From: Chloroflexota bacterium
GTDB taxonomy: Bacteria; Chloroflexota; Dehalococcoidia; UBA2979
Assembly (NCBI GenBank): GCA_026713865.1
Contig: JAPONQ010000014.1
Location: 1-64,000 of the forward strand
Length of the DNA stretch: 64,000 bases
Direction: 5' to 3'
Shown here: piece by piece, positions 1 through 64,000 of the stretch
How positions within the stretch are numbered: position 1 is the stretch's first letter
Layout of the letters: the number at the start of each line of letters is the position of its first letter
Notes under the pieces: model-generated
Database searches by the model: none
The model's input: only the letters and a program-made list of their open reading frames with translations
Told to the model about the DNA's origin: nothing
Translations under genes and position numbers: made by a program

Positions 1-42
1 CGCACGCTGGCGAAAGCGATACAGTTGGTCGTCAGGGGTCAT
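1..42 (-). CDS. 5' end of a possible IS481-type transposase (truncated by window)
   Basis: Only the first 14 codons are inside the window; the ATG at 42 reads MTPDDQLYRFRQRA toward the left edge. A strong Shine-Dalgarno (AGAGGAGA on the minus strand, about 48-55) supports a real start. An opening with 'DxQLYRFRxR' is what I recall from helix-turn-helix/integrase-core transposases of the IS481 kind, but 14 residues are too few to be firm. A short inverted repeat (TGTCG at 115-119, CGACA at 136-140) lies between it and the next gene and could be a weak terminator or an element end. Confidence 0.35.
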   Translation of the reverse strand, partial: MTPDDQLYRFRQRA

Positions 43-142
43 GGCGGTCTCCTCTCTGTGCCTCTACACACAGCAGGATGAACCGTCTGGCCCCTACTTC
101 CGAGGCCCTGTACGTGTCGCTACTACTCGGTGATACGACAGG

Positions 143-1009
143 CTAGCGAGTGGCGGCCAGCGCGGTCGACGGCGCATCGGCCGGCCAGCCGAGGGGCGCG
201 CAGGCGGTGCCGCCGAGGATCAGATCCCTGTCGGCTTCCGTCACGAAGTCGAGCGCCTCGCTCCAGAGTCGGAGCTCCTCGGAGTAGGAGGCGCGGCCCC
301 GGCGCAGCGTCTGCGTGTGGTCCGTCGCCCATACCATCCGCTCCGGCCCGAAGAGCTCGTAGGCCGCCCGAGCGGCCTCGTGCACCTCGGGGAAGGGGTA
401 GCCGCGCGTGGAGCGCGCCGGAAGCGTCGAGAGCTTCACCGCAACCCCCGGGTAGCGCGCGAGCCGGCGCATCGGCTCAAGGTCCTCGCGGCGGAAGCCG
501 GCGTCGATCTGCGGCAACCCGAGGTGATCGAGGACGAGCCTGAGCGCCGGGTGCCGCGTGAGCACCGCCTCGAGGTACGCCGCCTCCCCGGCGGCGAAGA
601 CGGCGACCGGGACCTCGTGGCGCTCGCACGCCGCCCAGAAGGGCTCGGCCGCCTCGTCCGAGCCCCAGCGTGCGCGCTGGCGCGCGTTGACGTGGGTGCG
701 AACGCCGAGCATCCCCGGCTGGCGCAGCCAGGCTCTCACGCGCTCCGCCGATCCCGGGTCGCCCGGTAGCAGCAAACCCATCACCGCGAAGCGATCCGGG
801 TAGCGCTCCGCGCACTCGAGCGCGTAGTCGTTGTGGGGATCCATGAATCCGGGGGGGACGATCACCACGCGGTCGACGCCGGCGTCTTCCATCAGCGGGA
901 GCATTTGCTCCGGCCCGAACGGATGGGGGAGGTTGGGCTCGCTGATGCCGTTGTAGGGGCGGTCGCGGCGGTCGGGCTCCCAGAAGTGGACCTGCGCGTC
1001 GACGATCAC
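143..1009 (-). CDS. Amidohydrolase-2 family metal-dependent hydrolase
   Basis: A 288-residue TIM-barrel hydrolase of the amidohydrolase-2 (lactonase/decarboxylase) type. It opens with VDAQVHFWEP, the beta-1 metal motif; the first position of the usual HxH is Gln and the second is His. Further in are LVLDHLGLPQ and the late-barrel MVWATDHT, where the Asp is the expected metal ligand/base. Relatives hydrolyse lactones or decarboxylate aromatic acids, so the substrate is open. I chose the GTG at 1009: the protein begins at the barrel motif, and GTGA overlaps the stop of the upstream hydrolase, which implies translational coupling. Longer upstream reading in this frame is antisense noise from the neighbour. 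Confidence 0.85.
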   Translation of the reverse strand: MIVDAQVHFWEPDRRDRPYNGISEPNLPHPFGPEQMLPLMEDAGVDRVVIVPPGFMDPHNDYALECAERYPDRFAVMGLLLPGDPGSAERVRAWLRQPGMLGVRTHVNARQRARWGSDEAAEPFWAACERHEVPVAVFAAGEAAYLEAVLTRHPALRLVLDHLGLPQIDAGFRREDLEPMRRLARYPGVAVKLSTLPARSTRGYPFPEVHEAARAAYELFGPERMVWATDHTQTLRRGRASYSEELRLWSEALDFVTEADRDLILGGTACAPLGWPADAPSTALAATR

Positions 1010-1893
1010 GCCCCGGCCCCCGCCGCGGCCGGCGGCTCGGGCGTGCGATCGAGCCAGCGCAGCAGCGCGTCGGCGAACGCCTCCGGCTGCTCCAGGGGAG
1101 GCGCATTCGCGCAGTCGGCGACGACGGCGTGTGCCGACCCGGCGATGCCGCGGAGGAAGGTCTCGATCGGCTCCTCGCGCGTGCTGTGCTCGCCCGTGAG
1201 GAGCAGCGTGGGTGCGGCGATCCGCGACAGGCCCTCTACCAGCTCGTAGTGAATCAGCGCGTGATACGCCTCGCGCTGGTGCTCGCCGGAGCGCAGCGAG
1301 TCGACGTAGAGCACGAACGCCTGCTCGGTCGTCAGCCGGCCCCCGAAGCCGCGGGCGATCTGCCGCCAGCGAGCCGCCAGCGCCTCGCCCTCGGCGTCGA
1401 CCTCCCAGCGGCCCCCGATATAGCCGCGGGCCTGCCGCTCCGGCGTGTTGAAGCGGCCCGGTTCGCAGAGCGCGAGGCGCGAGACCCGCTCCGGGAAGTG
1501 GATCGCGGTCGCCGCGGCGATGATCGATCCCGTGGAGAGCCCGACGATCGTGGCGCGCCGGATGCCGAGCCCGTCGAGGAGCCACGTCACCGACTCCGCG
1601 TAGTCCTCCATCCGCGGGGCGGCGCCCAGCGAGTCGGAGTCCCCGTAGCCCATCGTGTCCATCGCGATCGCGCGGCAGCCGGACGCCGCGACGCGCGGGA
1701 GCACATCCGCGTAGACGCGCGAGGAGCCGGGCGTCATGTGCAGGAAGACGACGGGCGCGCCCGATCGCTCCCCCGACGCGGCCGCTCGGGGAAGCACCTC
1801 GCGGTAGTGGATCTGCCCGGCGCCCGTCGACACGAAGCCCCGCCCCGTCGCTGACGGCACCCGGATCTCCCTCCCGCGCGCACCGGCGGTCAC
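1006..1893 (-). CDS. Alpha/beta-fold hydrolase (Ser nucleophile kept, His not evident)
   Basis: A 295-residue alpha/beta hydrolase, probably cytosolic. The oxyanion strand reads VVFLHMTPGSS (about 48-58) and the nucleophile elbow GLSTG puts Ser at 120. Near the C terminus, where the family normally has GHxPxxExP, it reads CANAPPLEQPEAF with no His, so the catalytic base is missing or located elsewhere. It starts with GTG and is transcribed ahead of the amidohydrolase, with which it overlaps by four bases. The pair probably opens and processes one ester or lactone substrate. It is divergent from the VOC gene. Confidence 0.85.
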   Translation of the reverse strand: MTAGARGREIRVPSATGRGFVSTGAGQIHYREVLPRAAASGERSGAPVVFLHMTPGSSRVYADVLPRVAASGCRAIAMDTMGYGDSDSLGAAPRMEDYAESVTWLLDGLGIRRATIVGLSTGSIIAAATAIHFPERVSRLALCEPGRFNTPERQARGYIGGRWEVDAEGEALAARWRQIARGFGGRLTTEQAFVLYVDSLRSGEHQREAYHALIHYELVEGLSRIAAPTLLLTGEHSTREEPIETFLRGIAGSAHAVVADCANAPPLEQPEAFADALLRWLDRTPEPPAAAGAGA

Positions 1894-1907
1894 CCCCGGC
1901 GGCGCGC

Positions 1908-1915
1908 GCTATGAT
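1908..1915 (+). promoter_or_regulatory. Candidate -10 element (GCTATGAT)
   Basis: TATGAT at 1910-1915 lies in the divergent gap, 50 bases before the VOC gene. It shares the GCTANNNT form seen before several other genes in this window. No convincing -35 is visible. Confidence 0.45.
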
Positions 1916-1965
1916 GCCGCATCGAGGTCCGCCGCGCCTGCGGCGGCGCGCGCGAAGGGAATCCG

Positions 1966-2373
1966 ATGTTCACCGGTATCCGCGGGGTCTTCATCCGGGT
2001 CGCCGACCTCGAGGAGGCGACGGAGCGCTACCTCAGGCTCTTCGGCGGCACGCTGACGCAGCGGCACGCCTTCGAGGATCTCGGCTTCGACACGTCGGTC
2101 ATCACCTACGACAACGGGACCTACATCGAGCTGATCTCCCCGCTCGACGAGGAGGGGCCGGTCGCGCGCGCCCTCCGCTCGCGCGGCGAGGGGTTGCACC
2201 AGATTTCCTTCGACAACGAGGACCCCCGGGCCTGCGTCGAGCACCTGCGCGACAACGAGGTGAGGCTGGTCAACGATCCGGGTCGCGGGGAGCCGGTCAC
2301 GCAGCAGATCTTCGTGCACCCGCGCGAGGTCAACGGCGTCCTGGTGCAGGTCGGCAACACGCCCTTCGACTAG
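1966..2373 (+). CDS. VOC superfamily protein (glyoxalase/methylmalonyl-CoA epimerase-like fold)
   Basis: A 135-residue single vicinal-oxygen-chelate protein with two beta-alpha-beta-beta-beta modules, the size of methylmalonyl-CoA epimerase. The first-strand His of that family is replaced (GVFIRVADL). The later ligand positions read YIELISP (Glu kept), GLHQISFDN (His kept) and GVLVQVGN (Gln where Glu is expected). Two of four metal ligands are therefore changed, and metal binding or epimerase activity should not be assumed. The start is ATG after AAGGGA. The following alpha/beta-hydrolase-like gene begins 20 bases downstream, so the two are probably cotranscribed. Confidence 0.8.
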   Translation: MFTGIRGVFIRVADLEEATERYLRLFGGTLTQRHAFEDLGFDTSVITYDNGTYIELISPLDEEGPVARALRSRGEGLHQISFDNEDPRACVEHLRDNEVRLVNDPGRGEPVTQQIFVHPREVNGVLVQVGNTPFD

Positions 2374-2393
2374 CGGCGCCCGGGGAACCCACG

Positions 2394-3299
2394 ATGCCGA
2401 ACAGAGACATCCGGCGGAGCCTGATCGACAGCCCGGACGGCTACATCGAGTGCCGTGAGCTGGGTCCGACGGCCCCCCTCCCCGCACCGGAGATCGAGCC
2501 GCTGCTCCTCGTCCATTCCACACCCGGGGCGGCGCAGAGCTTCGACTGGCTGCTGCCGCTGCTCGCGGCCGAGCGGCGGGTCGTCGCTCTCTCGACGCCC
2601 GGTTACGGCGCCTCCGACCGGCCGCCCGAGCCCTACACCACGCTCGGCCAGTACGCGCGGGCGCTCGCCCGGGGGCTCGACGGCCTCGGCATCGAGCGTG
2701 TCTCCGCCTTCGGGGCACAGACCGGGGCGCTGCTCGCGGTCGAGTTCGCAGCCGCCTACCCGGAGCGCACGGTGCGCCTGGCCCTGGAGGAGCCCTTCCA
2801 CTGGGGAAGGCCCGGGCGCCGGGAGGCCCTGCTCCGCACGCACAGCTATGAGCCGGCGCGGCCCGACGGGTCGCACCTGCTCGCGCTCTGGCAGCGCACG
2901 TGGCGTCACCACGAGCGGCAGCGGGCCCAGCGGCGTCGCAACGGGAGCGCCCTCGCCGGCCACGACCTCGAGCCCGTCTCCGAGAGCATCCTGCAGACGC
3001 TTCGGGTCAACTCGGCCGCAGGGGCCGAGATCTACGGCGGCGTCGGCTGGCTCGGCGCCGCTCCCTACGCGATGGGGCACTACGACACCTGGTCGCGCGT
3101 CGCCGCGATCCGGGCGCCGACGCTCGTCATCCACGGCACGATGAGCCAGCTCGGCCGCGCGCACGAGCGATTCGTCGAGGCGATTCCCGGAGCGCGCGGG
3201 CTCCGCCTCCCGTCGGACGCCAACTTCCTCCCCAACCAGGCGCCCGAGCTCTTCGCCGCGGAGCTGCTCGCCTTCCTCGACGAGGAGCGGCGCAGCTAG
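2394..3299 (+). CDS. Alpha/beta-hydrolase-fold protein lacking the catalytic Ser and His
   Basis: A 301-residue protein with the full alpha/beta hydrolase framework: LLLVHSTPGAAQSFDW, then TPGYGASDRPPEPYTTL, which aligns with the GxGxSDxP loop. The nucleophile elbow reads FGAQTGALLA, with Gln109 where Ser, Asp or Cys is required. The C-terminal region (LPSDANFLPNQAPELF) has no catalytic His. It is a close paralogue of the next plus-strand gene. It may be a non-hydrolytic or cofactor-independent enzyme, or a lyase or binding protein using the fold. A hairpin about 95 bases downstream could end the transcript. Confidence 0.8.
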   Translation: MPNRDIRRSLIDSPDGYIECRELGPTAPLPAPEIEPLLLVHSTPGAAQSFDWLLPLLAAERRVVALSTPGYGASDRPPEPYTTLGQYARALARGLDGLGIERVSAFGAQTGALLAVEFAAAYPERTVRLALEEPFHWGRPGRREALLRTHSYEPARPDGSHLLALWQRTWRHHERQRAQRRRNGSALAGHDLEPVSESILQTLRVNSAAGAEIYGGVGWLGAAPYAMGHYDTWSRVAAIRAPTLVIHGTMSQLGRAHERFVEAIPGARGLRLPSDANFLPNQAPELFAAELLAFLDEERRS

Positions 3300-3392
3300 C
3301 GTCGCGGGGCCGGGTGGTGCGCCCCGGCTGGAGATCCCGCCCGGGTCTTCCGGAGCCCCCGCGCGACCGCGACGATCGCCAACGGGCGCGAA

Positions 3393-3415
3393 CCCGGCTC
3401 CGGGTCCGAGCCGGG
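3393..3415 (+). terminator. Hairpin, possible terminator
   Basis: A perfect 8-base-pair inverted repeat, CCCGGCTC / GAGCCGGG, has a 7-base loop and lies in the 282-base gap between two plus-strand genes. There is no T-tract, so intrinsic termination is only suggested. Confidence 0.4.
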
Positions 3416-3530
3416 AGAGCGCCGGCGGTGCGGGAGAATCCTCCCCGTCCGCCCGCGTGCGGTCGCCTGACGCCCGGCCACACGGGCGCCGTCCGCCGCG
3501 TCGACGCTCGCCACCCGCGCCGCTCCTCTG

Positions 3531-3539
3531 TGCTACCGT
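3531..3539 (+). promoter_or_regulatory. Candidate extended -10 (TGCTACCGT)
   Basis: TACCGT is preceded by TGC, an extended -10 form, 42 bases before the GTG of the next gene. The same TGCTANNNT form precedes glcD and the solute-binding-like gene. The rest of the 3300-3581 gap shows nothing beyond the hairpin. Confidence 0.4.
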
Positions 3540-3581
3540 CCGGCCGCGGCCGGAGGCGCCCAGGATTCCCATGAGGCGGGG

Positions 3582-4445
3582 GTGAGGAAGATGACCACGA
3601 CCGGTGTGCAGGTGCGGCGCGGCTTCGTGCTCGGACCGGACGGCCACATCGAGTATCGCGAGGCCGGCCCCCAGCAGGAGAGCGGGAAGCCGCCCCTGCT
3701 CCTCCTCCACGCCCTGCCGCAGTCCTCCCGCATGTACCTGCCGCACATGGAGCGGCTCTCGCGTGAGCGCCGGGTCGTCGCGTGGACGATGCCGGCCTGC
3801 GGCGACTCCGACCGGCCGCCGACGCCCTACACCACGCTGGACGAGTTCGCGCAGGCCGCGGTGTGGCTGCTCGACGGCCTCGGGATCGACCGCACGGATC
3901 TCTTCGCGACGCACACCGGGTCGGCCGTCGCGGTCGCGCTGGCGGCGAACCACCCGGGGCGGCTGGGCTCGATCGTCGTGCAGGAGGCCTACAGCTACGG
4001 ATCGACCGAGAACGGGCCGGCGCGCCTCCACCGCGCGCACCACTACTTCCCGCTTCGCGCCGACGGCGGACACCTGCTCGAGATCTGGCGTCGCCACGGC
4101 GGCGAGAACCCCGACGCCAACCTCTACCGCGTGATGGAGACGGTGGTCGAGCACCTCAAGATCAACTCCGACGAGGGGGTGCAGGAACTCTACGGCGACA
4201 CCGGCTGGGAGGGATCGGCGCCGTACGGCATGCTGCGCTACGACTACTGGGCCGCGCTCCCGCGCATCCAGGCGCGCACGCTCATTCTGCACGGCTCCGG
4301 CTCGCCGCTCGGCGAACAGCACGAGCGCTTCGTCCAGGGCATCCCGAACGCGACGGGGATGCGCCCCGAGAGCCCGGCTCTGCTCAACATCAACGACGAC
4401 CCGGAGCGCTTCGCCCGCATCGTGCTCGACTTCCTCGACGGCTGA
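3582..4445 (+). CDS. Alpha/beta-hydrolase-fold protein with His in place of the nucleophile
   Basis: A 287-residue alpha/beta hydrolase fold, paralogous to the protein ending at 3299. It has LLLLHALPQSSRMY (oxyanion region), PACGDSDRPPTPYTT, and an elbow FATHTGSAVA, where His111 occupies the nucleophile position. The C-terminal segment (GMRPESPALLNINDDPERF) has no catalytic His. The HTG elbow is a recurrent variant in environmental hydrolase-like families, so this looks like a stable subfamily, not decay. I took GTG at 3582 because GAGG at 3573-3576 is well spaced. The ATG at 3591 has an SD-like AGGA only two bases away. Confidence 0.8.
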   Translation: MRKMTTTGVQVRRGFVLGPDGHIEYREAGPQQESGKPPLLLLHALPQSSRMYLPHMERLSRERRVVAWTMPACGDSDRPPTPYTTLDEFAQAAVWLLDGLGIDRTDLFATHTGSAVAVALAANHPGRLGSIVVQEAYSYGSTENGPARLHRAHHYFPLRADGGHLLEIWRRHGGENPDANLYRVMETVVEHLKINSDEGVQELYGDTGWEGSAPYGMLRYDYWAALPRIQARTLILHGSGSPLGEQHERFVQGIPNATGMRPESPALLNINDDPERFARIVLDFLDG

Positions 4446-4475
4446 CCGCCGCGGAGGGGCCCGGAGACCCGGCGC

Positions 4476-4499
4476 GTTCGCCGGCTCCCCGGAGCGAAC
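4476..4499. terminator. Hairpin between convergent genes
   Basis: The inverted repeat GTTCGC (4476-4481) / GCGAAC (4494-4499) has further CGG/CCG pairing inside the loop. It sits between a plus-strand and a minus-strand gene end, where a bidirectional terminator would be expected. There is no clear T-tract. Confidence 0.35.
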
Positions 4500-4505
4500 C
4501 GCCGG

Positions 4506-5309
4506 CTACCGCCCGTGGAAGACCGGTCTGCGGCGCTCCCGGATGGCGGCCCGACCCTCCACCGTGTCCTCGGTCTGGCCGCTGATTCCGACGTTCGCGG
4601 CCTCGTAGACGAGGTGCTCGCGGAGCGGCGTATTCTGCGCGTGGTAGACGGTTCGCCTGCTGAGCGAGAGCGCGATCGGCGCCCCGTCGGCGATGCGCTG
4701 CGCCAGGTCGCGCGTCGCCTGCTCGAACTGATCGTCCGGCGCCACGTGGTTGACGACGCCCCACTCGAGCGCCTGCGCGCCCGAGAGCTCCCGTCCCGTG
4801 TAGAACCACTCCAGCGTCCGGGCCGTCCCGATCAGCCGCGTCGCCGTCCAGCTCAGCCCCAGCTCGGGCGAGATCCCGCGCATCGTGAAGATCGGGATCA
4901 GGCGCGCGGACTCGGCGGCGATGCGCAGATCCTGCGCCATCGCGAGCCCCAGGCCGCCGCCCGCGGCCACGCCGTTGATCGCCCCGATGCTCGGCTTGTC
5001 GAGCTCGTGCCAGGCGAGCGTCACGCGGCCGGAGTAGCCGATCTCGTCGGTCGCGGCGCGGTGGAAGGGGTTGGCGCCGTCGCGGCTGCGCTCCTCGCTG
5101 GTGTCGACGCCCGAGCAGAAGCCGCGGCCGGTGCCCGTGAGCACCACGCAGCGCACGCCCGGATCGTCGCGAAGCTCGGCCGGCGCCCGCAGCAGCTCCA
5201 GACCCATCGTCGGGTTGAAGGCGTTGAGCTTCTCGGGGCGGTTCATCCGCACCACCGCCACCCCGTCCTCGACCTCGATCACCAGGTGCTCATAGTCGTT
5301 GTAGGCCAT
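4506..5309 (-). CDS. Enoyl-CoA hydratase/isomerase family protein
   Basis: A 267-residue crotonase-fold protein. The N-terminal motif VVRMNRPEKLNAFNP and the oxyanion-hole segments (FCSGVDTSEE; INGVAAGGGLGLAMAQD) are typical. The Glu of the hydratase GGxELA motif is absent. The second acidic site is present as RGISPELGLSW, the arrangement seen in isomerase-like or PaaG-like members, so isomerisation may be more likely than hydration. The start ATG follows a GGAGAG ribosome site. The gene lies about 36 bases downstream of the PPOX gene on the same strand and could share its transcript. Confidence 0.88.
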   Translation of the reverse strand: MAYNDYEHLVIEVEDGVAVVRMNRPEKLNAFNPTMGLELLRAPAELRDDPGVRCVVLTGTGRGFCSGVDTSEERSRDGANPFHRAATDEIGYSGRVTLAWHELDKPSIGAINGVAAGGGLGLAMAQDLRIAAESARLIPIFTMRGISPELGLSWTATRLIGTARTLEWFYTGRELSGAQALEWGVVNHVAPDDQFEQATRDLAQRIADGAPIALSLSRRTVYHAQNTPLREHLVYEAANVGISGQTEDTVEGRAAIRERRRPVFHGR

Positions 5310-5345
5310 CGCTCTCTCCTTTCGAGTCGCTTCCTCGTTCGGCCC

Positions 5346-5879
5346 CTACGGCATCTGCGCTGCGGTCTTGAGGCCGGGGAAGTCCCGGTAGATCACCGGG
5401 TGCCGCCGGCCCGTGAAGCCCTCGGCGCGCAGGTACTGCGGCGTCGTGCGGATCACGTGCGACGTGTAGCTGTCGCCGGCGTGACCGCGCGGGCGTCCCG
5501 TCGCGGCCGCCCGGCGCTCGTAGAAGGCCTCCACCTCCGCCGCATCCTCGACCAGCTCGGCCACTCCCTGCACGTAGACCGAGACCGGGTCGTTGCCCCG
5601 CTCGCGCGCCTCGAGGCCCGAGAAGAGGTACGCGACGACCGGGTTCCGGCGCACCTGCCGGGTCTTCAGGTGCACGTTCTGCGTGACCGTCTGGATCGTC
5701 CAGCCCTCGACGAAGGCCGACACCGGGCGCATCAGCGGGCGCCCGTCGCGACGCACGGTGAGCAGGTAGACGGCGACGCGGTCCCAGTCGGAGATGAATG
5801 CGCGGATCTCCTCGCGGTGCCGCTCCGCCTCCCCCGCGGAGACCTCGCGCTCCGCCTCGTACGCCTGGCTCGTCGTCAT
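5346..5879 (-). CDS. Pyridoxamine 5'-phosphate oxidase (PPOX/FDOR) family protein
   Basis: A 177-residue split-barrel flavin-binding protein, probably an FMN- or F420-dependent oxidoreductase. It shows the usual order: LTVRRDGRPLMRPVSAFVEG on the first strands, VHLKTRQVRRNPVVAYLF as the phosphate-binding and helix region, then YVQGVAELVED. I chose the ATG at 5879, which has AGGGAGGGG directly upstream; the longer reading starting near 5939 has no ribosome site. A -10-like GCTATGCT lies upstream, so it need not depend on the cbi transcript. Substrate unknown. Confidence 0.8.
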   Translation of the reverse strand: MTTSQAYEAEREVSAGEAERHREEIRAFISDWDRVAVYLLTVRRDGRPLMRPVSAFVEGWTIQTVTQNVHLKTRQVRRNPVVAYLFSGLEARERGNDPVSVYVQGVAELVEDAAEVEAFYERRAAATGRPRGHAGDSYTSHVIRTTPQYLRAEGFTGRRHPVIYRDFPGLKTAAQMP

Positions 5880-5906
5880 CCGCCCCTCCCTGGCCCGCAC
5901 CCGAGC

Positions 5907-5914
5907 AGCATAGC
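5907..5914 (-). promoter_or_regulatory. Candidate -10 element (GCTATGCT, minus strand)
   Basis: TATGCT on the minus strand lies 27 bases before the PPOX start and just beyond the stop of cbiO. It matches the GCTANNNT pattern found before other genes here and could give PPOX its own promoter. Confidence 0.4.
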
Positions 5915-5938
5915 GGTTGCCCCGCGGCGCGGGGTGCA

Positions 5939-6700
5939 TCAGGGGCGCGGCGCCGGCGCGGGCGATTCGCCCGGGACGGGCTCGAGGTCGTGCGCGCGCA
6001 GCAGCTCGCCGTCGGAGAGCACGACTTCGCTCGGACCGTCGGCGACGATGCGGCCCGCGGCGAGCACCACGACCCGGGTCGCCAGATCGCGCGCCATCGG
6101 GAGGTCGTGCGTGGCGATGATCTGCGTCTGCGGGAGACTCCGCATTAGCTCGATGAGGTCATGCCGCGCGGCCGGGGCGAGCGACGCCGTCGGCTCGTCG
6201 AGCACGAGGATCTCCGGTTGCATCGAGAGCACGGTCGCGATCGCGACTCGCTTGCGCTCGCCGAGGCTGAGCCGGTGCGGCACCCGCTGCTCGTAGCCCG
6301 TCATCCCCACGGCCGCGAGGGCGGCGCGCGAGCGCTCGATCACCTCGGCCGCGTCGAGCCCCTGGTAGAGCGGGGCGTAGGCGACGTCGTCGAGCACGGT
6401 GGGCGAGAAGAGCTGGTCGTCCGGGTTGGAGAAGAGGAGCCCCACGCGCGCGCGGATCGCCCGCACCGTCCGATCGCCGAGGCGCTCCCCGAACACCTCG
6501 ATCGTGCCGTCGCCGCGGAGCAGGCCGTTGATCACGCGCGTGAGCGTCGACTTGCCGGCCCCGTTCGGGCCGAGCACGCAGACGATCTCGCCCGATCCCA
6601 CGTCGAGATCGAGGCCGCCGAGCCCCGGCGTCCCGTCCGGATAGCGGTAGGAGACGCCGCGCAGCCGCAGCGCCGGCGGCGAGCCCGCCTCCCCGCTCAC
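5939..6700 (-). CDS. cbiO: Cobalt/nickel-type ECF transporter ATPase CbiO
   Basis: A 253-residue ABC ATPase that drives metal uptake by the CbiMNQO complex on the cytosolic face. Walker A GPNGAGKS is at 44-51, the Q-loop NPDDQLFSPTV at 92-102 has the ECF-type form, the signature is LSLGE (144-148) in place of LSGGQ, Walker B ILVLDEP is at 164-170 and the switch His is 198. Only one ATPase is encoded, so it should act as a homodimer. Its start overlaps the stop of cbiQ by four bases. Confidence 0.95.
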   Translation of the reverse strand: MSGEAGSPPALRLRGVSYRYPDGTPGLGGLDLDVGSGEIVCVLGPNGAGKSTLTRVINGLLRGDGTIEVFGERLGDRTVRAIRARVGLLFSNPDDQLFSPTVLDDVAYAPLYQGLDAAEVIERSRAALAAVGMTGYEQRVPHRLSLGERKRVAIATVLSMQPEILVLDEPTASLAPAARHDLIELMRSLPQTQIIATHDLPMARDLATRVVVLAAGRIVADGPSEVVLSDGELLRAHDLEPVPGESPAPAPRP

Positions 6701-7485
6701 AGCCGCCCCGCCGCCTGCACGGCACAGCCGTAGAGCACGATCGCCGCGGCGATCGCGGCGGAGCGAGGGTCGAAGCCCGGGGAGGAGAGCCGGCGGGGCT
6801 CCCCGTCGTAGCCGCGCGCGAGCATCGCCGCGTGGACCCGCTCGCTGCGCTCGATGGAGCGCACGAACAGCGTTCCGATGAGATGGCCGGCGACGCGGGC
6901 ACGCCAGCGGAGGCCGCCGCCCGGCCGTCGCCCCCGGGCCGAGGCGCTGCGGCTCGCGCGCGCCAGCAGCATCCGCGAGGCCTCGTCGGCGACCAGGAAG
7001 AGGTAGCGGTACGCGAACTCCATCGACGCCACGAGCAGCCGCGGGAGGCGCAGCCAGCGGAGGGCTCCCAGCAGGGCCGGTGCCTCCGTCGTGGCGATCA
7101 GCACCGCCGCGACCACGACGGCGAGCCCCGACTTCCCGAGGATGGTGGCGACCGCTATCGCGCCGGCGTCGCTCACGACCCAGCCGAGGAGTGGAAGCGT
7201 CGCCAGCGGCTCGCCCGGCCTGGTGAAGAGCAGCGGAAGCGCGACCAGCAGGAAGGGCAGCGCGATGAGCGCCCGCCCCAGGAGGAGCAGCGGGGGCAGC
7301 TTCGCCGCCGCGATCACGGCGGCCACCGGCAGCAGCAACAGCCCGAGCGTCGCGAAGTCGCCCTCGGGGGTGATCGTGATGACCACGACGTAGGCGAGGG
7401 CGCAGAGGAGCTTCGCCCGCGCGTCGGAGCGGTGCACGGCGCTGTCGGCGGCGTAGAAGCGCTCGAGCAGCGCGACGAGCGGCAC
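6697..7485 (-). CDS. cbiQ: ECF transporter transmembrane coupling protein CbiQ
   Basis: A 262-residue T-component that links the substrate-binding CbiM to the ATPase. Several hydrophobic segments are present, for example around residues 25-60 and 70-90, with the last in the C-terminal 25 residues. The cytosolic coupling region carries the characteristic SIERSERVHAAMLARGYDG. It follows cbiN with no gap and overlaps cbiO. The family normally transports cobalt or nickel, and the sequence does not say which. Confidence 0.93.
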   Translation of the reverse strand: MPLVALLERFYAADSAVHRSDARAKLLCALAYVVVITITPEGDFATLGLLLLPVAAVIAAAKLPPLLLLGRALIALPFLLVALPLLFTRPGEPLATLPLLGWVVSDAGAIAVATILGKSGLAVVVAAVLIATTEAPALLGALRWLRLPRLLVASMEFAYRYLFLVADEASRMLLARASRSASARGRRPGGGLRWRARVAGHLIGTLFVRSIERSERVHAAMLARGYDGEPRRLSSPGFDPRSAAIAAAIVLYGCAVQAAGRL

Positions 7486-7821
7486 CTACCGCACTCCCGG
7501 TGGCGAGGTCTCGCCGCGACCGCCGGAGCGCCGCGACCGGAGGCGCAGCCAGCGAGCGGCCAGAAGCGTGAGCGCCGTGACGGCGATCACCCCGATCGCG
7601 CCGGCAAGGATCGTGGAGGCGGCTCCGTCCCCGACACCCGGAACACTGTAGTCCGGGAGCAGCCGGAAGGGGGCCTCCGCCGCCTGCTCCGCGAAGCCCT
7701 CGTCCTCGGCGACGCGCTCCAGCCCGTCGGGATCGCCGGAAGAGCGCGGAGCCAGCGCGACAACGACGAGCAGCGCGATCACGAGCCCGCCGCCGAGGAG
7801 CGCGAGGTTGCTCCGCGTCAT
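7486..7821 (-). CDS. cbiN: CbiN/PDGLE-domain metal transport accessory protein
   Basis: A 111-residue protein with an N-terminal membrane segment (about 8-25), a short extracytoplasmic loop beginning with the signature PDGLERVAEDEGF (31-43), and a second membrane segment (about 70-90). This is the classical CbiN/NikN plan: two helices around a loop that helps load metal into CbiM. It overlaps cbiM by four bases and abuts cbiQ, so the order is M-N-Q-O. Confidence 0.9.
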   Translation of the reverse strand: MTRSNLALLGGGLVIALLVVVALAPRSSGDPDGLERVAEDEGFAEQAAEAPFRLLPDYSVPGVGDGAASTILAGAIGVIAVTALTLLAARWLRLRSRRSGGRGETSPPGVR

Positions 7822-8516
7822 CGCGACGCCTGCGACGGCGACGCGAGAAGATCGGGGCGCCAGGCCCGCACGAGCCCCAGCGCTCCGAGCGTGATCAGCC
7901 CCTCGGCGATGCCGATCGGAACGTGCACGCCCGCCATCGCGGGGAGCGCCACCTCAAGCGGCGAGGTACCGGAGGCCGCGAGCTCCAGCGCCGTCGCGAC
8001 CGCCGCGGCCTCGACCGAGAGCCAGGCGCCGCCGAACGCCGCGATCGCCGCCGCCGCCGGATGGAGAACGCGAAGCGAGTGGAGCGCCCGGTAGGCGGCC
8101 CAGCCGGTAAGGACGCTGACCACGGCCAGGTTGAGGGTGTTCAGGCCGGCGGCGGCGAGGCCGCCGTCCTGGAAGATCAGAGCCTGCAGCGCGACGACCG
8201 CGGTCATCACGATGATCGCCGCCCAGGGCCCGAGCAGGATCGCCGCAAACGCCCCGCCCAGCAGGTGTCCCGAGGTGCCACCGGCAACCGGGAAGTTGAC
8301 CATCTGTGCGGCGAAGATGAAGGCCGCCATCACCCCCATCAAAGGCGCCGCGCGCTCGTCCAGGTGGCGATCCGCCCGACGAGCCGCCACGACGACCGCG
8401 CAGGCGGCCGCGGCCCAGCCGGCGGCGGCCACCGGGAGGCTCACGAAGCCGTCGGGGATGTGCAGCGGCGGCGCGGCGGCGGCCTCCAGCACGGTCAGCG
8501 GGTCGACGGCCGCCAT
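7818..8516 (-). CDS. cbiM: Substrate-binding membrane component CbiM of a Co/Ni ECF transporter
   Basis: A 232-residue multi-pass S-component. The metal-binding N-terminal motif HIPDGF is present but begins at residue 19, after a 17-residue extension rich in Ala. In characterised CbiM/NikM the motif is at the mature N terminus and the terminal amine is a ligand. The second conserved ligand is the His of GTSGHLLGG (His84). Either the leader is cleaved or a downstream start is used (Leu18 is a CTG). The ATG at 8516 has no clear Shine-Dalgarno, but the Fur-family gene ends only 13 bases upstream, so reinitiation is likely. Confidence 0.92.
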   Translation of the reverse strand: MAAVDPLTVLEAAAAPPLHIPDGFVSLPVAAAGWAAAACAVVVAARRADRHLDERAAPLMGVMAAFIFAAQMVNFPVAGGTSGHLLGGAFAAILLGPWAAIIVMTAVVALQALIFQDGGLAAAGLNTLNLAVVSVLTGWAAYRALHSLRVLHPAAAAIAAFGGAWLSVEAAAVATALELAASGTSPLEVALPAMAGVHVPIGIAEGLITLGALGLVRAWRPDLLASPSQASR

Positions 8517-8529
8517 CAGCGCCGCGCCG

Positions 8530-8973
8530 TCACCGGCCGCCGCGCGCGCGGCAGTCGGCGCAGAGCCCCGGAATCGCGAGGTGGCGGATGTCCGCCTCGA
8601 AGCCCGAGCGCTCGCGGATCTCGGCCTCCGCGAGGGCGAGCGAGGCGAGCGCGACGCTCTCGGTGCGGCCGCAGGCCAGGCACTCGACGTGGTGGTGGGT
8701 CGTCCCCGGCTCGCTCCACTCGTAGACGGCCGTCCCGGTGGCCCCTCGCAGTTCGGACGCGAGCCCGAGCGCGGTCGCCGTCTCGAGCGTGCGGTAGACG
8801 GTGGAGAGCGAGATGTCGGCCAGGGGGTCGCCGCCGCGGACGCGGTCCAGGATCTGCTCCGCGCTCTGGTGCTCGCTCGCGTGCCGCAGCGCGCTCAGTA
8901 TCCTCACGCGCTGCATCGTCAACCGGCGACCGCGATCGCGAACGGCCTGCGCGATCTCCGACTCGCAGCTCAC
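8530..8973 (-). CDS. Fur-family metalloregulator (Zur/Nur-like) heading the cbi operon
   Basis: A 147-residue Fur-fold repressor. The winged-helix region includes the recognition motif STVYRTLE (about 57-64). The regulatory and dimer part has HHHVECLACG (His 93-95, Cys98, Cys101) and a second pair CADC (138 and 141), the structural zinc site. I chose GTG at 8973 because GGAGG lies at the right distance and the conserved N terminus fits. It is the first gene of fur-cbiMNQO, so its inducer or corepressor is probably the metal carried by that transporter: nickel, cobalt or zinc. An inverted repeat at its promoter suggests autoregulation. Confidence 0.9.
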   Translation of the reverse strand: MSCESEIAQAVRDRGRRLTMQRVRILSALRHASEHQSAEQILDRVRGGDPLADISLSTVYRTLETATALGLASELRGATGTAVYEWSEPGTTHHHVECLACGRTESVALASLALAEAEIRERSGFEADIRHLAIPGLCADCRARGGR

Positions 8974-8994
8974 CCTCGCGCCCTCCGTCGCACC

Positions 8995-9008
8995 TGCGAA
9001 GATTCGCA
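8995..9008. promoter_or_regulatory. Inverted-repeat operator TGCGAA-GA-TTCGCA
   Basis: A perfect 6-2-6 inverted repeat lies 22 bases upstream of the Fur-family start, 5 bases past the -10, so it covers the predicted transcription start. It is relatively AT-rich for this DNA. The position fits a repressor site for the encoded Fur-family protein controlling its own operon. Binding is inferred. Confidence 0.6.
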
Positions 9009-9013
9009 ACAGC

Positions 9014-9041
9014 ACTCTACGCCCGGGGCCGGATGCGTCAA
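9014..9041 (-). promoter_or_regulatory. Sigma-70-like promoter of the fur-cbiMNQO operon
   Basis: On the minus strand, TTGACG (9036-9041) and TAGAGT (9014-9019) are 16 bases apart, one of the best promoter matches in the window. The start point should fall near 9007, inside the inverted repeat. The -35 overlaps the end of the carbonic anhydrase gene. Confidence 0.65.
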
Positions 9042-9583
9042 GCGGAATCGGGCCCGGGGGGGTGGAGCTCGCGCGGGTAGCGCCGCGCCGCGTCGGCATA
9101 GAATTCCCGCGTCTCCTGGAAGCGCTGACGGATGCGCTCGGGCACGCTCGCGCTCCGCTGCCGCGCCGGGACGCCCATCCACAGCGTCCCCGCCGGGATC
9201 ACCGAGTTGGCCGGCACCAGCGAGCCCGCGGCCACAACCGCGCCGGCGCCGATGCGCGTCCCCTCGTGCACCAGGGCGCCGTTCCCGATGACGACGCCGT
9301 CCTCGGCGTGGATCCCGTGCGCCAGGACGCCGTGGCCGAGCACGCAGTCGCGGCCGATCGTCGTCTCCTCATGGAGGATGCAGAGATCCTGGATGTTCGT
9401 CCCGGCGCCCACCGTGATCGAGCCCGAATCGCCGCGCAGCACCGCTCCGAACCAGATCGATGCGCCGGGTCCGACCACCACGTCGCCGATCAGGGTCGCC
9501 GTCGGCGCGATGTAGGCCGATCCGTCCACCCGGGGCGCGAGAGTGCCGAGCGCGTATATCCAGGGGCCGCCGGAGGCGCTCAC
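9038..9583 (-). CDS. Gamma-class carbonic anhydrase family protein
   Basis: A 181-residue left-handed beta-helix hexapeptide-repeat protein of the gamma-carbonic anhydrase/YrdA type. It contains WFGAVLRGDSGSITVG, GTNIQDLCILHE and GHGVLAHG. The three zinc-binding His are at 71, 84 and 89; the last two keep the five-residue spacing of the archaeal enzyme Cam. Family members hydrate CO2 or act as inactive relatives, and the active loop is not diagnosable here. GTG start; the gene overlaps the upstream hydrolase by four bases (GTGA). Confidence 0.88.
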   Translation of the reverse strand: MSASGGPWIYALGTLAPRVDGSAYIAPTATLIGDVVVGPGASIWFGAVLRGDSGSITVGAGTNIQDLCILHEETTIGRDCVLGHGVLAHGIHAEDGVVIGNGALVHEGTRIGAGAVVAAGSLVPANSVIPAGTLWMGVPARQRSASVPERIRQRFQETREFYADAARRYPRELHPPGPDSA

Positions 9584-10425
9584 GAAGCGGCCCCGTCCTC
9601 CAGCGCGTGGAGCCGCGCGAGCAGCGTTCGGGCCGAAACGACGCCGTGCTCCATGAAGTCGGCGATCACCGCGGCGAGGTCGTCCGGCACCTCGCTCGGT
9701 ACGCCGTGGCTCACGCGGCTGAAGACGTGCAGGGTGGCGTTCGGGAGCCGCCCGTAGTCGGCCAGGTTCGCCGGAAGCAGCCCGTCGGCGGCGGCGCTCA
9801 CCACGAGCACCGGCTGCGTGAGCTCGGCGAGGCGATCGCCCAGGCGGAGGCCCAGCATCGCGCGCGCCATCCCCTCGACGTGCGCATCGGAAGCCGCGAG
9901 CCAGCGCCGTGCCGCCCGCTCGAGCGCGGCGTCGGGGCGGGGGCGCGCCGCCGTCGCCCGCCGCTCGGCGACGAGACGCTCGACCGAGGCCTCGCTCCGC
10001 AGCCACACGGTGTGATCCCGGCGGGCCGCCGCCGCCTCGTCGTCGGCGACACCGGCCGCCGGCACCGAGCTCACCAGCACGAGCCGCTCGACCCGCTCCG
10101 GCTCCGCCAGCGCCAGCCACATCCCGACCGCGCCGCCCATCGAGTGTCCGACGAGGGTGAATCGCTCCACGCCGAGCGCCGAGGCGAGCGCGAGTGCGTC
10201 GGCGGCGTACTGCTCCACGCTGTGCCCGCCCGCGGTGCGTTCGCTCTCCCCACAGCCGCGCGCATCGAGGGCGATGCAGTCGTAGTCGCCCGCGAGTCGC
10301 TCGGTGACGCCGGCCCAGGTGTCCCCGGCGCTCATGTAGCCGTGGTGGAAGAGCAGCGCCGGCGCGCCGGGCGGGCCCCGTCGCTCGTAGTGGAGCCGCG
10401 CGCCGTGGACCGTGGCCTCGGGCAC
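9580..10425 (-). CDS. Alpha/beta hydrolase with intact catalytic triad
   Basis: A 281-residue alpha/beta hydrolase. Motifs are LLFHHGYMSAGDTW (oxyanion), GHSMGG with nucleophile Ser95, the Asp in VSAAADGLLPAN, and the His in FSRVSHGVPSE. It resembles haloperoxidase- or epoxide-hydrolase-like esterases. The GTG start at 10425 is preceded by GGAGGGAG at a normal distance. Coupling to the carbonic anhydrase gene implies a shared transcript, but no functional link is obvious. Confidence 0.87.
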   Translation of the reverse strand: MPEATVHGARLHYERRGPPGAPALLFHHGYMSAGDTWAGVTERLAGDYDCIALDARGCGESERTAGGHSVEQYAADALALASALGVERFTLVGHSMGGAVGMWLALAEPERVERLVLVSSVPAAGVADDEAAAARRDHTVWLRSEASVERLVAERRATAARPRPDAALERAARRWLAASDAHVEGMARAMLGLRLGDRLAELTQPVLVVSAAADGLLPANLADYGRLPNATLHVFSRVSHGVPSEVPDDLAAVIADFMEHGVVSARTLLARLHALEDGAAS

Positions 10426-10472
10426 TGCCGCTCCCTCCCGCGTCCGGCGCTCCCGGCCGACGCGCGCTGGAG

Positions 10473-10478
10473 AGTCTA
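10473..10478 (-). promoter_or_regulatory. Candidate -10 (TAGACT, minus strand)
   Basis: TAGACT lies 47 bases before the hydrolase GTG and overlaps the TAG stop codon of the upstream MFS gene. No strong -35 was recognised. Confidence 0.3.
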
Positions 10479-11672
10479 CGACCCGCGCGCGGCGGGGGCA
10501 GCCTCCCCCGCCGGGGCGGCCCCGGCGCCACCCGCCCCGGGGGCGGGCGGGCGCGCGGCGAGCAGCACGGGCACGGCGAGCCAGGCCACGGCCGCCGCAA
10601 TCGCCCAGCCGAGCGTGTAGGTCCCGGTGGCGTCGACGGTGCGGCCGACCACCCACGGACCGATCACCGCGCCCGCCGTCGTGACGAATGCCGCGCTGCC
10701 GTTGATCGTCCCGAAGTAGCGGACGCCGTAGTAGTCGGCCAGCAGCGCGGTGCCGGCCGCCGCGAGCGCCGTCCCCAGGGCGAGCATGCGACGCTTGTCC
10801 GAGCGATCGGCGAGGAACCCGAAGCCGACGCGCCCCACGACCGAGGAGAGCGTGTAGACGGCGAGGCCGGTGCTCGCGACGCCCTTGGAGTACCCGAGAG
10901 ACTCCAGGTAGGGGATGGTCAGGAGGATCACGGAGACGATGGAGAAGAAGGATGCCGCCTGCCCGACGGCGAGCAACCAGAAGGCGCGCGTCCGGAGCGC
11001 CTGCCTCGCCGTCATGCCCCCGCCGTCGTCGTCGCCGGCCCGCTGCGACCCGGCGCCGCGATCGATGCCGTCCAGCGGCTGCGGGTGCGACGGCGGGCGC
11101 GAGCGGACGTTGCTCGCGCAGAAGGCGCTGATGACGAAGTAGGCGACGGCGAGCACGCGCAGCGAACCCCGCCAGCCGAGCGCCTCGACGAGCAGGGCGA
11201 TGAACACCACCAGCACGCCGGCGAGCGAGCCCCCGATCGACATCAGGGCCAGCGCCCGCGTCCGGCGCACGCGGAACCAGGTCGTGGTCGCCGTCATGCC
11301 GACCTGGCCCCCGGCGGCTCCGATCCCGGCGGCGGAGAGCAGCATCACCGCGTAGAACTGCCAGATGTTCTGCACGAAGGAGAGCGCGAGCAGCCCGGCG
11401 GCGGCGACCGAGACACCGGTCAGCAGGACGGCCCGCGCGCCCACGCGGTCGATCGCGTAGCCGATCGCGGGGGCGGCCGCGCCCTGCACCTCGGTGCGCA
11501 GCGAGAAGGCGAGGCTGGTCGCGGCGACGCTCCAGCCGAACTCCAGCACCAGGTCGTTGAAGATGGTCCCGAGGCCGTAGAAGAAGGTGGTGCCGTTGAC
11601 GAGCATGACGACGCCGGCCGCGCCGACGACGATCCATCCCTCGTAGACGGTGGGGAAGAGGCGACGCAGCAT
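10476..11672 (-). CDS. MFS transporter (monocarboxylate/OFA-like)
   Basis: A 398-residue major-facilitator protein with about 12 hydrophobic segments and a charged cytoplasmic loop after the sixth (about residues 190-222, rich in Arg and Asp). The first helix region with EFGWSVAATSLAFSLRTE and the loop FLADRSDKRRML resemble the monocarboxylate/oxalate-formate porter branch. The C terminus is a long Ala/Pro/Gly tail. ATG start with GGGGAGGGG upstream. Substrate unknown; an organic acid is a reasonable guess. Confidence 0.87.
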   Translation of the reverse strand: MLRRLFPTVYEGWIVVGAAGVVMLVNGTTFFYGLGTIFNDLVLEFGWSVAATSLAFSLRTEVQGAAAPAIGYAIDRVGARAVLLTGVSVAAAGLLALSFVQNIWQFYAVMLLSAAGIGAAGGQVGMTATTTWFRVRRTRALALMSIGGSLAGVLVVFIALLVEALGWRGSLRVLAVAYFVISAFCASNVRSRPPSHPQPLDGIDRGAGSQRAGDDDGGGMTARQALRTRAFWLLAVGQAASFFSIVSVILLTIPYLESLGYSKGVASTGLAVYTLSSVVGRVGFGFLADRSDKRRMLALGTALAAAGTALLADYYGVRYFGTINGSAAFVTTAGAVIGPWVVGRTVDATGTYTLGWAIAAAVAWLAVPVLLAARPPAPGAGGAGAAPAGEAAPAARGS

Positions 11673-11714
11673 CGCGGCCCCTCCCCGTCGCAGGGCGCCG
11701 TTGGCGGCGAGAGG

Positions 11715-11720
11715 AGTCTA
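11715..11720 (-). promoter_or_regulatory. Candidate -10 (TAGACT, minus strand)
   Basis: TAGACT lies 42 bases before the MFS start, in the 176-base gap after the SDR gene. It is identical to the hexamer before the next gene downstream. Confidence 0.35.
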
Positions 11721-11848
11721 CGGCTGCCGTTCGTTGGGACGACAGCGGCCTCTCGGCGCGGCCACGCGGACGGCCAGCCGGCCGATCGCCGCGAGGCTCC
11801 CGCGAGCCCCGCCACGGGAGCCGGCGGCCCGCGCCCCGGCGCGGAGCC

Positions 11849-12616
11849 CTACACCGTGGCCGTGTAACCCCCGTCGATCAGGAGATCGGCGCCCGTCATG
11901 AACGACGACTCGTCCGAAGCCAGGAAGACGGCGCCCTCGGCGATCTCCTCGCTCCGGCCGAGCCGGCCGAGAATGTGCTTGGCGGCGATCGCCTCCCGCG
12001 CCCGCTCCATGCTGCCGAAGCGGTGCACCAGTCGCTCCGTCTCGACCGCGCCCGGCGAGAGACTGTTGACGCGGATCCCGTCGGCGGCGTGATCCAGCGC
12101 CAGCACCTTCGAGAGCTGGACCAGCGCCGCCTTCGTCGAGCAGTAGGCGGGCGAGCGTGGCGAGGCGACGCGCGCGAGCTGCGAGGCGACGTTGATGAGG
12201 CTGCCGCCGCCGCCCGCCGACATCAGCGGGATCGCGTACTTCGCCATCAGGAAGGCGCCGGTGAGGTTGATGTCGAGCGTCCTCCGCCAGCTCGCCGGGT
12301 CGAGCTCGACGACGGTGGCAGAGGGATCGCGATTCGCCGCGTTGTTCACCAGCACCGAGAGCCCGCCGAGCCGCTCGCGGGCCGCCTCCACCGCGGTGCG
12401 CGCCGACTCCTCATCGGCGACGTCCAGGCGGACCGCGGCTGCCGTCGCTCCGTCCGCGAGCGCCTCCTCAGCGACCGCGCGCGCGGCGGCCTCGTCGATG
12501 TCGGCGACGAGCACCGACGCCCCCTCCTGCGCGAAGGCGAGCGTGATCGCGCGCCCGATGCCCGCCCCCCCGCCGGTGATCAGCGCCCGCTTGCCGAGGA
12601 GGCGGCCCCCCGACAC
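11849..12616 (-). CDS. Short-chain dehydrogenase/reductase (SDR)
   Basis: A 255-residue classical SDR, a soluble NAD(P)-dependent alcohol or ketone oxidoreductase. TGGGAGIGR is at 14-22, NNAA at 91-94, and catalytic Ser145, Tyr158 and Lys162 (YCSTK) are all present. Asp39 in VADIDE suggests NAD preference. GTG start, one base after the stop of the upstream solute-binding-like gene, so the two are cotranscribed. Confidence 0.92.
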   Translation of the reverse strand: MSGGRLLGKRALITGGGAGIGRAITLAFAQEGASVLVADIDEAAARAVAEEALADGATAAAVRLDVADEESARTAVEAARERLGGLSVLVNNAANRDPSATVVELDPASWRRTLDINLTGAFLMAKYAIPLMSAGGGGSLINVASQLARVASPRSPAYCSTKAALVQLSKVLALDHAADGIRVNSLSPGAVETERLVHRFGSMERAREAIAAKHILGRLGRSEEIAEGAVFLASDESSFMTGADLLIDGGYTATV

Positions 12617-12617
12617 G

Positions 12618-14129
12618 CTACGGGCCCCGGAACGAGAGGCGCTCGGCGACGAGTCCGCGGTCGGGCGGCCAGTAGAAGCCCTCGAGATCCTCCGTCATCG
12701 CCGCGAGGAATCCCGGCTGCGAGAGGTAGGCGTTCGGCGCGTCCTCGGTGATGAGCCGCTGCGCCTCCCGCACCAGCCGCTCCCGCTCCGACGGGTCGGG
12801 CGTGCGCTCCACCTCGGCCGTGAGCTCGACCACGCGATCGTTCGCGTAGTTGCCGACGTTGATCAGGCCGAGGCGGCTCGGCGAGTAGTCGTGCACCAGC
12901 CCGTAGTAGGGATCGGGAACCTGATGGTGATCCGAGTAGATCAGCATCGGGTAGGGACGGAAGTAGCGGGCGCCGGCCCAGTGCGTGGTGGAATCGAGCA
13001 ACTCGAGCTCGACGCGGATCCCGACCTCGGCGAGCGCGGCAACGATCAGGTGCGCGGAGGCGACGTGGTCGGCAGCGCCCACGTCGACGAAGAGATCGGT
13101 CTCGAAGCCGTCCGGAAGCCCGGCCTCGCGCAGCAGCGAGCGCGCGCGCTCCGGGTCGTGGTGGTACGGCCAGCCCTCGTCGCTCGCCATCGGCGTCCCC
13201 ATCGGGAGCGGGGAGCGCCACGGCTCCGCCGTGTCGAGGTAGACCTCGCTCAGGATGCGCTCGTACGGAACCGCGTAGCAGATCGCCTGGCGCACGGCGC
13301 GGCTCGTGAAGGGCTCCTGGCGGCAGTTCATCGCGAGCAGCACGTGCGCCCCCGACGGCGCGTGCGCGACGCGCACGCCCTCGGCGGACCGCAGTGAGGC
13401 GACCTCGCCGGGCCCGATGTCCGGGAGGATGTCGACCTCGCCCGCCTCCAGCAGGCGGCGCCTCTCCCGCGCGCCCGCCACGAAGCGGACGCGGATGCGA
13501 TCGATGGCCGGCGCCACCGGCGCCCCGGGGTTCGCCGCGAAGACGGCCTCGTCCCACGGCGTGAGCGACTCCAGGTGGTAGCCGCCGAAACCGGCCGGGG
13601 TCCGCGTCAGCCAGTCGGTCGCCCAGGGATCGGCGTCGGTCGCGTGCTCGCGGGCCGCCACCGAGTCGTGGATCACCGGCGTCATGCGGGTGAGCTGCTG
13701 CAGCAGAGTCGGGTTCGGCGCCCGGAGGCGGAACTCGACGGTGTGGGAATCGCGCACGACGACGTTCGCCGGATCGGTCACCGAGCCGATGATCGCGACC
13801 CACTTGCCGACGTCGCGGAGACCGAAGGCGCGCTCCCACCCCCAGGCCACGTCGTCGGCCGTGAACTCGTTGCCGAACGCCGAGCGGACGCCGCGGCGCA
13901 GCCGCACGGTGTAGACCGTGCCGTCCTCCGAGGCCTCCCAGCCCTCCGCGAGCACCCCCTCCAGGTTCGGGACGTCGCCGAGCGGGTCGCCGTCCGACCG
14001 CGGCTTCGGCGGGTAGGAGAGCAGCCGGGCGTAGCAGAGCCGCTGCAAGAAGCCGTTCGCACCGCGCGCCTCGGCATCGAAGCCGGTCGCCCCCGGCGGG
14101 ATCGCCACCCGCAGTTCGCGCGCCGCCAT
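12618..14129 (-). CDS. Family-5 (peptide/nickel-type) solute-binding protein without a signal peptide
   Basis: A 503-residue protein with the SBP_bac_5 (DppA/OppA-like) fold: LAEGWEASEDGTVYTVRLRRGV, FTADDVAWGWERAF, AIRQAICYAVPY-like RAVRQAICYAVPYERI, and PDPSERERLVREAQRLI. Such proteins normally deliver peptides or metal chelates to an ABC permease. Here the N terminus (MAARELRVAIPPGATGFD) has no signal sequence or lipobox, and no permease genes are nearby. I chose ATG 14129, with AGAGGGGG upstream; a start 10 codons earlier would not add a signal peptide either. It may be secreted without a signal, or work in the cytosol. Confidence 0.85.
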   Translation of the reverse strand: MAARELRVAIPPGATGFDAEARGANGFLQRLCYARLLSYPPKPRSDGDPLGDVPNLEGVLAEGWEASEDGTVYTVRLRRGVRSAFGNEFTADDVAWGWERAFGLRDVGKWVAIIGSVTDPANVVVRDSHTVEFRLRAPNPTLLQQLTRMTPVIHDSVAAREHATDADPWATDWLTRTPAGFGGYHLESLTPWDEAVFAANPGAPVAPAIDRIRVRFVAGARERRRLLEAGEVDILPDIGPGEVASLRSAEGVRVAHAPSGAHVLLAMNCRQEPFTSRAVRQAICYAVPYERILSEVYLDTAEPWRSPLPMGTPMASDEGWPYHHDPERARSLLREAGLPDGFETDLFVDVGAADHVASAHLIVAALAEVGIRVELELLDSTTHWAGARYFRPYPMLIYSDHHQVPDPYYGLVHDYSPSRLGLINVGNYANDRVVELTAEVERTPDPSERERLVREAQRLITEDAPNAYLSQPGFLAAMTEDLEGFYWPPDRGLVAERLSFRGP

Positions 14130-14198
14130 GATCCGCCCCCTCTCGCGCACCCGCCGCACCGGGCCCAGCGGGCGCCGGCGGACCCCGCGTCCGGCGCG

Positions 14199-14207
14199 AT
14201 GCTAGCA
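14199..14207 (-). promoter_or_regulatory. Candidate extended -10 (TGCTAGCAT, minus strand)
   Basis: An extended -10 form on the minus strand lies 69 bases before the solute-binding-like gene. It matches the GCTANNNT pattern seen elsewhere. Confidence 0.45.
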
Positions 14208-14278
14208 CGCGGCCCCGGCGATCCCCTCCCGCAGCCGGGCCGCGCGAGCGGGGCCGGTGCGGGCCGCCCGCCGCACGG

Positions 14279-14309
14279 TTGACAGGGCGATCGCCGGGCG
14301 GCGCAGAAT
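14279..14309 (+). promoter_or_regulatory. Candidate promoter TTGACA-N19-CAGAAT
   Basis: A consensus -35 hexamer TTGACA (14279-14284) is followed 19 bases later by CAGAAT (14304-14309). It lies 42 bases before the hotdog hydratase start and probably drives the first plus-strand catabolic block. Confidence 0.5.
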
Positions 14310-14351
14310 CGGGAAGAGGCGGCTGACGCGCGGCCCCTCGGAGGAGACGTC

Positions 14352-15224
14352 ATGACCACGCAGCTCGCGACCATCCCGGCCACGCACAAGATCCCGAAGG
14401 TCGGCACGCCCCGCAGCGCCGGCTGGGACGATTTCGCACCCGGGCCGTTCCCCCGCTCGTTCGAGCTCACCGTCACGCCCGACGACATCGAGCGCTGGTG
14501 CCGCCTCTACGAGGACGACCCCGGGCTCTACGTCGAGCACGCCCCGCACTACATCCTCTACTACGCCGGGCAGAGCATCGTCGCGCCGCTGCGCGACATC
14601 TCGGCGGGCTTCGCGCGCTTCCGCGCCGAGTTCATCGCGCCCGTCCCGAGGGATCGACCGATGGAGATCTCGGGCGAGGTGCTCTCCAAGTACCGCCGAC
14701 GCGGACGCGGCTACATCGAGTGGCAGATCGAGGCGCGCGCCGGCGGCGAGCTGATCCAGCGCAACGCGCGCACCTGGTACTTCCAGGCCACGGAGGAGCA
14801 GCTCGAGGGGCTGGAGGAGCGGAGCCGCGAGATCCCGGCCCCCGCCGCGGAGTCGGCCGAGCGCCTCGGGCCGCTCTCTTTGCACCTGGCGCAGGAGCGG
14901 ATGAACTACTTCGAGGGCCCCGGCGAGCACAACGGCCACACCGACGTCGCCTCGGCACGCGAGCGCGGCCAGCCGGGGCCGGTGGCGCAGGGCGCCTTCG
15001 CCATGGGCCTGATCGCGCGCATGATGCGCGACCGCTTCGGCGAGGGATTCGTCTCCGGCGGCGAGCTCGACATCCACTTCACGCGCACCGTGTGGTCGGA
15101 GGAGAGCATCGAGGTCCGCGGCGCGATCCTCGAGAACTCGGACGGACGGGCGCACTGCCGCGTCTGGGCCGAGAAGGAGGGCGGCGAGGAGGTCGTCGTC
15201 GGCACCGCCAGCGCCCGCCTCTAG
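14352..15224 (+). CDS. Double-hotdog MaoC-type dehydratase/hydratase
   Basis: A 290-residue protein with an N-terminal FAS1-like/MaoC-N hotdog (about 25-150) and a C-terminal MaoC hotdog (about 170-290). The C-terminal half has the hydratase-2 type motif NGHTDVASARERG, with the catalytic Asp/His pair, followed by PGPVAQGAFAMGL. It probably hydrates or dehydrates an acyl-CoA. ATG start after GGAGGAGACGTC. It opens a plus-strand block with two luciferase-like enzymes, a CoA-transferase and an amidohydrolase. Two further hotdog pairs in the window are encoded as split genes. Confidence 0.85.
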   Translation: MTTQLATIPATHKIPKVGTPRSAGWDDFAPGPFPRSFELTVTPDDIERWCRLYEDDPGLYVEHAPHYILYYAGQSIVAPLRDISAGFARFRAEFIAPVPRDRPMEISGEVLSKYRRRGRGYIEWQIEARAGGELIQRNARTWYFQATEEQLEGLEERSREIPAPAAESAERLGPLSLHLAQERMNYFEGPGEHNGHTDVASARERGQPGPVAQGAFAMGLIARMMRDRFGEGFVSGGELDIHFTRTVWSEESIEVRGAILENSDGRAHCRVWAEKEGGEEVVVGTASARL

Positions 15225-15306
15225 GGCCTCCCGGCCGGGGCCGGGCCCCGCTCCCGGCCGCTCGCCGCGCCGCCGGCTCCGGATGCGGGGGCGGGCTGTC
15301 CTCGTG

Positions 15307-15312
15307 TAGGCT
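15307..15312 (+). promoter_or_regulatory. Candidate -10 (TAGGCT)
   Basis: TAGGCT, with TG directly in front, lies 63 bases before the luciferase-like gene in a 151-base gap. Weak evidence. Confidence 0.25.
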
Positions 15313-15375
15313 CCGGCCGGCGGGACGGGCGTGGCCCGGGCCCCGCGCCGCCCGACAGACGACGAGGAGCAGCCG

Positions 15376-16479
15376 ATGCGCTTCGGGACCTTCCACCTGC
15401 CGCTCTCCCCGAGCCCCGCCGACGACCGCCGGGTGATCGAGGAGCAGCTGCGGCAGATCGAGGCCGCCGAGTCGCTGGGCTTCGACTACGCCTGGCTCAC
15501 CGAGCACAACTTCACCGGAGAGAGCGGCTACGCCGATCCGATCGTCTTCGGGGCCGCGCTCTCGCAGCGGACGAGCCGCATCCGCGTCGGCTTCGCCGTG
15601 GTGCAGATGGCGATCCATCACCCGACGCGGCTCCTGATCCAGACGAGCCTGCTCGACAACCTGCTCGACGGCCGGCTCACGATCGGCATCGGGCGCGGCT
15701 CCGCCTTCAACGAGTACGAATACGTCGCCTTCGGCGTGCGCTCCGACGGCCAGCGCGAGCGCATGTTCGAGGCCATCGAGCTGATGGAGCGCGCCTGGGC
15801 CGGCGACAACACCCCCTACGAGGGGGAGCACTTCCAGCTGCGGATCCCGGGGGTCCGGCCCACCCCGGTGCAGAAGCCCCATCCGCCGCTGGTGCTCTCG
15901 GTGCTCTCGGACGACACGGTGGCGTGGGCCGCCGCGCGCGGCTACCCGATCATGATGCCGCGGCTCGCCCTCGCCCGCGCCACCGAGCGGCTCGCCTTCT
16001 ACCGCCGGTCGCTGGAGGAGGCGTCGCTCGGACGTGCCGAGGTCGAGCATGCGCTCGACGCCTGCACGCTGCAGCGCAGCGTCTACGTCGCCGCGACCGA
16101 CGAGCAGGCCCACGCGGACGTGCAGGAGGCGACCTTCCGCCTCCACGGCCACCTGCAGCACTCGCGCCAGACCTTCAACCCCGCGGACGTCGACAACCGG
16201 TCGCGCGCGGCGCAGAACGCCTCCCAGAAGTGGAGCTCGCCCGACTCGACGCCGGAGGAGGCGGTCGCCGACCTGATCTCGCGCGGCTTCATCCTCGGCT
16301 CCCCCGAGACGGTGCGCGGCGAGCTGCGGGAGATCCGCGACGCCGGCGTGCGCGGCATGATGCTCTCGTTCACCTGGGGCGACCTCTCGCACGAGATGGT
16401 GCTGCGCTCGATGGAGCGCTTCGGCCGCGAGGTGATGCCGGAGTTCGCGACCGAGGCCGCCGGCGTGGGCTCCGCCTGA
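15376..16479 (+). CDS. Luciferase-like (LLM) flavin-dependent oxidoreductase
   Basis: A 367-residue TIM-barrel monooxygenase of the bacterial luciferase family, FMN- or F420-dependent. Typical segments are MRFGTFHLPLSPSP, ESLGFDYAWLTEHNF, VGFAVVQMAIHHPTRL, LTIGIGRGSAFNEYEY, HPPLVLSVLSDDTVAWAAARG and FILGSPETVRGELREI. I chose the ATG at 15376, with GAGGAG upstream, over an earlier GTG-type start. The substrate could be an alkane, ketone, aromatic or sulphonate. A second member lies 1.6 kb downstream, separated only by the CoA-transferase. Confidence 0.9.
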   Translation: MRFGTFHLPLSPSPADDRRVIEEQLRQIEAAESLGFDYAWLTEHNFTGESGYADPIVFGAALSQRTSRIRVGFAVVQMAIHHPTRLLIQTSLLDNLLDGRLTIGIGRGSAFNEYEYVAFGVRSDGQRERMFEAIELMERAWAGDNTPYEGEHFQLRIPGVRPTPVQKPHPPLVLSVLSDDTVAWAAARGYPIMMPRLALARATERLAFYRRSLEEASLGRAEVEHALDACTLQRSVYVAATDEQAHADVQEATFRLHGHLQHSRQTFNPADVDNRSRAAQNASQKWSSPDSTPEEAVADLISRGFILGSPETVRGELREIRDAGVRGMMLSFTWGDLSHEMVLRSMERFGREVMPEFATEAAGVGSA

Positions 16480-16509
16480 GGAGGCTCCGTGCGCGGGCGG
16501 GCGCTCGCG

Positions 16510-16515
16510 TAAGAT
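16510..16515 (+). promoter_or_regulatory. -10 element (TAAGAT) placed for a leaderless mRNA
   Basis: TAAGAT ends 6 bases before the GTG of the CoA-transferase subunit A gene. Transcription would begin at or next to the start codon, and no Shine-Dalgarno is visible. Confidence 0.5.
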
Positions 16516-16521
16516 GCGCGT

Positions 16522-17307
16522 GTGCCGCACCGTCACGCCGGACCCGAGATCGCACGGAGCCCCGACGCCGCCCTCGACGGCGTCGCGGACGGCGCCTCGA
16601 TCCTGGTACCGGGCTTCGGGCCGGGAACGCCCTGGAACCTGCTGCGGGCGCTTCATCGCCGGGGCACTCGCAACCTCACGATCATCGCCAACTCGGTGGG
16701 CTACCGGAGCCCGCGTCCCGACGTGAAGACGATCGGCGACCTCGTCTCAGACGGCCGCGTCTCGCGCCTCGTCGTCTCCTTCTCCGCCTCCACCCGCCCC
16801 TCCATTCCCGGCCCGGCCGAGCAGGCGATCCGCGAGGGGAGCGTGCGCTGCGAGCTCGTTCCGCAGGGAACGCTGGCGGAGCGCATCCGCGCCGGCGGCG
16901 CGGGGATCCCCGCCTTCTACACGCCGGCGGCGGCCGGCACCGCGCTCGCCGAGGGGCGCGAGACCCGCACCTTCTCGGGGCGCGAGCACCTGCTCGAGAC
17001 GGCGCTCGTCGCCGACGTCACGCTCCTGCGCGCGCGCCGCGCCGACAGCGCGGGCAATCTCGTCTACCGCCGCGCGGCGCGGAACTTCAACCCTCTGATG
17101 GCGACCGCCGCCGCGCTCGTCATCGCCGAGATCGAGGAGCCCGTCGAGGAGCGCGGCGCCATCGATCCCGACCACGTGCACACGCCCGGCCTCTACGTCG
17201 ACCGCCTGGCACCGATCCCGCCGGCGCCGGAGGGACTGTTCGCGGTCGACTGGCTCGCGCTCCGGCCGCCGTCGGCGGCGGAGCGCGCCCGGGGAGTGGA
17301 CGCGTGA
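16522..17307 (+). CDS. 3-oxoacid CoA-transferase, subunit A
   Basis: A 261-residue family-I CoA-transferase alpha subunit (ScoA/AtoD/PcaI-like). It carries LVPGFGPGTPWNLL (the glycine-rich CoA loop), FYTPAAAGTALAEG, RADSAGNLVYRRAARNFN and HVHTPGLYVDR, all characteristic of the acetoacetate/3-oxoadipate group. With subunit B it would move CoA from a donor such as succinyl-CoA to a 3-oxo acid. GTG start directly after a -10, so probably leaderless. The stop overlaps the next start as GTGA. Confidence 0.92.
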   Translation: MPHRHAGPEIARSPDAALDGVADGASILVPGFGPGTPWNLLRALHRRGTRNLTIIANSVGYRSPRPDVKTIGDLVSDGRVSRLVVSFSASTRPSIPGPAEQAIREGSVRCELVPQGTLAERIRAGGAGIPAFYTPAAAGTALAEGRETRTFSGREHLLETALVADVTLLRARRADSAGNLVYRRAARNFNPLMATAAALVIAEIEEPVEERGAIDPDHVHTPGLYVDRLAPIPPAPEGLFAVDWLALRPPSAAERARGVDA

Positions 17308-17999
17308 GCGGCGGGCGGGGCAGCGCCTCCGTCGCGGGTCGCCTCTCGCGCGAGCAGATGGCCGCCGTGATCGCCCGGCGCCTCGAGGCCGGCTGGATCG
17401 TCAATCTCGGCATCGGCATTCCGACGCTCGCGTCGAGCTTCCTGGATCCCCGGGGCGGCATCCTGCTCACCTCGGAGAACGGCGTCGTCGGCTACGGCGC
17501 CCTCGCGACCGGCGACGGCGTCGACCCGGATGTCGTGAATGCGGGCGTCCAGCCGGTCACGCTCGAGCCCGGCGCCGCCATCGTGGACCACGCGGCCTCC
17601 TTCGCACTGATCCGCGCGGGGCGTCTGGACTGCACCGTGCTCGGCGCCTACGAGGTCGCCGCCGACGGCTCCTTCGCGAACTGGAGCGTGAGCGGCGATC
17701 ACGCGCTCGGCGGCATCGGCGGCGCGATGGACCTCGCCGCCGGCGCGCGGCGGCTCTGGGTGGTGATGGAGCACACGACCAACGCCGGCGCCCCGCGGCT
17801 GGTCGATCGCTGTTCGCTCCCCGTGACCGCGGGACCCGGGTGCGTCTCGCTGGTCGTGACGGACCTCGCCGTGATCGAGGTCGCCGGGGCGGGCCTCGTG
17901 CTGCGGGAGCACGCACCCGGCGTCGACCCGGAGCGGATCCGCGCCCTCACCGGGGCCCCGCTCGCCCTGCACCGGGACCTCGCGCCGATCTCCCTGTAG
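17304..17999 (+). CDS. 3-oxoacid CoA-transferase, subunit B
   Basis: A 231-residue beta subunit. The catalytic glutamate is Glu58 in LLTSENGVVGYG, which forms the glutamyl-CoA thioester in this family. NLGIGIPTLASSF, GGIGGAMDLAAGARRLWVVMEH and TDLAVIEV complete the signature. It is translationally coupled to subunit A. The substrate (acetoacetate, 3-oxoadipate or another 3-oxo acid) is not resolved. The flanking luciferase-like oxidoreductases suggest use in a peripheral degradation route, not ketone-body metabolism. Confidence 0.92.
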   Translation: MSGGRGSASVAGRLSREQMAAVIARRLEAGWIVNLGIGIPTLASSFLDPRGGILLTSENGVVGYGALATGDGVDPDVVNAGVQPVTLEPGAAIVDHAASFALIRAGRLDCTVLGAYEVAADGSFANWSVSGDHALGGIGGAMDLAAGARRLWVVMEHTTNAGAPRLVDRCSLPVTAGPGCVSLVVTDLAVIEVAGAGLVLREHAPGVDPERIRALTGAPLALHRDLAPISL

Positions 18000-18073
18000 C
18001 GAACGGGCGCCCTCCGGCCGGACGGTGGGGCGGGGCCTCTCCCGCGCGCGGCTCCCGCGCGCGGGGTGCCGGC

Positions 18074-18080
18074 ATATATA
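18074..18080 (+). promoter_or_regulatory. Candidate -10 (ATATATA)
   Basis: An AT-rich hexamer (TATATA) stands out in otherwise GC-rich DNA, about 37 bases before the second luciferase-like gene. The transcription start would be near 18087. Confidence 0.45.
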
Positions 18081-18116
18081 GTGCGGCGGCCGTCCGCGGG
18101 CGAAGGAGGAGACGCC

Positions 18117-19133
18117 ATGGTCGAGAAGATCGGGATCGCGCCGCTCGAAGTCAGCGCCACCGAGGCCATAGGACTCGTCCGCCGCGCGGAGGCGAGCGGC
18201 TTCGAGAGCGCCTGGACCTCGGGGAGCCACGGCTACCTGCGCATCGCCGCGTTCGCGCAGCACACCGAGCGCATCACGCTGGGGACGGCCGTGGTCGTGC
18301 AGCCCCTGATCAACCCGGTCGCGCACGCCGACATGATCACCGACCTCGGAGAGCTCACCGGCGGGCGCGCCGTCGCCGGCATCGGATCAGGGGTCAGGCC
18401 CCAGCTCAACCGCTTCTACGGGATCCTCGGCGATCAGGCCGAGCACCCCGCGCCGCGCATTCGGGAGTTCCTCGAGCTGCTCCGCGAGCTGACGACCAAC
18501 GAGGGGCGCATCCAGTGGGAGCGGCGCTTCTTCCGCCTGCAGGGCGCGCGCGGATACCGGCCCGCCAACCCGGTCCCGGTCTATCTCGCGGCCGTCAACA
18601 AGCTCTCGCTGCGCGTCGCCGGTGACCTGGCGGACGGGCTGATCGGTCATCCGATCAACAGCGTCCAGTACCTGCGGGAGACGATCATCCCCACCATCAG
18701 CGAACGCCTCGATGCCGGTGGGCGGCCGCGGGAGAGCTTCTCCTTCACCTCCGACGTCGTGACCACCATCAACGAGGATCGCGCCGTCGCGCGACGCGAC
18801 GCGGCGATCACGCTCGGCTTCTATCTCTCTCCGCGCGCCTTCGACTGCATCTTCGACGCGGGCGGGTGGGAGGAGGAGAAGCGACAGGTGCGCGACGCGT
18901 TCCGCAGCGGCGAGATGGAGAACGTCGCCGACGCCGTCACCGATCGCATGCTCGAGTCGTGCTGCCTCGTCGGCACGCCGGCCGAGGTGCGCGATCAGGC
19001 GCAGCGCTACGACGGCCTGCTCGACCGCATCATCTTCTACTCGCCGCGTCACGCCGTTCCGCTCGAGCGGCACATGAAGAACTACCAGGGCATCCTCGAG
19101 ACCTTCGCCCGCCCGGTGCCGCCGGCGAGCTAG
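18117..19133 (+). CDS. Luciferase-like (LLM) F420/FMN-dependent oxidoreductase
   Basis: A 338-residue luciferase-family TIM barrel, shorter than the one at 15376 and closer to F420-dependent enzymes. Features are GIAPLEVSATEAIGLVRRAE, ITLGTAVVVQPLINPVAHA, GRAVAGIGSGVRPQLN and CLVGTPAEVRDQAQRYDG. The C-terminal part has an unusually cysteine-rich ESCCLVG. I chose ATG 18117 behind AAGGAGGAG. Its own promoter lies upstream, so it may be controlled apart from the CoA-transferase. Substrate unknown. Confidence 0.88.
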   Translation: MVEKIGIAPLEVSATEAIGLVRRAEASGFESAWTSGSHGYLRIAAFAQHTERITLGTAVVVQPLINPVAHADMITDLGELTGGRAVAGIGSGVRPQLNRFYGILGDQAEHPAPRIREFLELLRELTTNEGRIQWERRFFRLQGARGYRPANPVPVYLAAVNKLSLRVAGDLADGLIGHPINSVQYLRETIIPTISERLDAGGRPRESFSFTSDVVTTINEDRAVARRDAAITLGFYLSPRAFDCIFDAGGWEEEKRQVRDAFRSGEMENVADAVTDRMLESCCLVGTPAEVRDQAQRYDGLLDRIIFYSPRHAVPLERHMKNYQGILETFARPVPPAS

Positions 19134-19175
19134 GGAGCGGTCGGGAGAGGGAGCCGTCGGAGAAGGGGGAGAGCC

Positions 19176-20651
19176 GTGACCGCAGAGCCCGGCGGAGAGC
19201 CTGTCCGCGCCGACATCGTCTTCCGCAACGCCTACGTGGTGACGCTGGACGACGAGCGCCGCGTCTACCGCGACGGCTACGTCGCCGTCTCCGGCCGCGA
19301 CATCGTCGCGGTCGGGCCCGACCGCAGCTGCACCGTCGAGGCCGGGCGCACGGTCGACGCCCGCGGCAAGGCGATCCTCCCCGGGCTCGTCAACGCCCAC
19401 AACCACCTCGACCAGGTGCTCATGCGCGCCCGCTTCGACGACCGGCCGCAGCCGGGGGCCGGCATGGGCGGCCTGATGGTGACGATGCATGATCTCTGGT
19501 CGCACGCCGGCGAGGAGATCTCCTACAGGCTCGTGCGGCTGCACATGCTGGACATGCTCCGGGCCGGGACGACGGCCGTGCACGAGCAGCACTTCACCAA
19601 CGTGCCGCTCGACAACATGGACGGCGTGCTGCGCGCGATCGACGAGTCGGGGATGCGCGGCTTCGCCTCCCGCGTCCACCTCTCGGCCGAGATGATCCCG
19701 CCGGATGCCCGGGAGAGCGTCGACGCCGTCCTCGCGGAGACCGAGCGCCTCGGGAAGCGCTGGAACAGCGACCGGATTACCGTCACCGCGAGTCCCATCA
19801 ACGGGACCTGGGTCGCGACCGACGAGGAGCTCGTTGCGCTGCGCGAGGGCGTGCGCGAGCTGGGCGTGCCGTTCGATCTCGACCTCTCCGGCGCCGAGTG
19901 GCGCCGGACGCTCGCGGCCCGCGGCTACACGAAGGGCGGCGCCGTGAGGCACGCCGCCGAGATCGGCATCCTCGACGACCAGGTCTCCGGCGGGAAGTCG
20001 TTCAACCTCGAGCCCGACGAGTACGCGATCTGGGCCGAGCACGGCGTCACCGCCTGCCTCGTCCCCCCGCGCACGCGCGACGAGATGGGACCGGGCCTCC
20101 ATCACTTCCTCGCCGTGGGCGTCGTCCCGGCCATGGGGAACGACGGTCCGATGGGCGGGCCCAAGTCCTCGGTCTGGCAGGTGATGCGGCGCCTCCTCAC
20201 CTCCGTCGCCGTCCGCAAGGAGTACGAGGAGCGGAGCGGCGACACCAGCGACCACGACCAGCCGATCACGACCGAGCTGCTGCTCGAGATGGCGACGCGC
20301 GCCGGGCAGCGCCACCTCTTCCTCGACCCGCGCGTCCGCGGCATCGAGGCGGGCGCGGCGGCCGACCTGGTCGTCGTCGACATCAGCGGCCCCGACTTCG
20401 CCCCGGCGATGGACGGCCGGCGCACGCTCAGCTACCTCGTGCACAGCACCGACGCCTCGCACGTCGAGACGGTGCTCGTGAACGGCCGCGTGCTCGTCGA
20501 CGGCTCCCGCGCGGCCGTCTGGGACGAGGAGCTGGTGATCCGCGAGGCGGAGGAGGCGGCGATGGAGCTCTTCCGCCGCGCCGGCTACCTGGGGACGCTC
20601 CCGGCTCGCGGCGCCGGCGAGTCGTCCCGCGGCTGGGCCTACATCGGGTAG
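19176..20651 (+). CDS. ATZ/TRZ-type amidohydrolase with altered metal site
   Basis: A 491-residue amidohydrolase of the guanine deaminase/chlorohydrolase type. The N-terminal beta-sandwich and LPGLVNAHNHLDQ (His75, His77) are normal, as is the late Asp323 in GNDGP. The beta-5 position, normally HxHxxE, reads DLDLSGAEW (234-242), and the beta-6 His is replaced in SFNLEPDE (275-282). At least two expected zinc/iron ligands are therefore missing. The GTG start follows AAGGGGGAG. It is the last gene of this block, about 40 bases after the luciferase-like gene. It may use a different metal geometry or be non-hydrolytic. Confidence 0.85.
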   Translation: MTAEPGGEPVRADIVFRNAYVVTLDDERRVYRDGYVAVSGRDIVAVGPDRSCTVEAGRTVDARGKAILPGLVNAHNHLDQVLMRARFDDRPQPGAGMGGLMVTMHDLWSHAGEEISYRLVRLHMLDMLRAGTTAVHEQHFTNVPLDNMDGVLRAIDESGMRGFASRVHLSAEMIPPDARESVDAVLAETERLGKRWNSDRITVTASPINGTWVATDEELVALREGVRELGVPFDLDLSGAEWRRTLAARGYTKGGAVRHAAEIGILDDQVSGGKSFNLEPDEYAIWAEHGVTACLVPPRTRDEMGPGLHHFLAVGVVPAMGNDGPMGGPKSSVWQVMRRLLTSVAVRKEYEERSGDTSDHDQPITTELLLEMATRAGQRHLFLDPRVRGIEAGAAADLVVVDISGPDFAPAMDGRRTLSYLVHSTDASHVETVLVNGRVLVDGSRAAVWDEELVIREAEEAAMELFRRAGYLGTLPARGAGESSRGWAYIG

Positions 20652-20693
20652 CGGCGGGATCCACCGCCTCAGGCCACGAGGCGCTACCGGCGC

Positions 20694-21662
20694 CTAGTTT
20701 TCCGGCGGCGCCTCGATCGCCGATCCCGCCCGCGCCTCGAAGTGGCGCACGATCTGCATGTAGTCGACGCCCGCCGGGAGGTCCTCGCGCGCGCCGGCGA
20801 GCAGTTCGTGGGTCGCTCGCGCGAGCGGCGCCGGCGTCCCCGTCTCTCGTGCCAGATCGACCGCGCAGGCGACGTCCTTCAGCATCAGATCGAGCGCGAA
20901 GCCGGCATTCAGCTCTCCCGAGAAGACGAACCGCGGGAACTTCTCCTCGGTCGAGGAGCTGCGGCCGGTCGAGTGATTCACCGCCTCGATCACGAGCCTC
21001 GGCTCGAGGCCGAAGCGCCTCGCCACCAGCGCCGCCTCGGTGGCGGCGATCATCGCGCTGGCCGAGAGGAAGTTGTTGAGCGCCTTCGTGGCGTGCCCGG
21101 ATCCCAGGGCTCCCGTGCACACGACCGTCCGTCCCACGGCCGCGAAGAGGGGTTCGCAGCGATCGACGGCCTCCGGGTCGCCCCCGGCCATGATCGCGAG
21201 CGATCCGGCCTCCGCCCCGCGCACTCCCCCCGACACCGGCGCATCGACCATCGCGACCCCGAGGGAGGCGACCGTCTCGCCGAGCGCACGGGTCCCCGAC
21301 GGATGCGACGAGCTCATGTCGACCAGCAGGGGCCGCCGGCCCCCGTTCCCCGCCCGCTCCGCCCAGCCCGCGGAGAGCGAGTCCCCGCCGCGCTCCCCGC
21401 CGAGAGCCACCGTCCGCACGACCGACCCGTCGGGGAGCATCGTCACGACGGCATCCGCCCGGGCGGCGAGCGCGGCGAGCGAGGGGGCGGCCCCAGCGGC
21501 GGGGTAGCGGCGCACCACCGCCCGGGCCGCCTCCTCCCGGGCGTCGTAGACCTCGACCTCGAGCCCGGCGGCGACCAGGTGGCCGGCCATCGGCGCGCCC
21601 ATGCGCCCGACCCCCACCACGCCGACCCGCCGGAGCGGCCCGGAGCTGCGGGGCGCGCTCAC
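20694..21662 (-). CDS. 3-hydroxyisobutyrate dehydrogenase-family oxidoreductase
   Basis: A 322-residue beta-hydroxyacid dehydrogenase. The NAD-binding motif VGVVGVGRMGAPMAG (13-27), the substrate loop DAPVSGGVRGAEAGSL and the catalytic-Lys segment GSGHATKALNN are all present, so it is probably active on a 3-hydroxy acid such as 3-hydroxyisobutyrate or tartronate semialdehyde. An insertion of about 20 residues (around 88-110) precedes the strand LLVDMSSSHPSG. It overlaps the upstream carboxymuconolactone-decarboxylase-like gene by four bases, forming a two-gene operon convergent with the amidohydrolase. Confidence 0.9.
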   Translation of the reverse strand: MSAPRSSGPLRRVGVVGVGRMGAPMAGHLVAAGLEVEVYDAREEAARAVVRRYPAAGAAPSLAALAARADAVVTMLPDGSVVRTVALGGERGGDSLSAGWAERAGNGGRRPLLVDMSSSHPSGTRALGETVASLGVAMVDAPVSGGVRGAEAGSLAIMAGGDPEAVDRCEPLFAAVGRTVVCTGALGSGHATKALNNFLSASAMIAATEAALVARRFGLEPRLVIEAVNHSTGRSSSTEEKFPRFVFSGELNAGFALDLMLKDVACAVDLARETGTPAPLARATHELLAGAREDLPAGVDYMQIVRHFEARAGSAIEAPPEN

Positions 21663-22129
21663 TGCCCGCTCTCCGGCGCCGCATCCCCGCCGTCGGCGCC
21701 GTCCGCGATCTCGTCCAGCACCTCGCGCGCCACGCGGAAGGCGTCGACGCCGGCGGGCACACCCGCGTAGATCGTGGCCTGCAGCAGTGCCTCCTGGATC
21801 TCCTCGCGGCTGACCCCGTTCGCGACGGCGCCGCGCGTGTGCAGGCGGAGCTCATGGGGCCGGTTGAGCGCGGTCAGCATCGCCAGGTTGAGCAGGCTGC
21901 GGTCGCGGCGCGAGAGCGCCGGGCGCGTCCAGATTTCGCCCCAGCAGTACTCCGTCACCAGCTCCTGGAGCGGCGCCGTGAAGGCGTCGGCCCCGGCGAT
22001 CGAGGCGTCGACGTACTCGGCGCCGAGCACCGCACGGCGCACGCCGAGTCCCCGCGCGAACCGCTCGCGACCGCCGCCCAGCGCTTCCGACCGGTTGGCA
22101 CCACCTCGCCCGCTCCCGCTGCTCGTCAC
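21659..22129 (-). CDS. Carboxymuconolactone decarboxylase (PcaC/AhpD-like) family protein
   Basis: A 156-residue all-helical CMD-family protein. The pattern YCWGEIWTRPALSRRDRS, then NRPHELRLHTRGAVANG and VSREEIQEALLQATIYAGVP, matches the 4-carboxymuconolactone decarboxylase branch. The single Cys before WGEIW is not the CxxC pair of AhpD. GTG start at 22129 with GGGGAGGA upstream; the longer reading is unsupported. With the coupled hydroxyacid dehydrogenase it may act in aromatic or lactone breakdown. Confidence 0.83.
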   Translation of the reverse strand: MTSSGSGRGGANRSEALGGGRERFARGLGVRRAVLGAEYVDASIAGADAFTAPLQELVTEYCWGEIWTRPALSRRDRSLLNLAMLTALNRPHELRLHTRGAVANGVSREEIQEALLQATIYAGVPAGVDAFRVAREVLDEIADGADGGDAAPESGQ

Positions 22130-22243
22130 CGCGTCCTCCCCTACCCGCGTCGCGGCGCCCCGGGGCGCCGGCGCCGGACATTCTGCGGTCGCCGCGCCCG
22201 CGACGCGAGCGGCGGCGCGTGGCGGCGGCGCGGGGCGATCCCG

Positions 22244-22249
22244 TATCGT
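22244..22249 (+). promoter_or_regulatory. Candidate -10 (TATCGT)
   Basis: TATCGT lies in the 235-base divergent gap, about 115 bases before the alpha/beta hydrolase that opens the second catabolic block. No clear -35 is visible. Confidence 0.3.
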
Positions 22250-22364
22250 GTGCGGCCCGGCGTGGTCGCTCCGCCCGGCGGCGGCCACCTGCTGCACGGG
22301 AACGCGCGCAATGGCGCCGGGCGCCGCGGGGCGCCCACCCTCCCGATCCCGCGAGAGGAGCCCG

Positions 22365-23261
22365 ATGCCGTACGCCACCGCCTCCGACGGCGTCCGCCTG
22401 TACTACGAGGAGACCGGCGAGGGGATACCCGTCGTCTTCGTGCACGAGTTCGCCGGAGACCACCGCAGCTGGGAGCCGCAGGTACGCCATTTCGGGAGGC
22501 GCTACCGGGCGGTCGCCTACTCCGCCCGCGGGTACCCGCCCTCCGACGTGCCGGAGGCCCGGTCGAGCTACTCGCAGGAGCGCGCCGTCGACGATGTGCG
22601 CGACGTGCTCGACGCCATCGGAGCCGATCGCGCGCATGTCGTCGGGCTCTCCATGGGCGGCTACGCGACGCTCGTCTTCGGACTGACCTACCCGGAGCGC
22701 GCGCGCTCGCTCACCGTCGCCGGAGCCGGCTACGGCAGCACCGCCGACCGATCCGACTTCGAGCGCGACGTCGAGCGGGTCGCCGAGCGCCTGCTCGCCG
22801 AGGGAATCGAGGCGTTCGGGGAGATCTACACTCGGGGTCCGACGCGCGTGCAGCTCCGCGACAAGGATCCGCGCGGGTGGGAGGAGTTCCGGTCGCAGTT
22901 CCGGGGCTCCTCGACCACCGGCCACGCCAACACGATGCTGGGCGTGCAGCGCAACCGCCCCTCGATCCTCGCGCTCGAGGAGAAGCTCCGGGGGCTCACC
23001 GTCCCGACCCTGATCGTGACCGGCGACGAGGACGAGCCCTGCCTCGAGCCCGGGCTCTTCATGAAGCGGGCGATCCGATCCTCGGCGCTGGTCGTGCTTC
23101 CGCGCTCCGGACACACCGTCAACCTGGAGGAGCCGGCGGCCTTCAACCGCGCCGTCGAGGACTTCCTGGCGGCGGTCGACGCCGGCAGCTGGCGACAGCG
23201 CAACCCGGAGAGCCTCTCGGAGTCCCAGCTGCTGCCCGCCGGAGAGCGCGAGCGTGACTAG
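22365..23261 (+). CDS. Alpha/beta hydrolase with intact catalytic triad
   Basis: A 298-residue hydrolase. VVFVHEFAGDHRSW (oxyanion strand), GLSMGGYATL (nucleophile Ser), VTGDEDEPCLEPG (Asp) and PRSGHTVNLEEP (His) give a complete triad. ATG after GAGAGGAG. Its last codons overlap the GTG of the CaiB-type gene by eight bases, so it is the first gene of a long plus-strand operon. It may release the acid that the CoA-transferase then activates. Confidence 0.88.
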   Translation: MPYATASDGVRLYYEETGEGIPVVFVHEFAGDHRSWEPQVRHFGRRYRAVAYSARGYPPSDVPEARSSYSQERAVDDVRDVLDAIGADRAHVVGLSMGGYATLVFGLTYPERARSLTVAGAGYGSTADRSDFERDVERVAERLLAEGIEAFGEIYTRGPTRVQLRDKDPRGWEEFRSQFRGSSTTGHANTMLGVQRNRPSILALEEKLRGLTVPTLIVTGDEDEPCLEPGLFMKRAIRSSALVVLPRSGHTVNLEEPAAFNRAVEDFLAAVDAGSWRQRNPESLSESQLLPAGERERD

Positions 23262-25710
23262 CGAGGACGGCGCCCCCGGCGCGCTCGCCGGACTGCGGGT
23301 CGTCGAGGTCGGGGAGTGGGTCTCCGCCCCCTTCGCCGCCAAGCTCTTCGCCGACTTCGGTGCCGACGTGGTCAAGGTGGAGCGCCCCGGCGCGGGCGAC
23401 CCGGCCCGCACCGACGGCCCCTTCCCGGACGACCGCCCCGATTCCGAGTGCTCGGGGCTCTTCCTCTATCTCAACACCAACAAGCGCGGGGTCCAGCTCG
23501 ACCTCCGGGACGGCGCCGGGAGGGCATCGCTCGAGCGGCTGCTGGAGGAGACCGACCTCCTGATCACCAACCTCCCGCGGCGCCGGCTCCTCGAGACGGG
23601 GCTCGATCCCGAATCGCTGCGGAGCCGGCACCCCGGGCTCATCGTCACGACCATCACGCCCTTCGGCCTCGACGGCCCCTACGCCGACTACCTCGGCGAC
23701 GAGCTCGTGACCTACGCCATGGGTGGACTCGCCTACGCCTCGCCGGGCGTCCCCGACGTCGTCGACGACCCCGAGGCGGAGCCGCCTCTGCACCCGCATA
23801 CCTACGTCGCCGACACCATCGGCGGGCTCGTCGCCGCCGTCGCGAGCATGGTCGCGGTGTTCGGCCGCGGGGACGACGGCGAGGGCGCGCACGTCGACGT
23901 CAGCCAGCAGGCCGCGATCACGGCGATGGAGCAGCGCGATCTCACGGCCTGGTCCTACGGGAACCTGGTGATCGGCCGCATGCCGACCAGCATCGCCCGC
24001 ATGCCGAACTACTACCTCCCGTGCCGGGACGGCTACGTCGCGCTCGCGGCCCCCTGGGACCACCAGTGGGCCCGCCTCGTGAAGATGATGGGAAGCCCCG
24101 AGTGGGCGCTCTCCGAGCTCTTCTGCGACGACGCCGGGCGGACGGCCTACTGGGACGCGCTCAAGCTGCTGCTCACCGACTGGACGATGCGACACGACGG
24201 CGAGGAGATCGTCCGCATGGCCGACGAGGCCGGGCTTCCGTTCTTCGCCTACTACTCCATCGCCGAGAGCGCGGAATCCGAGCACGTCCGCGCACGCGGG
24301 AGCCTCGTCGAGCAGTCGGCGGGCGGGCGCACGCTGCGGATGCCGGGTGCACCGCTCGCGATGCACGGCACGCCGTGGACCATCCGGCGGCCCGCGCCGC
24401 GCCTCGGCGAGCACACCGACGAGGTGCTCGCGGGGCGGGAGCGCCCCCCGGCGGCTCCGCGGGCGCCGGCCGGTGCGGCCTCGCCGCGCCCGCTCCCGCT
24501 CGCCGGCGTGCGCGTGCTCGACTTCGGTCAGGTCATCGCCATGCCCTTCGGGAGCCAGTGGCTCGCCTGGCTCGGGGCCGAGGTGCTCCTGGTCGAGTCG
24601 GTGAAGCACATGACCGCGCGCGTCACGCCGCCCTACGTCGGGGGGGTCGCGCACCACGACAACTCGGGCCACTTCAACCTGCTCAACGGCTCGAAGAAGA
24701 GCCTGCGCATCGACATGGGGACGCCGGAGGGGCTCGCGCTGCTCAAGCGCCTCGTCCCGCTCTGCGATGTGATGATCGACAACTTCAAGACGGGCGTGCT
24801 GGAGAAGCTGGGGCTCGGACCGGACGTCGTCCGCGGGCTCCACCCCGAGATCGTGCAGCTCTCCTTCGGGGCGTTCGGGCGCAGCGGTCCGATGCGCACG
24901 CAGGGCGGGCTCCACTCGGCCGTGAACCTCTTCTCGGGCGTCGCCGAGGTGACGGGGTATGCCGGCGGGATGCCGCGCATCCTGGGCGGCGTGCTGCCCG
25001 ATCCGATCGCCGGCTCCTACGCCGTCTTCGGGGCCCTGGCCGCGCTGCGCCACCGGCGGCGCGGGGGCGGCGGCCAGTACATCGACGGCGCGATGTTCGA
25101 GGGCATGATCTCCCTCGTCCCGCAGGCCGTGATCGACGTGACGATGAACGGGCGCGCACCGCAGCGCATCGGGAACCGCGACCATCGCAAGGTTCCGCAC
25201 AACCTCTACCGGGCCGCCGGGGACGACGAGTGGGTGGCGATCTCCGTCGACCCCGAGGTCTCCGACGCGAGCGGCCCCGACGCGCAGTGGCGCGCGCTCT
25301 GCGCGGTGATCGGCGCCGATGCGCGCGATCCGCTCTTCTCCACGCCCGGGGCGCGGCGGGCGAACGAGGACGCCCTCGACGCCCGCATCACGGCGTGGAC
25401 GCGGGAGCGCACGCCGCAGCGGGCGACCGAGCTGCTGCAGGCGGCCGGCGTGCCCGCCGGACCCGTGCTTCGCCCCGACCAGCTGCACGAGGATCCGCAG
25501 CTGCGCGCGCGGGGCTTCCTGGTGGAGACCGAACACCCCACGGGCGGACGCCGGCGCCACCCCGGGATCCCGTGGCGCGCCTCCCACCTCGAGCCGGCGT
25601 ACCGGGCGGCGCCGCTTCTCGGCGAGCACACCCGCGACGTGCTGACGGGGCTGCTCGGCCTCACCGCTGCCGAATACGACGCACTCGACGAGGCGGGCGT
25701 CCTCCGTTAG
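23254..25710 (+). CDS. Fused double CaiB/BaiF-type (family III) CoA-transferase
   Basis: An 818-residue protein made of two family-III CoA-transferase domains in tandem. The first covers about 1-395, starting LAGLRVVEVGEWVSAPFAA, with the catalytic-Asp region TYVADTIGGLVAAV. The second covers about 410-818, starting LAGVRVLDFGQVIAMPFGS, with the catalytic-Asp region LPDPIAGSYAVFGALAALRH. Both aspartates are kept, so both halves may be active. Most members are about 400-residue homodimers that interlock; the fusion would form the equivalent within one chain. It probably activates an organic acid to its CoA thioester for the acyl-CoA dehydrogenases that follow. Confidence 0.93.
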   Translation: MTSEDGAPGALAGLRVVEVGEWVSAPFAAKLFADFGADVVKVERPGAGDPARTDGPFPDDRPDSECSGLFLYLNTNKRGVQLDLRDGAGRASLERLLEETDLLITNLPRRRLLETGLDPESLRSRHPGLIVTTITPFGLDGPYADYLGDELVTYAMGGLAYASPGVPDVVDDPEAEPPLHPHTYVADTIGGLVAAVASMVAVFGRGDDGEGAHVDVSQQAAITAMEQRDLTAWSYGNLVIGRMPTSIARMPNYYLPCRDGYVALAAPWDHQWARLVKMMGSPEWALSELFCDDAGRTAYWDALKLLLTDWTMRHDGEEIVRMADEAGLPFFAYYSIAESAESEHVRARGSLVEQSAGGRTLRMPGAPLAMHGTPWTIRRPAPRLGEHTDEVLAGRERPPAAPRAPAGAASPRPLPLAGVRVLDFGQVIAMPFGSQWLAWLGAEVLLVESVKHMTARVTPPYVGGVAHHDNSGHFNLLNGSKKSLRIDMGTPEGLALLKRLVPLCDVMIDNFKTGVLEKLGLGPDVVRGLHPEIVQLSFGAFGRSGPMRTQGGLHSAVNLFSGVAEVTGYAGGMPRILGGVLPDPIAGSYAVFGALAALRHRRRGGGGQYIDGAMFEGMISLVPQAVIDVTMNGRAPQRIGNRDHRKVPHNLYRAAGDDEWVAISVDPEVSDASGPDAQWRALCAVIGADARDPLFSTPGARRANEDALDARITAWTRERTPQRATELLQAAGVPAGPVLRPDQLHEDPQLRARGFLVETEHPTGGRRRHPGIPWRASHLEPAYRAAPLLGEHTRDVLTGLLGLTAAEYDALDEAGVLR

Positions 25711-25756
25711 CCCGCGGGGGCTCGTCGCCCGGTCCCGCTCCGGCCCCGCGCTGCGG

Positions 25757-25762
25757 TAGAGT
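25757..25762 (+). promoter_or_regulatory. Candidate internal -10 (TAGAGT)
   Basis: TAGAGT lies 64 bases before the first acyl-CoA dehydrogenase, in a 116-base gap. It is the same hexamer as in the fur-cbi promoter. Confidence 0.35.
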
Positions 25763-25826
25763 CGCCCCGGCCGCCCTGTCACCCCCGGCGCCGCCGGGCC
25801 GCCGGCAGCGGTCGGGAGGAGCAGCG

Positions 25827-27017
25827 ATGGACTTCGCGCTCGACGCCGGGCAGGAGGCGTTCCGCGCCGAGCTCTGCGGATTCCTCTCCTCCGAGCTCAG
25901 CGACGAGGTGCGCGCGAGCCATCGCGACCCGCGCGAGTGGGACGGCTGGGAGGCGACCTTCGCCGGCGAGTTCCGCCGGCGCCTCGGCGCCCGCGGCTTC
26001 ATCGGCGCCACCTGGCCCGTCGAGTACGGCGGCGGCGGTCGCGACGCGAGGGAACGCGTCATCTTCGCGGAGGAGATGGAATACCACGACGCTCCCGCGT
26101 TCGACCGCTCCGTCACCTACGTGCCGGACGCCATCCTCCAGTTCGGGAGCGAGGCGCAGAAGCGCGACTTCCTCCCGCGCCTGGCCCGCGGCGAGTGCAC
26201 CTTCTTCCTCGGCTACAGCGAGCCCGACGCCGGATCGGATCTCGCGAGCCTGCAGGCGCGCGCCGAGGCACGGGGCGACACCTTCATCGTGACGGGCCAG
26301 AAGGCGTACTCCTCCGGCGCCGACCGCGCCGACTACGGGTGGGTCGCGGCCAGGACCGACCCCGAGGCGCCGAAGCACCGCGGCATCTCGCTCTTCATCG
26401 TCGACATGGCGAGCCCGGGCATCGAGATCGCCCGCCACGAGACGACGGCGGGATGGGAGCATCACTCCGTCGCCTTCGACTCGGTCGAGGTGCCGCGATC
26501 GGCGCTCGTGGGCGAGCTCAACGGGGGCTGGCGCGTCATCATGGGCGCCATCGATGCCGAGCGCGCCTCGCTCGCCGCCCCCGGTCTCCTCCGCGCGCAG
26601 CTCGACCGGCTCACCGAGCACTGCCGCCGGGCGCCCGCGGGCGGCGAGGCGGGCGGGGGCGTGCTGCTCGACGATGCGGCCGTGGCGGATCGCCTCGCGC
26701 GGCTCGCTATAGAGGCCGACGCCGCACAGCTCATCTCCTACTGGGTCGCCTCGCTGATCGCGGCCGGCGAGAGGCCCCAGCACGAGACCTCGCTCGCCCT
26801 GCTCGTCAAGCGCGAGACGGCGCGCGCGCTCGACGTGGCGGCGCTCGAGCTGCTGGGGGCCGGCGGCGCCCTCCGGCCCGAGGCGCCGGCGGCGGCGCTG
26901 GGAGGCTCCGTCCTGCGCGAGTATCTCGATCACCTCTACTTCCACTTCGCGGCGGGAGGCTTCGACATCACGCGCAACGTGATCGCGACGAGGGGGCTGG
27001 GCCTGCCGCGCGGGTAG
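25827..27017 (+). CDS. Acyl-CoA dehydrogenase (large subunit-like of a pair)
   Basis: A 396-residue flavin enzyme that introduces an alpha-beta double bond into an acyl-CoA. The sequence shows ATWPVEYGGGGRDARERVIF, FFLGYSEPDAGSDLASLQ (the flavin/substrate loop), FIVTGQKAYSSGAD and the C-terminal DITRNVIATRGLGLPRG. ATG at 25827 behind GGGAGGAG. It is followed 25 bases later by a second, more divergent member, as in heteromeric alpha2beta2 dehydrogenases of steroid side-chain breakdown. Confidence 0.92.
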   Translation: MDFALDAGQEAFRAELCGFLSSELSDEVRASHRDPREWDGWEATFAGEFRRRLGARGFIGATWPVEYGGGGRDARERVIFAEEMEYHDAPAFDRSVTYVPDAILQFGSEAQKRDFLPRLARGECTFFLGYSEPDAGSDLASLQARAEARGDTFIVTGQKAYSSGADRADYGWVAARTDPEAPKHRGISLFIVDMASPGIEIARHETTAGWEHHSVAFDSVEVPRSALVGELNGGWRVIMGAIDAERASLAAPGLLRAQLDRLTEHCRRAPAGGEAGGGVLLDDAAVADRLARLAIEADAAQLISYWVASLIAAGERPQHETSLALLVKRETARALDVAALELLGAGGALRPEAPAAALGGSVLREYLDHLYFHFAAGGFDITRNVIATRGLGLPRG

Positions 27018-27042
27018 CCGCGGGCGGCCGGGGGGGGCGGCG

Positions 27043-28200
27043 ATGGACCTGGTAGCGAGCGAGGAGCAGCGACTGCTGCGCGACGCCGCCCTGCTCTTCG
27101 CGCGCGAGCGCATGGGGCACGAGCGGGCGCGCGCCCTCGAGCAGCGCGCCGCCGCGGGCGACCACGCGCACGACGCCGAGCTCGCCTCCGAGCTCGGCTC
27201 GCTCGGCTGGAGCGGCGCGGCGCTGCCGGCGGCGCAGGGCGGCGAGGGTCTCGGACTGCTCGAGCTCGCGCTCGTGATCGAGGCCTGCGGGACGGCGCCT
27301 CTCCCCACCACGCTCTTCGGGAGCGTCGTCGAGGCGGGGCTGCTGATCGCCGGCGGGGGGAGCGATGAGCAGCGGGCCCGCTGGCTGCCCCGGATCGCAG
27401 CCGGCGAGGCGGTGCTGACGGCGGCGCTGCTGGAGCAGGAGGGGGAGTTCGCGGCGAGCGCGCTCCGGACACGGGCGGAGCCGCGCGCGGGCGGCGGCTA
27501 CCGTATCGAGGGCGCCAAGGTGCTGGTCCGGGACGCCGGCGCCGCCGACGCGGTGATCGTCGCGGCGCGCGACGACTCCGCCGGGCAGGCGCCCGGGGTG
27601 AGCCTGCTTCTCGTCGAGCGCGGCACGCCGGGGCTGGAGCTGCGGCCGCAGCCCCCGGCCGCGGGCGAACCCCTCTTCTCGCTCCGCCTCGACGGCGTCG
27701 AGGTCGGGCAGGAGGCGCTGCTGGGACCCCCCGGCGCCGGGCGGGAGCACGTCGAGCGGCTGCTGGCGCGGGGCGCCGCCCTGAAGGCGGCGGAGCTCGT
27801 GGGGATCGGCCAGGCGGCGCTCGACCTCACCCTCGACTACGCCCGGGAGCGGACGCAGTTCGGGCGCCCGATCGGCTCCTTCCAGGCGGTGCAACATCAC
27901 TGCGCCGACATCTACCGCGAGGTCGCCGCGTGCCGCCTTCTCGCCTACCGGGCCGCGTGGTCGCTCGACCGCGCCGACGGCGAGCTGCCGCCATCGGCGG
28001 TGCGCCGCGCCGTCGCCTCGGCCAAGGCGAAGGCGAGCGAGGCGATACCGTGGGCGACGCGCCTCGCGCACCAGGTACACGGCGGCGTCGGCTACTACCG
28101 CGACTACCCGCTGGAGATCTTCACGCGGCGCGCGATCGCGGCGGCGGCGGCCTACGGCGATGCGCGCTACCATCGGCGGCGGCTCGCCGGGGTGCTCTAG
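27043..28200 (+). CDS. Acyl-CoA dehydrogenase (second, divergent subunit of a pair)
   Basis: A 385-residue acyl-CoA dehydrogenase-fold protein. The N-terminal and middle domains are poorly conserved: the substrate loop reads ALLEQEGEFAASALRTRAE, with no EPxAGSD motif. The C-terminal FAD contact RTQFGRPIGSFQAVQHHCAD and HQVHGGVGYYRDYPLE are well kept. This split of conserved elements between two adjacent genes is typical of obligate heteromers. Neither partner alone may be active. The next crotonase begins 22 bases downstream. Confidence 0.9.
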   Translation: MDLVASEEQRLLRDAALLFARERMGHERARALEQRAAAGDHAHDAELASELGSLGWSGAALPAAQGGEGLGLLELALVIEACGTAPLPTTLFGSVVEAGLLIAGGGSDEQRARWLPRIAAGEAVLTAALLEQEGEFAASALRTRAEPRAGGGYRIEGAKVLVRDAGAADAVIVAARDDSAGQAPGVSLLLVERGTPGLELRPQPPAAGEPLFSLRLDGVEVGQEALLGPPGAGREHVERLLARGAALKAAELVGIGQAALDLTLDYARERTQFGRPIGSFQAVQHHCADIYREVAACRLLAYRAAWSLDRADGELPPSAVRRAVASAKAKASEAIPWATRLAHQVHGGVGYYRDYPLEIFTRRAIAAAAAYGDARYHRRRLAGVL

Positions 28201-28222
28201 CGGCATCCGGCCCGAGGAGACG

Positions 28223-29038
28223 ATGGACTACGAGTACCTGCAGCTCGAGCAGAGCGACGACGGCGTCGTCACCCTCTGGATCGACGATCCCGAGAACAAC
28301 AACGCCGTCAATTTCGTGATGAACCGCGAACTCGCGGACGCCATCGAGCGCATCGACGAGGACGATGCGGCCAGGGTCCTCGTGCTGACCGGACGCGGCC
28401 GCATCTTCTGCTCGGGCGGGAACATCGGCCAGATGACGGCGCAGGGACGCTCGCTCGAGCCGGATGAGAAGACGCTTCGCGAGCGGCTCCACCCCGCCGA
28501 GTCCGACATCCGCCGCGTCACGGTCGCGCTCCGGCGCATGTCGAAGCCGGCGATCGCCGCCGTCAACGGACCGGCCGTGGGCTCCGGGGTCGGCCTCGCC
28601 GCGGGCTGCGACGTCAGGCTCGCGGCGCCGGAGGCGCGCTTCGGCTGGGTCTTCACGCGGCGCGGCATCCTCCCCGACGACGGAAGCCTCAAGCTCGTGC
28701 TCGACATCCTCGGCTACGCCCGCACGTTCGAGTGGGGGGTCAGGGGCGGCCGGCTCGAGGCCGACGAGGCACTCCGCTGGGGCTTCGTCTCGGAGGTCGT
28801 CGCCCAAGAGCAGCTGCTCCCGCGCGCCCGCGCCCTCGCCCGCGAGATTATCGCCTCCGTCCCGCCGCTCACGGCCCGCCTCTTCAAGCTCGCGCTGGTC
28901 GATGCGCTCGATCGCCCGCTGGAAGAGGCGATCCGCTTCACCGAGCGGGCACAGCAGCTCGCCCGCGAGAGCGAGGATCACACGGAGGCCCTGCGCGCGT
29001 ATGCGGAGCGCCGGCCACCCGGCTGGTCGGGACGCTGA
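28223..29038 (+). CDS. Enoyl-CoA hydratase/isomerase family protein
   Basis: A 271-residue crotonase. Oxyanion segments are FCSGGNIGQM and NGPAVGSGVGLAAGCD. The two hydratase glutamates are replaced, but the acidic residues of RGILPDDGSLKLVL occupy the isomerase-type site. I chose ATG 28223 behind GAGGAG. It sits where hydration of the enoyl-CoA made by the preceding dehydrogenase pair would be expected. The RidA-type gene starts two bases after its stop. Confidence 0.88.
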   Translation: MDYEYLQLEQSDDGVVTLWIDDPENNNAVNFVMNRELADAIERIDEDDAARVLVLTGRGRIFCSGGNIGQMTAQGRSLEPDEKTLRERLHPAESDIRRVTVALRRMSKPAIAAVNGPAVGSGVGLAAGCDVRLAAPEARFGWVFTRRGILPDDGSLKLVLDILGYARTFEWGVRGGRLEADEALRWGFVSEVVAQEQLLPRARALAREIIASVPPLTARLFKLALVDALDRPLEEAIRFTERAQQLARESEDHTEALRAYAERRPPGWSGR

Positions 29039-29040
29039 GC

Positions 29041-30213
29041 GTGACCGGGAACGCGCCGCTGAAGAGGGCGATCGAGCCCGCGAGCTTCCCCTGGATGGAT
29101 GCCTCGCGCTACGCCTTCTGCCTCGCCATGGAGGCCGGCGGCGCCACCTGGCTCTCGGGCCACACCGCGGCCCGCTACGAGCCGGGGCGCGACGTCGTTA
29201 CCGCCGAGGGCGATCTCGAGGCGCAGAGCCGCATCGTCTACGAGAAGGCGCGCGTGATCCTGGAGGCCGCCGGCCTCGGATTCGACGACGTCGCGCACAG
29301 CATCGAGTACCTGGCCCCGGGAGCGCTCGGAGCCGGGGACGCGCGATGCCTCGCCGACCTCCGGGGAGAGCACTTCGGCGCCCACCGCCCCGCCCTCTCG
29401 ACCGTCGCCGTCAAGTCCCTGCTGCGCCCCGAGGCCCTCGTCGAGATCGAGCTCGTCGCGCGCCCGGGCGGAGGCGAGACCGTCGAGGCGGCCGGAACGC
29501 TGGCCCGGCGGGGCGGCGACCTGCTCGTGATCCCCGCGCTCGACGCGCCCGGAGACGATCTCGGCTCGCAGACCCGGGCCATCTACGACCGCGCCGCCCG
29601 GGTGCTCGACGCCGCCGGACTCGGTTGGGAGCACGTGGTCAAGACCACCGACTTCCTGGACGTCTCGGCCCTGCGCGACTACCGCGTGACGGCCGACGTG
29701 CGCCGCGAGCGCTTCGGAGCGCACGACGCCTCCGAGTTCCCCGCCTCCACGGGGATCATCATGGAGCGCCTCGCGACGCCGGGCGCCCTCATCCAGGTGG
29801 AGTTCATCGCCTCGACGAGGCCGCGCGAGGGGATCGCGGCGCCGTGGCCCCACCACCCGCGTCTCACCTACGCGCCGGCGGTGCGCGCCGGCCAGTTCCT
29901 CTTCATCTCGGGCATGGCCGCCTTCAACCCCGAGACGAACGCGACCGAGCACGAGGGCGACGTCATCGCCCAGTCGCGTTATGTATACGAGAACATCGCT
30001 CGCCTGATGGAGGCGGCCGGGGGCTCGCTCGAGAACGTGATCAAGACCGTCGAGTACGTCGCACCCGCCGCCGCCGAGCGCTACCCGCGAACCGGTCGCG
30101 TCCGGACCGACCTTTTCGATCGCCCCTATCCCGCCTCCACGGGCGTCATCTGCGAGCGCCTCATTCGCTCCGACCTTCTCATTGAGGTCGACGCCATCGC
30201 GGTGCTGCCGTGA
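29041..30213 (+). CDS. Triple-domain RidA (YjgF/YER057c/UK114) family protein
   Basis: A 390-residue protein that I read as three RidA domains in tandem, about 20-145, 150-265 and 275-390. Each has a strand-helix pattern such as VYEKARVILEAAGLGFDDV, IYDRAARVLDAAGLGWEHV and VYENIARLMEAAGGSLENV, and ends with PALSTVAVKSL, PASTGIIMERL and PASTGVICERL. RidA is normally about 130 residues, trimeric, and deaminates enamines/imines using an Arg in the PxR segment. That Arg is absent from all three domains. One chain could therefore replace the trimer, with three different inter-domain clefts. GTG start; coupled to neighbours on both sides. Confidence 0.9.
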   Translation: MTGNAPLKRAIEPASFPWMDASRYAFCLAMEAGGATWLSGHTAARYEPGRDVVTAEGDLEAQSRIVYEKARVILEAAGLGFDDVAHSIEYLAPGALGAGDARCLADLRGEHFGAHRPALSTVAVKSLLRPEALVEIELVARPGGGETVEAAGTLARRGGDLLVIPALDAPGDDLGSQTRAIYDRAARVLDAAGLGWEHVVKTTDFLDVSALRDYRVTADVRRERFGAHDASEFPASTGIIMERLATPGALIQVEFIASTRPREGIAAPWPHHPRLTYAPAVRAGQFLFISGMAAFNPETNATEHEGDVIAQSRYVYENIARLMEAAGGSLENVIKTVEYVAPAAAERYPRTGRVRTDLFDRPYPASTGVICERLIRSDLLIEVDAIAVLP

Positions 30214-30740
30214 GCGATGCCTCCCCGGGGGCGTCGCTGCTCACCGACGAGCTCCGCGGCTGGATCGGGCGCGAGGCCTCCTACGAGGCGCCCGAGGAGC
30301 TCGGGCGCGCCGCCATCCGCTACTACGCGCTGGCGCTCTCCGACGACAACCCGCTCTACCGCGACGACTCTCATGCCCGGAGCACGCGCTTCGGCGGCGT
30401 GATCGCGCCCCCGACGCTGGTGGTCGAGACGAACCAGTACGCCGACCTGCCGCTCCGCCCCGAGGACGGGTACAACGGCCACGTCTGGGAGGGCCTGCCC
30501 CTCCCCGTGCCGTGTACGCTGGTGCGCGGCGGGAACGAGTACGAGCTGCTCCGGCCGGTCCGACCCGGCGACCGCCTCCTCGTGCGCTGGCGCATCGAGG
30601 AGATCAGCGAGCGTCGCGGCCGGGCCGGCCCCCTGCTCGTGCTGGTCGCGCGCGCCGAGTACCGCAACCAGCACGGCGAACTGCTCGCAACCAACCTCGA
30701 CACGACGATCTTCCTGCCCGACGGCGGAGGGGGCTCGTGA
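30210..30740 (+). CDS. MaoC-N / FAS1-like dehydratase, first half of a split hydratase
   Basis: A 176-residue single hotdog of the FAS1-like dehydratase type: ALALSDDNPLYRDDSHARS, FGGVIAPPTLVVETNQY and YELLRPVRPGDRLLVRWRI. It overlaps the RidA-type gene by four bases and the following MaoC gene by one. Together the two small genes equal the fused double-hotdog protein encoded at 14352-15224. They probably form a heterodimer that hydrates an enoyl-CoA, with the catalytic residues mainly in the second half. Confidence 0.87.
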   Translation: MSDASPGASLLTDELRGWIGREASYEAPEELGRAAIRYYALALSDDNPLYRDDSHARSTRFGGVIAPPTLVVETNQYADLPLRPEDGYNGHVWEGLPLPVPCTLVRGGNEYELLRPVRPGDRLLVRWRIEEISERRGRAGPLLVLVARAEYRNQHGELLATNLDTTIFLPDGGGGS

Positions 30741-31168
30741 TGCGCTTCGATGAGGTGAAGCCCGGCCAGGAGCTCCCCGAGCTGCGCGTCGCGCTCACCC
30801 ACGAGCTGCTCGCCGCGTACGCCGGCGCGACCTGGGACTTCCACCGCTACCACTACGACGCCGACTTCGCCCGCGAGGTGGCCGGCGCTCCCGACGCGTT
30901 CGTCGACGGCCAGATGCTGGGCGCACTGCTCGCCCGGCAGCTGATGGCCTGGTCGGCGCCGGAGGGCTGGGTGCGGCGCCTCGCCCTCCGCTACCGCTCG
31001 ATGTCGTTCCCCGGCGAGACGCTCGTCTTCTCAGGGAGCGTGCGCGCCACCCGCGTCGAGGGCGCCAGCGGGCTCACCGAGCTGGATCTCACCGTGACCG
31101 CTCTCGACGGGCGCGATGTCGCCGTACCGGCGAGCGCCACCGTCGAGCTGCCCGCGACCGTGCAGTAG
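30740..31168 (+). CDS. MaoC-type dehydratase, second half of a split hydratase
   Basis: A 142-residue hotdog with FHRYHYDADFAREVAG, holding the catalytic His and Asp of hydratase-2 proteins, followed by FVDGQMLGALLARQL. I took the ATG at 30740, which shares its A with the upstream TGA; a GTG three bases earlier would give GTGA coupling. It is the partner of the 176-residue protein just before it. It probably follows the crotonase/dehydrogenase step or acts on an alternative enoyl-CoA. Confidence 0.87.
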   Translation: MRFDEVKPGQELPELRVALTHELLAAYAGATWDFHRYHYDADFAREVAGAPDAFVDGQMLGALLARQLMAWSAPEGWVRRLALRYRSMSFPGETLVFSGSVRATRVEGASGLTELDLTVTALDGRDVAVPASATVELPATVQ

Positions 31169-31183
31169 CGGAGGAGGCACCCC

Positions 31184-31972
31184 ATGACGGACGGAGCGGA
31201 GGCGGCCGTCCTCTTCGAGGCCGACGGACACGTCGCCCGCATCACGCTCAACCGGCCGCACGCGATGAACGCGCTCGACACGGCGGCCCGGGAGCCGCTG
31301 CTCGAGGCGATGACGCGCGTCCACGAGGACCCCGGGATCCGCGTCGGGATCCTGACCGGCGCCGGCGGCCGCGCCTTCAGCGCGGGCGCCGATCTCAAGG
31401 AGTGGGCGCGGCCGGACTCGCCCGGCTTCTCCGGGGGTTCCGCGCAGGACGCCCTCGCCAAGGAGCCGGGCGACGAGTTCTTCACGATCCGCGTGGCCAA
31501 GCCGCTGATCGCCGCGATCGACGGCTACTGCCTGGCGGGAGGACTCGAGCTCGCCCTCGCCTGCGACCTGCGCATCGCGACGCCCGCCTCCTCCTTCGGC
31601 CTCCCGGAGGTGCAGCGCGGCTTCCCGCCGGGCGGCGGAGGGGTGCAGAGGCTGGTGCGCGCGATCTCCCTCGCGCCGGCGATGGAGATGCTATTGACGG
31701 GTGAGCGCATCGACGCCGAGACGGCGCTTCGCTGGGGCCTGGTGTCACGCCTCGTCCCCAGCGAGGAGCTGCTGGCCACCGCCACCGATCTCGCCGAGCG
31801 CATCGCGGCGAATGCGCCCCTCGCCACACGCGTCGTCAAGGAGCTCGCGCTCGCGAGCCCCGATCAGCCGCTCGGACAGGCGCTGCAACTCGGAAGCGTG
31901 CTGCGCTGGATCGTGGGGCAGACGCCCGAGGCACAGGAGGGTCCGCGCGCTTTCGCGCGGGGCGACGGCTAG
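31184..31972 (+). CDS. Enoyl-CoA hydratase
   Basis: A 262-residue crotonase with both catalytic glutamates of the hydratase type, in LAGGLELALACD and FGLPEVQRGFPPGGGG. The oxyanion motif FSAGADLKEW is standard. Of the three general crotonases in the window it is the one best equipped for true enoyl-CoA hydration. ATG after GGAGGAGG, 15 bases behind the MaoC gene, so it is part of the same plus-strand operon. Confidence 0.92.
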   Translation: MTDGAEAAVLFEADGHVARITLNRPHAMNALDTAAREPLLEAMTRVHEDPGIRVGILTGAGGRAFSAGADLKEWARPDSPGFSGGSAQDALAKEPGDEFFTIRVAKPLIAAIDGYCLAGGLELALACDLRIATPASSFGLPEVQRGFPPGGGGVQRLVRAISLAPAMEMLLTGERIDAETALRWGLVSRLVPSEELLATATDLAERIAANAPLATRVVKELALASPDQPLGQALQLGSVLRWIVGQTPEAQEGPRAFARGDG

Positions 31973-32012
31973 GATCCCCGGTCGCCCCGGGGAGCGAGGG
32001 GAGCTCGCAGCA

Positions 32013-32438
32013 ATGGACGGCATCGACCTGGGCGGCCTGAACTACGCGGCGATCGTGGTCGGCGTGGTGATCAACCAGCTGATCGGGATGGCCTGGTACA
32101 CCGTCCTCAGCCGCCGCTGGATGGCCGAGACCGGCCAGACGCAGCAGGACATGGAGGCGATGAAGGGGACGCCCCGGCAATGGTATCCCTACGTGGTCGC
32201 CATCGCCTCGGCCCTCGTCTTCGTGCTGGGGCTCGCCGTCCTGATCCAGGGGCTGGGAGCCGAGGACGCGGTGGACGGCGTCCTCGTGGGCCTGCTGGCG
32301 GCGGTCGCGTTCATCATGACGACGAGCGCGATGAACTACGCCTTCGAGGGCCGCAGCCTCTGCCTCTACGGCATCAACAACGGCTACCACATCGTGGCCT
32401 TCGTGGTGATCGGCGCCCTGCTCGGGGCCTGGCAGTAG
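32013..32438 (+). CDS. DUF1761-family membrane protein
   Basis: A 141-residue integral membrane protein with four hydrophobic segments (about 10-32, 55-80, 85-105 and 118-140). YAAIVVGVVINQLIGMAWYT and the helix MTTSAMNYAFEGRSLCLYGINNGYH are typical of DUF1761. No function is established for the family as far as I know. ATG behind GAGGGGAG, 40 bases after the crotonase, so it may be the last gene of the catabolic operon. Confidence 0.8.
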   Translation: MDGIDLGGLNYAAIVVGVVINQLIGMAWYTVLSRRWMAETGQTQQDMEAMKGTPRQWYPYVVAIASALVFVLGLAVLIQGLGAEDAVDGVLVGLLAAVAFIMTTSAMNYAFEGRSLCLYGINNGYHIVAFVVIGALLGAWQ

Positions 32439-32532
32439 CGGGCGCGGCCCGCGGCGCACCGGCCGGCGCGCGGGCGGCGGAGCCTGCGGCCGGCGTGAGC
32501 ACGCGCCCGCCGCCGCCGCCGGACGAGGGAGC

Positions 32533-33045
32533 CTAGGCCTCCCCGGCGCCGCCCCGTCCCCGCCGGTCTTCCTCGCCCGCTCCCGCCGGAAGCGCGAAGC
32601 GCTGCGCCAGCACGCGCTCGCGGAAGTCGAAGATCGCGGCGAGGCGCGGCGCGACGGCGCGCGCGTTGACCAGCGCTCCGAGCGGGCCTCCCGGGAGCGA
32701 GTAGTGGATGAGATCCCGGACCTCGACGCCGCCGGGCACCTCCCTGAAGTGGTGCTGATGGTGCCAGAAGCGGTAGGGGCCGAAGCGCTGCTCGTCGACG
32801 AAGAGGCGGGGCGCCGACACCTGCGTGATCTCGGTGACCCAGTGGGCGCGCCAGCCCGCGAACGGCTCGACCCGGTACTGGATGAGAAGCCCCGCATGGA
32901 CCTCGGCGGGCACGTCCGAGATCACCTCGAAGTGCATGTCGGGCGGGGTGATCACGCTGAGGTTGCGCGGGTCGGAGAAGAACGCCCACGCCGCCTCGAG
33001 CGTAGTCGGCAGGACCTGCCGCCGGTCGATCCGATTGAGCCGCAC
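32533..33045 (-). CDS. SRPBCC (START-like/polyketide cyclase) ligand-binding protein
   Basis: A 170-residue helix-grip protein. The pattern RRQVLPTTLEAAWAFFSDPR, NLSVITPP and VEPFAGWRAHWVTEI is that of the SRPBCC family often annotated as cell-division-inhibitor- or SulA-like, which binds hydrophobic ligands. The C-terminal 20 residues are a charged GEEDRRGRG tail. The start is uncertain: GTG 33045 gives the usual VRL opening, and another GTG lies nine bases upstream. It is convergent with the DUF1761 gene. Confidence 0.8.
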   Translation of the reverse strand: MRLNRIDRRQVLPTTLEAAWAFFSDPRNLSVITPPDMHFEVISDVPAEVHAGLLIQYRVEPFAGWRAHWVTEITQVSAPRLFVDEQRFGPYRFWHHQHHFREVPGGVEVRDLIHYSLPGGPLGALVNARAVAPRLAAIFDFRERVLAQRFALPAGAGEEDRRGRGGAGEA

Positions 33046-33119
33046 GCTCGCCACCCCTACCCGCCGCCGTCGCCTGCCAGTATCCCGCGACGCCGCCGCC
33101 GCGGCGAGCGGTCGTATCG

Positions 33120-33545
33120 CTACGAGAGGAACGCGTCCACGGAGAGCGGCCCCGCGCCGCCGAGAGCCACCGCCACCGCCGCCGCCAGCAGGATGACGTC
33201 CAGCTCGTACCCCTGCACCGAGCCTCCCTGGAAGGGGTGGCCGAGCTTGAATTTCGAGACGTAGACGGCCACCAGCATCGTCGCGGCAAGCGGTATCGCC
33301 GCCCAGTGGGCGAACAGGCCCACCAGCAACAGCGCGCCGCCGACGAGCTCGACCGCCGCGACGAGCCGCGCCTGCACCTGGGCGAACGGGATGCCGAGCT
33401 CGGCGAACCACTCGCCCGTGGAGCCGATGCCGCGCCGCCACTTGCCGAGACCGGCATCGATAAAGACGGCGCCGAGCGCCACGCGGAGCGGCACCAGCGC
33501 CCACTCCCGCATCTCCGCGCTCCAGGGGTCGATCAGAAGATCCAC
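33120..33545 (-). CDS. DoxX-family membrane protein
   Basis: A 141-residue protein with four transmembrane helices. LRVALGAVFIDAGLGKWRRG, ARLVAAVELVGGALLLVGLF and a final GYELDVILLAAAVAVAL are typical of DoxX. Family members accompany thiosulphate:quinone oxidoreductases or other redox proteins, but many are uncharacterised. I used GTG 33545, with AAGGGAG at proper spacing. It lies between the MaoC pair and the SRPBCC gene on the same strand. Confidence 0.83.
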   Translation of the reverse strand: MDLLIDPWSAEMREWALVPLRVALGAVFIDAGLGKWRRGIGSTGEWFAELGIPFAQVQARLVAAVELVGGALLLVGLFAHWAAIPLAATMLVAVYVSKFKLGHPFQGGSVQGYELDVILLAAAVAVALGGAGPLSVDAFLS

Positions 33546-33575
33546 GCCGCTCCCTTGCACGCCGCCGGTCCCGGC

Positions 33576-34037
33576 TCAGCGCGGCCGGTGCGGCAGCTCC
33601 ACGACGGCCGTCCCCTGGAGCGGGCGCTCCCCGCGCTCGTTCTCCAGGTATACGTCGAGCGTCACCCGGCCGATGCCCGACTCATCGGAGGCGTCGGTCA
33701 CAAGCGCCATCAGCCGGAGGCGGTCCCCGTGCAAGACGGGCCGGCGGAAGTTCGCGTCGAGCGTGCGCAGCCGTCCGGCGGGCCCGGCCCAGTCGGTCAC
33801 GAGCCGGGTGATGATCGAGAGGCTCATCACGCCCGGCACGATCGGTCGCTCGAGCCCGAGCGCCTGCGCGCCCGCGGCATCGGAGAAGCGGCCGTCCTCG
33901 TCGTCGAGCTGTGCATTGCCCCGCGAGACGGAGAGGTAGGTCTCGACCAGCTCCGGCCGGGCGACGTAGGACTCCTCGAACTCGTCTCCGAGTTCGGCAT
34001 CGCCGAAATAGCGCTGCTCGGTGCCCGTGAGGCTCAT
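33576..34037 (-). CDS. MaoC-like hotdog protein, second half of a pair, catalytic His replaced
   Basis: A 153-residue MaoC-type hotdog. The family motif NPxHxDxxxA reads NAQLDDEDGRFSDAAGA, so the His is replaced while an Asp remains. The following ERPIVPGVMSLSIITRL is standard. It overlaps the FAS1-like gene upstream by four bases, giving the same two-gene architecture as at 30210-31168. It may have lost hydratase activity or use a different base, and it could be a thioesterase-like variant. Confidence 0.82.
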   Translation of the reverse strand: MSLTGTEQRYFGDAELGDEFEESYVARPELVETYLSVSRGNAQLDDEDGRFSDAAGAQALGLERPIVPGVMSLSIITRLVTDWAGPAGRLRTLDANFRRPVLHGDRLRLMALVTDASDESGIGRVTLDVYLENERGERPLQGTAVVELPHRPR

Positions 34038-34483
34038 GCCTCGATCTCCCGGTGCACCATCGAACTGTCGACGAGGGCGACGTCCCGGCCGTTCTGGTTC
34101 TCGTAGCGGGTCCGGCGCACCACGAACACCATCTTCCCGCTGCGCCCGGTCTTCTCGTAGACCTCGGTCACCTGGCCGTAGGCCGTGATGGTATCGCCCG
34201 GACGCATCGGCTCCAGCACCTCGATGCGCTCCCCGCCCAGGAAGCGGGCGTTGCCGAAGTCGACCTGCGGGTCGGCGCCGGTTCCGCGGAAGTTGGCCGT
34301 CGTGAAGATGAGGGGCGGCGCGATGCGGCCGCCGTAACCCGTGCCGCTCGCGAAGTCCTCGTCGAGATAGAGCGGATTGGTCTCGCCGAGCGCCTCGCAG
34401 TAGGCATCAATCGCGGCGTCGGTAACGGTGAACGAGCCGAGCCTGTGCTCGACGCCGATCACGCTCTCGTCGTAGTCGACCAC
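34034..34483 (-). CDS. MaoC-N / FAS1-like dehydratase, first half of a pair
   Basis: A 149-residue hotdog with GETNPLYLDEDFASG, YGGRIAPPLIFTTANF and EVLEPMRPGDTITAYGQV, as in FAS1-like dehydratases. I placed the start at GTG 34483 because CGAGGAGGGG lies just upstream; an ATG five codons earlier has no proper ribosome site. It should dimerise with the product of the overlapping gene at 33576-34037. It is monocistronic with that gene, SRPBCC and DoxX lying downstream. Confidence 0.84.
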   Translation of the reverse strand: MVDYDESVIGVEHRLGSFTVTDAAIDAYCEALGETNPLYLDEDFASGTGYGGRIAPPLIFTTANFRGTGADPQVDFGNARFLGGERIEVLEPMRPGDTITAYGQVTEVYEKTGRSGKMVFVVRRTRYENQNGRDVALVDSSMVHREIEA

Positions 34484-34521
34484 GGCCCCTCCTCGCATCC
34501 CTCCGGCGCCGGCACGACCGC

Positions 34522-35202
34522 TCAGTCCGCCGCGCCGGCCTCGGCGCGCGCCTCCTCCGCCGTGAGCGCGCGGCAGCGGCCCGCGACCAGCTCCGCGACC
34601 AGCCCGGCGACCGTCGTCACCGGCCGCTCGAAAGCCGTCAGGCAGCGCCCGATCGCCGACACGAAGTGGGCATCGCTCCCCCCCACGGAGGCGAGCTGCC
34701 GCGCCTCCGCGAGCTCCCGGGCGCGCCCGTTCTCCTCATCGCTCGATCCGCCGTTGAGCGCCTCGATCGCGCCCACCAGCTCAAACCCGACCCGGCCCGC
34801 CTGCGCATGGTCCCACAGCCCGATGCGCGGCCGACCCGCGTGCGCCGGGACCGCCACCCCGCCCTCGTCCCGCACCGCCGTCAGCAGCTCGCGATGGGAG
34901 AGCGCCACGTCCGCGAAGTCGATCCCACGCACCAGCCCCGGCGTGATGCCGTAGACCAGGACGTGGCCGACGTCCGTCTCGAGCTCGGCGCCGTGCAGCA
35001 CCGTCACATCGTAGCGCCCGGCGAGCTCGTCGTAGCGCACGGCCGGATCGTAGTGACGGTGCTCCGTCAGCACGAATCCGTCGATGCGGTAGCCTCGCCT
35101 GCGCCTCGCGGCGATCCACTTCAGATAGCCCTCCACCGTGCCGCCGGCGTCGTCCGAGGCGTCGGTGGAGTGGGCGTGCAGGTCGAGATAACAGGCGATC
35201 AC
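34522..35202 (-). CDS. PHP-domain metal-dependent phosphoesterase
   Basis: A 226-residue PHP (polymerase and histidinol phosphatase) protein. All four motif regions can be seen: DLHAHST (residues 7-13), LTEHRHYD, GAELETD and PAHAGRP, with a terminal GGSDAHF. These give a trinuclear metal centre. Relatives hydrolyse nucleoside 3',5'-bisphosphates, oligonucleotides or sugar phosphates. GTG start. It lies 87 bases downstream of menE on the same strand and could be read with the men operon, but no metabolic link is known to me. Confidence 0.87.
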   Translation of the reverse strand: MIACYLDLHAHSTDASDDAGGTVEGYLKWIAARRRRGYRIDGFVLTEHRHYDPAVRYDELAGRYDVTVLHGAELETDVGHVLVYGITPGLVRGIDFADVALSHRELLTAVRDEGGVAVPAHAGRPRIGLWDHAQAGRVGFELVGAIEALNGGSSDEENGRARELAEARQLASVGGSDAHFVSAIGRCLTAFERPVTTVAGLVAELVAGRCRALTAEEARAEAGAAD

Positions 35203-35289
35203 GCGGCCCCGTTCGCTCCCGGCTCGCTTCGACCCGGTGGGCCCTGCCGCCGGTCCGCGAGCGATTCTCCGCGCGTCCCTCCGCGGCCG

Positions 35290-36858
35290 TCAACGGACGG
35301 GCGGCGCCGGATCCCCGCCCGCCAGCCGCTCCCGGACCGAGCGGCGCAGCAGCTTTCCTGACGCCGTCCGCGGAAGGGAGCCCTCCCAGGGCTCGAGCCG
35401 GCGGGGGAGCTTGTAGCCCGCCAGCCGCCGCCTCAGGAAGGCCTCGAGCTCGGAGGCCCGGAGCGGGCGGTCCCCGGTCGGCACGATGGCGGCGACCACG
35501 ATCTGGCCCCACCGCTCGTCGGGCAGTCCCACCACCGCGCCCTCCGCGACCGCCGGGTGCGCGGCGAGCGCTCCCTCCACCTCGGCCGGGTAGACGTTCT
35601 CACCGCCGCTCACGACCAGATCGTCCCGGCGGTCGGCGACCGTGAGATGGCCGTCGGCATCGAGCGATCCCAGGTCGCCGGTGCGGAGCCAGCCCCCCTC
35701 GCGGCGCTCCGGCGCAGCGTTCAGGTAGCCGGGCGAGATGGTCGGGCCCGAGACCAGGATCTCGCCGACCTCACCGGGTCCGGCGCGGCGCCCGTCTACA
35801 TCGACAGCCACCGAGACGCCGAGCAGGGGCTGCCCCGAGGAGCGAGGGCGCCGGCTCGCTCCGCCGGGGGCGAGCGTCGTCACCTGCGATGCCGCCTCCG
35901 TCAGACCGTACGTCGGCGCGACCGGGAGCCCCCGCTCCTCCGCCCGCGACAAGAGCTCCGGGGCGGCGCCGGCGCCGCCGATGAGGACGGCCCGCACCGA
36001 CGCGGGATACGGGGAGGGGTCCCGATCGTGGTCGAGCAGCCGCCGCAGCATCGCCGGCACCAGCGAGGCGAGGGTCACACCCTCCCCCCGCAGCGCGCGG
36101 CTGACGGCGGATTCGTCGAAGCGGCGGTGGACGACCGCCGTCGTCCCGGCCAAGACCGACCGGACGAGGATCGAGAGACCGCCGACATGGTAGAGCGGGA
36201 GCGGGGCCAGCCACCGATCCTCCGCCCGCACGCCGAGGTGGAAGGCCGAGCCGAGCGCGCTCGCGAGCAGGTTGCCGTGGGTGAGGAGGGCCGCCTTCGG
36301 CCGCCCCGAGGTGCCGGAGGTGTAGATCGCGCTGTGCACCGAGTCGAGGTCGACGAGCGGCTCGGCGCGAGCCTCGCCGGGACCGACCGCGGTCGCCCCG
36401 CCGCCGCCCGTAAACGCCTCCGCGGGACGCAGCGCGGGAGCCGGCGCGCCGAGCCGCTCCGCCTCTGCCAGCGCCTCATCCGCGAGCGCCCGGTGCTCCT
36501 CGTCGACGAGCAGAAGCCGCGTCCGGGAGTCCCGGAGCTGCCACGCGATCTCTGCCGCGGTCAGGCGGGCGTTGAGCGGCACCAGGACGCCCCCCGCCCG
36601 CGGCACGGCATGCGAGAGGATGCACAGCGCGGCGTCGTTCGCGGCGAGCACCGCGACGGGCCCGCCGGCGGCGGGCTCCTCCCGCTCCGCACGGAGCGCG
36701 CGGGCGGCCCGGGCGACGCCGGCATCGAGCTCGCCGTAGGGGAGCGTCCCGGAGGGCGTCTCGACGGCCGGATGCTCGCGGTGGGTCCGGGCGCGCCGCG
36801 CCAGCCAGTCGGGGACCAGGCGCCGCGCCCGCGCCTCCTCGGCCGCGCCGGTGGTCAC
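35290..36858 (-). CDS. menE: o-Succinylbenzoate--CoA ligase MenE
   Basis: A 522-residue adenylate-forming enzyme that activates o-succinylbenzoate with ATP and CoA. The P-loop YTSGTSGRPKAALLTHGN, the A5 motif PTYGLTEAASQ, the hinge RTGDLG and the catalytic Lys in PRTASGKLLRR are all intact. Identification as MenE rests on context: it is the last gene of menF-D-H-B-A-C-E. The GTG start overlaps menC by four bases. On sequence alone another acyl-CoA ligase would be possible. Confidence 0.88.
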   Translation of the reverse strand: MTTGAAEEARARRLVPDWLARRARTHREHPAVETPSGTLPYGELDAGVARAARALRAEREEPAAGGPVAVLAANDAALCILSHAVPRAGGVLVPLNARLTAAEIAWQLRDSRTRLLLVDEEHRALADEALAEAERLGAPAPALRPAEAFTGGGGATAVGPGEARAEPLVDLDSVHSAIYTSGTSGRPKAALLTHGNLLASALGSAFHLGVRAEDRWLAPLPLYHVGGLSILVRSVLAGTTAVVHRRFDESAVSRALRGEGVTLASLVPAMLRRLLDHDRDPSPYPASVRAVLIGGAGAAPELLSRAEERGLPVAPTYGLTEAASQVTTLAPGGASRRPRSSGQPLLGVSVAVDVDGRRAGPGEVGEILVSGPTISPGYLNAAPERREGGWLRTGDLGSLDADGHLTVADRRDDLVVSGGENVYPAEVEGALAAHPAVAEGAVVGLPDERWGQIVVAAIVPTGDRPLRASELEAFLRRRLAGYKLPRRLEPWEGSLPRTASGKLLRRSVRERLAGGDPAPPVR

Positions 36859-38039
36859 GACCCGGCCAGGGCGCCGCCGGCCGCCGCCTCGATCGACGCG
36901 CCGGGTGCGCTCGCCTGCGACCAGGGCCCGGTCGCACAGCGCTCAATCGCCGACGCCACGGGCGCGATGCCGAGCCCGGGACGCGCGGGGAGCGTCATGC
37001 GCCCTCCCCCCGGCAGGAGCGGCGTCGCGACGAGATCGTCGGCGAAGAGGAGGCCGGTGGAGAGCCCGTGTGCGCGGCCGGACCCGACCCGCGCGCCGGC
37101 GGAGGCGGCATCCGTCTCGATCGAGGCCGCAAGCTGCAGCGCCAGCGCGGTCCCCAGCGAGGAGTCGATCGTCGTGGTGACGACGGCGCCGATTCCCGCG
37201 GAGCGCGCGCGTGCGGCAAGCCGTGCCGCCGCGACCACGCCGCCCAGCACGGCCGGCTTCAGGACGAGCACGTCCGCGGCGCGCTCCTCGATCACGCGCT
37301 CGGCGAGCCGCGCCTCCGCGAGCGTCTCATCGGCGGCCACGGGAATCGCCGAGAGCTCCCGCAGTCGCCGCAGGCCCGGCACGTCGCCGGCGGGCAGCGG
37401 CTCCTCGATGAACTCGATGTCGAGCGGCTCGAGGCGCCGCACGGCGCGCCGCGCGAGCTTCTCGTGCCACGCGCCGTTCGCGTCGAGCCGGATGCGGGCG
37501 CCGGGACACTGCTGACGCAGCGCCCCGGCGCGGGCAAGGTCGGCGTCCACACCCTGCACGCCGACCTTGAGCTTCACAGCGCCGAAGCCGCTGTCGACGA
37601 GGGCGCGGCCGGTCTCCGCCACCTGATCCGGCGTCGCACGGTCGCCGCCGATCACGGCGTTCACGTCGAGCGAGGCGCCCGGCGGCGGCGGCTCCCCGGA
37701 GGCCGTGAGGAGCGCGGCCAGGGGCACGCCGCGGCTCTGCGCGGCGAGATCGAGCAGCGCCGACTCGAGAGCGCAGCGGAGCACCGGCGGCGCGCGCTGA
37801 GGCTCCGCCAGGAGTGCCGGCCCCTCCAGCGCCAGCAGCCCGGCAAGATCGGCTGCAGCCGGCTGGCCCGGAAGCGGGAGCGGAAGCGCCTCGCCCCACC
37901 CCGTCGCCGCTCCGTCCCCCACCGCCAGCACCAGTCCCTCGCGCGCGCCGAGGTCGCCCGCGGCGCCGGCGAGGGCGGAGCGGTGCGACCGCGTCAGCGC
38001 GAGACGCACCGGGCGCCAGCGAAGCCGCAGTCCGGTCAT
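36855..38039 (-). CDS. menC: o-Succinylbenzoate synthase MenC
   Basis: A 394-residue enolase-superfamily enzyme that dehydrates SHCHC to o-succinylbenzoate. The catalytic set is complete: VKLKVG (KxK lysine), RLDANGAW, EFIEEPL and AADETL (metal ligands), and VLKPAVLGG (second lysine). N-acylamino-acid racemase or dipeptide epimerase homologues share these motifs, but the men operon fixes the role. I chose ATG 38039, where the substrate-capping domain begins. The C-terminal 25 residues form an Ala/Gly-rich tail overlapping menE. Confidence 0.9.
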   Translation of the reverse strand: MTGLRLRWRPVRLALTRSHRSALAGAAGDLGAREGLVLAVGDGAATGWGEALPLPLPGQPAAADLAGLLALEGPALLAEPQRAPPVLRCALESALLDLAAQSRGVPLAALLTASGEPPPPGASLDVNAVIGGDRATPDQVAETGRALVDSGFGAVKLKVGVQGVDADLARAGALRQQCPGARIRLDANGAWHEKLARRAVRRLEPLDIEFIEEPLPAGDVPGLRRLRELSAIPVAADETLAEARLAERVIEERAADVLVLKPAVLGGVVAAARLAARARSAGIGAVVTTTIDSSLGTALALQLAASIETDAASAGARVGSGRAHGLSTGLLFADDLVATPLLPGGGRMTLPARPGLGIAPVASAIERCATGPWSQASAPGASIEAAAGGALAGS

Positions 38040-38082
38040 CGCGATCGTGCCACCGGGGATGCGCCGGGCGAGTCGTCGCGGG

Positions 38083-39018
38083 TCACAGCGCGACACCGAG
38101 CGCGAGCAGCGCGCTGAAGAGCAGGTGGAGCTGCGCCGTCTCGCGAAGGGCCTGGTTGAGCGAGGGACCGTCGGTCTCCCGCAGCACCAGGCGGCCCGGC
38201 CGCATCGCGAACGGGAGGCTCAGCGCGACCAGCAGCACCCACGAGGCGAAGGGCCCGGCCAGCCAGAGCGAGGCCGCCAGCGCGTAGGCGCCGGCGACGA
38301 GCGCGAGGAAGAGCGCGCGGGTGCCGCGGCGGCCGATGAGCACCGCGAGTGTGCGCTTTCCGGTCGCGCGGTCGGTCTCGATATCGCGCACGTTGTTCAC
38401 GACCAGGATCGCCGTCACGGTGCAGCCGACCGGCAGCGCCGCCTGGAGGACGCCCCCTCCCCACGAGCCCGCCTGCACGAAATAGGTTCCCCCCACGGCG
38501 ATCAGGCCGAAGAAGACGAAGGTGAAGGGCTCGCCGAGTCCGCGGTAGCCGAAGGCCCAGGGACCACCGCTGTAGGCGAGAGCCGCCGCTATAGAGGCAA
38601 GCCCGATCGCGACGACGGGCCAGCCCGCGACGGCGGTCAGATACACCCCGCAGAGGGCGGCGAGCGCGAAGGCGATCCACATCGCGGCGAGCACCTGGCG
38701 CTCCGAGAGCAGCCCGAGCTGCGTGACGCGGGGCGGACCGATGCGCGCGGCCGTATCCGCGCCCTTGCGGAAGTCCGAGACGTCGTTCGCGAGATTGGCT
38801 CCGATCTGGATCGCGACCGCCCCGGCGAGCGCGGCGAGCGCGGGGCCCACCGCGAAGCGCTCGGCCCCCACGGCGAGCCCGCTTCCGACCAGGACCGGCG
38901 CCACCGAGGCGGTCAGGGTCGGAGGGCGGATGGCCAGCAGCCAGCGCTCCCCGATGCCCGGAGGGGCCCCCGGAAGCCCGTGTGCCGCCTGCGTGGGACC
39001 GCCGCCCCCGGCGCTCAC
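38083..39018 (-). CDS. menA: 1,4-Dihydroxy-2-naphthoate polyprenyltransferase MenA
   Basis: A 311-residue UbiA-family membrane prenyltransferase that joins the isoprenoid tail to DHNA. It has about eight to nine hydrophobic segments. The first Asp-rich motif is [11 protein letters not shown], the second [20 protein letters not shown]; both bind the Mg-diphosphate. VTQLGLLS and [17 protein letters not shown] are MenA-like. I placed the start at GTG 39018, with GGTGGGGA upstream; GTG 39030 is the alternative. It is inserted between menB and menC, completing the pathway to demethylmenaquinone. Confidence 0.92.
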
Positions 39019-39076
39019 CGGAGTCCCCACCGGCCCGGCGAAGGCCGCGCGGTCCGGCCGCCCGGGCGTGCGTGCA

Positions 39077-39910
39077 TCAGGGGAGGCGCGGGAAGCGGGT
39101 GAAGTCCGGGTCGCGCTTCTCCAGGAACGCGCGCTTCCCCTCCTTCGCTTCGTCGGTGAAGTAGAAGAGCATGGTCGCGTCCCCGGCGAGCTGCTGCAGT
39201 CCCGCCGCGCCGTCGGTATCGGCCAGGAAGCCTGCCTTGAGCATTCGGATCGCGATCGGCGAGTGGCGCAGGATCTCCAGCGCCCACCGCTCGCCTTCCC
39301 CGGCGAGCTGGTCGAGAGGAACGACGGCATTGACGAGGCCCATCTCGAGCGCCTGCTGCGCATCGTACTGGCGGCAGAGGTACCAGATCTCGCGCGCCTT
39401 CTTGTGCCCGACGATGCGGGCGAGCATCGACGCGCCGAAGCCCGCATCGAAGGAGCCGACGCGCGGGCCGGTCTGCCCGAAGCGCGCGTTGTCGGCGGCG
39501 ATCGTGAGATCGCAGACCACGTGCAGCACGTGCCCGCCTCCGATCGCCCAGCCGGCGACGAGCGCGATCACCGGCTTCGGCATCGTCCGGATGAAGCGCT
39601 GCAGGGGCAGGACGTTGAGGCGGGGAATGCCGTCGTCGCCGACGTACCCTCCCTCCCCGCGAACGCGCTGATCGCCGCCGGAGCAGAAGGCGCGGCCCCC
39701 GGCACCGGTGAGCAGCACCACGCCGACGTCAGGATCGTCGCCGGCCAACTCGAAGGCCCGCGACATCTCGGTCAGGGTCAGCGGGCGGAAGGCGTTGTGC
39801 ACCTCCGGGCGGTTGATCGTGATCCGCGCCACGCCCGCGCCGGGCCGAACGACGGCGCGCTCGTAGAGGATGTCGTGAAAGCTCTCGACGGGCTGCCAGT
39901 CCAGCGTCAT
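39077..39910 (-). CDS. menB: 1,4-Dihydroxy-2-naphthoyl-CoA synthase MenB
   Basis: A 277-residue crotonase that closes the ring of o-succinylbenzoyl-CoA. The MenB-specific segments are unmistakable: [49 protein letters not shown] and [19 protein letters not shown], and the C terminus [22 protein letters not shown] start with GGGGAC upstream; four-base overlap with menH. Confidence 0.97.
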
Positions 39911-40821
39911 CTTGTCCCCATCGCTTCTCCCCGACGCGTTTCCTCGGCCGCGTCCACGCCGCCGAGGAAACGCAGCACAGCCCGGGCGAAGGCCTGCGGC
40001 CGCTCCAAGTGCGCGGCGTGCCCGGCGCCCTCGATCGGCTCCATCGTAGCGTTCGGGAGCGCTCGCGCCATCTCATGGGCGATCGCCGTGAACTTCCCGT
40101 CGAGGCTGCCGGCGACGAGCAGCGTCGGCGAGCGGAGCGAGCCGAGCTCCTCCCAGAGAGAGGGCTGCCGTCCGACGCTCATTCCCCGCAACGCCCGGGC
40201 GAGGCCGGCCGCGGTGTTCCCGAGGCGCTGCGCGCGCAGCCGCTCCCTCACCGCGGCAGGCAGGGAGCGCTGCGACTCCCAGAGGGGCAGCCTCTCCCAC
40301 TCATCGACGAAGGCGGCGACACCGTGCCGCTCGATGCGGCCGGCCAGCGCATCGTCGGCCCGCGCGCGCCCGACGCGCTCGCCCTCGTCCGCCAGGCCGG
40401 CGGTCGCCCCCTCGAGCACCAGTGCCGCGACGCTCTCCGGGTGCCGGGCGGCGAGCAGCAGCGCCACCCGACCCCCCATCGAGTAGCCGAGCCACCGGGC
40501 CCGCCGGTGGCCCAGCTCCCCGAGCAGCACGACCAGATCGTCGGCGACGCGCTCGATGGCGTAGCGAGCCTCCGCCTCCGGCGCGTCGCTCGCACCGTGC
40601 CCGACCAGGTCGACTGCGACGACCGGATGGCCCGCCTCCGCAAGCGAGGTCGCGAGGGCGTCCCAGGTCGAGGCGGAGCCGGTCAGGCCGTGCAGCAGGA
40701 CGACCGGGAGGCCAGCCGTCGCGGGCGCCCCGCGGGCGGGCGCGCGGCGCTCCACGTGGAAGGCGACGCCGTCGACCGCGAGGCGCCGCGCGCCCGCCCG
40801 CTCGTCCTCCCGCTTCCTCAT
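39907..40821 (-). CDS. menH: SHCHC synthase MenH (alpha/beta hydrolase fold)
   Basis: A 304-residue alpha/beta-hydrolase-fold lyase that eliminates pyruvate from SEPHCHC. The triad is Ser in [12 protein letters not shown], Asp in AGSLDGKF and His in [28 protein letters not shown] and [14 protein letters not shown] are typical of MenH. It is coupled to menD by ATGA and to menB by a four-base overlap. The size is slightly above the usual 250-270 residues owing to an N-terminal and a C-terminal extension. Confidence 0.92.
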
Positions 40822-42665
40822 CGCCCCGCGGCGGCGACCGTCGCCGCGCGCAACGCAGCGGCGACGCCGGACCACAGCTCGCGGTGAAGCGCGACGTTGC
40901 GATCGCGCTCGGTGCGCAGCTCGAGGACCGTCAGGCCGGGCTGTCCGAGCGCTCCGGCGATCGCCTCCCGCATCGCGCCGGCGCGAGCCGGCAGCGGCGA
41001 GTGACGCCCGCCGAAGAGCGCGGCGGCGGCCGCCGCGTCGAGTCCCGCCGGCGTGCCGAACCACGGTTCGAACAGCCCGGGCAGCGCCTCGCGCTGCGGC
41101 AGGAAGTGGAAGATCCCGCCGCCGTCGTTGTGGATGAGCACGACCACGAGAGAGAGCCCGTGATGCCCGACCGCCCAGAGACCCGTGAGGTCGTGGAGGT
41201 AGGAGAGATCCCCCACCAGCAGGGCGACCGGGCCGCTGCGCTGCTCGCCGGCGACGAGCGCCGCGCCCGCGGCCGTGGACGCCACTCCGTCGATCCCCGA
41301 CGCCCCCCGGGTGCCGACGATGCGGAGACGCCGTCCCAGCACGGGCACGAATCCGTCGACGTCCCGCACAGGCATGCTGTTGCCGCAGACGAGCGTTCCG
41401 CCGTCGGGGAGCGCCTCGGCGAGCACGCGCGCCGCCAGTGCCTCGAACGGCTCGCCTCGCGCGTCGATCTCCTCGAGCCCGCGATCGATGGCCTCGCCCG
41501 CGATCGCATCTGCCTCGCGCCAGCCCGCGAGCCACTCCCCGCTGGGAGGCGGCGCCCCCTCGACGGCACCGGCGAGGGCGGAGGCAAAGGCCCCGGGCTC
41601 GGCGCGATGCAGCTCCGCGGAGGCCGACGGGTCGCGCCAGGCGCCCGCCTCGTCGACCACGTGCTCGCGCAGCGCGCCAGCCCGGTGCAGCCCGTCGAGC
41701 CAGGTCGCGAGCGGCTTCGAGGTCGGCTGCGCGCCGAAGCGGATCACGACCTCGGGCGCGAGCCTCTCCGCAGCGGAGGACTCCCGCAGGACGGCGTCGT
41801 AGTGGGCGATGACGCCGCCGGCCGCAGGGTCCGTGCGGAGCCCGGAGAGCGCGTCGGCGAGGATCGGCCAGCCGAGCGCGCCGGCGAGCCCGGTCACTTC
41901 CGCGGCGGGAAGAACCGGCGATCCCGGGCCGCAGATCACCAGCCCCCGCCGCCCCGAGCTCGCCGCGGCCAGCGTCCGGACGTCGTGCGGAGGCGGGGGA
42001 AGCGGCGCCCGGCCCGACGGCGGCAGCAGCGTCAGCGCCTCGGCCGCGGCCGCCGCCCGGCGCTGCGGTTGGCCGTCCCCGGCGACCAGCGGCTCCCGGA
42101 AGGGGAGGTTCAGATGCACGCAGCCCGCCGGGGGCCCGGCCGCGACCTCGACGGCACGGGCGGCGAGCTGGCGTGCGTGCTGGAGCAGGGCCGCCGGCGC
42201 CTCGCCCTCGGCCGGAGCGCAGGGCGCCTCGGCCGACCAGCGAGCGTGGGAGCCAAAGAGACGCAGCTGGTCGATCGCCTGCGGAGCGCCGACATCGCGC
42301 AGCTCGGGCGGCCTGTCGGCGGTGAGGAGCAGGAGCGGGACGCGGGAGAGCGAGGCCTCGACGGCGGCCGGCAGCAGGTTCGCCGCCGCCGTCCCCGAGG
42401 TCGAGACCACGGCGACCGGGCGGCCGCTCTGCCTCGCGATCCCGAGCGCGAAGTACCCGGCCGCGCGTTCGTCCATGTGCAGCAGGGGGCGCATCCCCGG
42501 CTCGGCGGCGACCGCGAGCACCAGGGGTGTGGAGCGCGAGCCGGGGCAGATGACGACGTGCCTCACCCCCGCCGCGGCGAGCTGCCGCACGAGCACGCGT
42601 GCGAGGGCTCCCCCCGGCGTGGCGGCGGCGGCCGGGGACGCGGGGGCGTTGCGGCGGTCGGGCAC
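40818..42665 (-). CDS. menD: SEPHCHC synthase MenD (ThDP-dependent)
   Basis: A 615-residue thiamin-diphosphate enzyme that condenses 2-oxoglutarate with isochorismate. It shows VICPGSRSTPLVLA, GRPVAVVSTSGTAAANLLPA, CGNSMPVRDVDGF, and the cofactor motif LLVGDLSYLHDLTGL ending in VVVLIHNDGGGIFHFLPQ. I chose GTG 42665, seven bases after GGAGG; the upstream reading has no better start. Ala/Pro-rich linkers make it somewhat longer than the Escherichia coli enzyme. Confidence 0.95.
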   Translation of the reverse strand: MPDRRNAPASPAAAATPGGALARVLVRQLAAAGVRHVVICPGSRSTPLVLAVAAEPGMRPLLHMDERAAGYFALGIARQSGRPVAVVSTSGTAAANLLPAAVEASLSRVPLLLLTADRPPELRDVGAPQAIDQLRLFGSHARWSAEAPCAPAEGEAPAALLQHARQLAARAVEVAAGPPAGCVHLNLPFREPLVAGDGQPQRRAAAAAEALTLLPPSGRAPLPPPPHDVRTLAAASSGRRGLVICGPGSPVLPAAEVTGLAGALGWPILADALSGLRTDPAAGGVIAHYDAVLRESSAAERLAPEVVIRFGAQPTSKPLATWLDGLHRAGALREHVVDEAGAWRDPSASAELHRAEPGAFASALAGAVEGAPPPSGEWLAGWREADAIAGEAIDRGLEEIDARGEPFEALAARVLAEALPDGGTLVCGNSMPVRDVDGFVPVLGRRLRIVGTRGASGIDGVASTAAGAALVAGEQRSGPVALLVGDLSYLHDLTGLWAVGHHGLSLVVVLIHNDGGGIFHFLPQREALPGLFEPWFGTPAGLDAAAAAALFGGRHSPLPARAGAMREAIAGALGQPGLTVLELRTERDRNVALHRELWSGVAAALRAATVAAAGR

Positions 42666-42709
42666 GGGCACCTCCGGACACGAGCTGCGCGCGGCGGGCG
42701 GGCGGCGGG

Positions 42710-44122
42710 CTAGGCCCCGGCGGCCTCGCCGCCCGGCACGAGCCCCAGCGCCTCCGCGAGCGGGCGGAACTTCAGCTCGACCTCGGCGAGCTCGTCCCCC
42801 GGCTCCGAGTCGCCCATGATACCGGCGCCCGCGAAGAGCCACGCGCGCTCTCGCCGAACGAGCGCAGAGCGCAGGGCGACGGCGAACTCGCCGTCGCCGG
42901 CGGCGTCGAGCCAGCCGACGGGCCCCCCGTACCAGCCGCGGTCGAACCGCTCGTGATCCGCGATCACGCGCAACGCCCGCTCCGTGGGCCAGCCACCGAC
43001 CGCCGGCGTCGGGTGGAGCCGCTCGACCAGATCGAGGATGTCGACGCCGGCGGAGACCTCCCCGCGCACCTCGGTCGCGAGGTGCTGGATGTTGCGCAGC
43101 CGGAGGAGCCCCGGCTGGTTCGGTGCACGCAGCCAGCGGCTCGCGGGAAGCAGCGCCTCGCGGATCGCGCGCACCACGATCTCGTGCTCGATGCGATCCT
43201 TCGCGCTCGCCTGGAGCTCGCGGCCGCGGCGCTCGTCGTCCGCGGCGTCGGCCCCTCGCTGCGCGGATCCGGCGAGCCCGAGCGCCCTCATCGCGCCGTC
43301 CCGGAGGCTGACCAGCAGTTCGGGGCTCGCGCCGAGGAAGGTCGAGTCCCCGCGGGTCACGCTGAACAGATGACAGTCGCGGTAGCCGTCGCGGAGCCGC
43401 CGCAGCGCGCGCCCGCGCTCGATCGGCCCCCCGGAGGCGAACTCGCGGCAGGTCGCGAGCACGACCTTCTCATAGTGGCCGGCGCGCACCTCGGAGGCGA
43501 CGCGGGCGACACTCCCCAGCCAGCGCTCCGCGTCGACGTCGCACGCGACGCTCGCGGCGGGGGCCGTCCCGCATGCATCCGGCCCCGTCGAGTCGCCTCG
43601 GGCGAGAGCGCCCAGCACGTCCGCCAGTCTCGTCGCCGGTACACCGGGCGCGAGCACGACGCCGGCCTCGCCGCCGTCGCGCACGAAGAGCATCTCGGGA
43701 AGCAGCAGGGCACCGCGGCCGAAGCCCTCCCACGGGACGTCCGGCGACGCCCCCGCCGGTCTCGCCGGACCGGGGAGGTCGAGCGGCGTCGCCCCGAATG
43801 AGACCCCTCCCAGCAGGCGCGGCCTCAGCGCTCCGGTCTCGACCTCGGTCGGCGCGCGGAGGAGCTCGTCGGCGCCGAGCCGCAGCGCGGCCGCGCCTCC
43901 ACCGGCGGGGAGCTCGGCGCGGCCGGCCTCTCCGACCGCGATGAGCGAGAAGTCCCTGTCGGGACGCTCGTAAGAGGAGGTCACCCCCCAGAACCCGATG
44001 TCGGAGAGGAGTCGCCCAACGTCGATCCCGGCCGGCAGGCGCAGCCCGCGGAACGCGCTCTCGGGGCGCGCCGCGGCGCGGCGCGCCACCTCCCGGACCT
44101 GGGAGCCGGAGGCGAGGATCAT
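42710..44122 (-). CDS. menF: Isochorismate synthase MenF
   Basis: A 470-residue chorismate-utilising enzyme and the first gene of the men operon. The catalytic C-terminal domain has VLATCREFASGG, TFLGASPELLVSL, GLAGSAQRGADAADDERRG, HLATEVRGEVSAG, HPTPAVGGWPTERALRVI, RGWYGGPVGW and WLFAGAGIMGDSEPGDELAE. I chose ATG 44122, preceded by GAGG; a reading 23 codons longer lacks support. The isochorismate role over salicylate or anthranilate synthesis follows from the adjacent menD. Confidence 0.94.
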   Translation of the reverse strand: MILASGSQVREVARRAAARPESAFRGLRLPAGIDVGRLLSDIGFWGVTSSYERPDRDFSLIAVGEAGRAELPAGGGAAALRLGADELLRAPTEVETGALRPRLLGGVSFGATPLDLPGPARPAGASPDVPWEGFGRGALLLPEMLFVRDGGEAGVVLAPGVPATRLADVLGALARGDSTGPDACGTAPAASVACDVDAERWLGSVARVASEVRAGHYEKVVLATCREFASGGPIERGRALRRLRDGYRDCHLFSVTRGDSTFLGASPELLVSLRDGAMRALGLAGSAQRGADAADDERRGRELQASAKDRIEHEIVVRAIREALLPASRWLRAPNQPGLLRLRNIQHLATEVRGEVSAGVDILDLVERLHPTPAVGGWPTERALRVIADHERFDRGWYGGPVGWLDAAGDGEFAVALRSALVRRERAWLFAGAGIMGDSEPGDELAEVELKFRPLAEALGLVPGGEAAGA

Positions 44123-44542
44123 CGGCGCCTCAGTCCGCCGCCGATCCGCGGCGCCCCACCGGCGGTCGAGCCGATGCGGCGTCCGGATCACTCGTGGTCC
44201 CCCCGCCCGCGACCCGCGCCATCCCTCCGCGGGGGATCACCGGTCGCACACGCGGCGCAGGAGACGCCCTCGAGGGCCGCGCCACAGTGTAGGAGCGAGC
44301 ACCCTTACATGCCCGACGGCGGATCGCCCCGCGGCTCCGTTGCGGGGCCCGGCGCGCCGCGCCCGGGCGGTCGTGCGGAGCGAGGGCCCGGGAGCCGGGT
44401 CACTCGCCCCGGACGGGCGGTGAAGGTGCAGCCACGCCGCCGCTGTGGTAGTCATCGACGCGTGCCGGCGCGTGACCCCGCGCCCCACCGGCGCCCGGGG
44501 TCATCGCGATGCTCGGGGTTGCGCGCGCTCGAGGAGGGCAGG
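44123..44542. other. 420-base gap upstream of menF and of the zinc-ribbon gene
   Basis: A divergent intergenic stretch. On the minus strand TACACT at 44286-44291 could be the -10 of the men operon, giving a leader of about 150 bases that includes the palindrome GCCCTCGAGGGC. No riboswitch pattern was recognised. The plus-strand half before the zinc-ribbon gene shows no clear promoter. Confidence 0.4.
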
Positions 44543-44710
44543 ATGGGCTTCCACAAGATCGGGGAGAGCGGAGTCGAGGGAAAATGCTCGCTCTGCGGGA
44601 CCTACGTCATCAAGGGCGGCGTCCCCTTCGGTACCAAGTCCGTGCTCTGCGGCGACTGCGGGGAGCGGCGCGACAGGATCGCGTACCGGGAGACCGCGGG
44701 GCGGCGCTAG
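44543..44710 (+). CDS. 55-residue zinc-ribbon protein
   Basis: A very small basic protein with two CxxC knuckles, KCSLCGTYV (Cys15 and Cys18) and VLCGDCGER (Cys36 and Cys39), spaced as in a four-cysteine zinc ribbon. The start is supported by GAGGAGGGCAGG just before ATG 44543. The pattern resembles CxxC-x(17)-CxxC proteins found as stand-alone ORFs in many GC-rich bacteria. A nucleic-acid or protein contact role is likely but not shown. It stands alone between the men operon and the acetate-CoA ligase gene. Confidence 0.75.
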   Translation: MGFHKIGESGVEGKCSLCGTYVIKGGVPFGTKSVLCGDCGERRDRIAYRETAGRR

Positions 44711-45094
44711 CGGTCGCTCCCGGGTGGCCTGCAGGTACGGGACCCCGTCCACTGCCGCGTGACGTCACAGCCGGGAGCAACCCGCTGCGGCGCGTCGCAC
44801 GCGCGTCTAGCGCCCGTGACCCGGCTCGAGGCGGTCGACGAGGTGCAGGCAGGCCGTGCGCGGCCTCAGGCGGGACGCCGTCGACGGGGGCACAGCGCCC
44901 GATGAGAGGCCGTTGAGGCAGCCGGGCCGTCGCGTCAGGCGGAGCCTGCGCGCATCGCCGGGCCGCCGCTGGTCGGGACCGGCCGGCAGGACGACGTCCC
45001 CGCCTCCCGGGAGCGGCGGCCCGGCTGCCGTCCGGCGATCGCCGCACGCCGGAGTTGGCACCTATACTCGCCACCGCGACGGAGGGGCAGACCG
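44711..45094. other. 384-base gap before the acetate--CoA ligase gene
   Basis: Apart from the -10 at its right end I see no gene or structured RNA here. Open frames on both strands (for example about 44807-45061 minus) have no ribosome site, no recognisable motif and a composition expected of random GC-rich DNA. Confidence 0.5.
45063..45068 (+). promoter_or_regulatory. -10 element (TATACT)
   Basis: TATACT lies 26 bases before the acetate--CoA ligase ATG, close to the consensus and outstanding in this sequence. Transcription would start near 45075, leaving a short leader that carries GGAGGGG. Confidence 0.55.
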
Positions 45095-46840
45095 ATGGTG
45101 ATGAGCTACGCCGAGATTGCAAAGCAGCCGGAGGCGCTTCGACGCACTCCGAATCTCGGGGAGTGGGCCGACGAGCGCGCCGGCTGGAGCTGGGACTCCG
45201 TCGTCGCCGAACTCGACCTTCCCGACGGGCTCGTCAACCAGGCCCACGAGTGCATCGACCGCCACGCGGCGGCCTCGCCCGACAAGGTGGCGATGATCTG
45301 GGAAGGCTCCGACGGCTCCGTCGAGCGCTACAGCTTCGACGAGATGCGCCGCCACTCGAACCGCTTCGCCAACGCGCTGGCCGCCCTCGGCATCGGGAAG
45401 GCGGAACGCGTCTTCTTCTTCACCGACCGCATCCCCGAGCTCTACTTCGCCTGCTTCGGCACGCTGAAGCGGGGCGCGATCATTGCTCCGCTCTTCTCCG
45501 CCTTCGGTCCGGAGCCGGTGAAGGAGCGGATCGAGCGCGCCGAGGGGTCCGTGGTCGTGACCACCCCGAACCTGCTGCCCAAGATCAATGCCATCCGCTC
45601 AGACCTGCCGAGCCTGCGCCACGTGATCGTGATCGCGCACCGCGCCGGCGCAGAGGTTGCCCCGGAAGATCTCGACTACCAAGAGCTCGTCCGCGACGCC
45701 TCCGAGGAGTACGAGATCGAGCGCACCGGCTCCGAAGACTGGTCGGTGATGCACTTCACCTCGGGAACGACCGGCCTGCCCAAGGGCGCCGCACACGTCC
45801 ACAACGCCGTGATCAGCCACTACGCGACCGGGAAGTACGTGCTCGACCTCCACGCCGACGACGTCTACTGGTGCACGGCCGACCCGGGATGGGTGACCGG
45901 CACCTCCTACGGGATGTTCGCGCCCTGGAGCAACGGCGTGACCAACCTGATCTACGAGGGGGGATTCGGTGCCTCGCGCTGGTACGAGACCATCGCGCGC
46001 CACAACGTCACGGTCTGGTACACGGCGCCGACGGCGATTCGCCTGCTGATGAAGGCCGGTTCGGACGCCGCGAGGCGCCACGACCTCTCGTCGCTCCGCT
46101 ACGTCATGTCGGTCGGCGAACCCCTCAACCCGGAGGGCGTGGTCTGGGGCGAGGACGCCTTCCAGCTGCCGATTCACGACAACTGGTGGCAGACGGAGAC
46201 GGGCGCGATCATGATCGCGAACTACATCGGGATGCCGATCCGGCCGGGCTCGATGGGCCGCCCCTTCCCCGGCATCGAGGCGGCGATCATCGACGACCAG
46301 TTCCAGCCGGTCGACGAGCCGATGAAGGAGGGGCAGCTGGCGCTGAAGCCCGGCTGGCCGTCGATGTTCCGCACCTACTGGAACGACCAGGAGCGCTACG
46401 ACTCGCGGTTCAAGGGGGGCTGGTACCTGACCGGCGATCGCGCGAAGCGCGACGCGGACGGCTACTTCTGGTTCGTCGGGCGCGACGACGACGTGATCAA
46501 CACGGCCGGACACCTCGTGGGCCCCTTCGAGGTCGAGAGCGCCCTCATCGAGCACGACTCCGTCGCCGAGGCGGGTGTGATCGGCAAGCCCGATCCCGTC
46601 GCGATGGAGATCGTGAAGGCCTTCGTGAGCCTGGCGGCCGGCGTCGAGCCCTCCGAGCGGCTGCGCCGCGAACTCACCCGACACTGCCGTGAGCGCCTGG
46701 GGCCCGGCGTGGCACCGCGCGAGATCGAGTTCATCGACACGCTCCCCAAGACGCGCTCCGGGAAGATCATGCGGCGGCTGCTGAAGGCGCGCGAGCTCGG
46801 CCTGCCCGAGGGCGACACCTCGACGCTGGAAGACGACTAG
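45095..46840 (+). CDS. acsA: Acetate--CoA ligase (AMP-forming)
   Basis: A 581-residue acetyl-CoA synthetase, close in size to the Bacillus AcsA type. Motifs are MHFTSGTTGLPKGAAHVHN (P-loop), NWWQTETGAIMIANY (the Trp that restricts the acyl pocket to acetate/propionate), GGWYLTGDRAKRDADGYFWF, GRDDDVINTAGHLVGPFEVE and the catalytic Lys in TRSGKIMRRLLKA, a site commonly acetylated in this family. ATG 45095 is seven bases after GGAGGGG. It is followed 59 bases later by citrate synthase, linking acetate activation to the TCA cycle. Confidence 0.93.
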   Translation: MVMSYAEIAKQPEALRRTPNLGEWADERAGWSWDSVVAELDLPDGLVNQAHECIDRHAAASPDKVAMIWEGSDGSVERYSFDEMRRHSNRFANALAALGIGKAERVFFFTDRIPELYFACFGTLKRGAIIAPLFSAFGPEPVKERIERAEGSVVVTTPNLLPKINAIRSDLPSLRHVIVIAHRAGAEVAPEDLDYQELVRDASEEYEIERTGSEDWSVMHFTSGTTGLPKGAAHVHNAVISHYATGKYVLDLHADDVYWCTADPGWVTGTSYGMFAPWSNGVTNLIYEGGFGASRWYETIARHNVTVWYTAPTAIRLLMKAGSDAARRHDLSSLRYVMSVGEPLNPEGVVWGEDAFQLPIHDNWWQTETGAIMIANYIGMPIRPGSMGRPFPGIEAAIIDDQFQPVDEPMKEGQLALKPGWPSMFRTYWNDQERYDSRFKGGWYLTGDRAKRDADGYFWFVGRDDDVINTAGHLVGPFEVESALIEHDSVAEAGVIGKPDPVAMEIVKAFVSLAAGVEPSERLRRELTRHCRERLGPGVAPREIEFIDTLPKTRSGKIMRRLLKARELGLPEGDTSTLEDD

Positions 46841-46899
46841 ACCCGGGAGCGCGCCCGACGGTGCACACGACCGGAGCACCTGACCGAGGAGGCAAGGCG

Positions 46900-48057
46900 A
46901 TGTCGACCACGGCGCCGGGGGGCGAGGCGCGCCCGGAGATCCACCGCGGCCTGAACGGCGTCTACTTCGACCGCTCGCAGGTCTGCTCCATCGACGGGCG
47001 TGCCGGCACGCTGCACTACCGCGGCTATTCGATCCACGAGCTCGCCGAGCACTCCACCTTCGAGGAGACCGCGTACCTGCTGCTGCGCGGCGAGCTGCCG
47101 ACCCGCGCCGAGCTCGACGCCTTCGAGTCGGAGCTCCTCGCGGCGCGGGCGGTGCCCGAGCCGGTGCTCGCGATCCCGCGGGCGATGGAGCGCGCCCACC
47201 CCATGGACGTGCTGCGCACGGCCGTCTCGGCCCTCGCCGCCTTCGACCCGGAGCGCGACGACGGATCGCCCGGGGCGGTCGCGCGCAAGGGCGCACGGCT
47301 CACTGCGCAGACGGCGACCCTGGTCGCCGCTCACCACGCCGTCCGCCAGGGGCGCGATCCGATCGCGCCGTCCCGCTCGCTCCCGCACGCCGCCAACTTC
47401 CTCTACATGATGAACGGCGAGGAGCCCGCTCCCGAGACGGCCCGCCTGATGGACGTCGACTTCGTGCTCCACGCCGAGCACAGCTCGAACGCCTCATCGT
47501 TCGCGGCGCGGGTCGTCGCCGGGACCGGCGCCGACCTCCATGCGGCGATCGTCTCCGGCATCGCCGCACTCTCGGGCCCCGCGCACGGCGGCGCCGCCGA
47601 GAACGTGATGCAGATGGCGCGAGAGATCGGCGAGCCGGCGAACGCCGCCGGCTACGTGAAGTCGAAGCGCAGCCGGCGCGAGCCGGTCATGGGATTCGGA
47701 CACCGCGTCTACCGCACGGAGGACCCGCGCGCGCGCCACCTCCGCGCGGGTGTCCGCCGCCTCTCCGCCGAGCGCGGCGAACCGACGTGGCTGGCGATCC
47801 TCGAGGCCGTGGAGGAAACGATGCGCCCCTACGCGCGGCTGGGCGTGGCGCCCAACGTCGACTTCTACGCCGGCGTCATCTATCACCTGCTCGGCCTTCC
47901 GCAGGACTTCTTCGTCCCGATCTTCGCGCTCGGCCGCGTCCCGGGATGGACGGTACAGGTGCTGGAGCAGATCGAGAACAACATCCTGATCCGCCCGCTG
48001 CTCGACTACCACGGGCCCTCCGCGCGTCCCTACGTCCCGATCGAGAGGCGCGGATAG
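46900..48057 (+). CDS. gltA: Citrate synthase (possibly 2-methylcitrate synthase)
   Basis: A 385-residue citrate synthase of the short, Gram-positive/archaeal form. Catalytic residues are visible in LHAEHSSNAS (His), MGFGHRVYR (His) and APNVDFYAG (Asp). GLNGVYFDRSQVCSIDGRAG is the usual N terminus. Oxaloacetate/acetyl-CoA is the default assignment, and methylcitrate synthase cannot be excluded from sequence. ATG 46900 follows GAGGAGG. It is cotranscribed with the acetate--CoA ligase and the transglutaminase-like gene. Confidence 0.92.
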   Translation: MSTTAPGGEARPEIHRGLNGVYFDRSQVCSIDGRAGTLHYRGYSIHELAEHSTFEETAYLLLRGELPTRAELDAFESELLAARAVPEPVLAIPRAMERAHPMDVLRTAVSALAAFDPERDDGSPGAVARKGARLTAQTATLVAAHHAVRQGRDPIAPSRSLPHAANFLYMMNGEEPAPETARLMDVDFVLHAEHSSNASSFAARVVAGTGADLHAAIVSGIAALSGPAHGGAAENVMQMAREIGEPANAAGYVKSKRSRREPVMGFGHRVYRTEDPRARHLRAGVRRLSAERGEPTWLAILEAVEETMRPYARLGVAPNVDFYAGVIYHLLGLPQDFFVPIFALGRVPGWTVQVLEQIENNILIRPLLDYHGPSARPYVPIERRG

Positions 48058-48060
48058 CCG

Positions 48061-48678
48061 GTGCCGCTGCTCCCGGCCTTTCGCGAGGAGGCCGCCGGCC
48101 GCGGCCTGCTCTCCCCCGACGCCCCGCTCGACGCGACAGCGACCTTCGCCCTCATCCGGGACATGCCCTGGTCGGCCTCGGTCAGCGCGCTCCCGGAACT
48201 CACGCTCTCCGTGTGGAGGGGCGACGACTCGGCAAAGCACCACCTGCTGCGGACGCTTCTCTACGAGCTGGGGCAGCGCTGCATCCTCATGGCCTGCACG
48301 CACGCCTGGAGCGTCGAGAGCGCGCCGTGGGCCCGGGCGGAGCCGCGCGCGATCCTGGATGAGGGTCCCGTCCCCGACGTGCACACCTTCCTGCGCGTGG
48401 AGAGCGACCGCGGCTGGGGCAGCGTCGACGCCACCTGGCCGCTCGCCGCGCGGGCGCTCGGCCTTCCCGCCAACGAGCGCTACGTCCCCGGGCGCGAGAT
48501 GCAGATCGCCTGCGACCCGCAGGAGCTCTACCACGTCCCGGAGGATGCCGATCCCGAGGAGTTCCGCCGCCGCCTGCTCGAAGCGCATGCCGACGAGCAC
48601 GGGCCGCGCGCCCGCGAACGCCGCCGCGTCTTCCGGTCCGCCCTCGAGCTCTGGCTCTCCGCTCCCGGCGACGCGTGA
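48061..48678 (+). CDS. Transglutaminase-like fold protein (tentative)
   Basis: A 205-residue protein I do not recognise firmly. The central part, VHTFLRVESDRGWGSVDATWP (split by an Arg-rich turn), looks like the His and Asp strands of the transglutaminase/protease core. A Cys-rich helix GQRCILMACTHAW precedes it at the place of the nucleophile Cys. The C terminus is a charged helix (residues 160-195). The GTG start comes three bases after the citrate synthase stop, so translation is coupled. Its role next to acetate and citrate enzymes is unknown. Confidence 0.55.
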   Translation: MPLLPAFREEAAGRGLLSPDAPLDATATFALIRDMPWSASVSALPELTLSVWRGDDSAKHHLLRTLLYELGQRCILMACTHAWSVESAPWARAEPRAILDEGPVPDVHTFLRVESDRGWGSVDATWPLAARALGLPANERYVPGREMQIACDPQELYHVPEDADPEEFRRRLLEAHADEHGPRARERRRVFRSALELWLSAPGDA

Positions 48679-48690
48679 GCGGGTCGCTGC

Positions 48691-48698
48691 GCTAGGAT
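48691..48698 (+). promoter_or_regulatory. -10 element (GCTAGGAT) placed for a leaderless mRNA
   Basis: TAGGAT ends 6 bases before the GTG of the small membrane protein, with no ribosome site between. It matches the GCTANNNT form. Confidence 0.5.
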
Positions 48699-48704
48699 AC
48701 CGCG

Positions 48705-48998
48705 GTGCGCAGGCAATCCCTCCGCGAATCGCTCGTGCTCTCGCTCCTCCTTACCGCCGGGTGGGGGGTGGTGCTGCAGTTCACCGAGAGCGACCCCGAT
48801 CCGCTGAGCATCGTGCAGACGCTGCTCTTCTTCTTCGTCATCATCCTGGGGACGATGCGGATCGCGAACCTCGTGCTGACCCGGATCTTCCCCCCCAAGG
48901 CGCCCCCGCCCCCGCCGCCGCCGACGCCGCCGAAGAGCGAGCGGCGCGCGCACGCGATGCGACGCCGCGGCCGCAGGCGGCGGCGGCCGCGCGGCTAG
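48705..48998 (+). CDS. Small two-helix membrane protein with Pro- and Arg-rich tail
   Basis: A 97-residue protein not recognised as a named family. Two membrane helices (about 8-25 and 36-58) are followed by a run of prolines (67-75) and an Arg-rich C terminus with more than ten arginines in the last 25 residues, which should contact nucleic acid, ribosome or acidic lipid on the inner side. GTG start, probably leaderless. It lies between the transglutaminase-like gene and the AEC permease, nine bases before the latter. Confidence 0.65.
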   Translation: MRRQSLRESLVLSLLLTAGWGVVLQFTESDPDPLSIVQTLLFFFVIILGTMRIANLVLTRIFPPKAPPPPPPPTPPKSERRAHAMRRRGRRRRRPRG

Positions 48999-49007
48999 CG
49001 CGCCGAG

Positions 49008-49910
49008 GTGCTTTCGGTCTTCGCCGAGGTCATCCTGCCGGTCGTCGTGATGGCGTCCGTGGGGGGCGTGATCGGGCGCTGGCGGCAGGTGGTGGCGGAG
49101 CCGATCTCCACCCTGGTCTTCTACGTCCTGAGCCCGGCGCTGATCTTCCGCTCCATGGCCGAGACGGATCTCGACCCCGCCCTCTCGGTCCGCATCGTGG
49201 CCGCGGCGTGGCTGCTCTTCTTCTGCGCCTGGGGCGTCTCGGCGCTGTGGTCGTCGCTGGTTCGGCACGACGCCCGCCAGCGAGCCGCCTTCGCGCTCAG
49301 CGTCACGGCCCTGAACGCCGGGAACATGGGGCTCCCGATCGCGCTGCTCGCGTTCGGCGACCGGGGTCTTCAGATCGCCGTTCTCTTCCTCGTGGCGAAC
49401 GCGGCGCTCAACTCCACCGCCAACGTCTTCATCGCCTCCCTCGCCGGCGCCAGCGCGCGCCACGCGCTGACCGCCCCGCTGCGCTATCCGATGCTCTACG
49501 CGACCCTCGCCGGCCTGCTCGTGAACGCGACCGGGACGGAGCTTCCCATTGCCCTCGACACCCCGATCGACGCCTTCGCCGACGCCGCGATCCCGACCAT
49601 GCTCGTCGTGCTCGGCCTGCAGCTCGTGCGCGGCGTCGAGCGCTCCGCGCTCCGCGACGTGACGGCCTCGGCGGCGCTGCGTCTCGGCGGCGGCCCGCTG
49701 CTGATGTGGGGGGTCACACTCGTGATCGGCATCGGCGGCGCCACCCAGCAGACCCTGATCGTCCTCGCGGCGATGCCCACCGCCGTCTTCACGACCATTC
49801 TCGCCACGGAGTTCTCGGCCCGGCCGCGCTTCGTGACGCTCACCGTCATCTCGTCGACCTTCGCCTCGGTCGCCTCGCTGACGCTGCTCATCACGGCGCT
49901 CCAGGGCTGA
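49008..49910 (+). CDS. AEC-family (auxin efflux carrier-like) permease
   Basis: A 300-residue permease with about ten transmembrane segments in two five-helix halves. The first half includes PISTLVFYVLSPALIFRSMAE and LNAGNMGLPIALLAFG, the broken-helix region of the family. The second includes IPTMLVVLGLQLVRG and PTAVFTTILATEFSARP. Bacterial members export or import malate, malonate and other carboxylates. GTG start, nine bases after the small membrane protein gene. Confidence 0.9.
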   Translation: MLSVFAEVILPVVVMASVGGVIGRWRQVVAEPISTLVFYVLSPALIFRSMAETDLDPALSVRIVAAAWLLFFCAWGVSALWSSLVRHDARQRAAFALSVTALNAGNMGLPIALLAFGDRGLQIAVLFLVANAALNSTANVFIASLAGASARHALTAPLRYPMLYATLAGLLVNATGTELPIALDTPIDAFADAAIPTMLVVLGLQLVRGVERSALRDVTASAALRLGGGPLLMWGVTLVIGIGGATQQTLIVLAAMPTAVFTTILATEFSARPRFVTLTVISSTFASVASLTLLITALQG

Positions 49911-49923
49911 GGCCGGCCGGCTC

Positions 49924-49940
49924 GCGGCCGAGGAGGCCGC
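49924..49940. terminator. Hairpin between convergent genes
   Basis: GCGGCC / GGCCGC with a five-base loop lies between the ends of the AEC permease and beta-lactamase-family genes. There is no T-tract, so confidence is low. Confidence 0.3.
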
Positions 49941-49945
49941 GCCGG

Positions 49946-51058
49946 TCAGCGGCAGGCCTCGATGGCGGCCTCGGCCACCTCCTCGATACGGGTCTGGACG
50001 ACGAGCGGGTGGTGGAGCCCGCTGGTGACGTAGGCGACGGCGAGGCCGAGTGAGGGGTCGGCGTAGGCGATCGCGCACTGCTGGCCCGGATGCCCGAAGA
50101 CGCCCGCGCGGTCGAAGGGAGCGAAGGCGCCGCCGACGACGGGACCCCACCCGTAGGAGCCGGGCAGCCCCGTCGTGCGATCGAGGGGGGTCCGGTGCTG
50201 CACGCGGGTCGCCTCCCTCACCGTCTCCTCGGCGAGCAGCCGCACGCCCGCGAGCGCCCCGCCGCGCTCCAGCATCGCGTAGAAGCGGGCGAGCGCCTCG
50301 GCCGTGCCGGTCCCGTTCGCCGCCGGGATCTGCGCCCGGAGCGTCCCGGGCAGGCGGAAGCGGCGCACGACGCTCGAGGTGCGCGCCTCGGTGCCCTGCG
50401 GGTCCTGCCAGGTGATCTCGGAGAGTGCCTCGGGCCGGACCACCGACGCGAGGCCGTCCTCGTCGACGCCGAGCGAGGCCTCCATGGCGAGCGGCTGGAA
50501 GATCTCCTCGCGCAGGAAGTCGCGCGGCATGCGGCCGTCGACGCGGCGGATCAGCTCGCCGAGGGCGAAGCCGAACGTGACGGGGGGGTAGCCGGTCGCC
50601 TGCCCGGGCGGCCACGCCGCCGGGATCGCGGCGGTCTCGGCCGCGCAGTACTCCCAGTCGTCGACCAGATCCCAGTCGAAGTCCGGCCCGAGCGCGGGGA
50701 AGCCCCCGCGGTGGGTCAACACGTGGCGCAGCGTGCACGCCTCCTTGCCGCCCCGCCCGAACTCCGGCCAGAGATCGGCGAGCGGCTGGTCGAGCGCGAG
50801 CCGGCCGCGCTCGACCAGCATGAGCGCGGCAACGGCCGTGACCGGCTTGGTCGCAGAGAACCACAGCATGCGCGCCGTCGTCCCCGCGGCGGCGCCGAGG
50901 CGGAGATCGAGCGCGAGCGCCCCGTCGCGGTAGACGGCGAGCTGCGCCCCCGAGTGATACCCCCGCTCCAGGTGGGAGCGGCAGATCCGAGAGAGCTGCT
51001 CCCTCCCGGCCTCGGAGAGGCCGCGCGGAGCGGCCTCTCCGGGTGCATCGGCCCTCAC
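49946..51058 (-). CDS. Serine beta-lactamase/esterase (class C fold) family protein
   Basis: A 370-residue class-C-like serine hydrolase. The catalytic SxxK is SATK in MLWFSATKPVTAVAAL, the Tyr motif is GYPPVTFGFALGELIRRV and the third is the HPG in GVFGHPGQQCAIAY. There is no signal peptide, so it is cytosolic and more likely an esterase or EstB-like enzyme than an antibiotic-resistance beta-lactamase. GTG start seven bases after the stop of the quinone oxidoreductase gene, with which it forms an operon. Confidence 0.88.
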   Translation of the reverse strand: MRADAPGEAAPRGLSEAGREQLSRICRSHLERGYHSGAQLAVYRDGALALDLRLGAAAGTTARMLWFSATKPVTAVAALMLVERGRLALDQPLADLWPEFGRGGKEACTLRHVLTHRGGFPALGPDFDWDLVDDWEYCAAETAAIPAAWPPGQATGYPPVTFGFALGELIRRVDGRMPRDFLREEIFQPLAMEASLGVDEDGLASVVRPEALSEITWQDPQGTEARTSSVVRRFRLPGTLRAQIPAANGTGTAEALARFYAMLERGGALAGVRLLAEETVREATRVQHRTPLDRTTGLPGSYGWGPVVGGAFAPFDRAGVFGHPGQQCAIAYADPSLGLAVAYVTSGLHHPLVVQTRIEEVAEAAIEACR

Positions 51059-51065
51059 CGGCGGC

Positions 51066-52058
51066 TCACTCCGGCGGATCGTGGAGCAGCACGATCTTGC
51101 CGAAATTCGCGTTCGATGCCATGTAGCGATGCGCCTCGGCGACCTCGGCGAGCGGGAAGGTGCGGTCGACGACCGGGCGCAGCCGCCCCGACGCGAAGAG
51201 GGGAAGCAGGTGGCGTGACACCGCCTGCGTGAGTGCCGCCTTCTCCTCCAGGGGGCGCGAGCGGAGCACCGTCCCCCTGACGCGCAGCCGTTTGCGCATG
51301 AGCGGACCGAGGTCGAGCTCCGTACGCGGGCCGCTCAGCGTGCCGACCACCACCATCCTCCCGCAAAGGGCGAGCGCGTCGACGTTCCTGGACCAGTACT
51401 CGCCGCCGATCACGTCCAGCACGACGTCGACGCCCCTTCCACCCGTCTCCCGGCGGACGACCTCGGCGAAGTCCTGGTCGCGGTAGTCGATGCCGACCTC
51501 GAGTCCGAGCTCGCGTGCGCGCGCGAGCTTCTCGGGGGAGCCCGCCGTCCCGAAGACCCGGCAGCCGAGCTGCGCGGCGATCTGCACCGCGGCTGTCCCG
51601 ACGCCCGAGCCCACGGCGTGCACGAGCACGCTCTCGCCGGCTCCCAGGCCGCACTGCTCGACGAGCGCGTCGTAGGCCGTCAGGAAGACCTCGGGTATGG
51701 CGGCGGCCTGCGTGAGCTCGAGCGGCGCCGGTACCGCCAGCAGCATCCGCCCGTGGACCGCGACCCGCGAGCCGTAGCCGCCTCCCCCGAGCAGGGCCAT
51801 CACGCGATCCCCGGGCCGCCACCCCGAGACACGCTCCCCCACCGCGAGCACCGTGCCGGCCGCCTCGAGCCCGGGCACGTCGTCGCGCGTGCCCGGGGGG
51901 CCCGGGTAGCGACCGATGCGCTGCAGCAGGTCGGCGCGGTTGAGCGCGGTCGCGTGCACGGCGACGAGCGCGTCCTCGGGGCCGAACGGGGGATCCGGCT
52001 CCTCCCGGATGGCGAAGACCTCGGGGCCGCCGGGCTCGGTGATCACCGCCGCACGCAT
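51066..52058 (-). CDS. NADPH:quinone oxidoreductase (zinc-free MDR family)
   Basis: A 330-residue medium-chain dehydrogenase/reductase of the PIG3/quinone-oxidoreductase branch. ALNRADLLQRIGRYPGPPG and VPGLEAAGTVLAVGERV lie in the GroES-like domain, and VLVHAVGSGVGTAAVQIAAQ is the NADPH-binding motif. No zinc ligands are present. Two adjacent ATGs (52061 and 52058) are possible; I used the second for spacing from GGAGGGG. Divergent from the MmgE/PrpD gene. Confidence 0.92.
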   Translation of the reverse strand: MRAAVITEPGGPEVFAIREEPDPPFGPEDALVAVHATALNRADLLQRIGRYPGPPGTRDDVPGLEAAGTVLAVGERVSGWRPGDRVMALLGGGGYGSRVAVHGRMLLAVPAPLELTQAAAIPEVFLTAYDALVEQCGLGAGESVLVHAVGSGVGTAAVQIAAQLGCRVFGTAGSPEKLARARELGLEVGIDYRDQDFAEVVRRETGGRGVDVVLDVIGGEYWSRNVDALALCGRMVVVGTLSGPRTELDLGPLMRKRLRVRGTVLRSRPLEEKAALTQAVSRHLLPLFASGRLRPVVDRTFPLAEVAEAHRYMASNANFGKIVLLHDPPE

Positions 52059-52151
52059 CATCCGCCCCTCCGGCTTCGCCGCCGTGGCGCCCGGGCGGGC
52101 GCCACGCGGGCCGAGGCTACGACGCGCCGCCTCCGCGGTCGAGGCGAACCG

Positions 52152-52157
52152 TATACT
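52152..52157 (+). promoter_or_regulatory. -10 element (TATACT)
   Basis: TATACT lies 56 bases before the MmgE/PrpD GTG. An in-frame ATG at 52163 sits five bases after the hexamer, so a leaderless longer form (17 residues more) is possible. Confidence 0.5.
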
Positions 52158-52213
52158 CGGGGATGGACCGCGCGACGGGCGCGCAGCGCTCCGTCGGCAG
52201 GGAAGGAGGCGTC

Positions 52214-53599
52214 GTGGCTTCACACGGAGACCCGGCCGCACCGAGCGCGGCGCTCGCGCGCTTCGTGGCCGAGGCATCGGTACCGGAGGCCGTGCGCCGC
52301 ACCGCTCGACGTTACCTGCTCGACTGGCTCGGATCGACGCTCGCGGGCGGAGAGCTGGCGCCGCCGCGGATCGTCGAAGCCCTCGTCGATGAACTCGGCG
52401 GCAGCTCCCAGGCGACCGTGCTGGCGAGCGGGCGACGGAGCTCGGCGCCGCTCGCGGCGCTCGCGAACGCCGCCGCCTCGCATGTGCTCGAGATGGACGA
52501 CCTCGATCGCGCCTCGATCTCGCACCCGGGCGCCCCGGTGATCGCGGCGTCGCTCGCCGTCGGCGAGCGCGACGGCTCATCCGGCGAGGAGCTGCTCGAT
52601 GCGATCGCCATCGGCTACGAGGCGATGATCCGGATCGGCGAGGCGCTCGGCCCGGCCCACTACGAGCACTGGCACATGACCGGAACGGCCGGAACGCTGG
52701 GTGCCGCCTCCGCCGCGAGCCGCCTCGCAGGGTTCGACGCGCACACGACGCTGATGGCGCTGGGCTCCGCCGGCACGATGACGGCGGGGCTCTGGGAGTT
52801 TCTCGCGGACGGCGCCATGTCCAAGCAGCTGCACCCCGCCAAGGCGGCGCACGACGGCGTCCTGGCGGCGCTCCTGGCGGGTCGCGGGTTCACCGCCGCC
52901 ACCCGCATCCTCGAGGGGCCCAAGGGGCTCTTCGCCGCGATGGCGCCGGCCGGCGACCCCGGCGCGATCGTCGCCGGCCTGGGCCCGCAGATGGCGTCGT
53001 GGCGCATCGGAGGCGTCTCCTTCAAGGTCCACGCCTCCTGCCGTCACACGCACCCCGCCGTCGACGCGGCGCTCGCGCTCCGGGAGGAGCAGGGGCTCGG
53101 CCCCGCCGAGGTGGAGCACGTCTCGGTGCGGCTCTACGGTCAGGCTCTCGGCCTGCTCGAGGGGATGGAGCCGACCACGCCGTACGCGGCGAAGTTCTCG
53201 CTTCCCTACTGCGTGGCGAGCGCGCTCACGCACGGCGACCTCGCTCCGCAGCGCTTCTCGGAGGAGGCGATCACCGACCGGGGCGTGCTGGCGCTCGCCG
53301 ACCGCATCTCGTTCTCCGTGGATCCCGAGCTCGATGCCCTCTATCCGCGGGCCTGGCCCTCGATCGTGAGCGTGACGACGCGCGACGGGCGCACGCTCGA
53401 GCGCCGCGTCGACCACCCCGCCGGCGACCCCGAGAACGGGCTCACCGATGAGGACGTCGCCGCCAAGTTCACCTCGCTGGTCGGCCCGCTGCTGGGCTCC
53501 AGGAGCGGCGAGATCGCCCGCGACGTCCTCGCCGGCGACCCCGCCCCGGATGCGCGGGAGATGGCGGGCGCCGTCACGCTGGTGCCGCAGGCCGGGTAG
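52214..53599 (+). CDS. MmgE/PrpD family protein
   Basis: A 461-residue member of the 2-methylcitrate dehydratase / cis-aconitate decarboxylase fold. VRRTARRYLLDWLGSTLAGG, NAAASHVLEMDDLDRASISH, GWIGEALG-like RIGEALGPAHYEHWHMTGT and KQLHPAKAAHDGVLAALLA are typical. The conserved His/Lys/Asp cluster of the active site is present. Many relatives occur in catabolic clusters with unknown hydroxy-acid substrates. GTG 52214 is preceded by GGAAGGAGG; ATG 52163 is the alternative. No methylcitrate-cycle partners are adjacent. Confidence 0.88.
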   Translation: MASHGDPAAPSAALARFVAEASVPEAVRRTARRYLLDWLGSTLAGGELAPPRIVEALVDELGGSSQATVLASGRRSSAPLAALANAAASHVLEMDDLDRASISHPGAPVIAASLAVGERDGSSGEELLDAIAIGYEAMIRIGEALGPAHYEHWHMTGTAGTLGAASAASRLAGFDAHTTLMALGSAGTMTAGLWEFLADGAMSKQLHPAKAAHDGVLAALLAGRGFTAATRILEGPKGLFAAMAPAGDPGAIVAGLGPQMASWRIGGVSFKVHASCRHTHPAVDAALALREEQGLGPAEVEHVSVRLYGQALGLLEGMEPTTPYAAKFSLPYCVASALTHGDLAPQRFSEEAITDRGVLALADRISFSVDPELDALYPRAWPSIVSVTTRDGRTLERRVDHPAGDPENGLTDEDVAAKFTSLVGPLLGSRSGEIARDVLAGDPAPDAREMAGAVTLVPQAG

Positions 53600-53651
53600 G
53601 CGCGCGAGCGTCATCCGCCAGGGCCGCGCCGGCGGCTGGAAAGGTGCGCCC

Positions 53652-56162
53652 GTGCCCGACAGGGAGGATCCCGACGGAGCGCGGTCGAGGCTCCGCCTCG
53701 CCGTCGAGGATGTGACGGCGAGCCTCGAGCCCGCGGAGCTCGGCTTCGCGCACACCGGCGAGCTCCACCCGCTCGAGGCCGTCTTCGGCCAGGAGCGCGC
53801 CGTCCGCGCCACCGAGTTCGCACTCGGCATGGAGGGCAGCGGCTACAACCTCTACGCGGCCGGCCCCGACGGGCTGGGCAAGCAGAGCGTGGTCGAGGCC
53901 CTGCTCCGGCGCCACGCGGCGTTGCGGCAGGCGCCACCCGACTGGGTCTACCTGCACAATTTCGCCGATCCGGATCGCCCGGTTGGAATCGCCCTCCCGG
54001 CGGGACGCGGGCGGGCCTTCAGGGCCGCGGTCGACGCCACCATCACCACAGCGGTGCAGGAGCTGCGCCAGGCGTTCGAGTCCGACTCCTACGCGCGCCA
54101 GCAACAGGACGTCGCCCAGCAGCTCGAACGCCGCCGGTCCCTGCTGCTGGACCGGATGCGCGAGATGGCAGAGTCGCTCGGCTTCGCGCTCACGGTGACG
54201 CCGAGCGGCGTCGCGACGGCCCCGGTGAGCGGCGGCAGGCCGATCGCCGTCGAGGACCTCGACGGGCTCCCGGACGACGAGCGCGCCCGCATCGATCGCG
54301 CCGGAGCCGAGCTCGAGGAGCGCCTGCGCGATCTCACGCTCGAGCTCCGCGCGCTGAGGCGCGAGGCGCTGGAGGCCGCGCACGAGGTCGACGAGAGCGT
54401 GGCGCGCTTCGCCGTCGAGCACCTGTTCGAGTCGCTGCTTCAGACCTGGGGCGACGACGACGAGATCCGCCGCTTCGTCGACGACGCGCGCGCCGATCTC
54501 CTGAACGAGAGGAACCAGTTGCGCCAGCCGCCGCCGGCGGAGGGAGCCCCTTCCCCGACCCCGGCCGCGGATCCTCTCGGGCGCTACCGCGTCAACGTGC
54601 TCGTCAGCCACGACCCGCAGGGCGGCGCTCCGGTGATCACGGAGCACCACCCCACCTACGACAACCTGCTCGGCCGCATCGAGTACGTGGGGAGGCTGGG
54701 GTCGCTCGTCACCGACCACACGCAGATCAAGCCCGGCGCCCTCGCGCGCGCGAACGGGGGATTCGTCGTCGTTCGGCTCCGCGACCTGCTGCAGAATCCG
54801 CACGCCTACAACGGACTCAAGCGCGCGCTGCTCGCCGGATCGCTGGCGATCGAGAACGCCGGCGCCCTCTACAGCCCGGCCCCCACCAGCGCGCTGCGCC
54901 CGGAGCCGATCCCGCTCGACGTGAAGGTCGTGGTCATCGGCGAGGCGCAGCTCTACCACCTGCTCCACCGCGTCGATCCCGACTTCCGCTCGCTCTTCCG
55001 CGTGAAGGCCGACTTCGACGTCGACGTGCCGCGCTCCGCGGAGAACGTGCGCGGGCTCGCCGCCTTCATCCGGGGACAATCGGGGCGGGAGCGCCTCGGC
55101 GATTTCGGGGCGGACGCCGTCGCCCGTCTGGTCGAGCACTCCTCTCGCGAGGTGGAGCACCAGCGCCGTCTCTCCGCGAACCTGGGCGCGCTCGACGATC
55201 TCCTGCGACAGTCCCGCTACTGGGCGGAGCAGAGCGGCGCCACCCTCGTTGAGGCGACTCACGTCGAGCGCGCGCTCGACGAGCGCGAGTACCGCGCGGC
55301 ACTCGCCCGTGACCGCATCCAGGAACTCATCGACGACGGGACGATCTTCCTCGACGTGGAGGGGGACCGCGTGGGCCAGATCAACGCCCTCTCGGTCTAC
55401 GACCTCGGTGACATCCGCTTCGGCCGGCCCTCGCGCATCAGCTGCGTCGTCTCGGCGGGGCGCGGGACGATCGTGCACGTCGACCGCGAGACCGACATGG
55501 CCGGTGCCGTGCACACCAAGGGCTTTTTGATCCTGCGCGGCTTCCTCGCCGATCGCTTCGGGCAGCACCGCGCCATGTCGCTCTACGCGAGCCTCACCTT
55601 CGAGCAGCTCTACGGCCAGATCGACGGAGACTCCGCCTCCTCCACCGAGCTCTACGTCCTGCTCTCCGCGCTCGCCGGCGTGCCGATCGACCAGTCCATC
55701 GCGGTCACGGGCTCGGTCAACCAGCGCGGCCAGGTGCAGCCGATCGGGGGTGCGACCGCCAAGATCGAGGGCTTCTTCGAGGTCTGCCGCGCCCGGGGCC
55801 TCACGGGGAGGCAGGGCGTGATGGTGCCGCGGGCGAACGTCGCGAACGTGACCCTGCGCCCCGAGGTCGCCCGGGCCGTCGCGGAGGGACGCTTCCACGT
55901 CTGGGCCGCCGACACGATCGAGGAGGGCCTCGAGGTCCTGACCGGTCTCCCGGCCGGCGCGCTCGATCGGGACGGCCTCTACGCGCAGGGAACCATCTTC
56001 CGCCGCGTCGCCGATCGCCTCGACGACTTCCAGCGGAGCGCCTCGGGCGAGCGGGTGGCGACCGTGGCCGACGCCGCCCGCATCGGCCTGCCGGCCGCCC
56101 TGCCGCCCAGGCCGCCCGGCATCCCGCCCGATCCGCCGCCGGAGCCGCCCGTCCAGCTATGA
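53652..56162 (+). CDS. Lon-like ATP-dependent protease (LonH/YcbZ type)
   Basis: An 836-residue protein with an N-terminal AAA-type region and a C-terminal Lon protease domain. The catalytic dyad is Ser661 (DGDSASSTELY) and Lys704 (GGATAKIEGFFEVC). Their 43-residue spacing equals Ser679/Lys722 of E. coli Lon. Walker A is degenerate (GPDGLGKQS, 71-79, Gln after Lys). A coiled-coil insert runs about 130-245, and the C-terminal 20 residues are proline-rich. It lacks the Lon substrate-binding N domain. GTG start; the HAD-like gene follows 37 bases later. Targets unknown. Confidence 0.9.
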   Translation: MPDREDPDGARSRLRLAVEDVTASLEPAELGFAHTGELHPLEAVFGQERAVRATEFALGMEGSGYNLYAAGPDGLGKQSVVEALLRRHAALRQAPPDWVYLHNFADPDRPVGIALPAGRGRAFRAAVDATITTAVQELRQAFESDSYARQQQDVAQQLERRRSLLLDRMREMAESLGFALTVTPSGVATAPVSGGRPIAVEDLDGLPDDERARIDRAGAELEERLRDLTLELRALRREALEAAHEVDESVARFAVEHLFESLLQTWGDDDEIRRFVDDARADLLNERNQLRQPPPAEGAPSPTPAADPLGRYRVNVLVSHDPQGGAPVITEHHPTYDNLLGRIEYVGRLGSLVTDHTQIKPGALARANGGFVVVRLRDLLQNPHAYNGLKRALLAGSLAIENAGALYSPAPTSALRPEPIPLDVKVVVIGEAQLYHLLHRVDPDFRSLFRVKADFDVDVPRSAENVRGLAAFIRGQSGRERLGDFGADAVARLVEHSSREVEHQRRLSANLGALDDLLRQSRYWAEQSGATLVEATHVERALDEREYRAALARDRIQELIDDGTIFLDVEGDRVGQINALSVYDLGDIRFGRPSRISCVVSAGRGTIVHVDRETDMAGAVHTKGFLILRGFLADRFGQHRAMSLYASLTFEQLYGQIDGDSASSTELYVLLSALAGVPIDQSIAVTGSVNQRGQVQPIGGATAKIEGFFEVCRARGLTGRQGVMVPRANVANVTLRPEVARAVAEGRFHVWAADTIEEGLEVLTGLPAGALDRDGLYAQGTIFRRVADRLDDFQRSASGERVATVADAARIGLPAALPPRPPGIPPDPPPEPPVQL

Positions 56163-56199
56163 GCAGGCTCCCCGCGCATCGAGGAGGGGAGCCGCGCCG

Positions 56200-56814
56200 G
56201 TGAGCGCCGAGGGCCCCCGGAGACGTCCCCTGCTCACCCTCGACCTCGACGGCGTAATCTGCCGCCCGCCCTTCGGCGTGAACGTCGGGATCCAGCGGAG
56301 CTTCCTCGATCCGGCGCGGGAGCCCGCGCGGGCGCGCGTTCCCCCGCGCTGGCTCTCCGCGCTCGTCGATCCGGCGCGCTTCGAGCTCCGCCGACCGCTT
56401 CCCGGAATCCGCCGGGCGCTCGCCCAGCTCGCGCGCGAGCGCCGCCTCGTGGTGCTGACGGGGAGGCGCAGCTCGCCGGCGCGCTGGCTCGCCCGCCACG
56501 GCCTGGCCGGACTCGCGGAGGCCGTCGTGTGGAACGAGGGTCCGCTGTCGAGCCCCCACTACAAGCTGCGGGCCGTCGAGGATCTCGGGGCGGCCGAGCA
56601 CGTCGACGACGACCCGCGAACCGCGCAGCTCCTCGCCGAGCGTGCGCGTTGCCGCGTCTTCCTGCGGGACTGGCCCCGCAACCGGTCCCTCCCCTACGCG
56701 CCGGGGGTCACGCGCATCTCGGACCTCGACGAGCTCGCCCGGCGCCTGCGCGGATCCCCGGCGGACGGGCCCGGCCGGGGCGCACCCGGCGATCCCCCGG
56801 GAGGCACCCCATAG
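56200..56814 (+). CDS. HAD-superfamily phosphatase-like protein
   Basis: A 204-residue HAD-fold protein. Motif I is TLDLDGVICRPP (Asp15, Asp17), motif II VVLTGRRSS, and motifs III and IV HYKLRAVEDLGAAEHVDDDP, so all catalytic positions are filled. It resembles 5'-nucleotidase C-type or NIF-like members with a small cap. GTG start. Its TAG stop overlaps the proposed AUA start of the MFS gene in the sequence ATAG. Substrate not predictable. Confidence 0.8.
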   Translation: MSAEGPRRRPLLTLDLDGVICRPPFGVNVGIQRSFLDPAREPARARVPPRWLSALVDPARFELRRPLPGIRRALAQLARERRLVVLTGRRSSPARWLARHGLAGLAEAVVWNEGPLSSPHYKLRAVEDLGAAEHVDDDPRTAQLLAERARCRVFLRDWPRNRSLPYAPGVTRISDLDELARRLRGSPADGPGRGAPGDPPGGTP

Positions 56815-58151
56815 AGTCGCGGCAGGGCGGCTCCGCGGGGCGGAGCGACGAGCCCCCTACCCGTGAGCGCCCGGAGCGCGCCGGGACCTTCGCCTCGCTG
56901 CGGCTGCGGGACTTCCGCCTGCTGTGGGCGGGCCAGGTCAGCCATACCTGCGCGCTCTGGGCGGAGCAGATCGCGCGCCCCGTGCTCGTCTACGAGCTCA
57001 CGGGATCGGCGGCACATCTCGGCGCCGTCGTCGCCATGCGGACCCTGCCGCAGCTCGGTCTCGGCGTCGTGGCCGGCGTGATCGCCGACCGCTACGACCG
57101 CCGTCGGGTGCTGATCGTGACCAAGATCGGTGCCCTCGCGATCGGGGTGGCGTTCGCGGCGCTGCTCGTCGCCGGGCAGCTCGAGCTGTGGCACATCTAC
57201 CTCGCCTCGTTCGGCCGGGGAGCGCTCATGGCCTTCGACCAGCCGGCGCGCAACTCGCTGATCCCGAGCGTCGTGCCGGCGGCCTGGCTCATGAACGCGG
57301 TGGCGCTGATGGCGACCACGCAGAGCTCGATGCGCGTGGTGGGTGCGGCGGCGGCCGGCGTGGCCCTGGGAGTGATCGGCACGGAGGGGACATTCGTGCT
57401 GATCCCCGTCATCTACGTCGGCTCGGTCACGGCCACGATCCTGATGCGGACGCCGGCTCAGCCGGCTCCGGCCGGGATCGGGATCTCCGCCCTGCGCGCC
57501 GACCTCGTGGAGGGCCTGCGCTTCGCGCGGTCGCACCGCGCGATTCGCGTGACGCTCCTGCTCTCGCTCCTCTTCTTCACACTCGGCGTTCCGTACCTGC
57601 AGGTCTTCTCCCCCCTCTTCGCGCTGGAGGTGCTCGACATGGGGAACACCGGCGTCGGCATCCTGCTCGCCGTGTCGGGGGTGGGGGCGCTCGTCGGCGC
57701 ACTCATGGTCGCTTCCCAGCCCTCCACGCGGATCGGACTGATGCTCCCGCTGCTGCTCGTCGCCTTCGGCGTGGCGCTCGTCCTCTTTGCAGTGTCGGCA
57801 TCGCTCCCGGCGCTCTGGGGGCGACGGTGGCTTGTGCTCCCGCTGGTCGCGATAGCCGCCGTCGGGATGCTCCAGACGGCCTACTTCGCCTACGTGCAGA
57901 CGATGCTGCTCGACGCGGCGCCGAACGAGCTGCGGGCACGCGTCTTCTCGCTGATTTCCCTCGATCGGGCCACGTCGACGGCGGGGGCTGCCGCCGCCGG
58001 ACTGCTCGCCGAGGCCGCCGGGACGCAGCTCGCCCAGGCCGCCTACGGCGCCCTCCTGATCGTGGGCGGTGCCGCGACGCTGCTGCTCGCGCGGGAGTTC
58101 CTCGCCTACCGCATGGGCGGGGGCCCCCCGCCACGGCAGCCCTCGCGCTAG
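56811..58151 (+). CDS. MFS exporter (EntS/TCR-like) with probable AUA start
   Basis: A 446-residue major-facilitator permease with about 12 helices. FASLRLRDFRLLWAGQVSHT and VIADRYDRRRVLIVTKIGAL are typical of EntS-type drug or siderophore exporters. No ATG, GTG or TTG occurs in frame between position 56529, deep in the HAD-like gene, and the first helix. The best initiation site is ATA at 56811: GGGAGG ends five bases upstream, and ATAG overlaps the preceding stop exactly as ATGA does elsewhere. A CTG at 56898 would remove the N-terminal tail. Confidence 0.82.
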   Translation: MESRQGGSAGRSDEPPTRERPERAGTFASLRLRDFRLLWAGQVSHTCALWAEQIARPVLVYELTGSAAHLGAVVAMRTLPQLGLGVVAGVIADRYDRRRVLIVTKIGALAIGVAFAALLVAGQLELWHIYLASFGRGALMAFDQPARNSLIPSVVPAAWLMNAVALMATTQSSMRVVGAAAAGVALGVIGTEGTFVLIPVIYVGSVTATILMRTPAQPAPAGIGISALRADLVEGLRFARSHRAIRVTLLLSLLFFTLGVPYLQVFSPLFALEVLDMGNTGVGILLAVSGVGALVGALMVASQPSTRIGLMLPLLLVAFGVALVLFAVSASLPALWGRRWLVLPLVAIAAVGMLQTAYFAYVQTMLLDAAPNELRARVFSLISLDRATSTAGAAAAGLLAEAAGTQLAQAAYGALLIVGGAATLLLAREFLAYRMGGGPPPRQPSR

Positions 58152-58897
58152 AGCGGCGCGCCCAGGCGACGGAGCAGTGCACGGCAGGCCGCCGGCTCGC
58201 CCGCGGCGAACGGCGGGACGCCGATCTGCTGCGGCGAGAGCCGCAGCGGACGGCCGTCGAAGCCAAGCAGATCCCCGCCCACCGCGCGCAGGACCGCCGC
58301 TCCCCCGGCGACGTCCCACACCGAGCGCGGACCGGTCGAGAGGTAGACGTCCGCGCGGCCCTTGGAGACGTGAGCGAGCTTCACCGCCGCCGAGCCGCAG
58401 GGGTAGACCGGGAACGGGATCCGGTGGTGCAGCCGGCGCCACTCGTAGTCGTGTCGAGAGACCACCACGCGCTCCACCGCGGAGCCGCCCGACAGACGAT
58501 CGAGCGGCTCGCCGTCCAGCCACGCCGCGGATCCGGCCGCTGTTGAGCGAGCGGAGAGCAGACGCCGCTCGCCGGGAATGTAGATCGCGCCGAGCACGGG
58601 GCGGTCGTCCGCGAAGAGCGCGACAGAGACTCCGAACTCGGGGAGGCCGCGCAGGAACTCGCGCGTCCCGTCGAGCGGGTCCACCACCCACGTCGCCTCG
58701 CCGCGGACGAGCGGGGCGCGCTGGGAGGATTCCTCGGAGAGCCAGTGCGCACCGGGGTAGAGCGCCCCGAGCTCACGCCGCAGGATCGCGTCGGCGGCGT
58801 AGTCGGCCTCGCTGACCGGGCCCTCCCCGCGCTTGTGACCGACGCGGATGCGGCGACGGGCCGCGACGCTCAGGATCGCCTCCCCGGCGGTGCGCAC
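58148..58897 (-). CDS. Inositol monophosphatase/CysQ-family phosphatase
   Basis: A 249-residue Mg-dependent phosphatase. Metal motifs are WLSEES (Glu55/56), VVDPLDGTREFL (Asp73 and Asp76) and SVWDVAGG. DPLDGTREF is closest to CysQ / 3'-phosphoadenosine phosphatase and histidinol-phosphatase relatives. GTG 58897 is the first canonical start, but it begins inside the first helix. In-frame codons just upstream read LEEIRSGLEAAV, which looks like the missing helix, so translation may begin upstream at a non-canonical codon. It overlaps the MFS gene end by four bases. Confidence 0.85.
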   Translation of the reverse strand: MRTAGEAILSVAARRRIRVGHKRGEGPVSEADYAADAILRRELGALYPGAHWLSEESSQRAPLVRGEATWVVDPLDGTREFLRGLPEFGVSVALFADDRPVLGAIYIPGERRLLSARSTAAGSAAWLDGEPLDRLSGGSAVERVVVSRHDYEWRRLHHRIPFPVYPCGSAAVKLAHVSKGRADVYLSTGPRSVWDVAGGAAVLRAVGGDLLGFDGRPLRLSPQQIGVPPFAAGEPAACRALLRRLGAPL

Positions 58898-59070
58898 GGC
58901 CGCCTCCAGCCCGGAGCGGATCTCCTCGAGCCGATCGAGGGAGAGCGAAGCGCCCGCAGGCCCGGCCGCATCGCGACGCGGGAGCGGTGGGCCGCCGCCG
59001 TTGCCTGCCGGCCGGTCCGCGCTCGTGTTCGCCTCCTCCGGGGGGCAGCGGTCGCCGCCACGACGCCCGA

Positions 59071-59079
59071 TGCTACACT
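59071..59079 (+). promoter_or_regulatory. Extended -10 (TGCTACACT) before glcD
   Basis: TACACT preceded by TGC ends nine bases before the glcD ATG, implying a leaderless or very short-leader transcript. It lies in the divergent region with the phosphatase gene. Confidence 0.55.
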
Positions 59080-59088
59080 CGCTCGGCG

Positions 59089-60630
59089 ATGCACGTGAAC
59101 GCGCCCACCGCTGCGCTCGCAGAGGCCGCCTCGCCCGGCAACGAGCCCTCCAACCCTCTCCGCACCGACCCGGCGCTGCGCGCCGCGCTGGCCCGCGAGC
59201 TGCGGGCGATCGTGGACATCCCGAACGTGATCGACGCCCCCGAGGAGCTCCTCGTCTACGAGTACGACGCGACGATCGAGCGGGCGAGACCCGATCTGGT
59301 TGTGCTGCCGGCCAGCACCGACGAGGCGGCCGCCACGCTCGCCGCCTGCGCGCGGGTCGGCGTACCCGTCGTTCCCCGCGGTTCGGGCACGGGGTTCGCC
59401 GGGGGCGCGCTTCCCGTCGCCGGAGGCGTCGTCGTGGCGACGGCTCGCATGACCCGCATCCGCGAGCTCGATGCGGAGGAGCGGATCGCGGTCGTCGAGC
59501 CGGGCGTCATCAACCTCGCGCTGCAGCAGGCCGCCGCACGGCACGGGCTGCGCTACGCCCCCGATCCCTCCTCGCAGCGCATCTGCACCATCGGCGGCAA
59601 CGTCGGCACCAACGCCGGCGGCCCGCACACGCTCGCGCACGGGAGCACGGTGAACCACGTGCTCGCCGTCGAGTTTGTCCTCCCCGACGGTCGGGTGACC
59701 TGGCTGGGGGGGCGCCAGCTCGATGCACCGGGCGTCGACCTCCGCGCGCTCGTCGTCGGATCGGAGGGAACGCTCGGCCTCGTGACGGCGATCTGCGTGC
59801 GGCTGCTGCCGTTGCCCGAGGCGGTCCGCACGATGCTCGCCGTCTTCGACACCGTCGAGGGCGCCTCGGGGGCCGTCTCGGCCATCGTCGAGCGCGGCGT
59901 GATCCCGGTCGCGCTCGAGATGCTCGACGCCGAGACCATACGCGCCGTCGAGTCGCAGGCACGGCTCGGCTACCCGCTCGATGCCGGCGCCGTCCTGCTG
60001 GCCGAGGTCGAGGGGCTCGCCGAACAGGTGGAGGAGGACGCCGCCACCGTGCTCGCCGCGCTCACGGAGAGCGGGGCGCGGACGGTGCGCTCCGCCGACG
60101 AGGAGGCCGAGAGGGAGCGGCTCTGGGAGGGGCGGAAAGCGGGAATCGGGGCGCTCGGCGCCATCTCGCCGAACTTCTACCTGCTCGACGGCGTAGTGCC
60201 GCGGACGAAGCTCCCGGCCGTGATGCGGGAGGTCATGGCGCTCTCGGAGGCATACGGCTTCCGCTGCGCCAACATCTTCCACGCCGGAGACGGCAATCTG
60301 CACCCGAACATCATGTTCGACGAGCTCGAGCCCGGCTCCTCCTCGCGCGTGCTGGAGCTCGGCGGCGAGATCCTGCGGCTCTGCGTGGAGGCGGGCGGAT
60401 CGATCACCGGCGAGCACGGCGTCGGCCTGGAGAAGCGCTCCTACATCGAGTGGATCTTCGACCCTCCCGATCTCGACGCGATGACGCGGGTGCGGGACGC
60501 CTTCGGGGGATCCGGCCGGTTCAACCCGTGCAAGGTGCTGCCGGTCTCCCACGGCTGCGCGCAGGGGCACGCCGCCGAGGCCGGGCAGGCGGCCCTCCGC
60601 CTCGCGCGGGCCCCGGGCGTCTACCTCTAG
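59089..60630 (+). CDS. glcD: Glycolate oxidase FAD subunit GlcD
   Basis: A 513-residue FAD-linked oxidase that converts glycolate (or D-lactate) to glyoxylate with transfer to the quinone pool. The FAD-binding segments VVPRGSGTGFAGGALPV and TIGGNVGTNAGGPHTLAHG and the C-terminal HAGDGNLHPNIMFD and GEHGVGLEKRSYI are diagnostic. ATG 59089 is directly behind an extended -10 and has no ribosome site. It is followed by glcE one base after the stop. Menaquinone from the men operon is the likely electron acceptor. Confidence 0.94.
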   Translation: MHVNAPTAALAEAASPGNEPSNPLRTDPALRAALARELRAIVDIPNVIDAPEELLVYEYDATIERARPDLVVLPASTDEAAATLAACARVGVPVVPRGSGTGFAGGALPVAGGVVVATARMTRIRELDAEERIAVVEPGVINLALQQAAARHGLRYAPDPSSQRICTIGGNVGTNAGGPHTLAHGSTVNHVLAVEFVLPDGRVTWLGGRQLDAPGVDLRALVVGSEGTLGLVTAICVRLLPLPEAVRTMLAVFDTVEGASGAVSAIVERGVIPVALEMLDAETIRAVESQARLGYPLDAGAVLLAEVEGLAEQVEEDAATVLAALTESGARTVRSADEEAERERLWEGRKAGIGALGAISPNFYLLDGVVPRTKLPAVMREVMALSEAYGFRCANIFHAGDGNLHPNIMFDELEPGSSSRVLELGGEILRLCVEAGGSITGEHGVGLEKRSYIEWIFDPPDLDAMTRVRDAFGGSGRFNPCKVLPVSHGCAQGHAAEAGQAALRLARAPGVYL

Positions 60631-60631
60631 C

Positions 60632-62002
60632 GTGACCACAGACGGCGCCCGGGTGGCCCGGGAGGCCGCGGGGACGGCCGCCGACGCGCTCGGCGTGCTC
60701 CGCGATGCGCTCCCGGAGGGGCGCGAGCGGGACCCCCGGGGCTACCCCGTCGAGGGGCGGCGGCCGGCCGTCGCGCTGGCGCCTCACACGCGGGAGGAGG
60801 TCGCGGCGGGGCTCGCCGCGGCCGCACGCGGGGGACTCGCCGTCGTGCCGCAGGCGGGCCGGACGGCGCTCGCGGCCGGCGGCCCGCTCCAGCGCTACGA
60901 CGTGGCGCTCGACCTCCGGGAACTCGACCGGGTCGTGGAGCACGAGCCGGCCGATCTCACGATCACGGTCGAGGCCGGTCTCGGGCTGGGCGCCCTCGCC
61001 GATCTGCTTCGCCCGCATCGGCAGCAACTCCCCCTCGACCCGCCGGGGGGCGACGGGGTCTCGGTCGGGGGCATGCTGGCGAGCGCCCGGCCGGGCAGCT
61101 GGCGCGGCCTGCTGCCGGGCGCGGGCGACCTGCTGCTCGGGGCCACGGTGGCGCTTCCCGACGGAGCCCTCGCCCGCTCCGGCGGGCGCGTGGTGAAGAA
61201 CGTCGCCGGCTACGATCTCCATCGCCTCCACACGGGCGCGCTCGGCGCCTTCGGCGTGATCGTCGAGGCGTCGTTCAAGCTCGTCCCGCTGCCGCAGGCC
61301 ACCGCCACCGTCGTCTGCCGCTGCCAGCATCTTCCGCAGGCCGACGGGCTCGCGCGGACACTCCGCCACACGCCGCTCGCGGCACGGGGGCTGGCGCTGG
61401 TGGGTGCCCGCGCGGCCGCCGCGTCGGGTCTCGGCCCGGCACCGCACGTGATCGTCGGCCTCGCGGGCGCCGCGGCCGCCCTGGACCGCTCCGTCCGGGA
61501 GGTGCGGCTCTGCTGCCGCTCGGCCCACGTCCCGCACGCGGACGTGCGCGACGGCGACGAGGGCTGGGGGCGGTTGCGCGCGCTCGCCGCAGGCGCCGGA
61601 TCGGAGATCGACGGAGGCGACGGCACGCCCCTCGTCGTGCGCGGATCCCTGCCCGTCGCCGCTCTCGCCGCTGTGCTCGAGGAGGCGGAGGAGGCGGGCT
61701 TCGCCGCCTGGGCGCACCTCGCCGCAGGATCGCTGCTGGCGGTCGCTCCCCCGTCGGGGGAGGCGGGGGACCGCGAACGGGTCGCTCTCCTCCGGGAGCG
61801 CTGCGAGGCGGCCGGCGGCGCGCTCGCGATCGAGTCCGGACCGGCGGCGCTGCGGGCCGCACTCGACCCGACGGCGCGCGCGCCGGACGAGGTCGCGCTC
61901 GACATCGCCCGGGAGCGGCGCAGCCGCTTCGATCCGCTCCGGACGGTGAATCCGGGGCGCTGGCCCCGCCTCGATGACCCCGGCGAGCGGGGTGCCCCGT
62001 GA
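60632..62002 (+). CDS. glcE: Glycolate oxidase subunit GlcE
   Basis: A 456-residue second FAD-binding subunit, shorter in its conserved part than GlcD. VVPQAGRTALAAGGPLQRYD, DPPGGDGVSVGGMLAS and GGRVVKNVAGYDLHRLHTG are the GlcE forms of the FAD_binding_4 motifs. The GTG start is one base after the glcD stop, and the end overlaps glcF as GTGA. An Ala/Gly-rich middle (residues about 250-330) is less conserved. Confidence 0.9.
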   Translation: MTTDGARVAREAAGTAADALGVLRDALPEGRERDPRGYPVEGRRPAVALAPHTREEVAAGLAAAARGGLAVVPQAGRTALAAGGPLQRYDVALDLRELDRVVEHEPADLTITVEAGLGLGALADLLRPHRQQLPLDPPGGDGVSVGGMLASARPGSWRGLLPGAGDLLLGATVALPDGALARSGGRVVKNVAGYDLHRLHTGALGAFGVIVEASFKLVPLPQATATVVCRCQHLPQADGLARTLRHTPLAARGLALVGARAAAASGLGPAPHVIVGLAGAAAALDRSVREVRLCCRSAHVPHADVRDGDEGWGRLRALAAGAGSEIDGGDGTPLVVRGSLPVAALAAVLEEAEEAGFAAWAHLAAGSLLAVAPPSGEAGDRERVALLRERCEAAGGALAIESGPAALRAALDPTARAPDEVALDIARERRSRFDPLRTVNPGRWPRLDDPGERGAP

Positions 62003-63375
62003 CGGCCGGGGCGGGGCGCGCACCGCTCACCGGCCACGAGCACCGGGCAGCGCCGGGCACGCCGGCCTGGGCCGGCGCGGATGCTCCATCGCTCGAAGAC
62101 CTCCGCAACTGCATCCACTGCGGCTTCTGCCTCCCCGCCTGTCCCACCTACGCCGCGACCGGGCAGGAGCTGGAGTCGCCCCGCGGGCGGCTGCATTTGA
62201 TCCGGGCCGTGGTGGAGGGGCGGGCGCAGCCGACCGCGGCGCTGCTCGGGCACCTCGACCTCTGCCTGCAGTGCCGGGCCTGCGAGACCGCCTGCCCCTC
62301 CGGGGTTCCGTACGGGCGGATCATGGAGGATGCGCGCGCCTCGGTGCTCGCTGCGCCGGCGGAAGGGTCCCGCCCCCCGCGCCGCCCGCTCGCGTGGCGG
62401 CTGCGTGCGCTGGTCCTGCGAGAGGTCGTGTCGCGTCCGCGCGCGCTGCGCTTCCTCACCTCGCTCGTTCGGCTCTACGGCCGCTCGGGGCTGCAGCGCC
62501 TCGTGCGCGGCCCGCTCGCCCGCGCGCTTCCCGCGCGGCTGCGCTGGCGCGAGGGACAGCTGCCCGATCGCTGGCCGGCGCCGTTTCGCGCGTCGGGCCG
62601 CCTCACCCGGCCGGCGGAGCCGGGCGGCCGCGCCGCCCTGCTCACGGGCTGCATCCACGGCGAGCTCTTTCCCGAGACGCACGAGGCGACCGTCCGCGTG
62701 CTGGCGAGGCTCGGCGTCGAGCTCGTGGCGCCCGCCGCACAGCGCTGCTGCGGAGCGCTCCACGCGCATGCCGGCGACGCCGAGCAGGCCCGCTCGCTCG
62801 CCCGGGCGAACATCGCGGCGTTCGAGGAGGCCGGCGTGGAGGAGATCGTCGTCAACGCCGCCGGCTGCGGCGCCGCGATGAAGGAGTACGGCCGGCTGCT
62901 GCGCCACGACCCCGCATGGGCGGAGCGCGCCGAGCGCTTCGCCGGGCGTGTTCGCGACGTGCTCGAGTTCGTCGCGGCGCGGCCCTTCGCCGAGGCGGGG
63001 CTCGGCCGCGTCGAGCGCAGCGTGACGCTGCAGGAGGCGTGCCACCTCGCGCACGGGCAGCGGATCCACGAAGCGCCGCGCACGATCCTGCGCGCGATCC
63101 CGGGCATGCAGCTGGTGGAGATGGCGACGCCCGATCGCTGCTGCGGGTCCGCGGGCATCTACTCGGCGGTGCAGCCCGAGATGTCCGCTCGCGTGCTCGA
63201 GACCAAGATGGGCGACATCGCCGGCACCGGCGCCTCCGTCGTCGCCACGGCGAACCCCGGCTGCACGCTCCAGCTCCGGGCCGGGATCCGCCGCCGCGGC
63301 CTCGAGGCCGAGGCCCGCCACGTCATCGAGATCCTCGACGAGGCGTACCGCGCCGGAGCCCCCCGCCGGCCGTAG
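61999..63375 (+). CDS. glcF: Glycolate oxidase iron-sulfur subunit GlcF
   Basis: A 458-residue electron-transfer subunit. Two [4Fe-4S] motifs are Cys38/41/44/48 (CIHCGFCLPACPTY) and Cys89/92/95/99 (CLQCRACETACPSG). Two CCG domains follow, with RCCGALHAHAG and RCCGSAGIYS, typical of quinone-linked oxidase/heterodisulphide-reductase proteins. GTG start, coupled to glcE. It carries electrons from GlcD/E to the membrane quinone. Confidence 0.95.
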   Translation: MTAGAGRAPLTGHEHRAAPGTPAWAGADAPSLEDLRNCIHCGFCLPACPTYAATGQELESPRGRLHLIRAVVEGRAQPTAALLGHLDLCLQCRACETACPSGVPYGRIMEDARASVLAAPAEGSRPPRRPLAWRLRALVLREVVSRPRALRFLTSLVRLYGRSGLQRLVRGPLARALPARLRWREGQLPDRWPAPFRASGRLTRPAEPGGRAALLTGCIHGELFPETHEATVRVLARLGVELVAPAAQRCCGALHAHAGDAEQARSLARANIAAFEEAGVEEIVVNAAGCGAAMKEYGRLLRHDPAWAERAERFAGRVRDVLEFVAARPFAEAGLGRVERSVTLQEACHLAHGQRIHEAPRTILRAIPGMQLVEMATPDRCCGSAGIYSAVQPEMSARVLETKMGDIAGTGASVVATANPGCTLQLRAGIRRRGLEAEARHVIEILDEAYRAGAPRRP

Positions 63376-63399
63376 CGGGCCCGGGCGGCCGGGGGCCCG
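63376..63399. terminator. Hairpin between glcF and phzF-like gene
   Basis: CGGGCCC (63376-63382) / GGGCCCG (63393-63399) with a 10-base loop begins just after the glcF stop in a convergent gap. There is no T-tract. Confidence 0.35.
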
Positions 63400-63450
63400 T
63401 CGACGTCGAGCCGGCGCGGACCCGCGCCCGGCTCCGCTGCTCTCCGCCCC

Positions 63451-64000
63451 TCAGGCCAGCTCCGCCCGGAAGACGGTGATCGCCTGTCCCCGCAACCGTA
63501 CGCGCGCGCCGGCGACGTGGACCCGCACGACGCCGCCGCGGGCGGAGGCCTGATAGGCCGTGAACTCCTCGCGTCCCGTCCGCGTGAGCCAGTACGGCCC
63601 GAGACAGCAGTGCGCCGACCCGGTCACGGGATCCTCGTCCACGCCCGTCGCCGGAGCGAAGAACCGCGAGACGAAGTCGTAGCCCGGCACCGCGCTGCTC
63701 GCGGTCACGATCACGCCGCGCGTGTCGACCGCCCGCATCCGGTGCAGATCCGGACTGAGCGCGCGCACAGCCTCCTCGGTTTCGAGCTCCGCCAGGTAGT
63801 CGAAGCGCCCGCGTCCGAGGTAGCGACACTCCACGCCGAGCGCCTCCAGCAGATCCGGCGGCGGCGGTGCCGGACGGGGCGGGTCGGACGGGAAGTCGAG
63901 CTCGATCCAGCCGTCGCGGAGGCTCGCGGTGAGCAGTCCCGAGCGCGTGTGGAACCGGATCTCGTCGGCGGGGTCCGAGACTCCCTGTTCCCAGAGAACG
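63451..64000 (-). CDS. PhzF-family isomerase/epimerase (5' end outside window)
   Basis: The last 182 codons of a PhzF-type protein (diaminopimelate-epimerase fold); the start lies beyond the right edge. FHTRSGLLTASL, GYDFVSRFFAPATGVDEDP and DPVTGSAHCCLGPYW are the family signatures, the last in the substrate-binding loop of the second domain. PhzF proteins isomerise small acids, and most bacterial members have no known substrate. The catalytic Glu of the N-terminal domain is not visible. Convergent with glcF. Confidence 0.9.
   Translation of the reverse strand, partial: VLWEQGVSDPADEIRFHTRSGLLTASLRDGWIELDFPSDPPRPAPPPPDLLEALGVECRYLGRGRFDYLAELETEEAVRALSPDLHRMRAVDTRGVIVTASSAVPGYDFVSRFFAPATGVDEDPVTGSAHCCLGPYWLTRTGREEFTAYQASARGGVVRVHVAGARVRLRGQAITVFRAELA

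Follow-up and report, generated by a model that had tools for sequence, protein, structure and literature searches.

One gene in a 64,000-nucleotide stretch of Chloroflexota DNA (the window) joins three Rid domains in a single chain, which very probably folds into an intramolecular pseudo-trimer. None of the three domains has the arginine of RidA-type deaminases at place 105, and all of them have an arginine at place 91. Judging by gene content, the gene forms part of a conserved catabolic cluster, with monooxygenases, a hydrolase, a CaiB-type transferase, crotonases and a MaoC pair. Tentatively, and with somewhat less than even confidence, we read the protein as a catabolic enzyme and not a sensor: a single-chain Rid pseudo-trimer with two clefts of the R91 type.

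The open reading frame runs on the forward strand from a GTG at 29041 to a stop codon at 30211-30213 (Table 1). The gene is tightly packed. The stop of the preceding crotonase ends 2 bases ahead of the GTG, and the GTG of the next gene (30210) overlaps the stop. Pfam finds only Rid domains in the 390-residue protein; PF01042 matches it in three stretches, at 135.1 bits (cut-off 27.3), which places it in the Rid superfamily. The domains are true repeats, with mutual BLASTP E values of 2e-16 to 6e-19 and 33-39% identity. The initial annotation, made from the sequence alone, had proposed three fused Rid domains in one chain, and three PF01042 stretches in one frame agree with this.

Table 1 The three-domain Rid gene, its domains, selected codons and the neighbouring genes of the window. 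Place numbers follow an alignment to E. coli RidA, the sequence of which is identical to PDB 1qu9.
Feature	Position	Strand	Remarks
Luciferase-like monooxygenase LLM1	15376..16479	+	PF00296; 55-56% identical in G019/G005
Luciferase-like monooxygenase LLM2	18066..19133	+	PF00296; 60-61% identical in G019/G005
Alpha/beta hydrolase, PcaD/RutD-like	22365..23261	+	PF00561; 59-60% in G019/G005
Two-domain class III CoA-transferase, CaiB type, 818 aa	23254..25710	+	PF02515, 2 stretches, 610.4 bits
Acyl-CoA dehydrogenase	25827..27017	+	Best NCBIfam match PimC, under cut-off
Acyl-CoA dehydrogenase	27043..28200	+	Best NCBIfam matches AcrC, PimD, under cut-offs
Crotonase 1 (enoyl-CoA hydratase/isomerase)	28223..29038	+	PF00378
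Three-domain Rid protein, 390 aa, single ORF	29041..30213	+	PF01042; AF2 model
Rid domain 1, about residues 14-140	29080..29460	+	Leu119 at Arg105 place; Arg108 at 91; Gly40; Glu135 at 120
Arg108 codon, place 91, domain 1	29362..29364	+	Arg in 13/14 relatives; position computed from residue number
Rid domain 2, about residues 144-258	29470..29814	+	Ser236 at Arg105 place; Arg221 at 91; Gln252 for Glu120
Arg221 codon, place 91, domain 2	29701..29703	+	Arg in 13/13 aligned sequences; Ser in G658
Gln252 codon, place of RidA Glu120, domain 2	29794..29796	+	Gln in 8/14 including window; Glu in 6
Rid domain 3, about residues 262-390	29824..30210	+	Ser366 at Arg105 place; Arg355 at 91; Tyr277; Ser290-Gly291; Glu382
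Arg355 codon, place 91, domain 3	30103..30105	+	Arg in 14/14
FAS1-type MaoC dehydratase half, HadA-like (FAS1DH)	30210..30740	+	PF13452
MaoC-like dehydratase, HadB-like	30737..31168	+	PF01575, 27.2 bits vs cut-off 27
Enoyl-CoA hydratase/isomerase 2 (crotonase 2)	31184..31972	+	PF00378

The carboxylate of the substrate is bound by the arginine at place 105 in TdcF and in the human and plant RidA proteins (PMC4433059, PMC4960622). The active-site places of TdcF are Tyr17, Ser30, Asn88, Arg105 and Glu120 (PMC5979572, likewise PMC6435465). In the window protein the corresponding PxR region reads RPALST in domain 1, FPASTG in domain 2 and YPASTG in domain 3, that is PAL, PAS and PAS. This matches the PALST, PASTG and PASTG segments that had been read from the sequence earlier, with Leu119, Ser236 and Ser366 aligned at Arg105 of E. 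coli RidA. The other RidA-type residue, Glu120, is present in domains 1 and 3. Domain 2 has a glutamine at that place; its Ser30-Gly31 motif is also gone, and Pro165-Ala166 is there instead.

Loss of Arg105 has been published for Rid4-7 and for some 10% of RidA proteins, which carry a serine (PMC4433059). Like the window protein, these lack Arg105 and keep Glu120, but the available part of that account does not mention Arg91, which all window domains carry. No tested Rid4-7 protein has deaminase activity (PMC8113886). The fusion itself was considered as the cause of the loss and rejected, as single-domain relatives such as the one in locus L013 also read FPASTG.

The two arginines were compared across relatives. 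In 14 related fusions (window included), 40 of the 42 domains have an arginine at place 91 and none has Arg105. Pooling 157 domains from loci and 22 from plasmids, with domain matches of 20 bits or less dropped, gives 179 domains: none with both arginines, 25 with R105 only, 106 with R91 only and 48 with neither. The 98 representatives below 50% identity divide, in the same order, into 0, 15, 49 and 34 (Fisher p 1.7e-5, which ignores kinship). The column most informative for R105 among the others scored is place 91, followed by 88 (120 and 124 columns). On plasmids, R105 is found in 6 of 22 domains, all 6 with Asn88 and Tyr91, and R91 in 9 of the 16 others; this set, from Pseudomonadota, Actinomycetota, Bacillota and Archaea, was drawn with an R91-type Rid query, and its rows were hand-picked for variety (16 of 40 listed in one search, 5 of 25 in another). 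Three Pantoea plasmids (L145, L149, L155) have Rids without Arg105 in which place 88 is Arg and place 91 is Leu; this may be a third position of the arginine.

Because place 91 is one helix turn past the active-site place 88, the side chain of an arginine at 91 might extend into the cleft. And because domains without Arg105 mostly carry Arg91, the site may have changed without losing its function. On this alignment it is reasonable to suppose that the arginine moved; the alternative is that the pattern reflects the history of clades rather than compensation. The possibility of such a history, the 48 domains with neither arginine and the lack of a known activity among Rid4-7 count against the whole account.

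An AlphaFold2 model, computed with a 13-sequence alignment, is one compact pseudo-trimer with a mean pLDDT of 91.1 and a pTM of 0.91. The best solved match along the chain is the chorismatase 4bps (Foldseek E 9e-18; VIA Z 27.8, rmsd 2.9, 288 residues). Single Rid chains in the structure search each match one domain. The chain is therefore predicted to be an intramolecular pseudo-trimer, given the confident model and the chain-long match to a single-chain chorismatase, and the initial annotation's proposal of such a fold survives a prediction that could have gone against it. The FBXO22 complexes 8ua6 and 8ua3 also match most of the chain, with Z 17.8 and 17.3 over 259-260 residues at 7-8% identity.

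A similar arrangement has been proposed for cyanuric acid hydrolase and barbiturase, the Toblerone fold of which may be a concatenated YjgF-type trimer (PMC3758960). The active site of those enzymes, which has Ser-Lys dyads and a metal, is in a central barrel, whereas the conserved residues of the window protein are in the outer clefts. No AtzD or barbiturase entry was among the 50 structure matches listed, which does not speak against such a relation.

The fusion is not confined to this assembly. Three-domain relatives of equal length include G001 (85% identity), G381 (51%), G059 (42%), G019 (39%), G005 (37%), two in G039 (38% and 31%) and G135 (32%), plus G514 and G658. An assembly artefact, which would have explained the gene away, was rejected because such full-length relatives exist in nine other genomes, at identities as low as 31%.

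Surveys were run more widely. Within the class, an alignment of seven triple proteins matched 40 of 393 genomes at E ≤ 1e-25; 8 of these 40, host included, matched the whole model, and the others gave partial matches from single Rids or other triple types. In the phylum, 4 of 400 genomes matched at E ≤ 1e-55, host included. Genome contigs searched with the window protein yielded a sister record and two single Rids. Viral contigs searched with Rid alignments held no relative. With the full protein, tblastn hit 221 plasmid records, but in none of them did a single place span at least 80% of the query.

The host genome (2.52 Mb, 119 contigs) has 12 PF01042 stretches, 9 of them within three triple ORFs. 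A further triple-Rid gene of the host, on contig C112 (L040:5092-7008, forward strand), has PAR in all three domains; its relatives in L048 and L052 have PAI in domain 1 and are near an amidase gene. Another, on contig C104 (L041:5615-7450, forward strand), has neighbours that fall into clusters with an amidase, an esterase and a ligase C-terminal domain protein. Contig C96 holds a divergent single Rid domain (L108:6306-7061, forward strand; PF01042 40 bits).

FastTree was run on 125 Rid domains of the loci, over 119 columns. In the resulting tree the domains of the window family group with PASTG-type singletons at a support of 0.969, two long-branch L058 domains included. The other triple types fall elsewhere: the type with Arg retained in its second and third domains (L040, L048, L052) has a support of 0.814, L041/L049/L053 with L058 domains 0.938, L057 (L018 in the tree) with L096, in which the three copies are alike, 1.0, and L097/L098 0.732. 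Because of this separation, the tree can be read as showing that triple fusion arose at least four separate times, with weak support at the deep nodes. The repeats in L057:3355-4686 and L096:6758-7957 (both on the reverse strand) are very similar, with a TPPCTGV or TPPCTAV motif, apparently from a recent triplication. In genome G043, two different triple-Rid genes adjoin (L058:5026-7839, reverse strand), for six Rid domains together.

By number of Rid domains, the ORFs of the fetched loci are 65 with one, 28 with three and 3 with two, plus 1 cut at a contig end; the 28 to 3 ratio is biased since most loci were fetched for their resemblance to the window protein. Three ORFs scored with 4 stretches are triples that have one split domain. 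The excess of three domains over two fits a closed trimer. Two- and four-domain Rid fusions were likewise described as rare, and three-domain ones as a presumed covalent trimer unit (PMC4433059). Two loci may encode trimers of unequal chains: in L123:1091-2408 a two-domain Rid ORF overlaps a one-domain one (2+1), and L127:2168-4229 is a row of three single and one double Rid ORFs.

The three clefts were compared with a simple wall score. Wall A comprises places 91, 103, 105 and 107, and wall B place 120 together with 30 and 31, which we take to lie on that side. In RidA, places 105/107 and 120 come from different subunits, and in the plant protein Glu180, the equivalent of Glu120, is supplied by the neighbouring subunit (PMC4960622). 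The weakest walls are A1 and B2 in 9 of 14 fusions (G658 also has a weak A2). They are A2 and B3 in G135b, B3 with A1 and A2 tied in G135, and A3 and B1 in G333 and G115. G039b, with A1 and B1, is the sole exception to a pattern of one decayed cleft.

If A(n) faces B(n+1), these residues fit the loss of one cleft and the keeping of two in 13 of 14 fusions, one of them by the tie, by a score that was defined after the alignment was seen and that rests on three lineages. Under the same pairing, the three lineages would have given up different clefts. The earlier claim that the three clefts differ is upheld by the domain alignment, which has different residues in each domain. Unequal clefts of this kind are beyond what a homotrimer could hold.

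The neighbours of the gene are shown in Table 1. Their Pfam matches and the synteny support the suggestion of the initial annotation that the gene sits in a CoA-thioester operon. The hydrolase scores 93.8 bits with TIGR02427, under the cut-off of 255.85. Farther upstream, besides LLM1 and LLM2, are a two-subunit CoA-transferase and an amidohydrolase. A second FAS1DH/MaoC pair lies near the first on the opposite strand (33576-34498), and the reverse strand from 35290 to 44191 presumably holds a menaquinone synthesis set, which it resembles by eye (MenE, MenC, MenB, MenD and others). Relatives of the two-domain, single-chain CoA-transferase, with 806-827 residues, occur in G001, G019 and G005.

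Two genomes with Rid proteins 37-39% identical (G019, G005) keep LLM1, LLM2, the hydrolase, CaiB (49-50% identity), crotonase 1 (46%), FAS1DH (39-40%), MaoC (36%) and crotonase 2 (56-58%). The pair of acyl-CoA dehydrogenases is absent from these two loci. Neighbours were counted by tblastn of the cluster proteins at E ≤ 1e-6. In the 10 loci of the window protein's own family (family A) besides the window, this finds MaoC/FAS1DH in 8, crotonases in 6, CaiB in 5, and acyl-CoA dehydrogenases and monooxygenases in 4 each. Four more distant fusions (L092-L095) have MaoC/FAS1DH in 1, crotonase in 1, CaiB in 2, dehydrogenase in 0 and monooxygenase in 1, and one of them has none of the cluster genes by tblastn. 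For 12 loci of other triple types the counts are 0, 0, 2, 3 and 3, and for 16 single-Rid loci 0, 3, 0, 2 and 1, in the same order.

The zeros in these counts are lower bounds, because Pfam found MaoC genes that tblastn missed. It adds a MaoC/mesaconyl-CoA hydratase gene in L050, which brings the loci with a MaoC-type gene to 9 of the 10 in family A besides the window, and a MaoC gene directly after the Rid gene in 3 of the 16 single-Rid loci (L101, L102, L105). The single Rids of those three loci have TADVRR or TAEVRR in the R91 helix and the motifs PAATG, PASTG and SAATG. The 18-kb locus of G658 has no MaoC; this gap and the missing dehydrogenase pair count against the whole account. Absent neighbours mean little because contigs vary in length.

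RutA is a luciferase-like monooxygenase and RutD an alpha/beta hydrolase. RutC, which occurs with both (PMC8113886), is another Rid protein encoded alongside a monooxygenase and a hydrolase, as here. RutC keeps and needs Arg104 (PMC8113886), however, and the window protein is without that arginine; with the RutC profile TIGR03610 it scores 89.6 bits, against a cut-off of 169.1. RutA was not among the matches of the window's monooxygenases at E ≤ 1e-20. Two of the five plasmid loci fetched with flanks (L133 from Cupriavidus, L135 from Leisingera) have a monooxygenase, a flavin reductase, a Rid (R91, PASTG) and an alpha/beta hydrolase; in Leisingera the gene of the luciferase-like monooxygenase is on the other strand. 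These sets resemble the rut operon in gene make-up, but the Rid signature differs from that of RutC. The Cupriavidus monooxygenase scores best with RutA, at 282 bits (cut-off 498). No luciferase-like monooxygenase is annotated in L134 or L136; the fifth locus, L137, is unannotated.

In the proposed mechanism, the three domains would close into one trimer, as modelled. R91 on helix 2 would probably anchor the substrate in place of the lost Arg105, which would be dispensable if the carboxylate is already engaged in a thioester bond. The cleft of the domain 1 A wall and the domain 2 B wall would be the decayed one, and the pairs 2/3 and 3/1 those kept. LLM1/LLM2 and the hydrolase would open a ring or cleave an ester, and the CaiB transferase would put the acid on CoA. 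The Rid protein, the MaoC pair and the crotonases would process an unsaturated, enol or enamine acyl-CoA that arises downstream of the monooxygenases, and Glu120, retained in domains 1 and 3, may be the acid/base for water attack or tautomerisation. We infer here the substrate class, the roles of R91 and the glutamate, and the pairing of the walls.

Three-domain RidA fusions are not new. They were named 3x-RidA in 2015, with EF_0115 of Enterococcus faecalis as an example (Niehaus et al., PMC4433059). The window protein shares with them three Rid domains in one chain, which there is presumed to be one covalent trimer unit and here is predicted to be one. It might be an ordinary 3x-RidA, which still deaminates imines or enamines while Arg91 holds the carboxylate and the CoA genes make or use the product. 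Apart from the glutamate kept in domains 1 and 3, this reading has in its favour a score of 106.2 bits with TIGR00004 ('Rid family detoxifying hydrolase'), just short of the cut-off of 106.25, and the two plasmid singletons in Rut-like clusters, as RutC is a 3-aminoacrylate deaminase (PMC8113886). We consider it rather unlikely. RutC and RidA become inactive once the arginine is replaced (PMC8113886, PMC4433059), the neighbours that recur are CoA enzymes, and a Pfam run of 19 proteins of the window turned up neither a transaminase nor an amine oxidase family. The published 3x-RidA are a subset of RidA, whereas the window protein, likened to them through their description, has no Arg105, unequal clefts and a CoA/monooxygenase cluster. 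A sensor is less probable still, as is a scaffold that holds the CoA enzymes together. Either would account for the arginine missing from all three domains, the one apparently decayed cleft and the glutamine in domain 2. But two clefts retain their wall residues among relatives 37-85% identical (G658, with its weak A2, being the departure), the chain has no other Pfam domain, and the 19 neighbours run against Pfam are enzymes of known families. Nothing positive was found for the ligand sensor that the initial annotation had offered as an option.

The chorismatases FkbO/Hyg5 (4bps, 5ag3, 5a3k) have the same single-chain pseudo-trimeric Rid-like fold as the window protein. They are its best structure matches, and with PcaC/PcaD-like neighbours near the gene, the protein could be a related enzyme that hydrolyses or isomerises an enol ether or a cyclic dienol acid. 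The chorismatase profile TIGR04444 does match at residues 269-326, but at 20.9 bits, far below its cut-off of 325; identity to the chorismatase structures is only 21-22%, and in the tree, which does not include chorismatases, the fusion falls together with single Rids of the PASTG type from the class. This makes such an enzyme improbable. Least likely of all, at a very small chance, is a neutral fusion, in which the three domains came together by accident and add nothing to what a homotrimer can do. Tandem fusions do recur in the class, and a MaoC neighbour is also found beside some single Rids. Against this, the same two walls are weakest in most of the fusions and the glutamine at place 252 is kept in 8 of 14, an asymmetry that a homotrimer cannot hold.

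The initial annotation took the pseudo-trimer, the differing clefts and the CoA operon to suggest a new enzyme, an interpretation that is partly supported. Novelty of the triple domain or of the missing arginine alone was rejected, as the available text of PMC4433059 describes each of them separately. In the literature searched, which covers few subscription journals, 3x-RidA appears in that paper alone, the 8 papers on the subject that it yielded mention neither Tyr91 nor Arg91, and no paper brings Rid, MaoC, CaiB and a monooxygenase together. A paper on SAR202 genomes reports many flavin monooxygenases and CaiB transferases (PMC5395668), and the available part of it has 0 occurrences of YjgF, RidA or L-PSP. 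The R91 pattern, the given-up clefts and the conserved cluster were thus not met in that literature, which is not proof of newness.

The preferred reading of the window protein extends, more doubtfully, to a whole class. Rids without Arg105 that carry the signature [VI]-R at place 91, on helix 2, together with P-[AVT]-[STA]-T-G could possibly form a second catalytic class, in which the arginine moved within the cleft. Such a class would handle intermediates of luciferase-like monooxygenases and of MaoC/crotonase enzymes, and its fused forms would have given up one cleft, differing by lineage, with two sites working.

What this provides is a handle on the function of the poorly understood Rid proteins without Arg105. 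The candidate replacement arginine, the cleft pattern and the conserved neighbourhood give named residues to change and defined substrates to try. And the fusion permits changing a single cleft, which a homotrimer does not.
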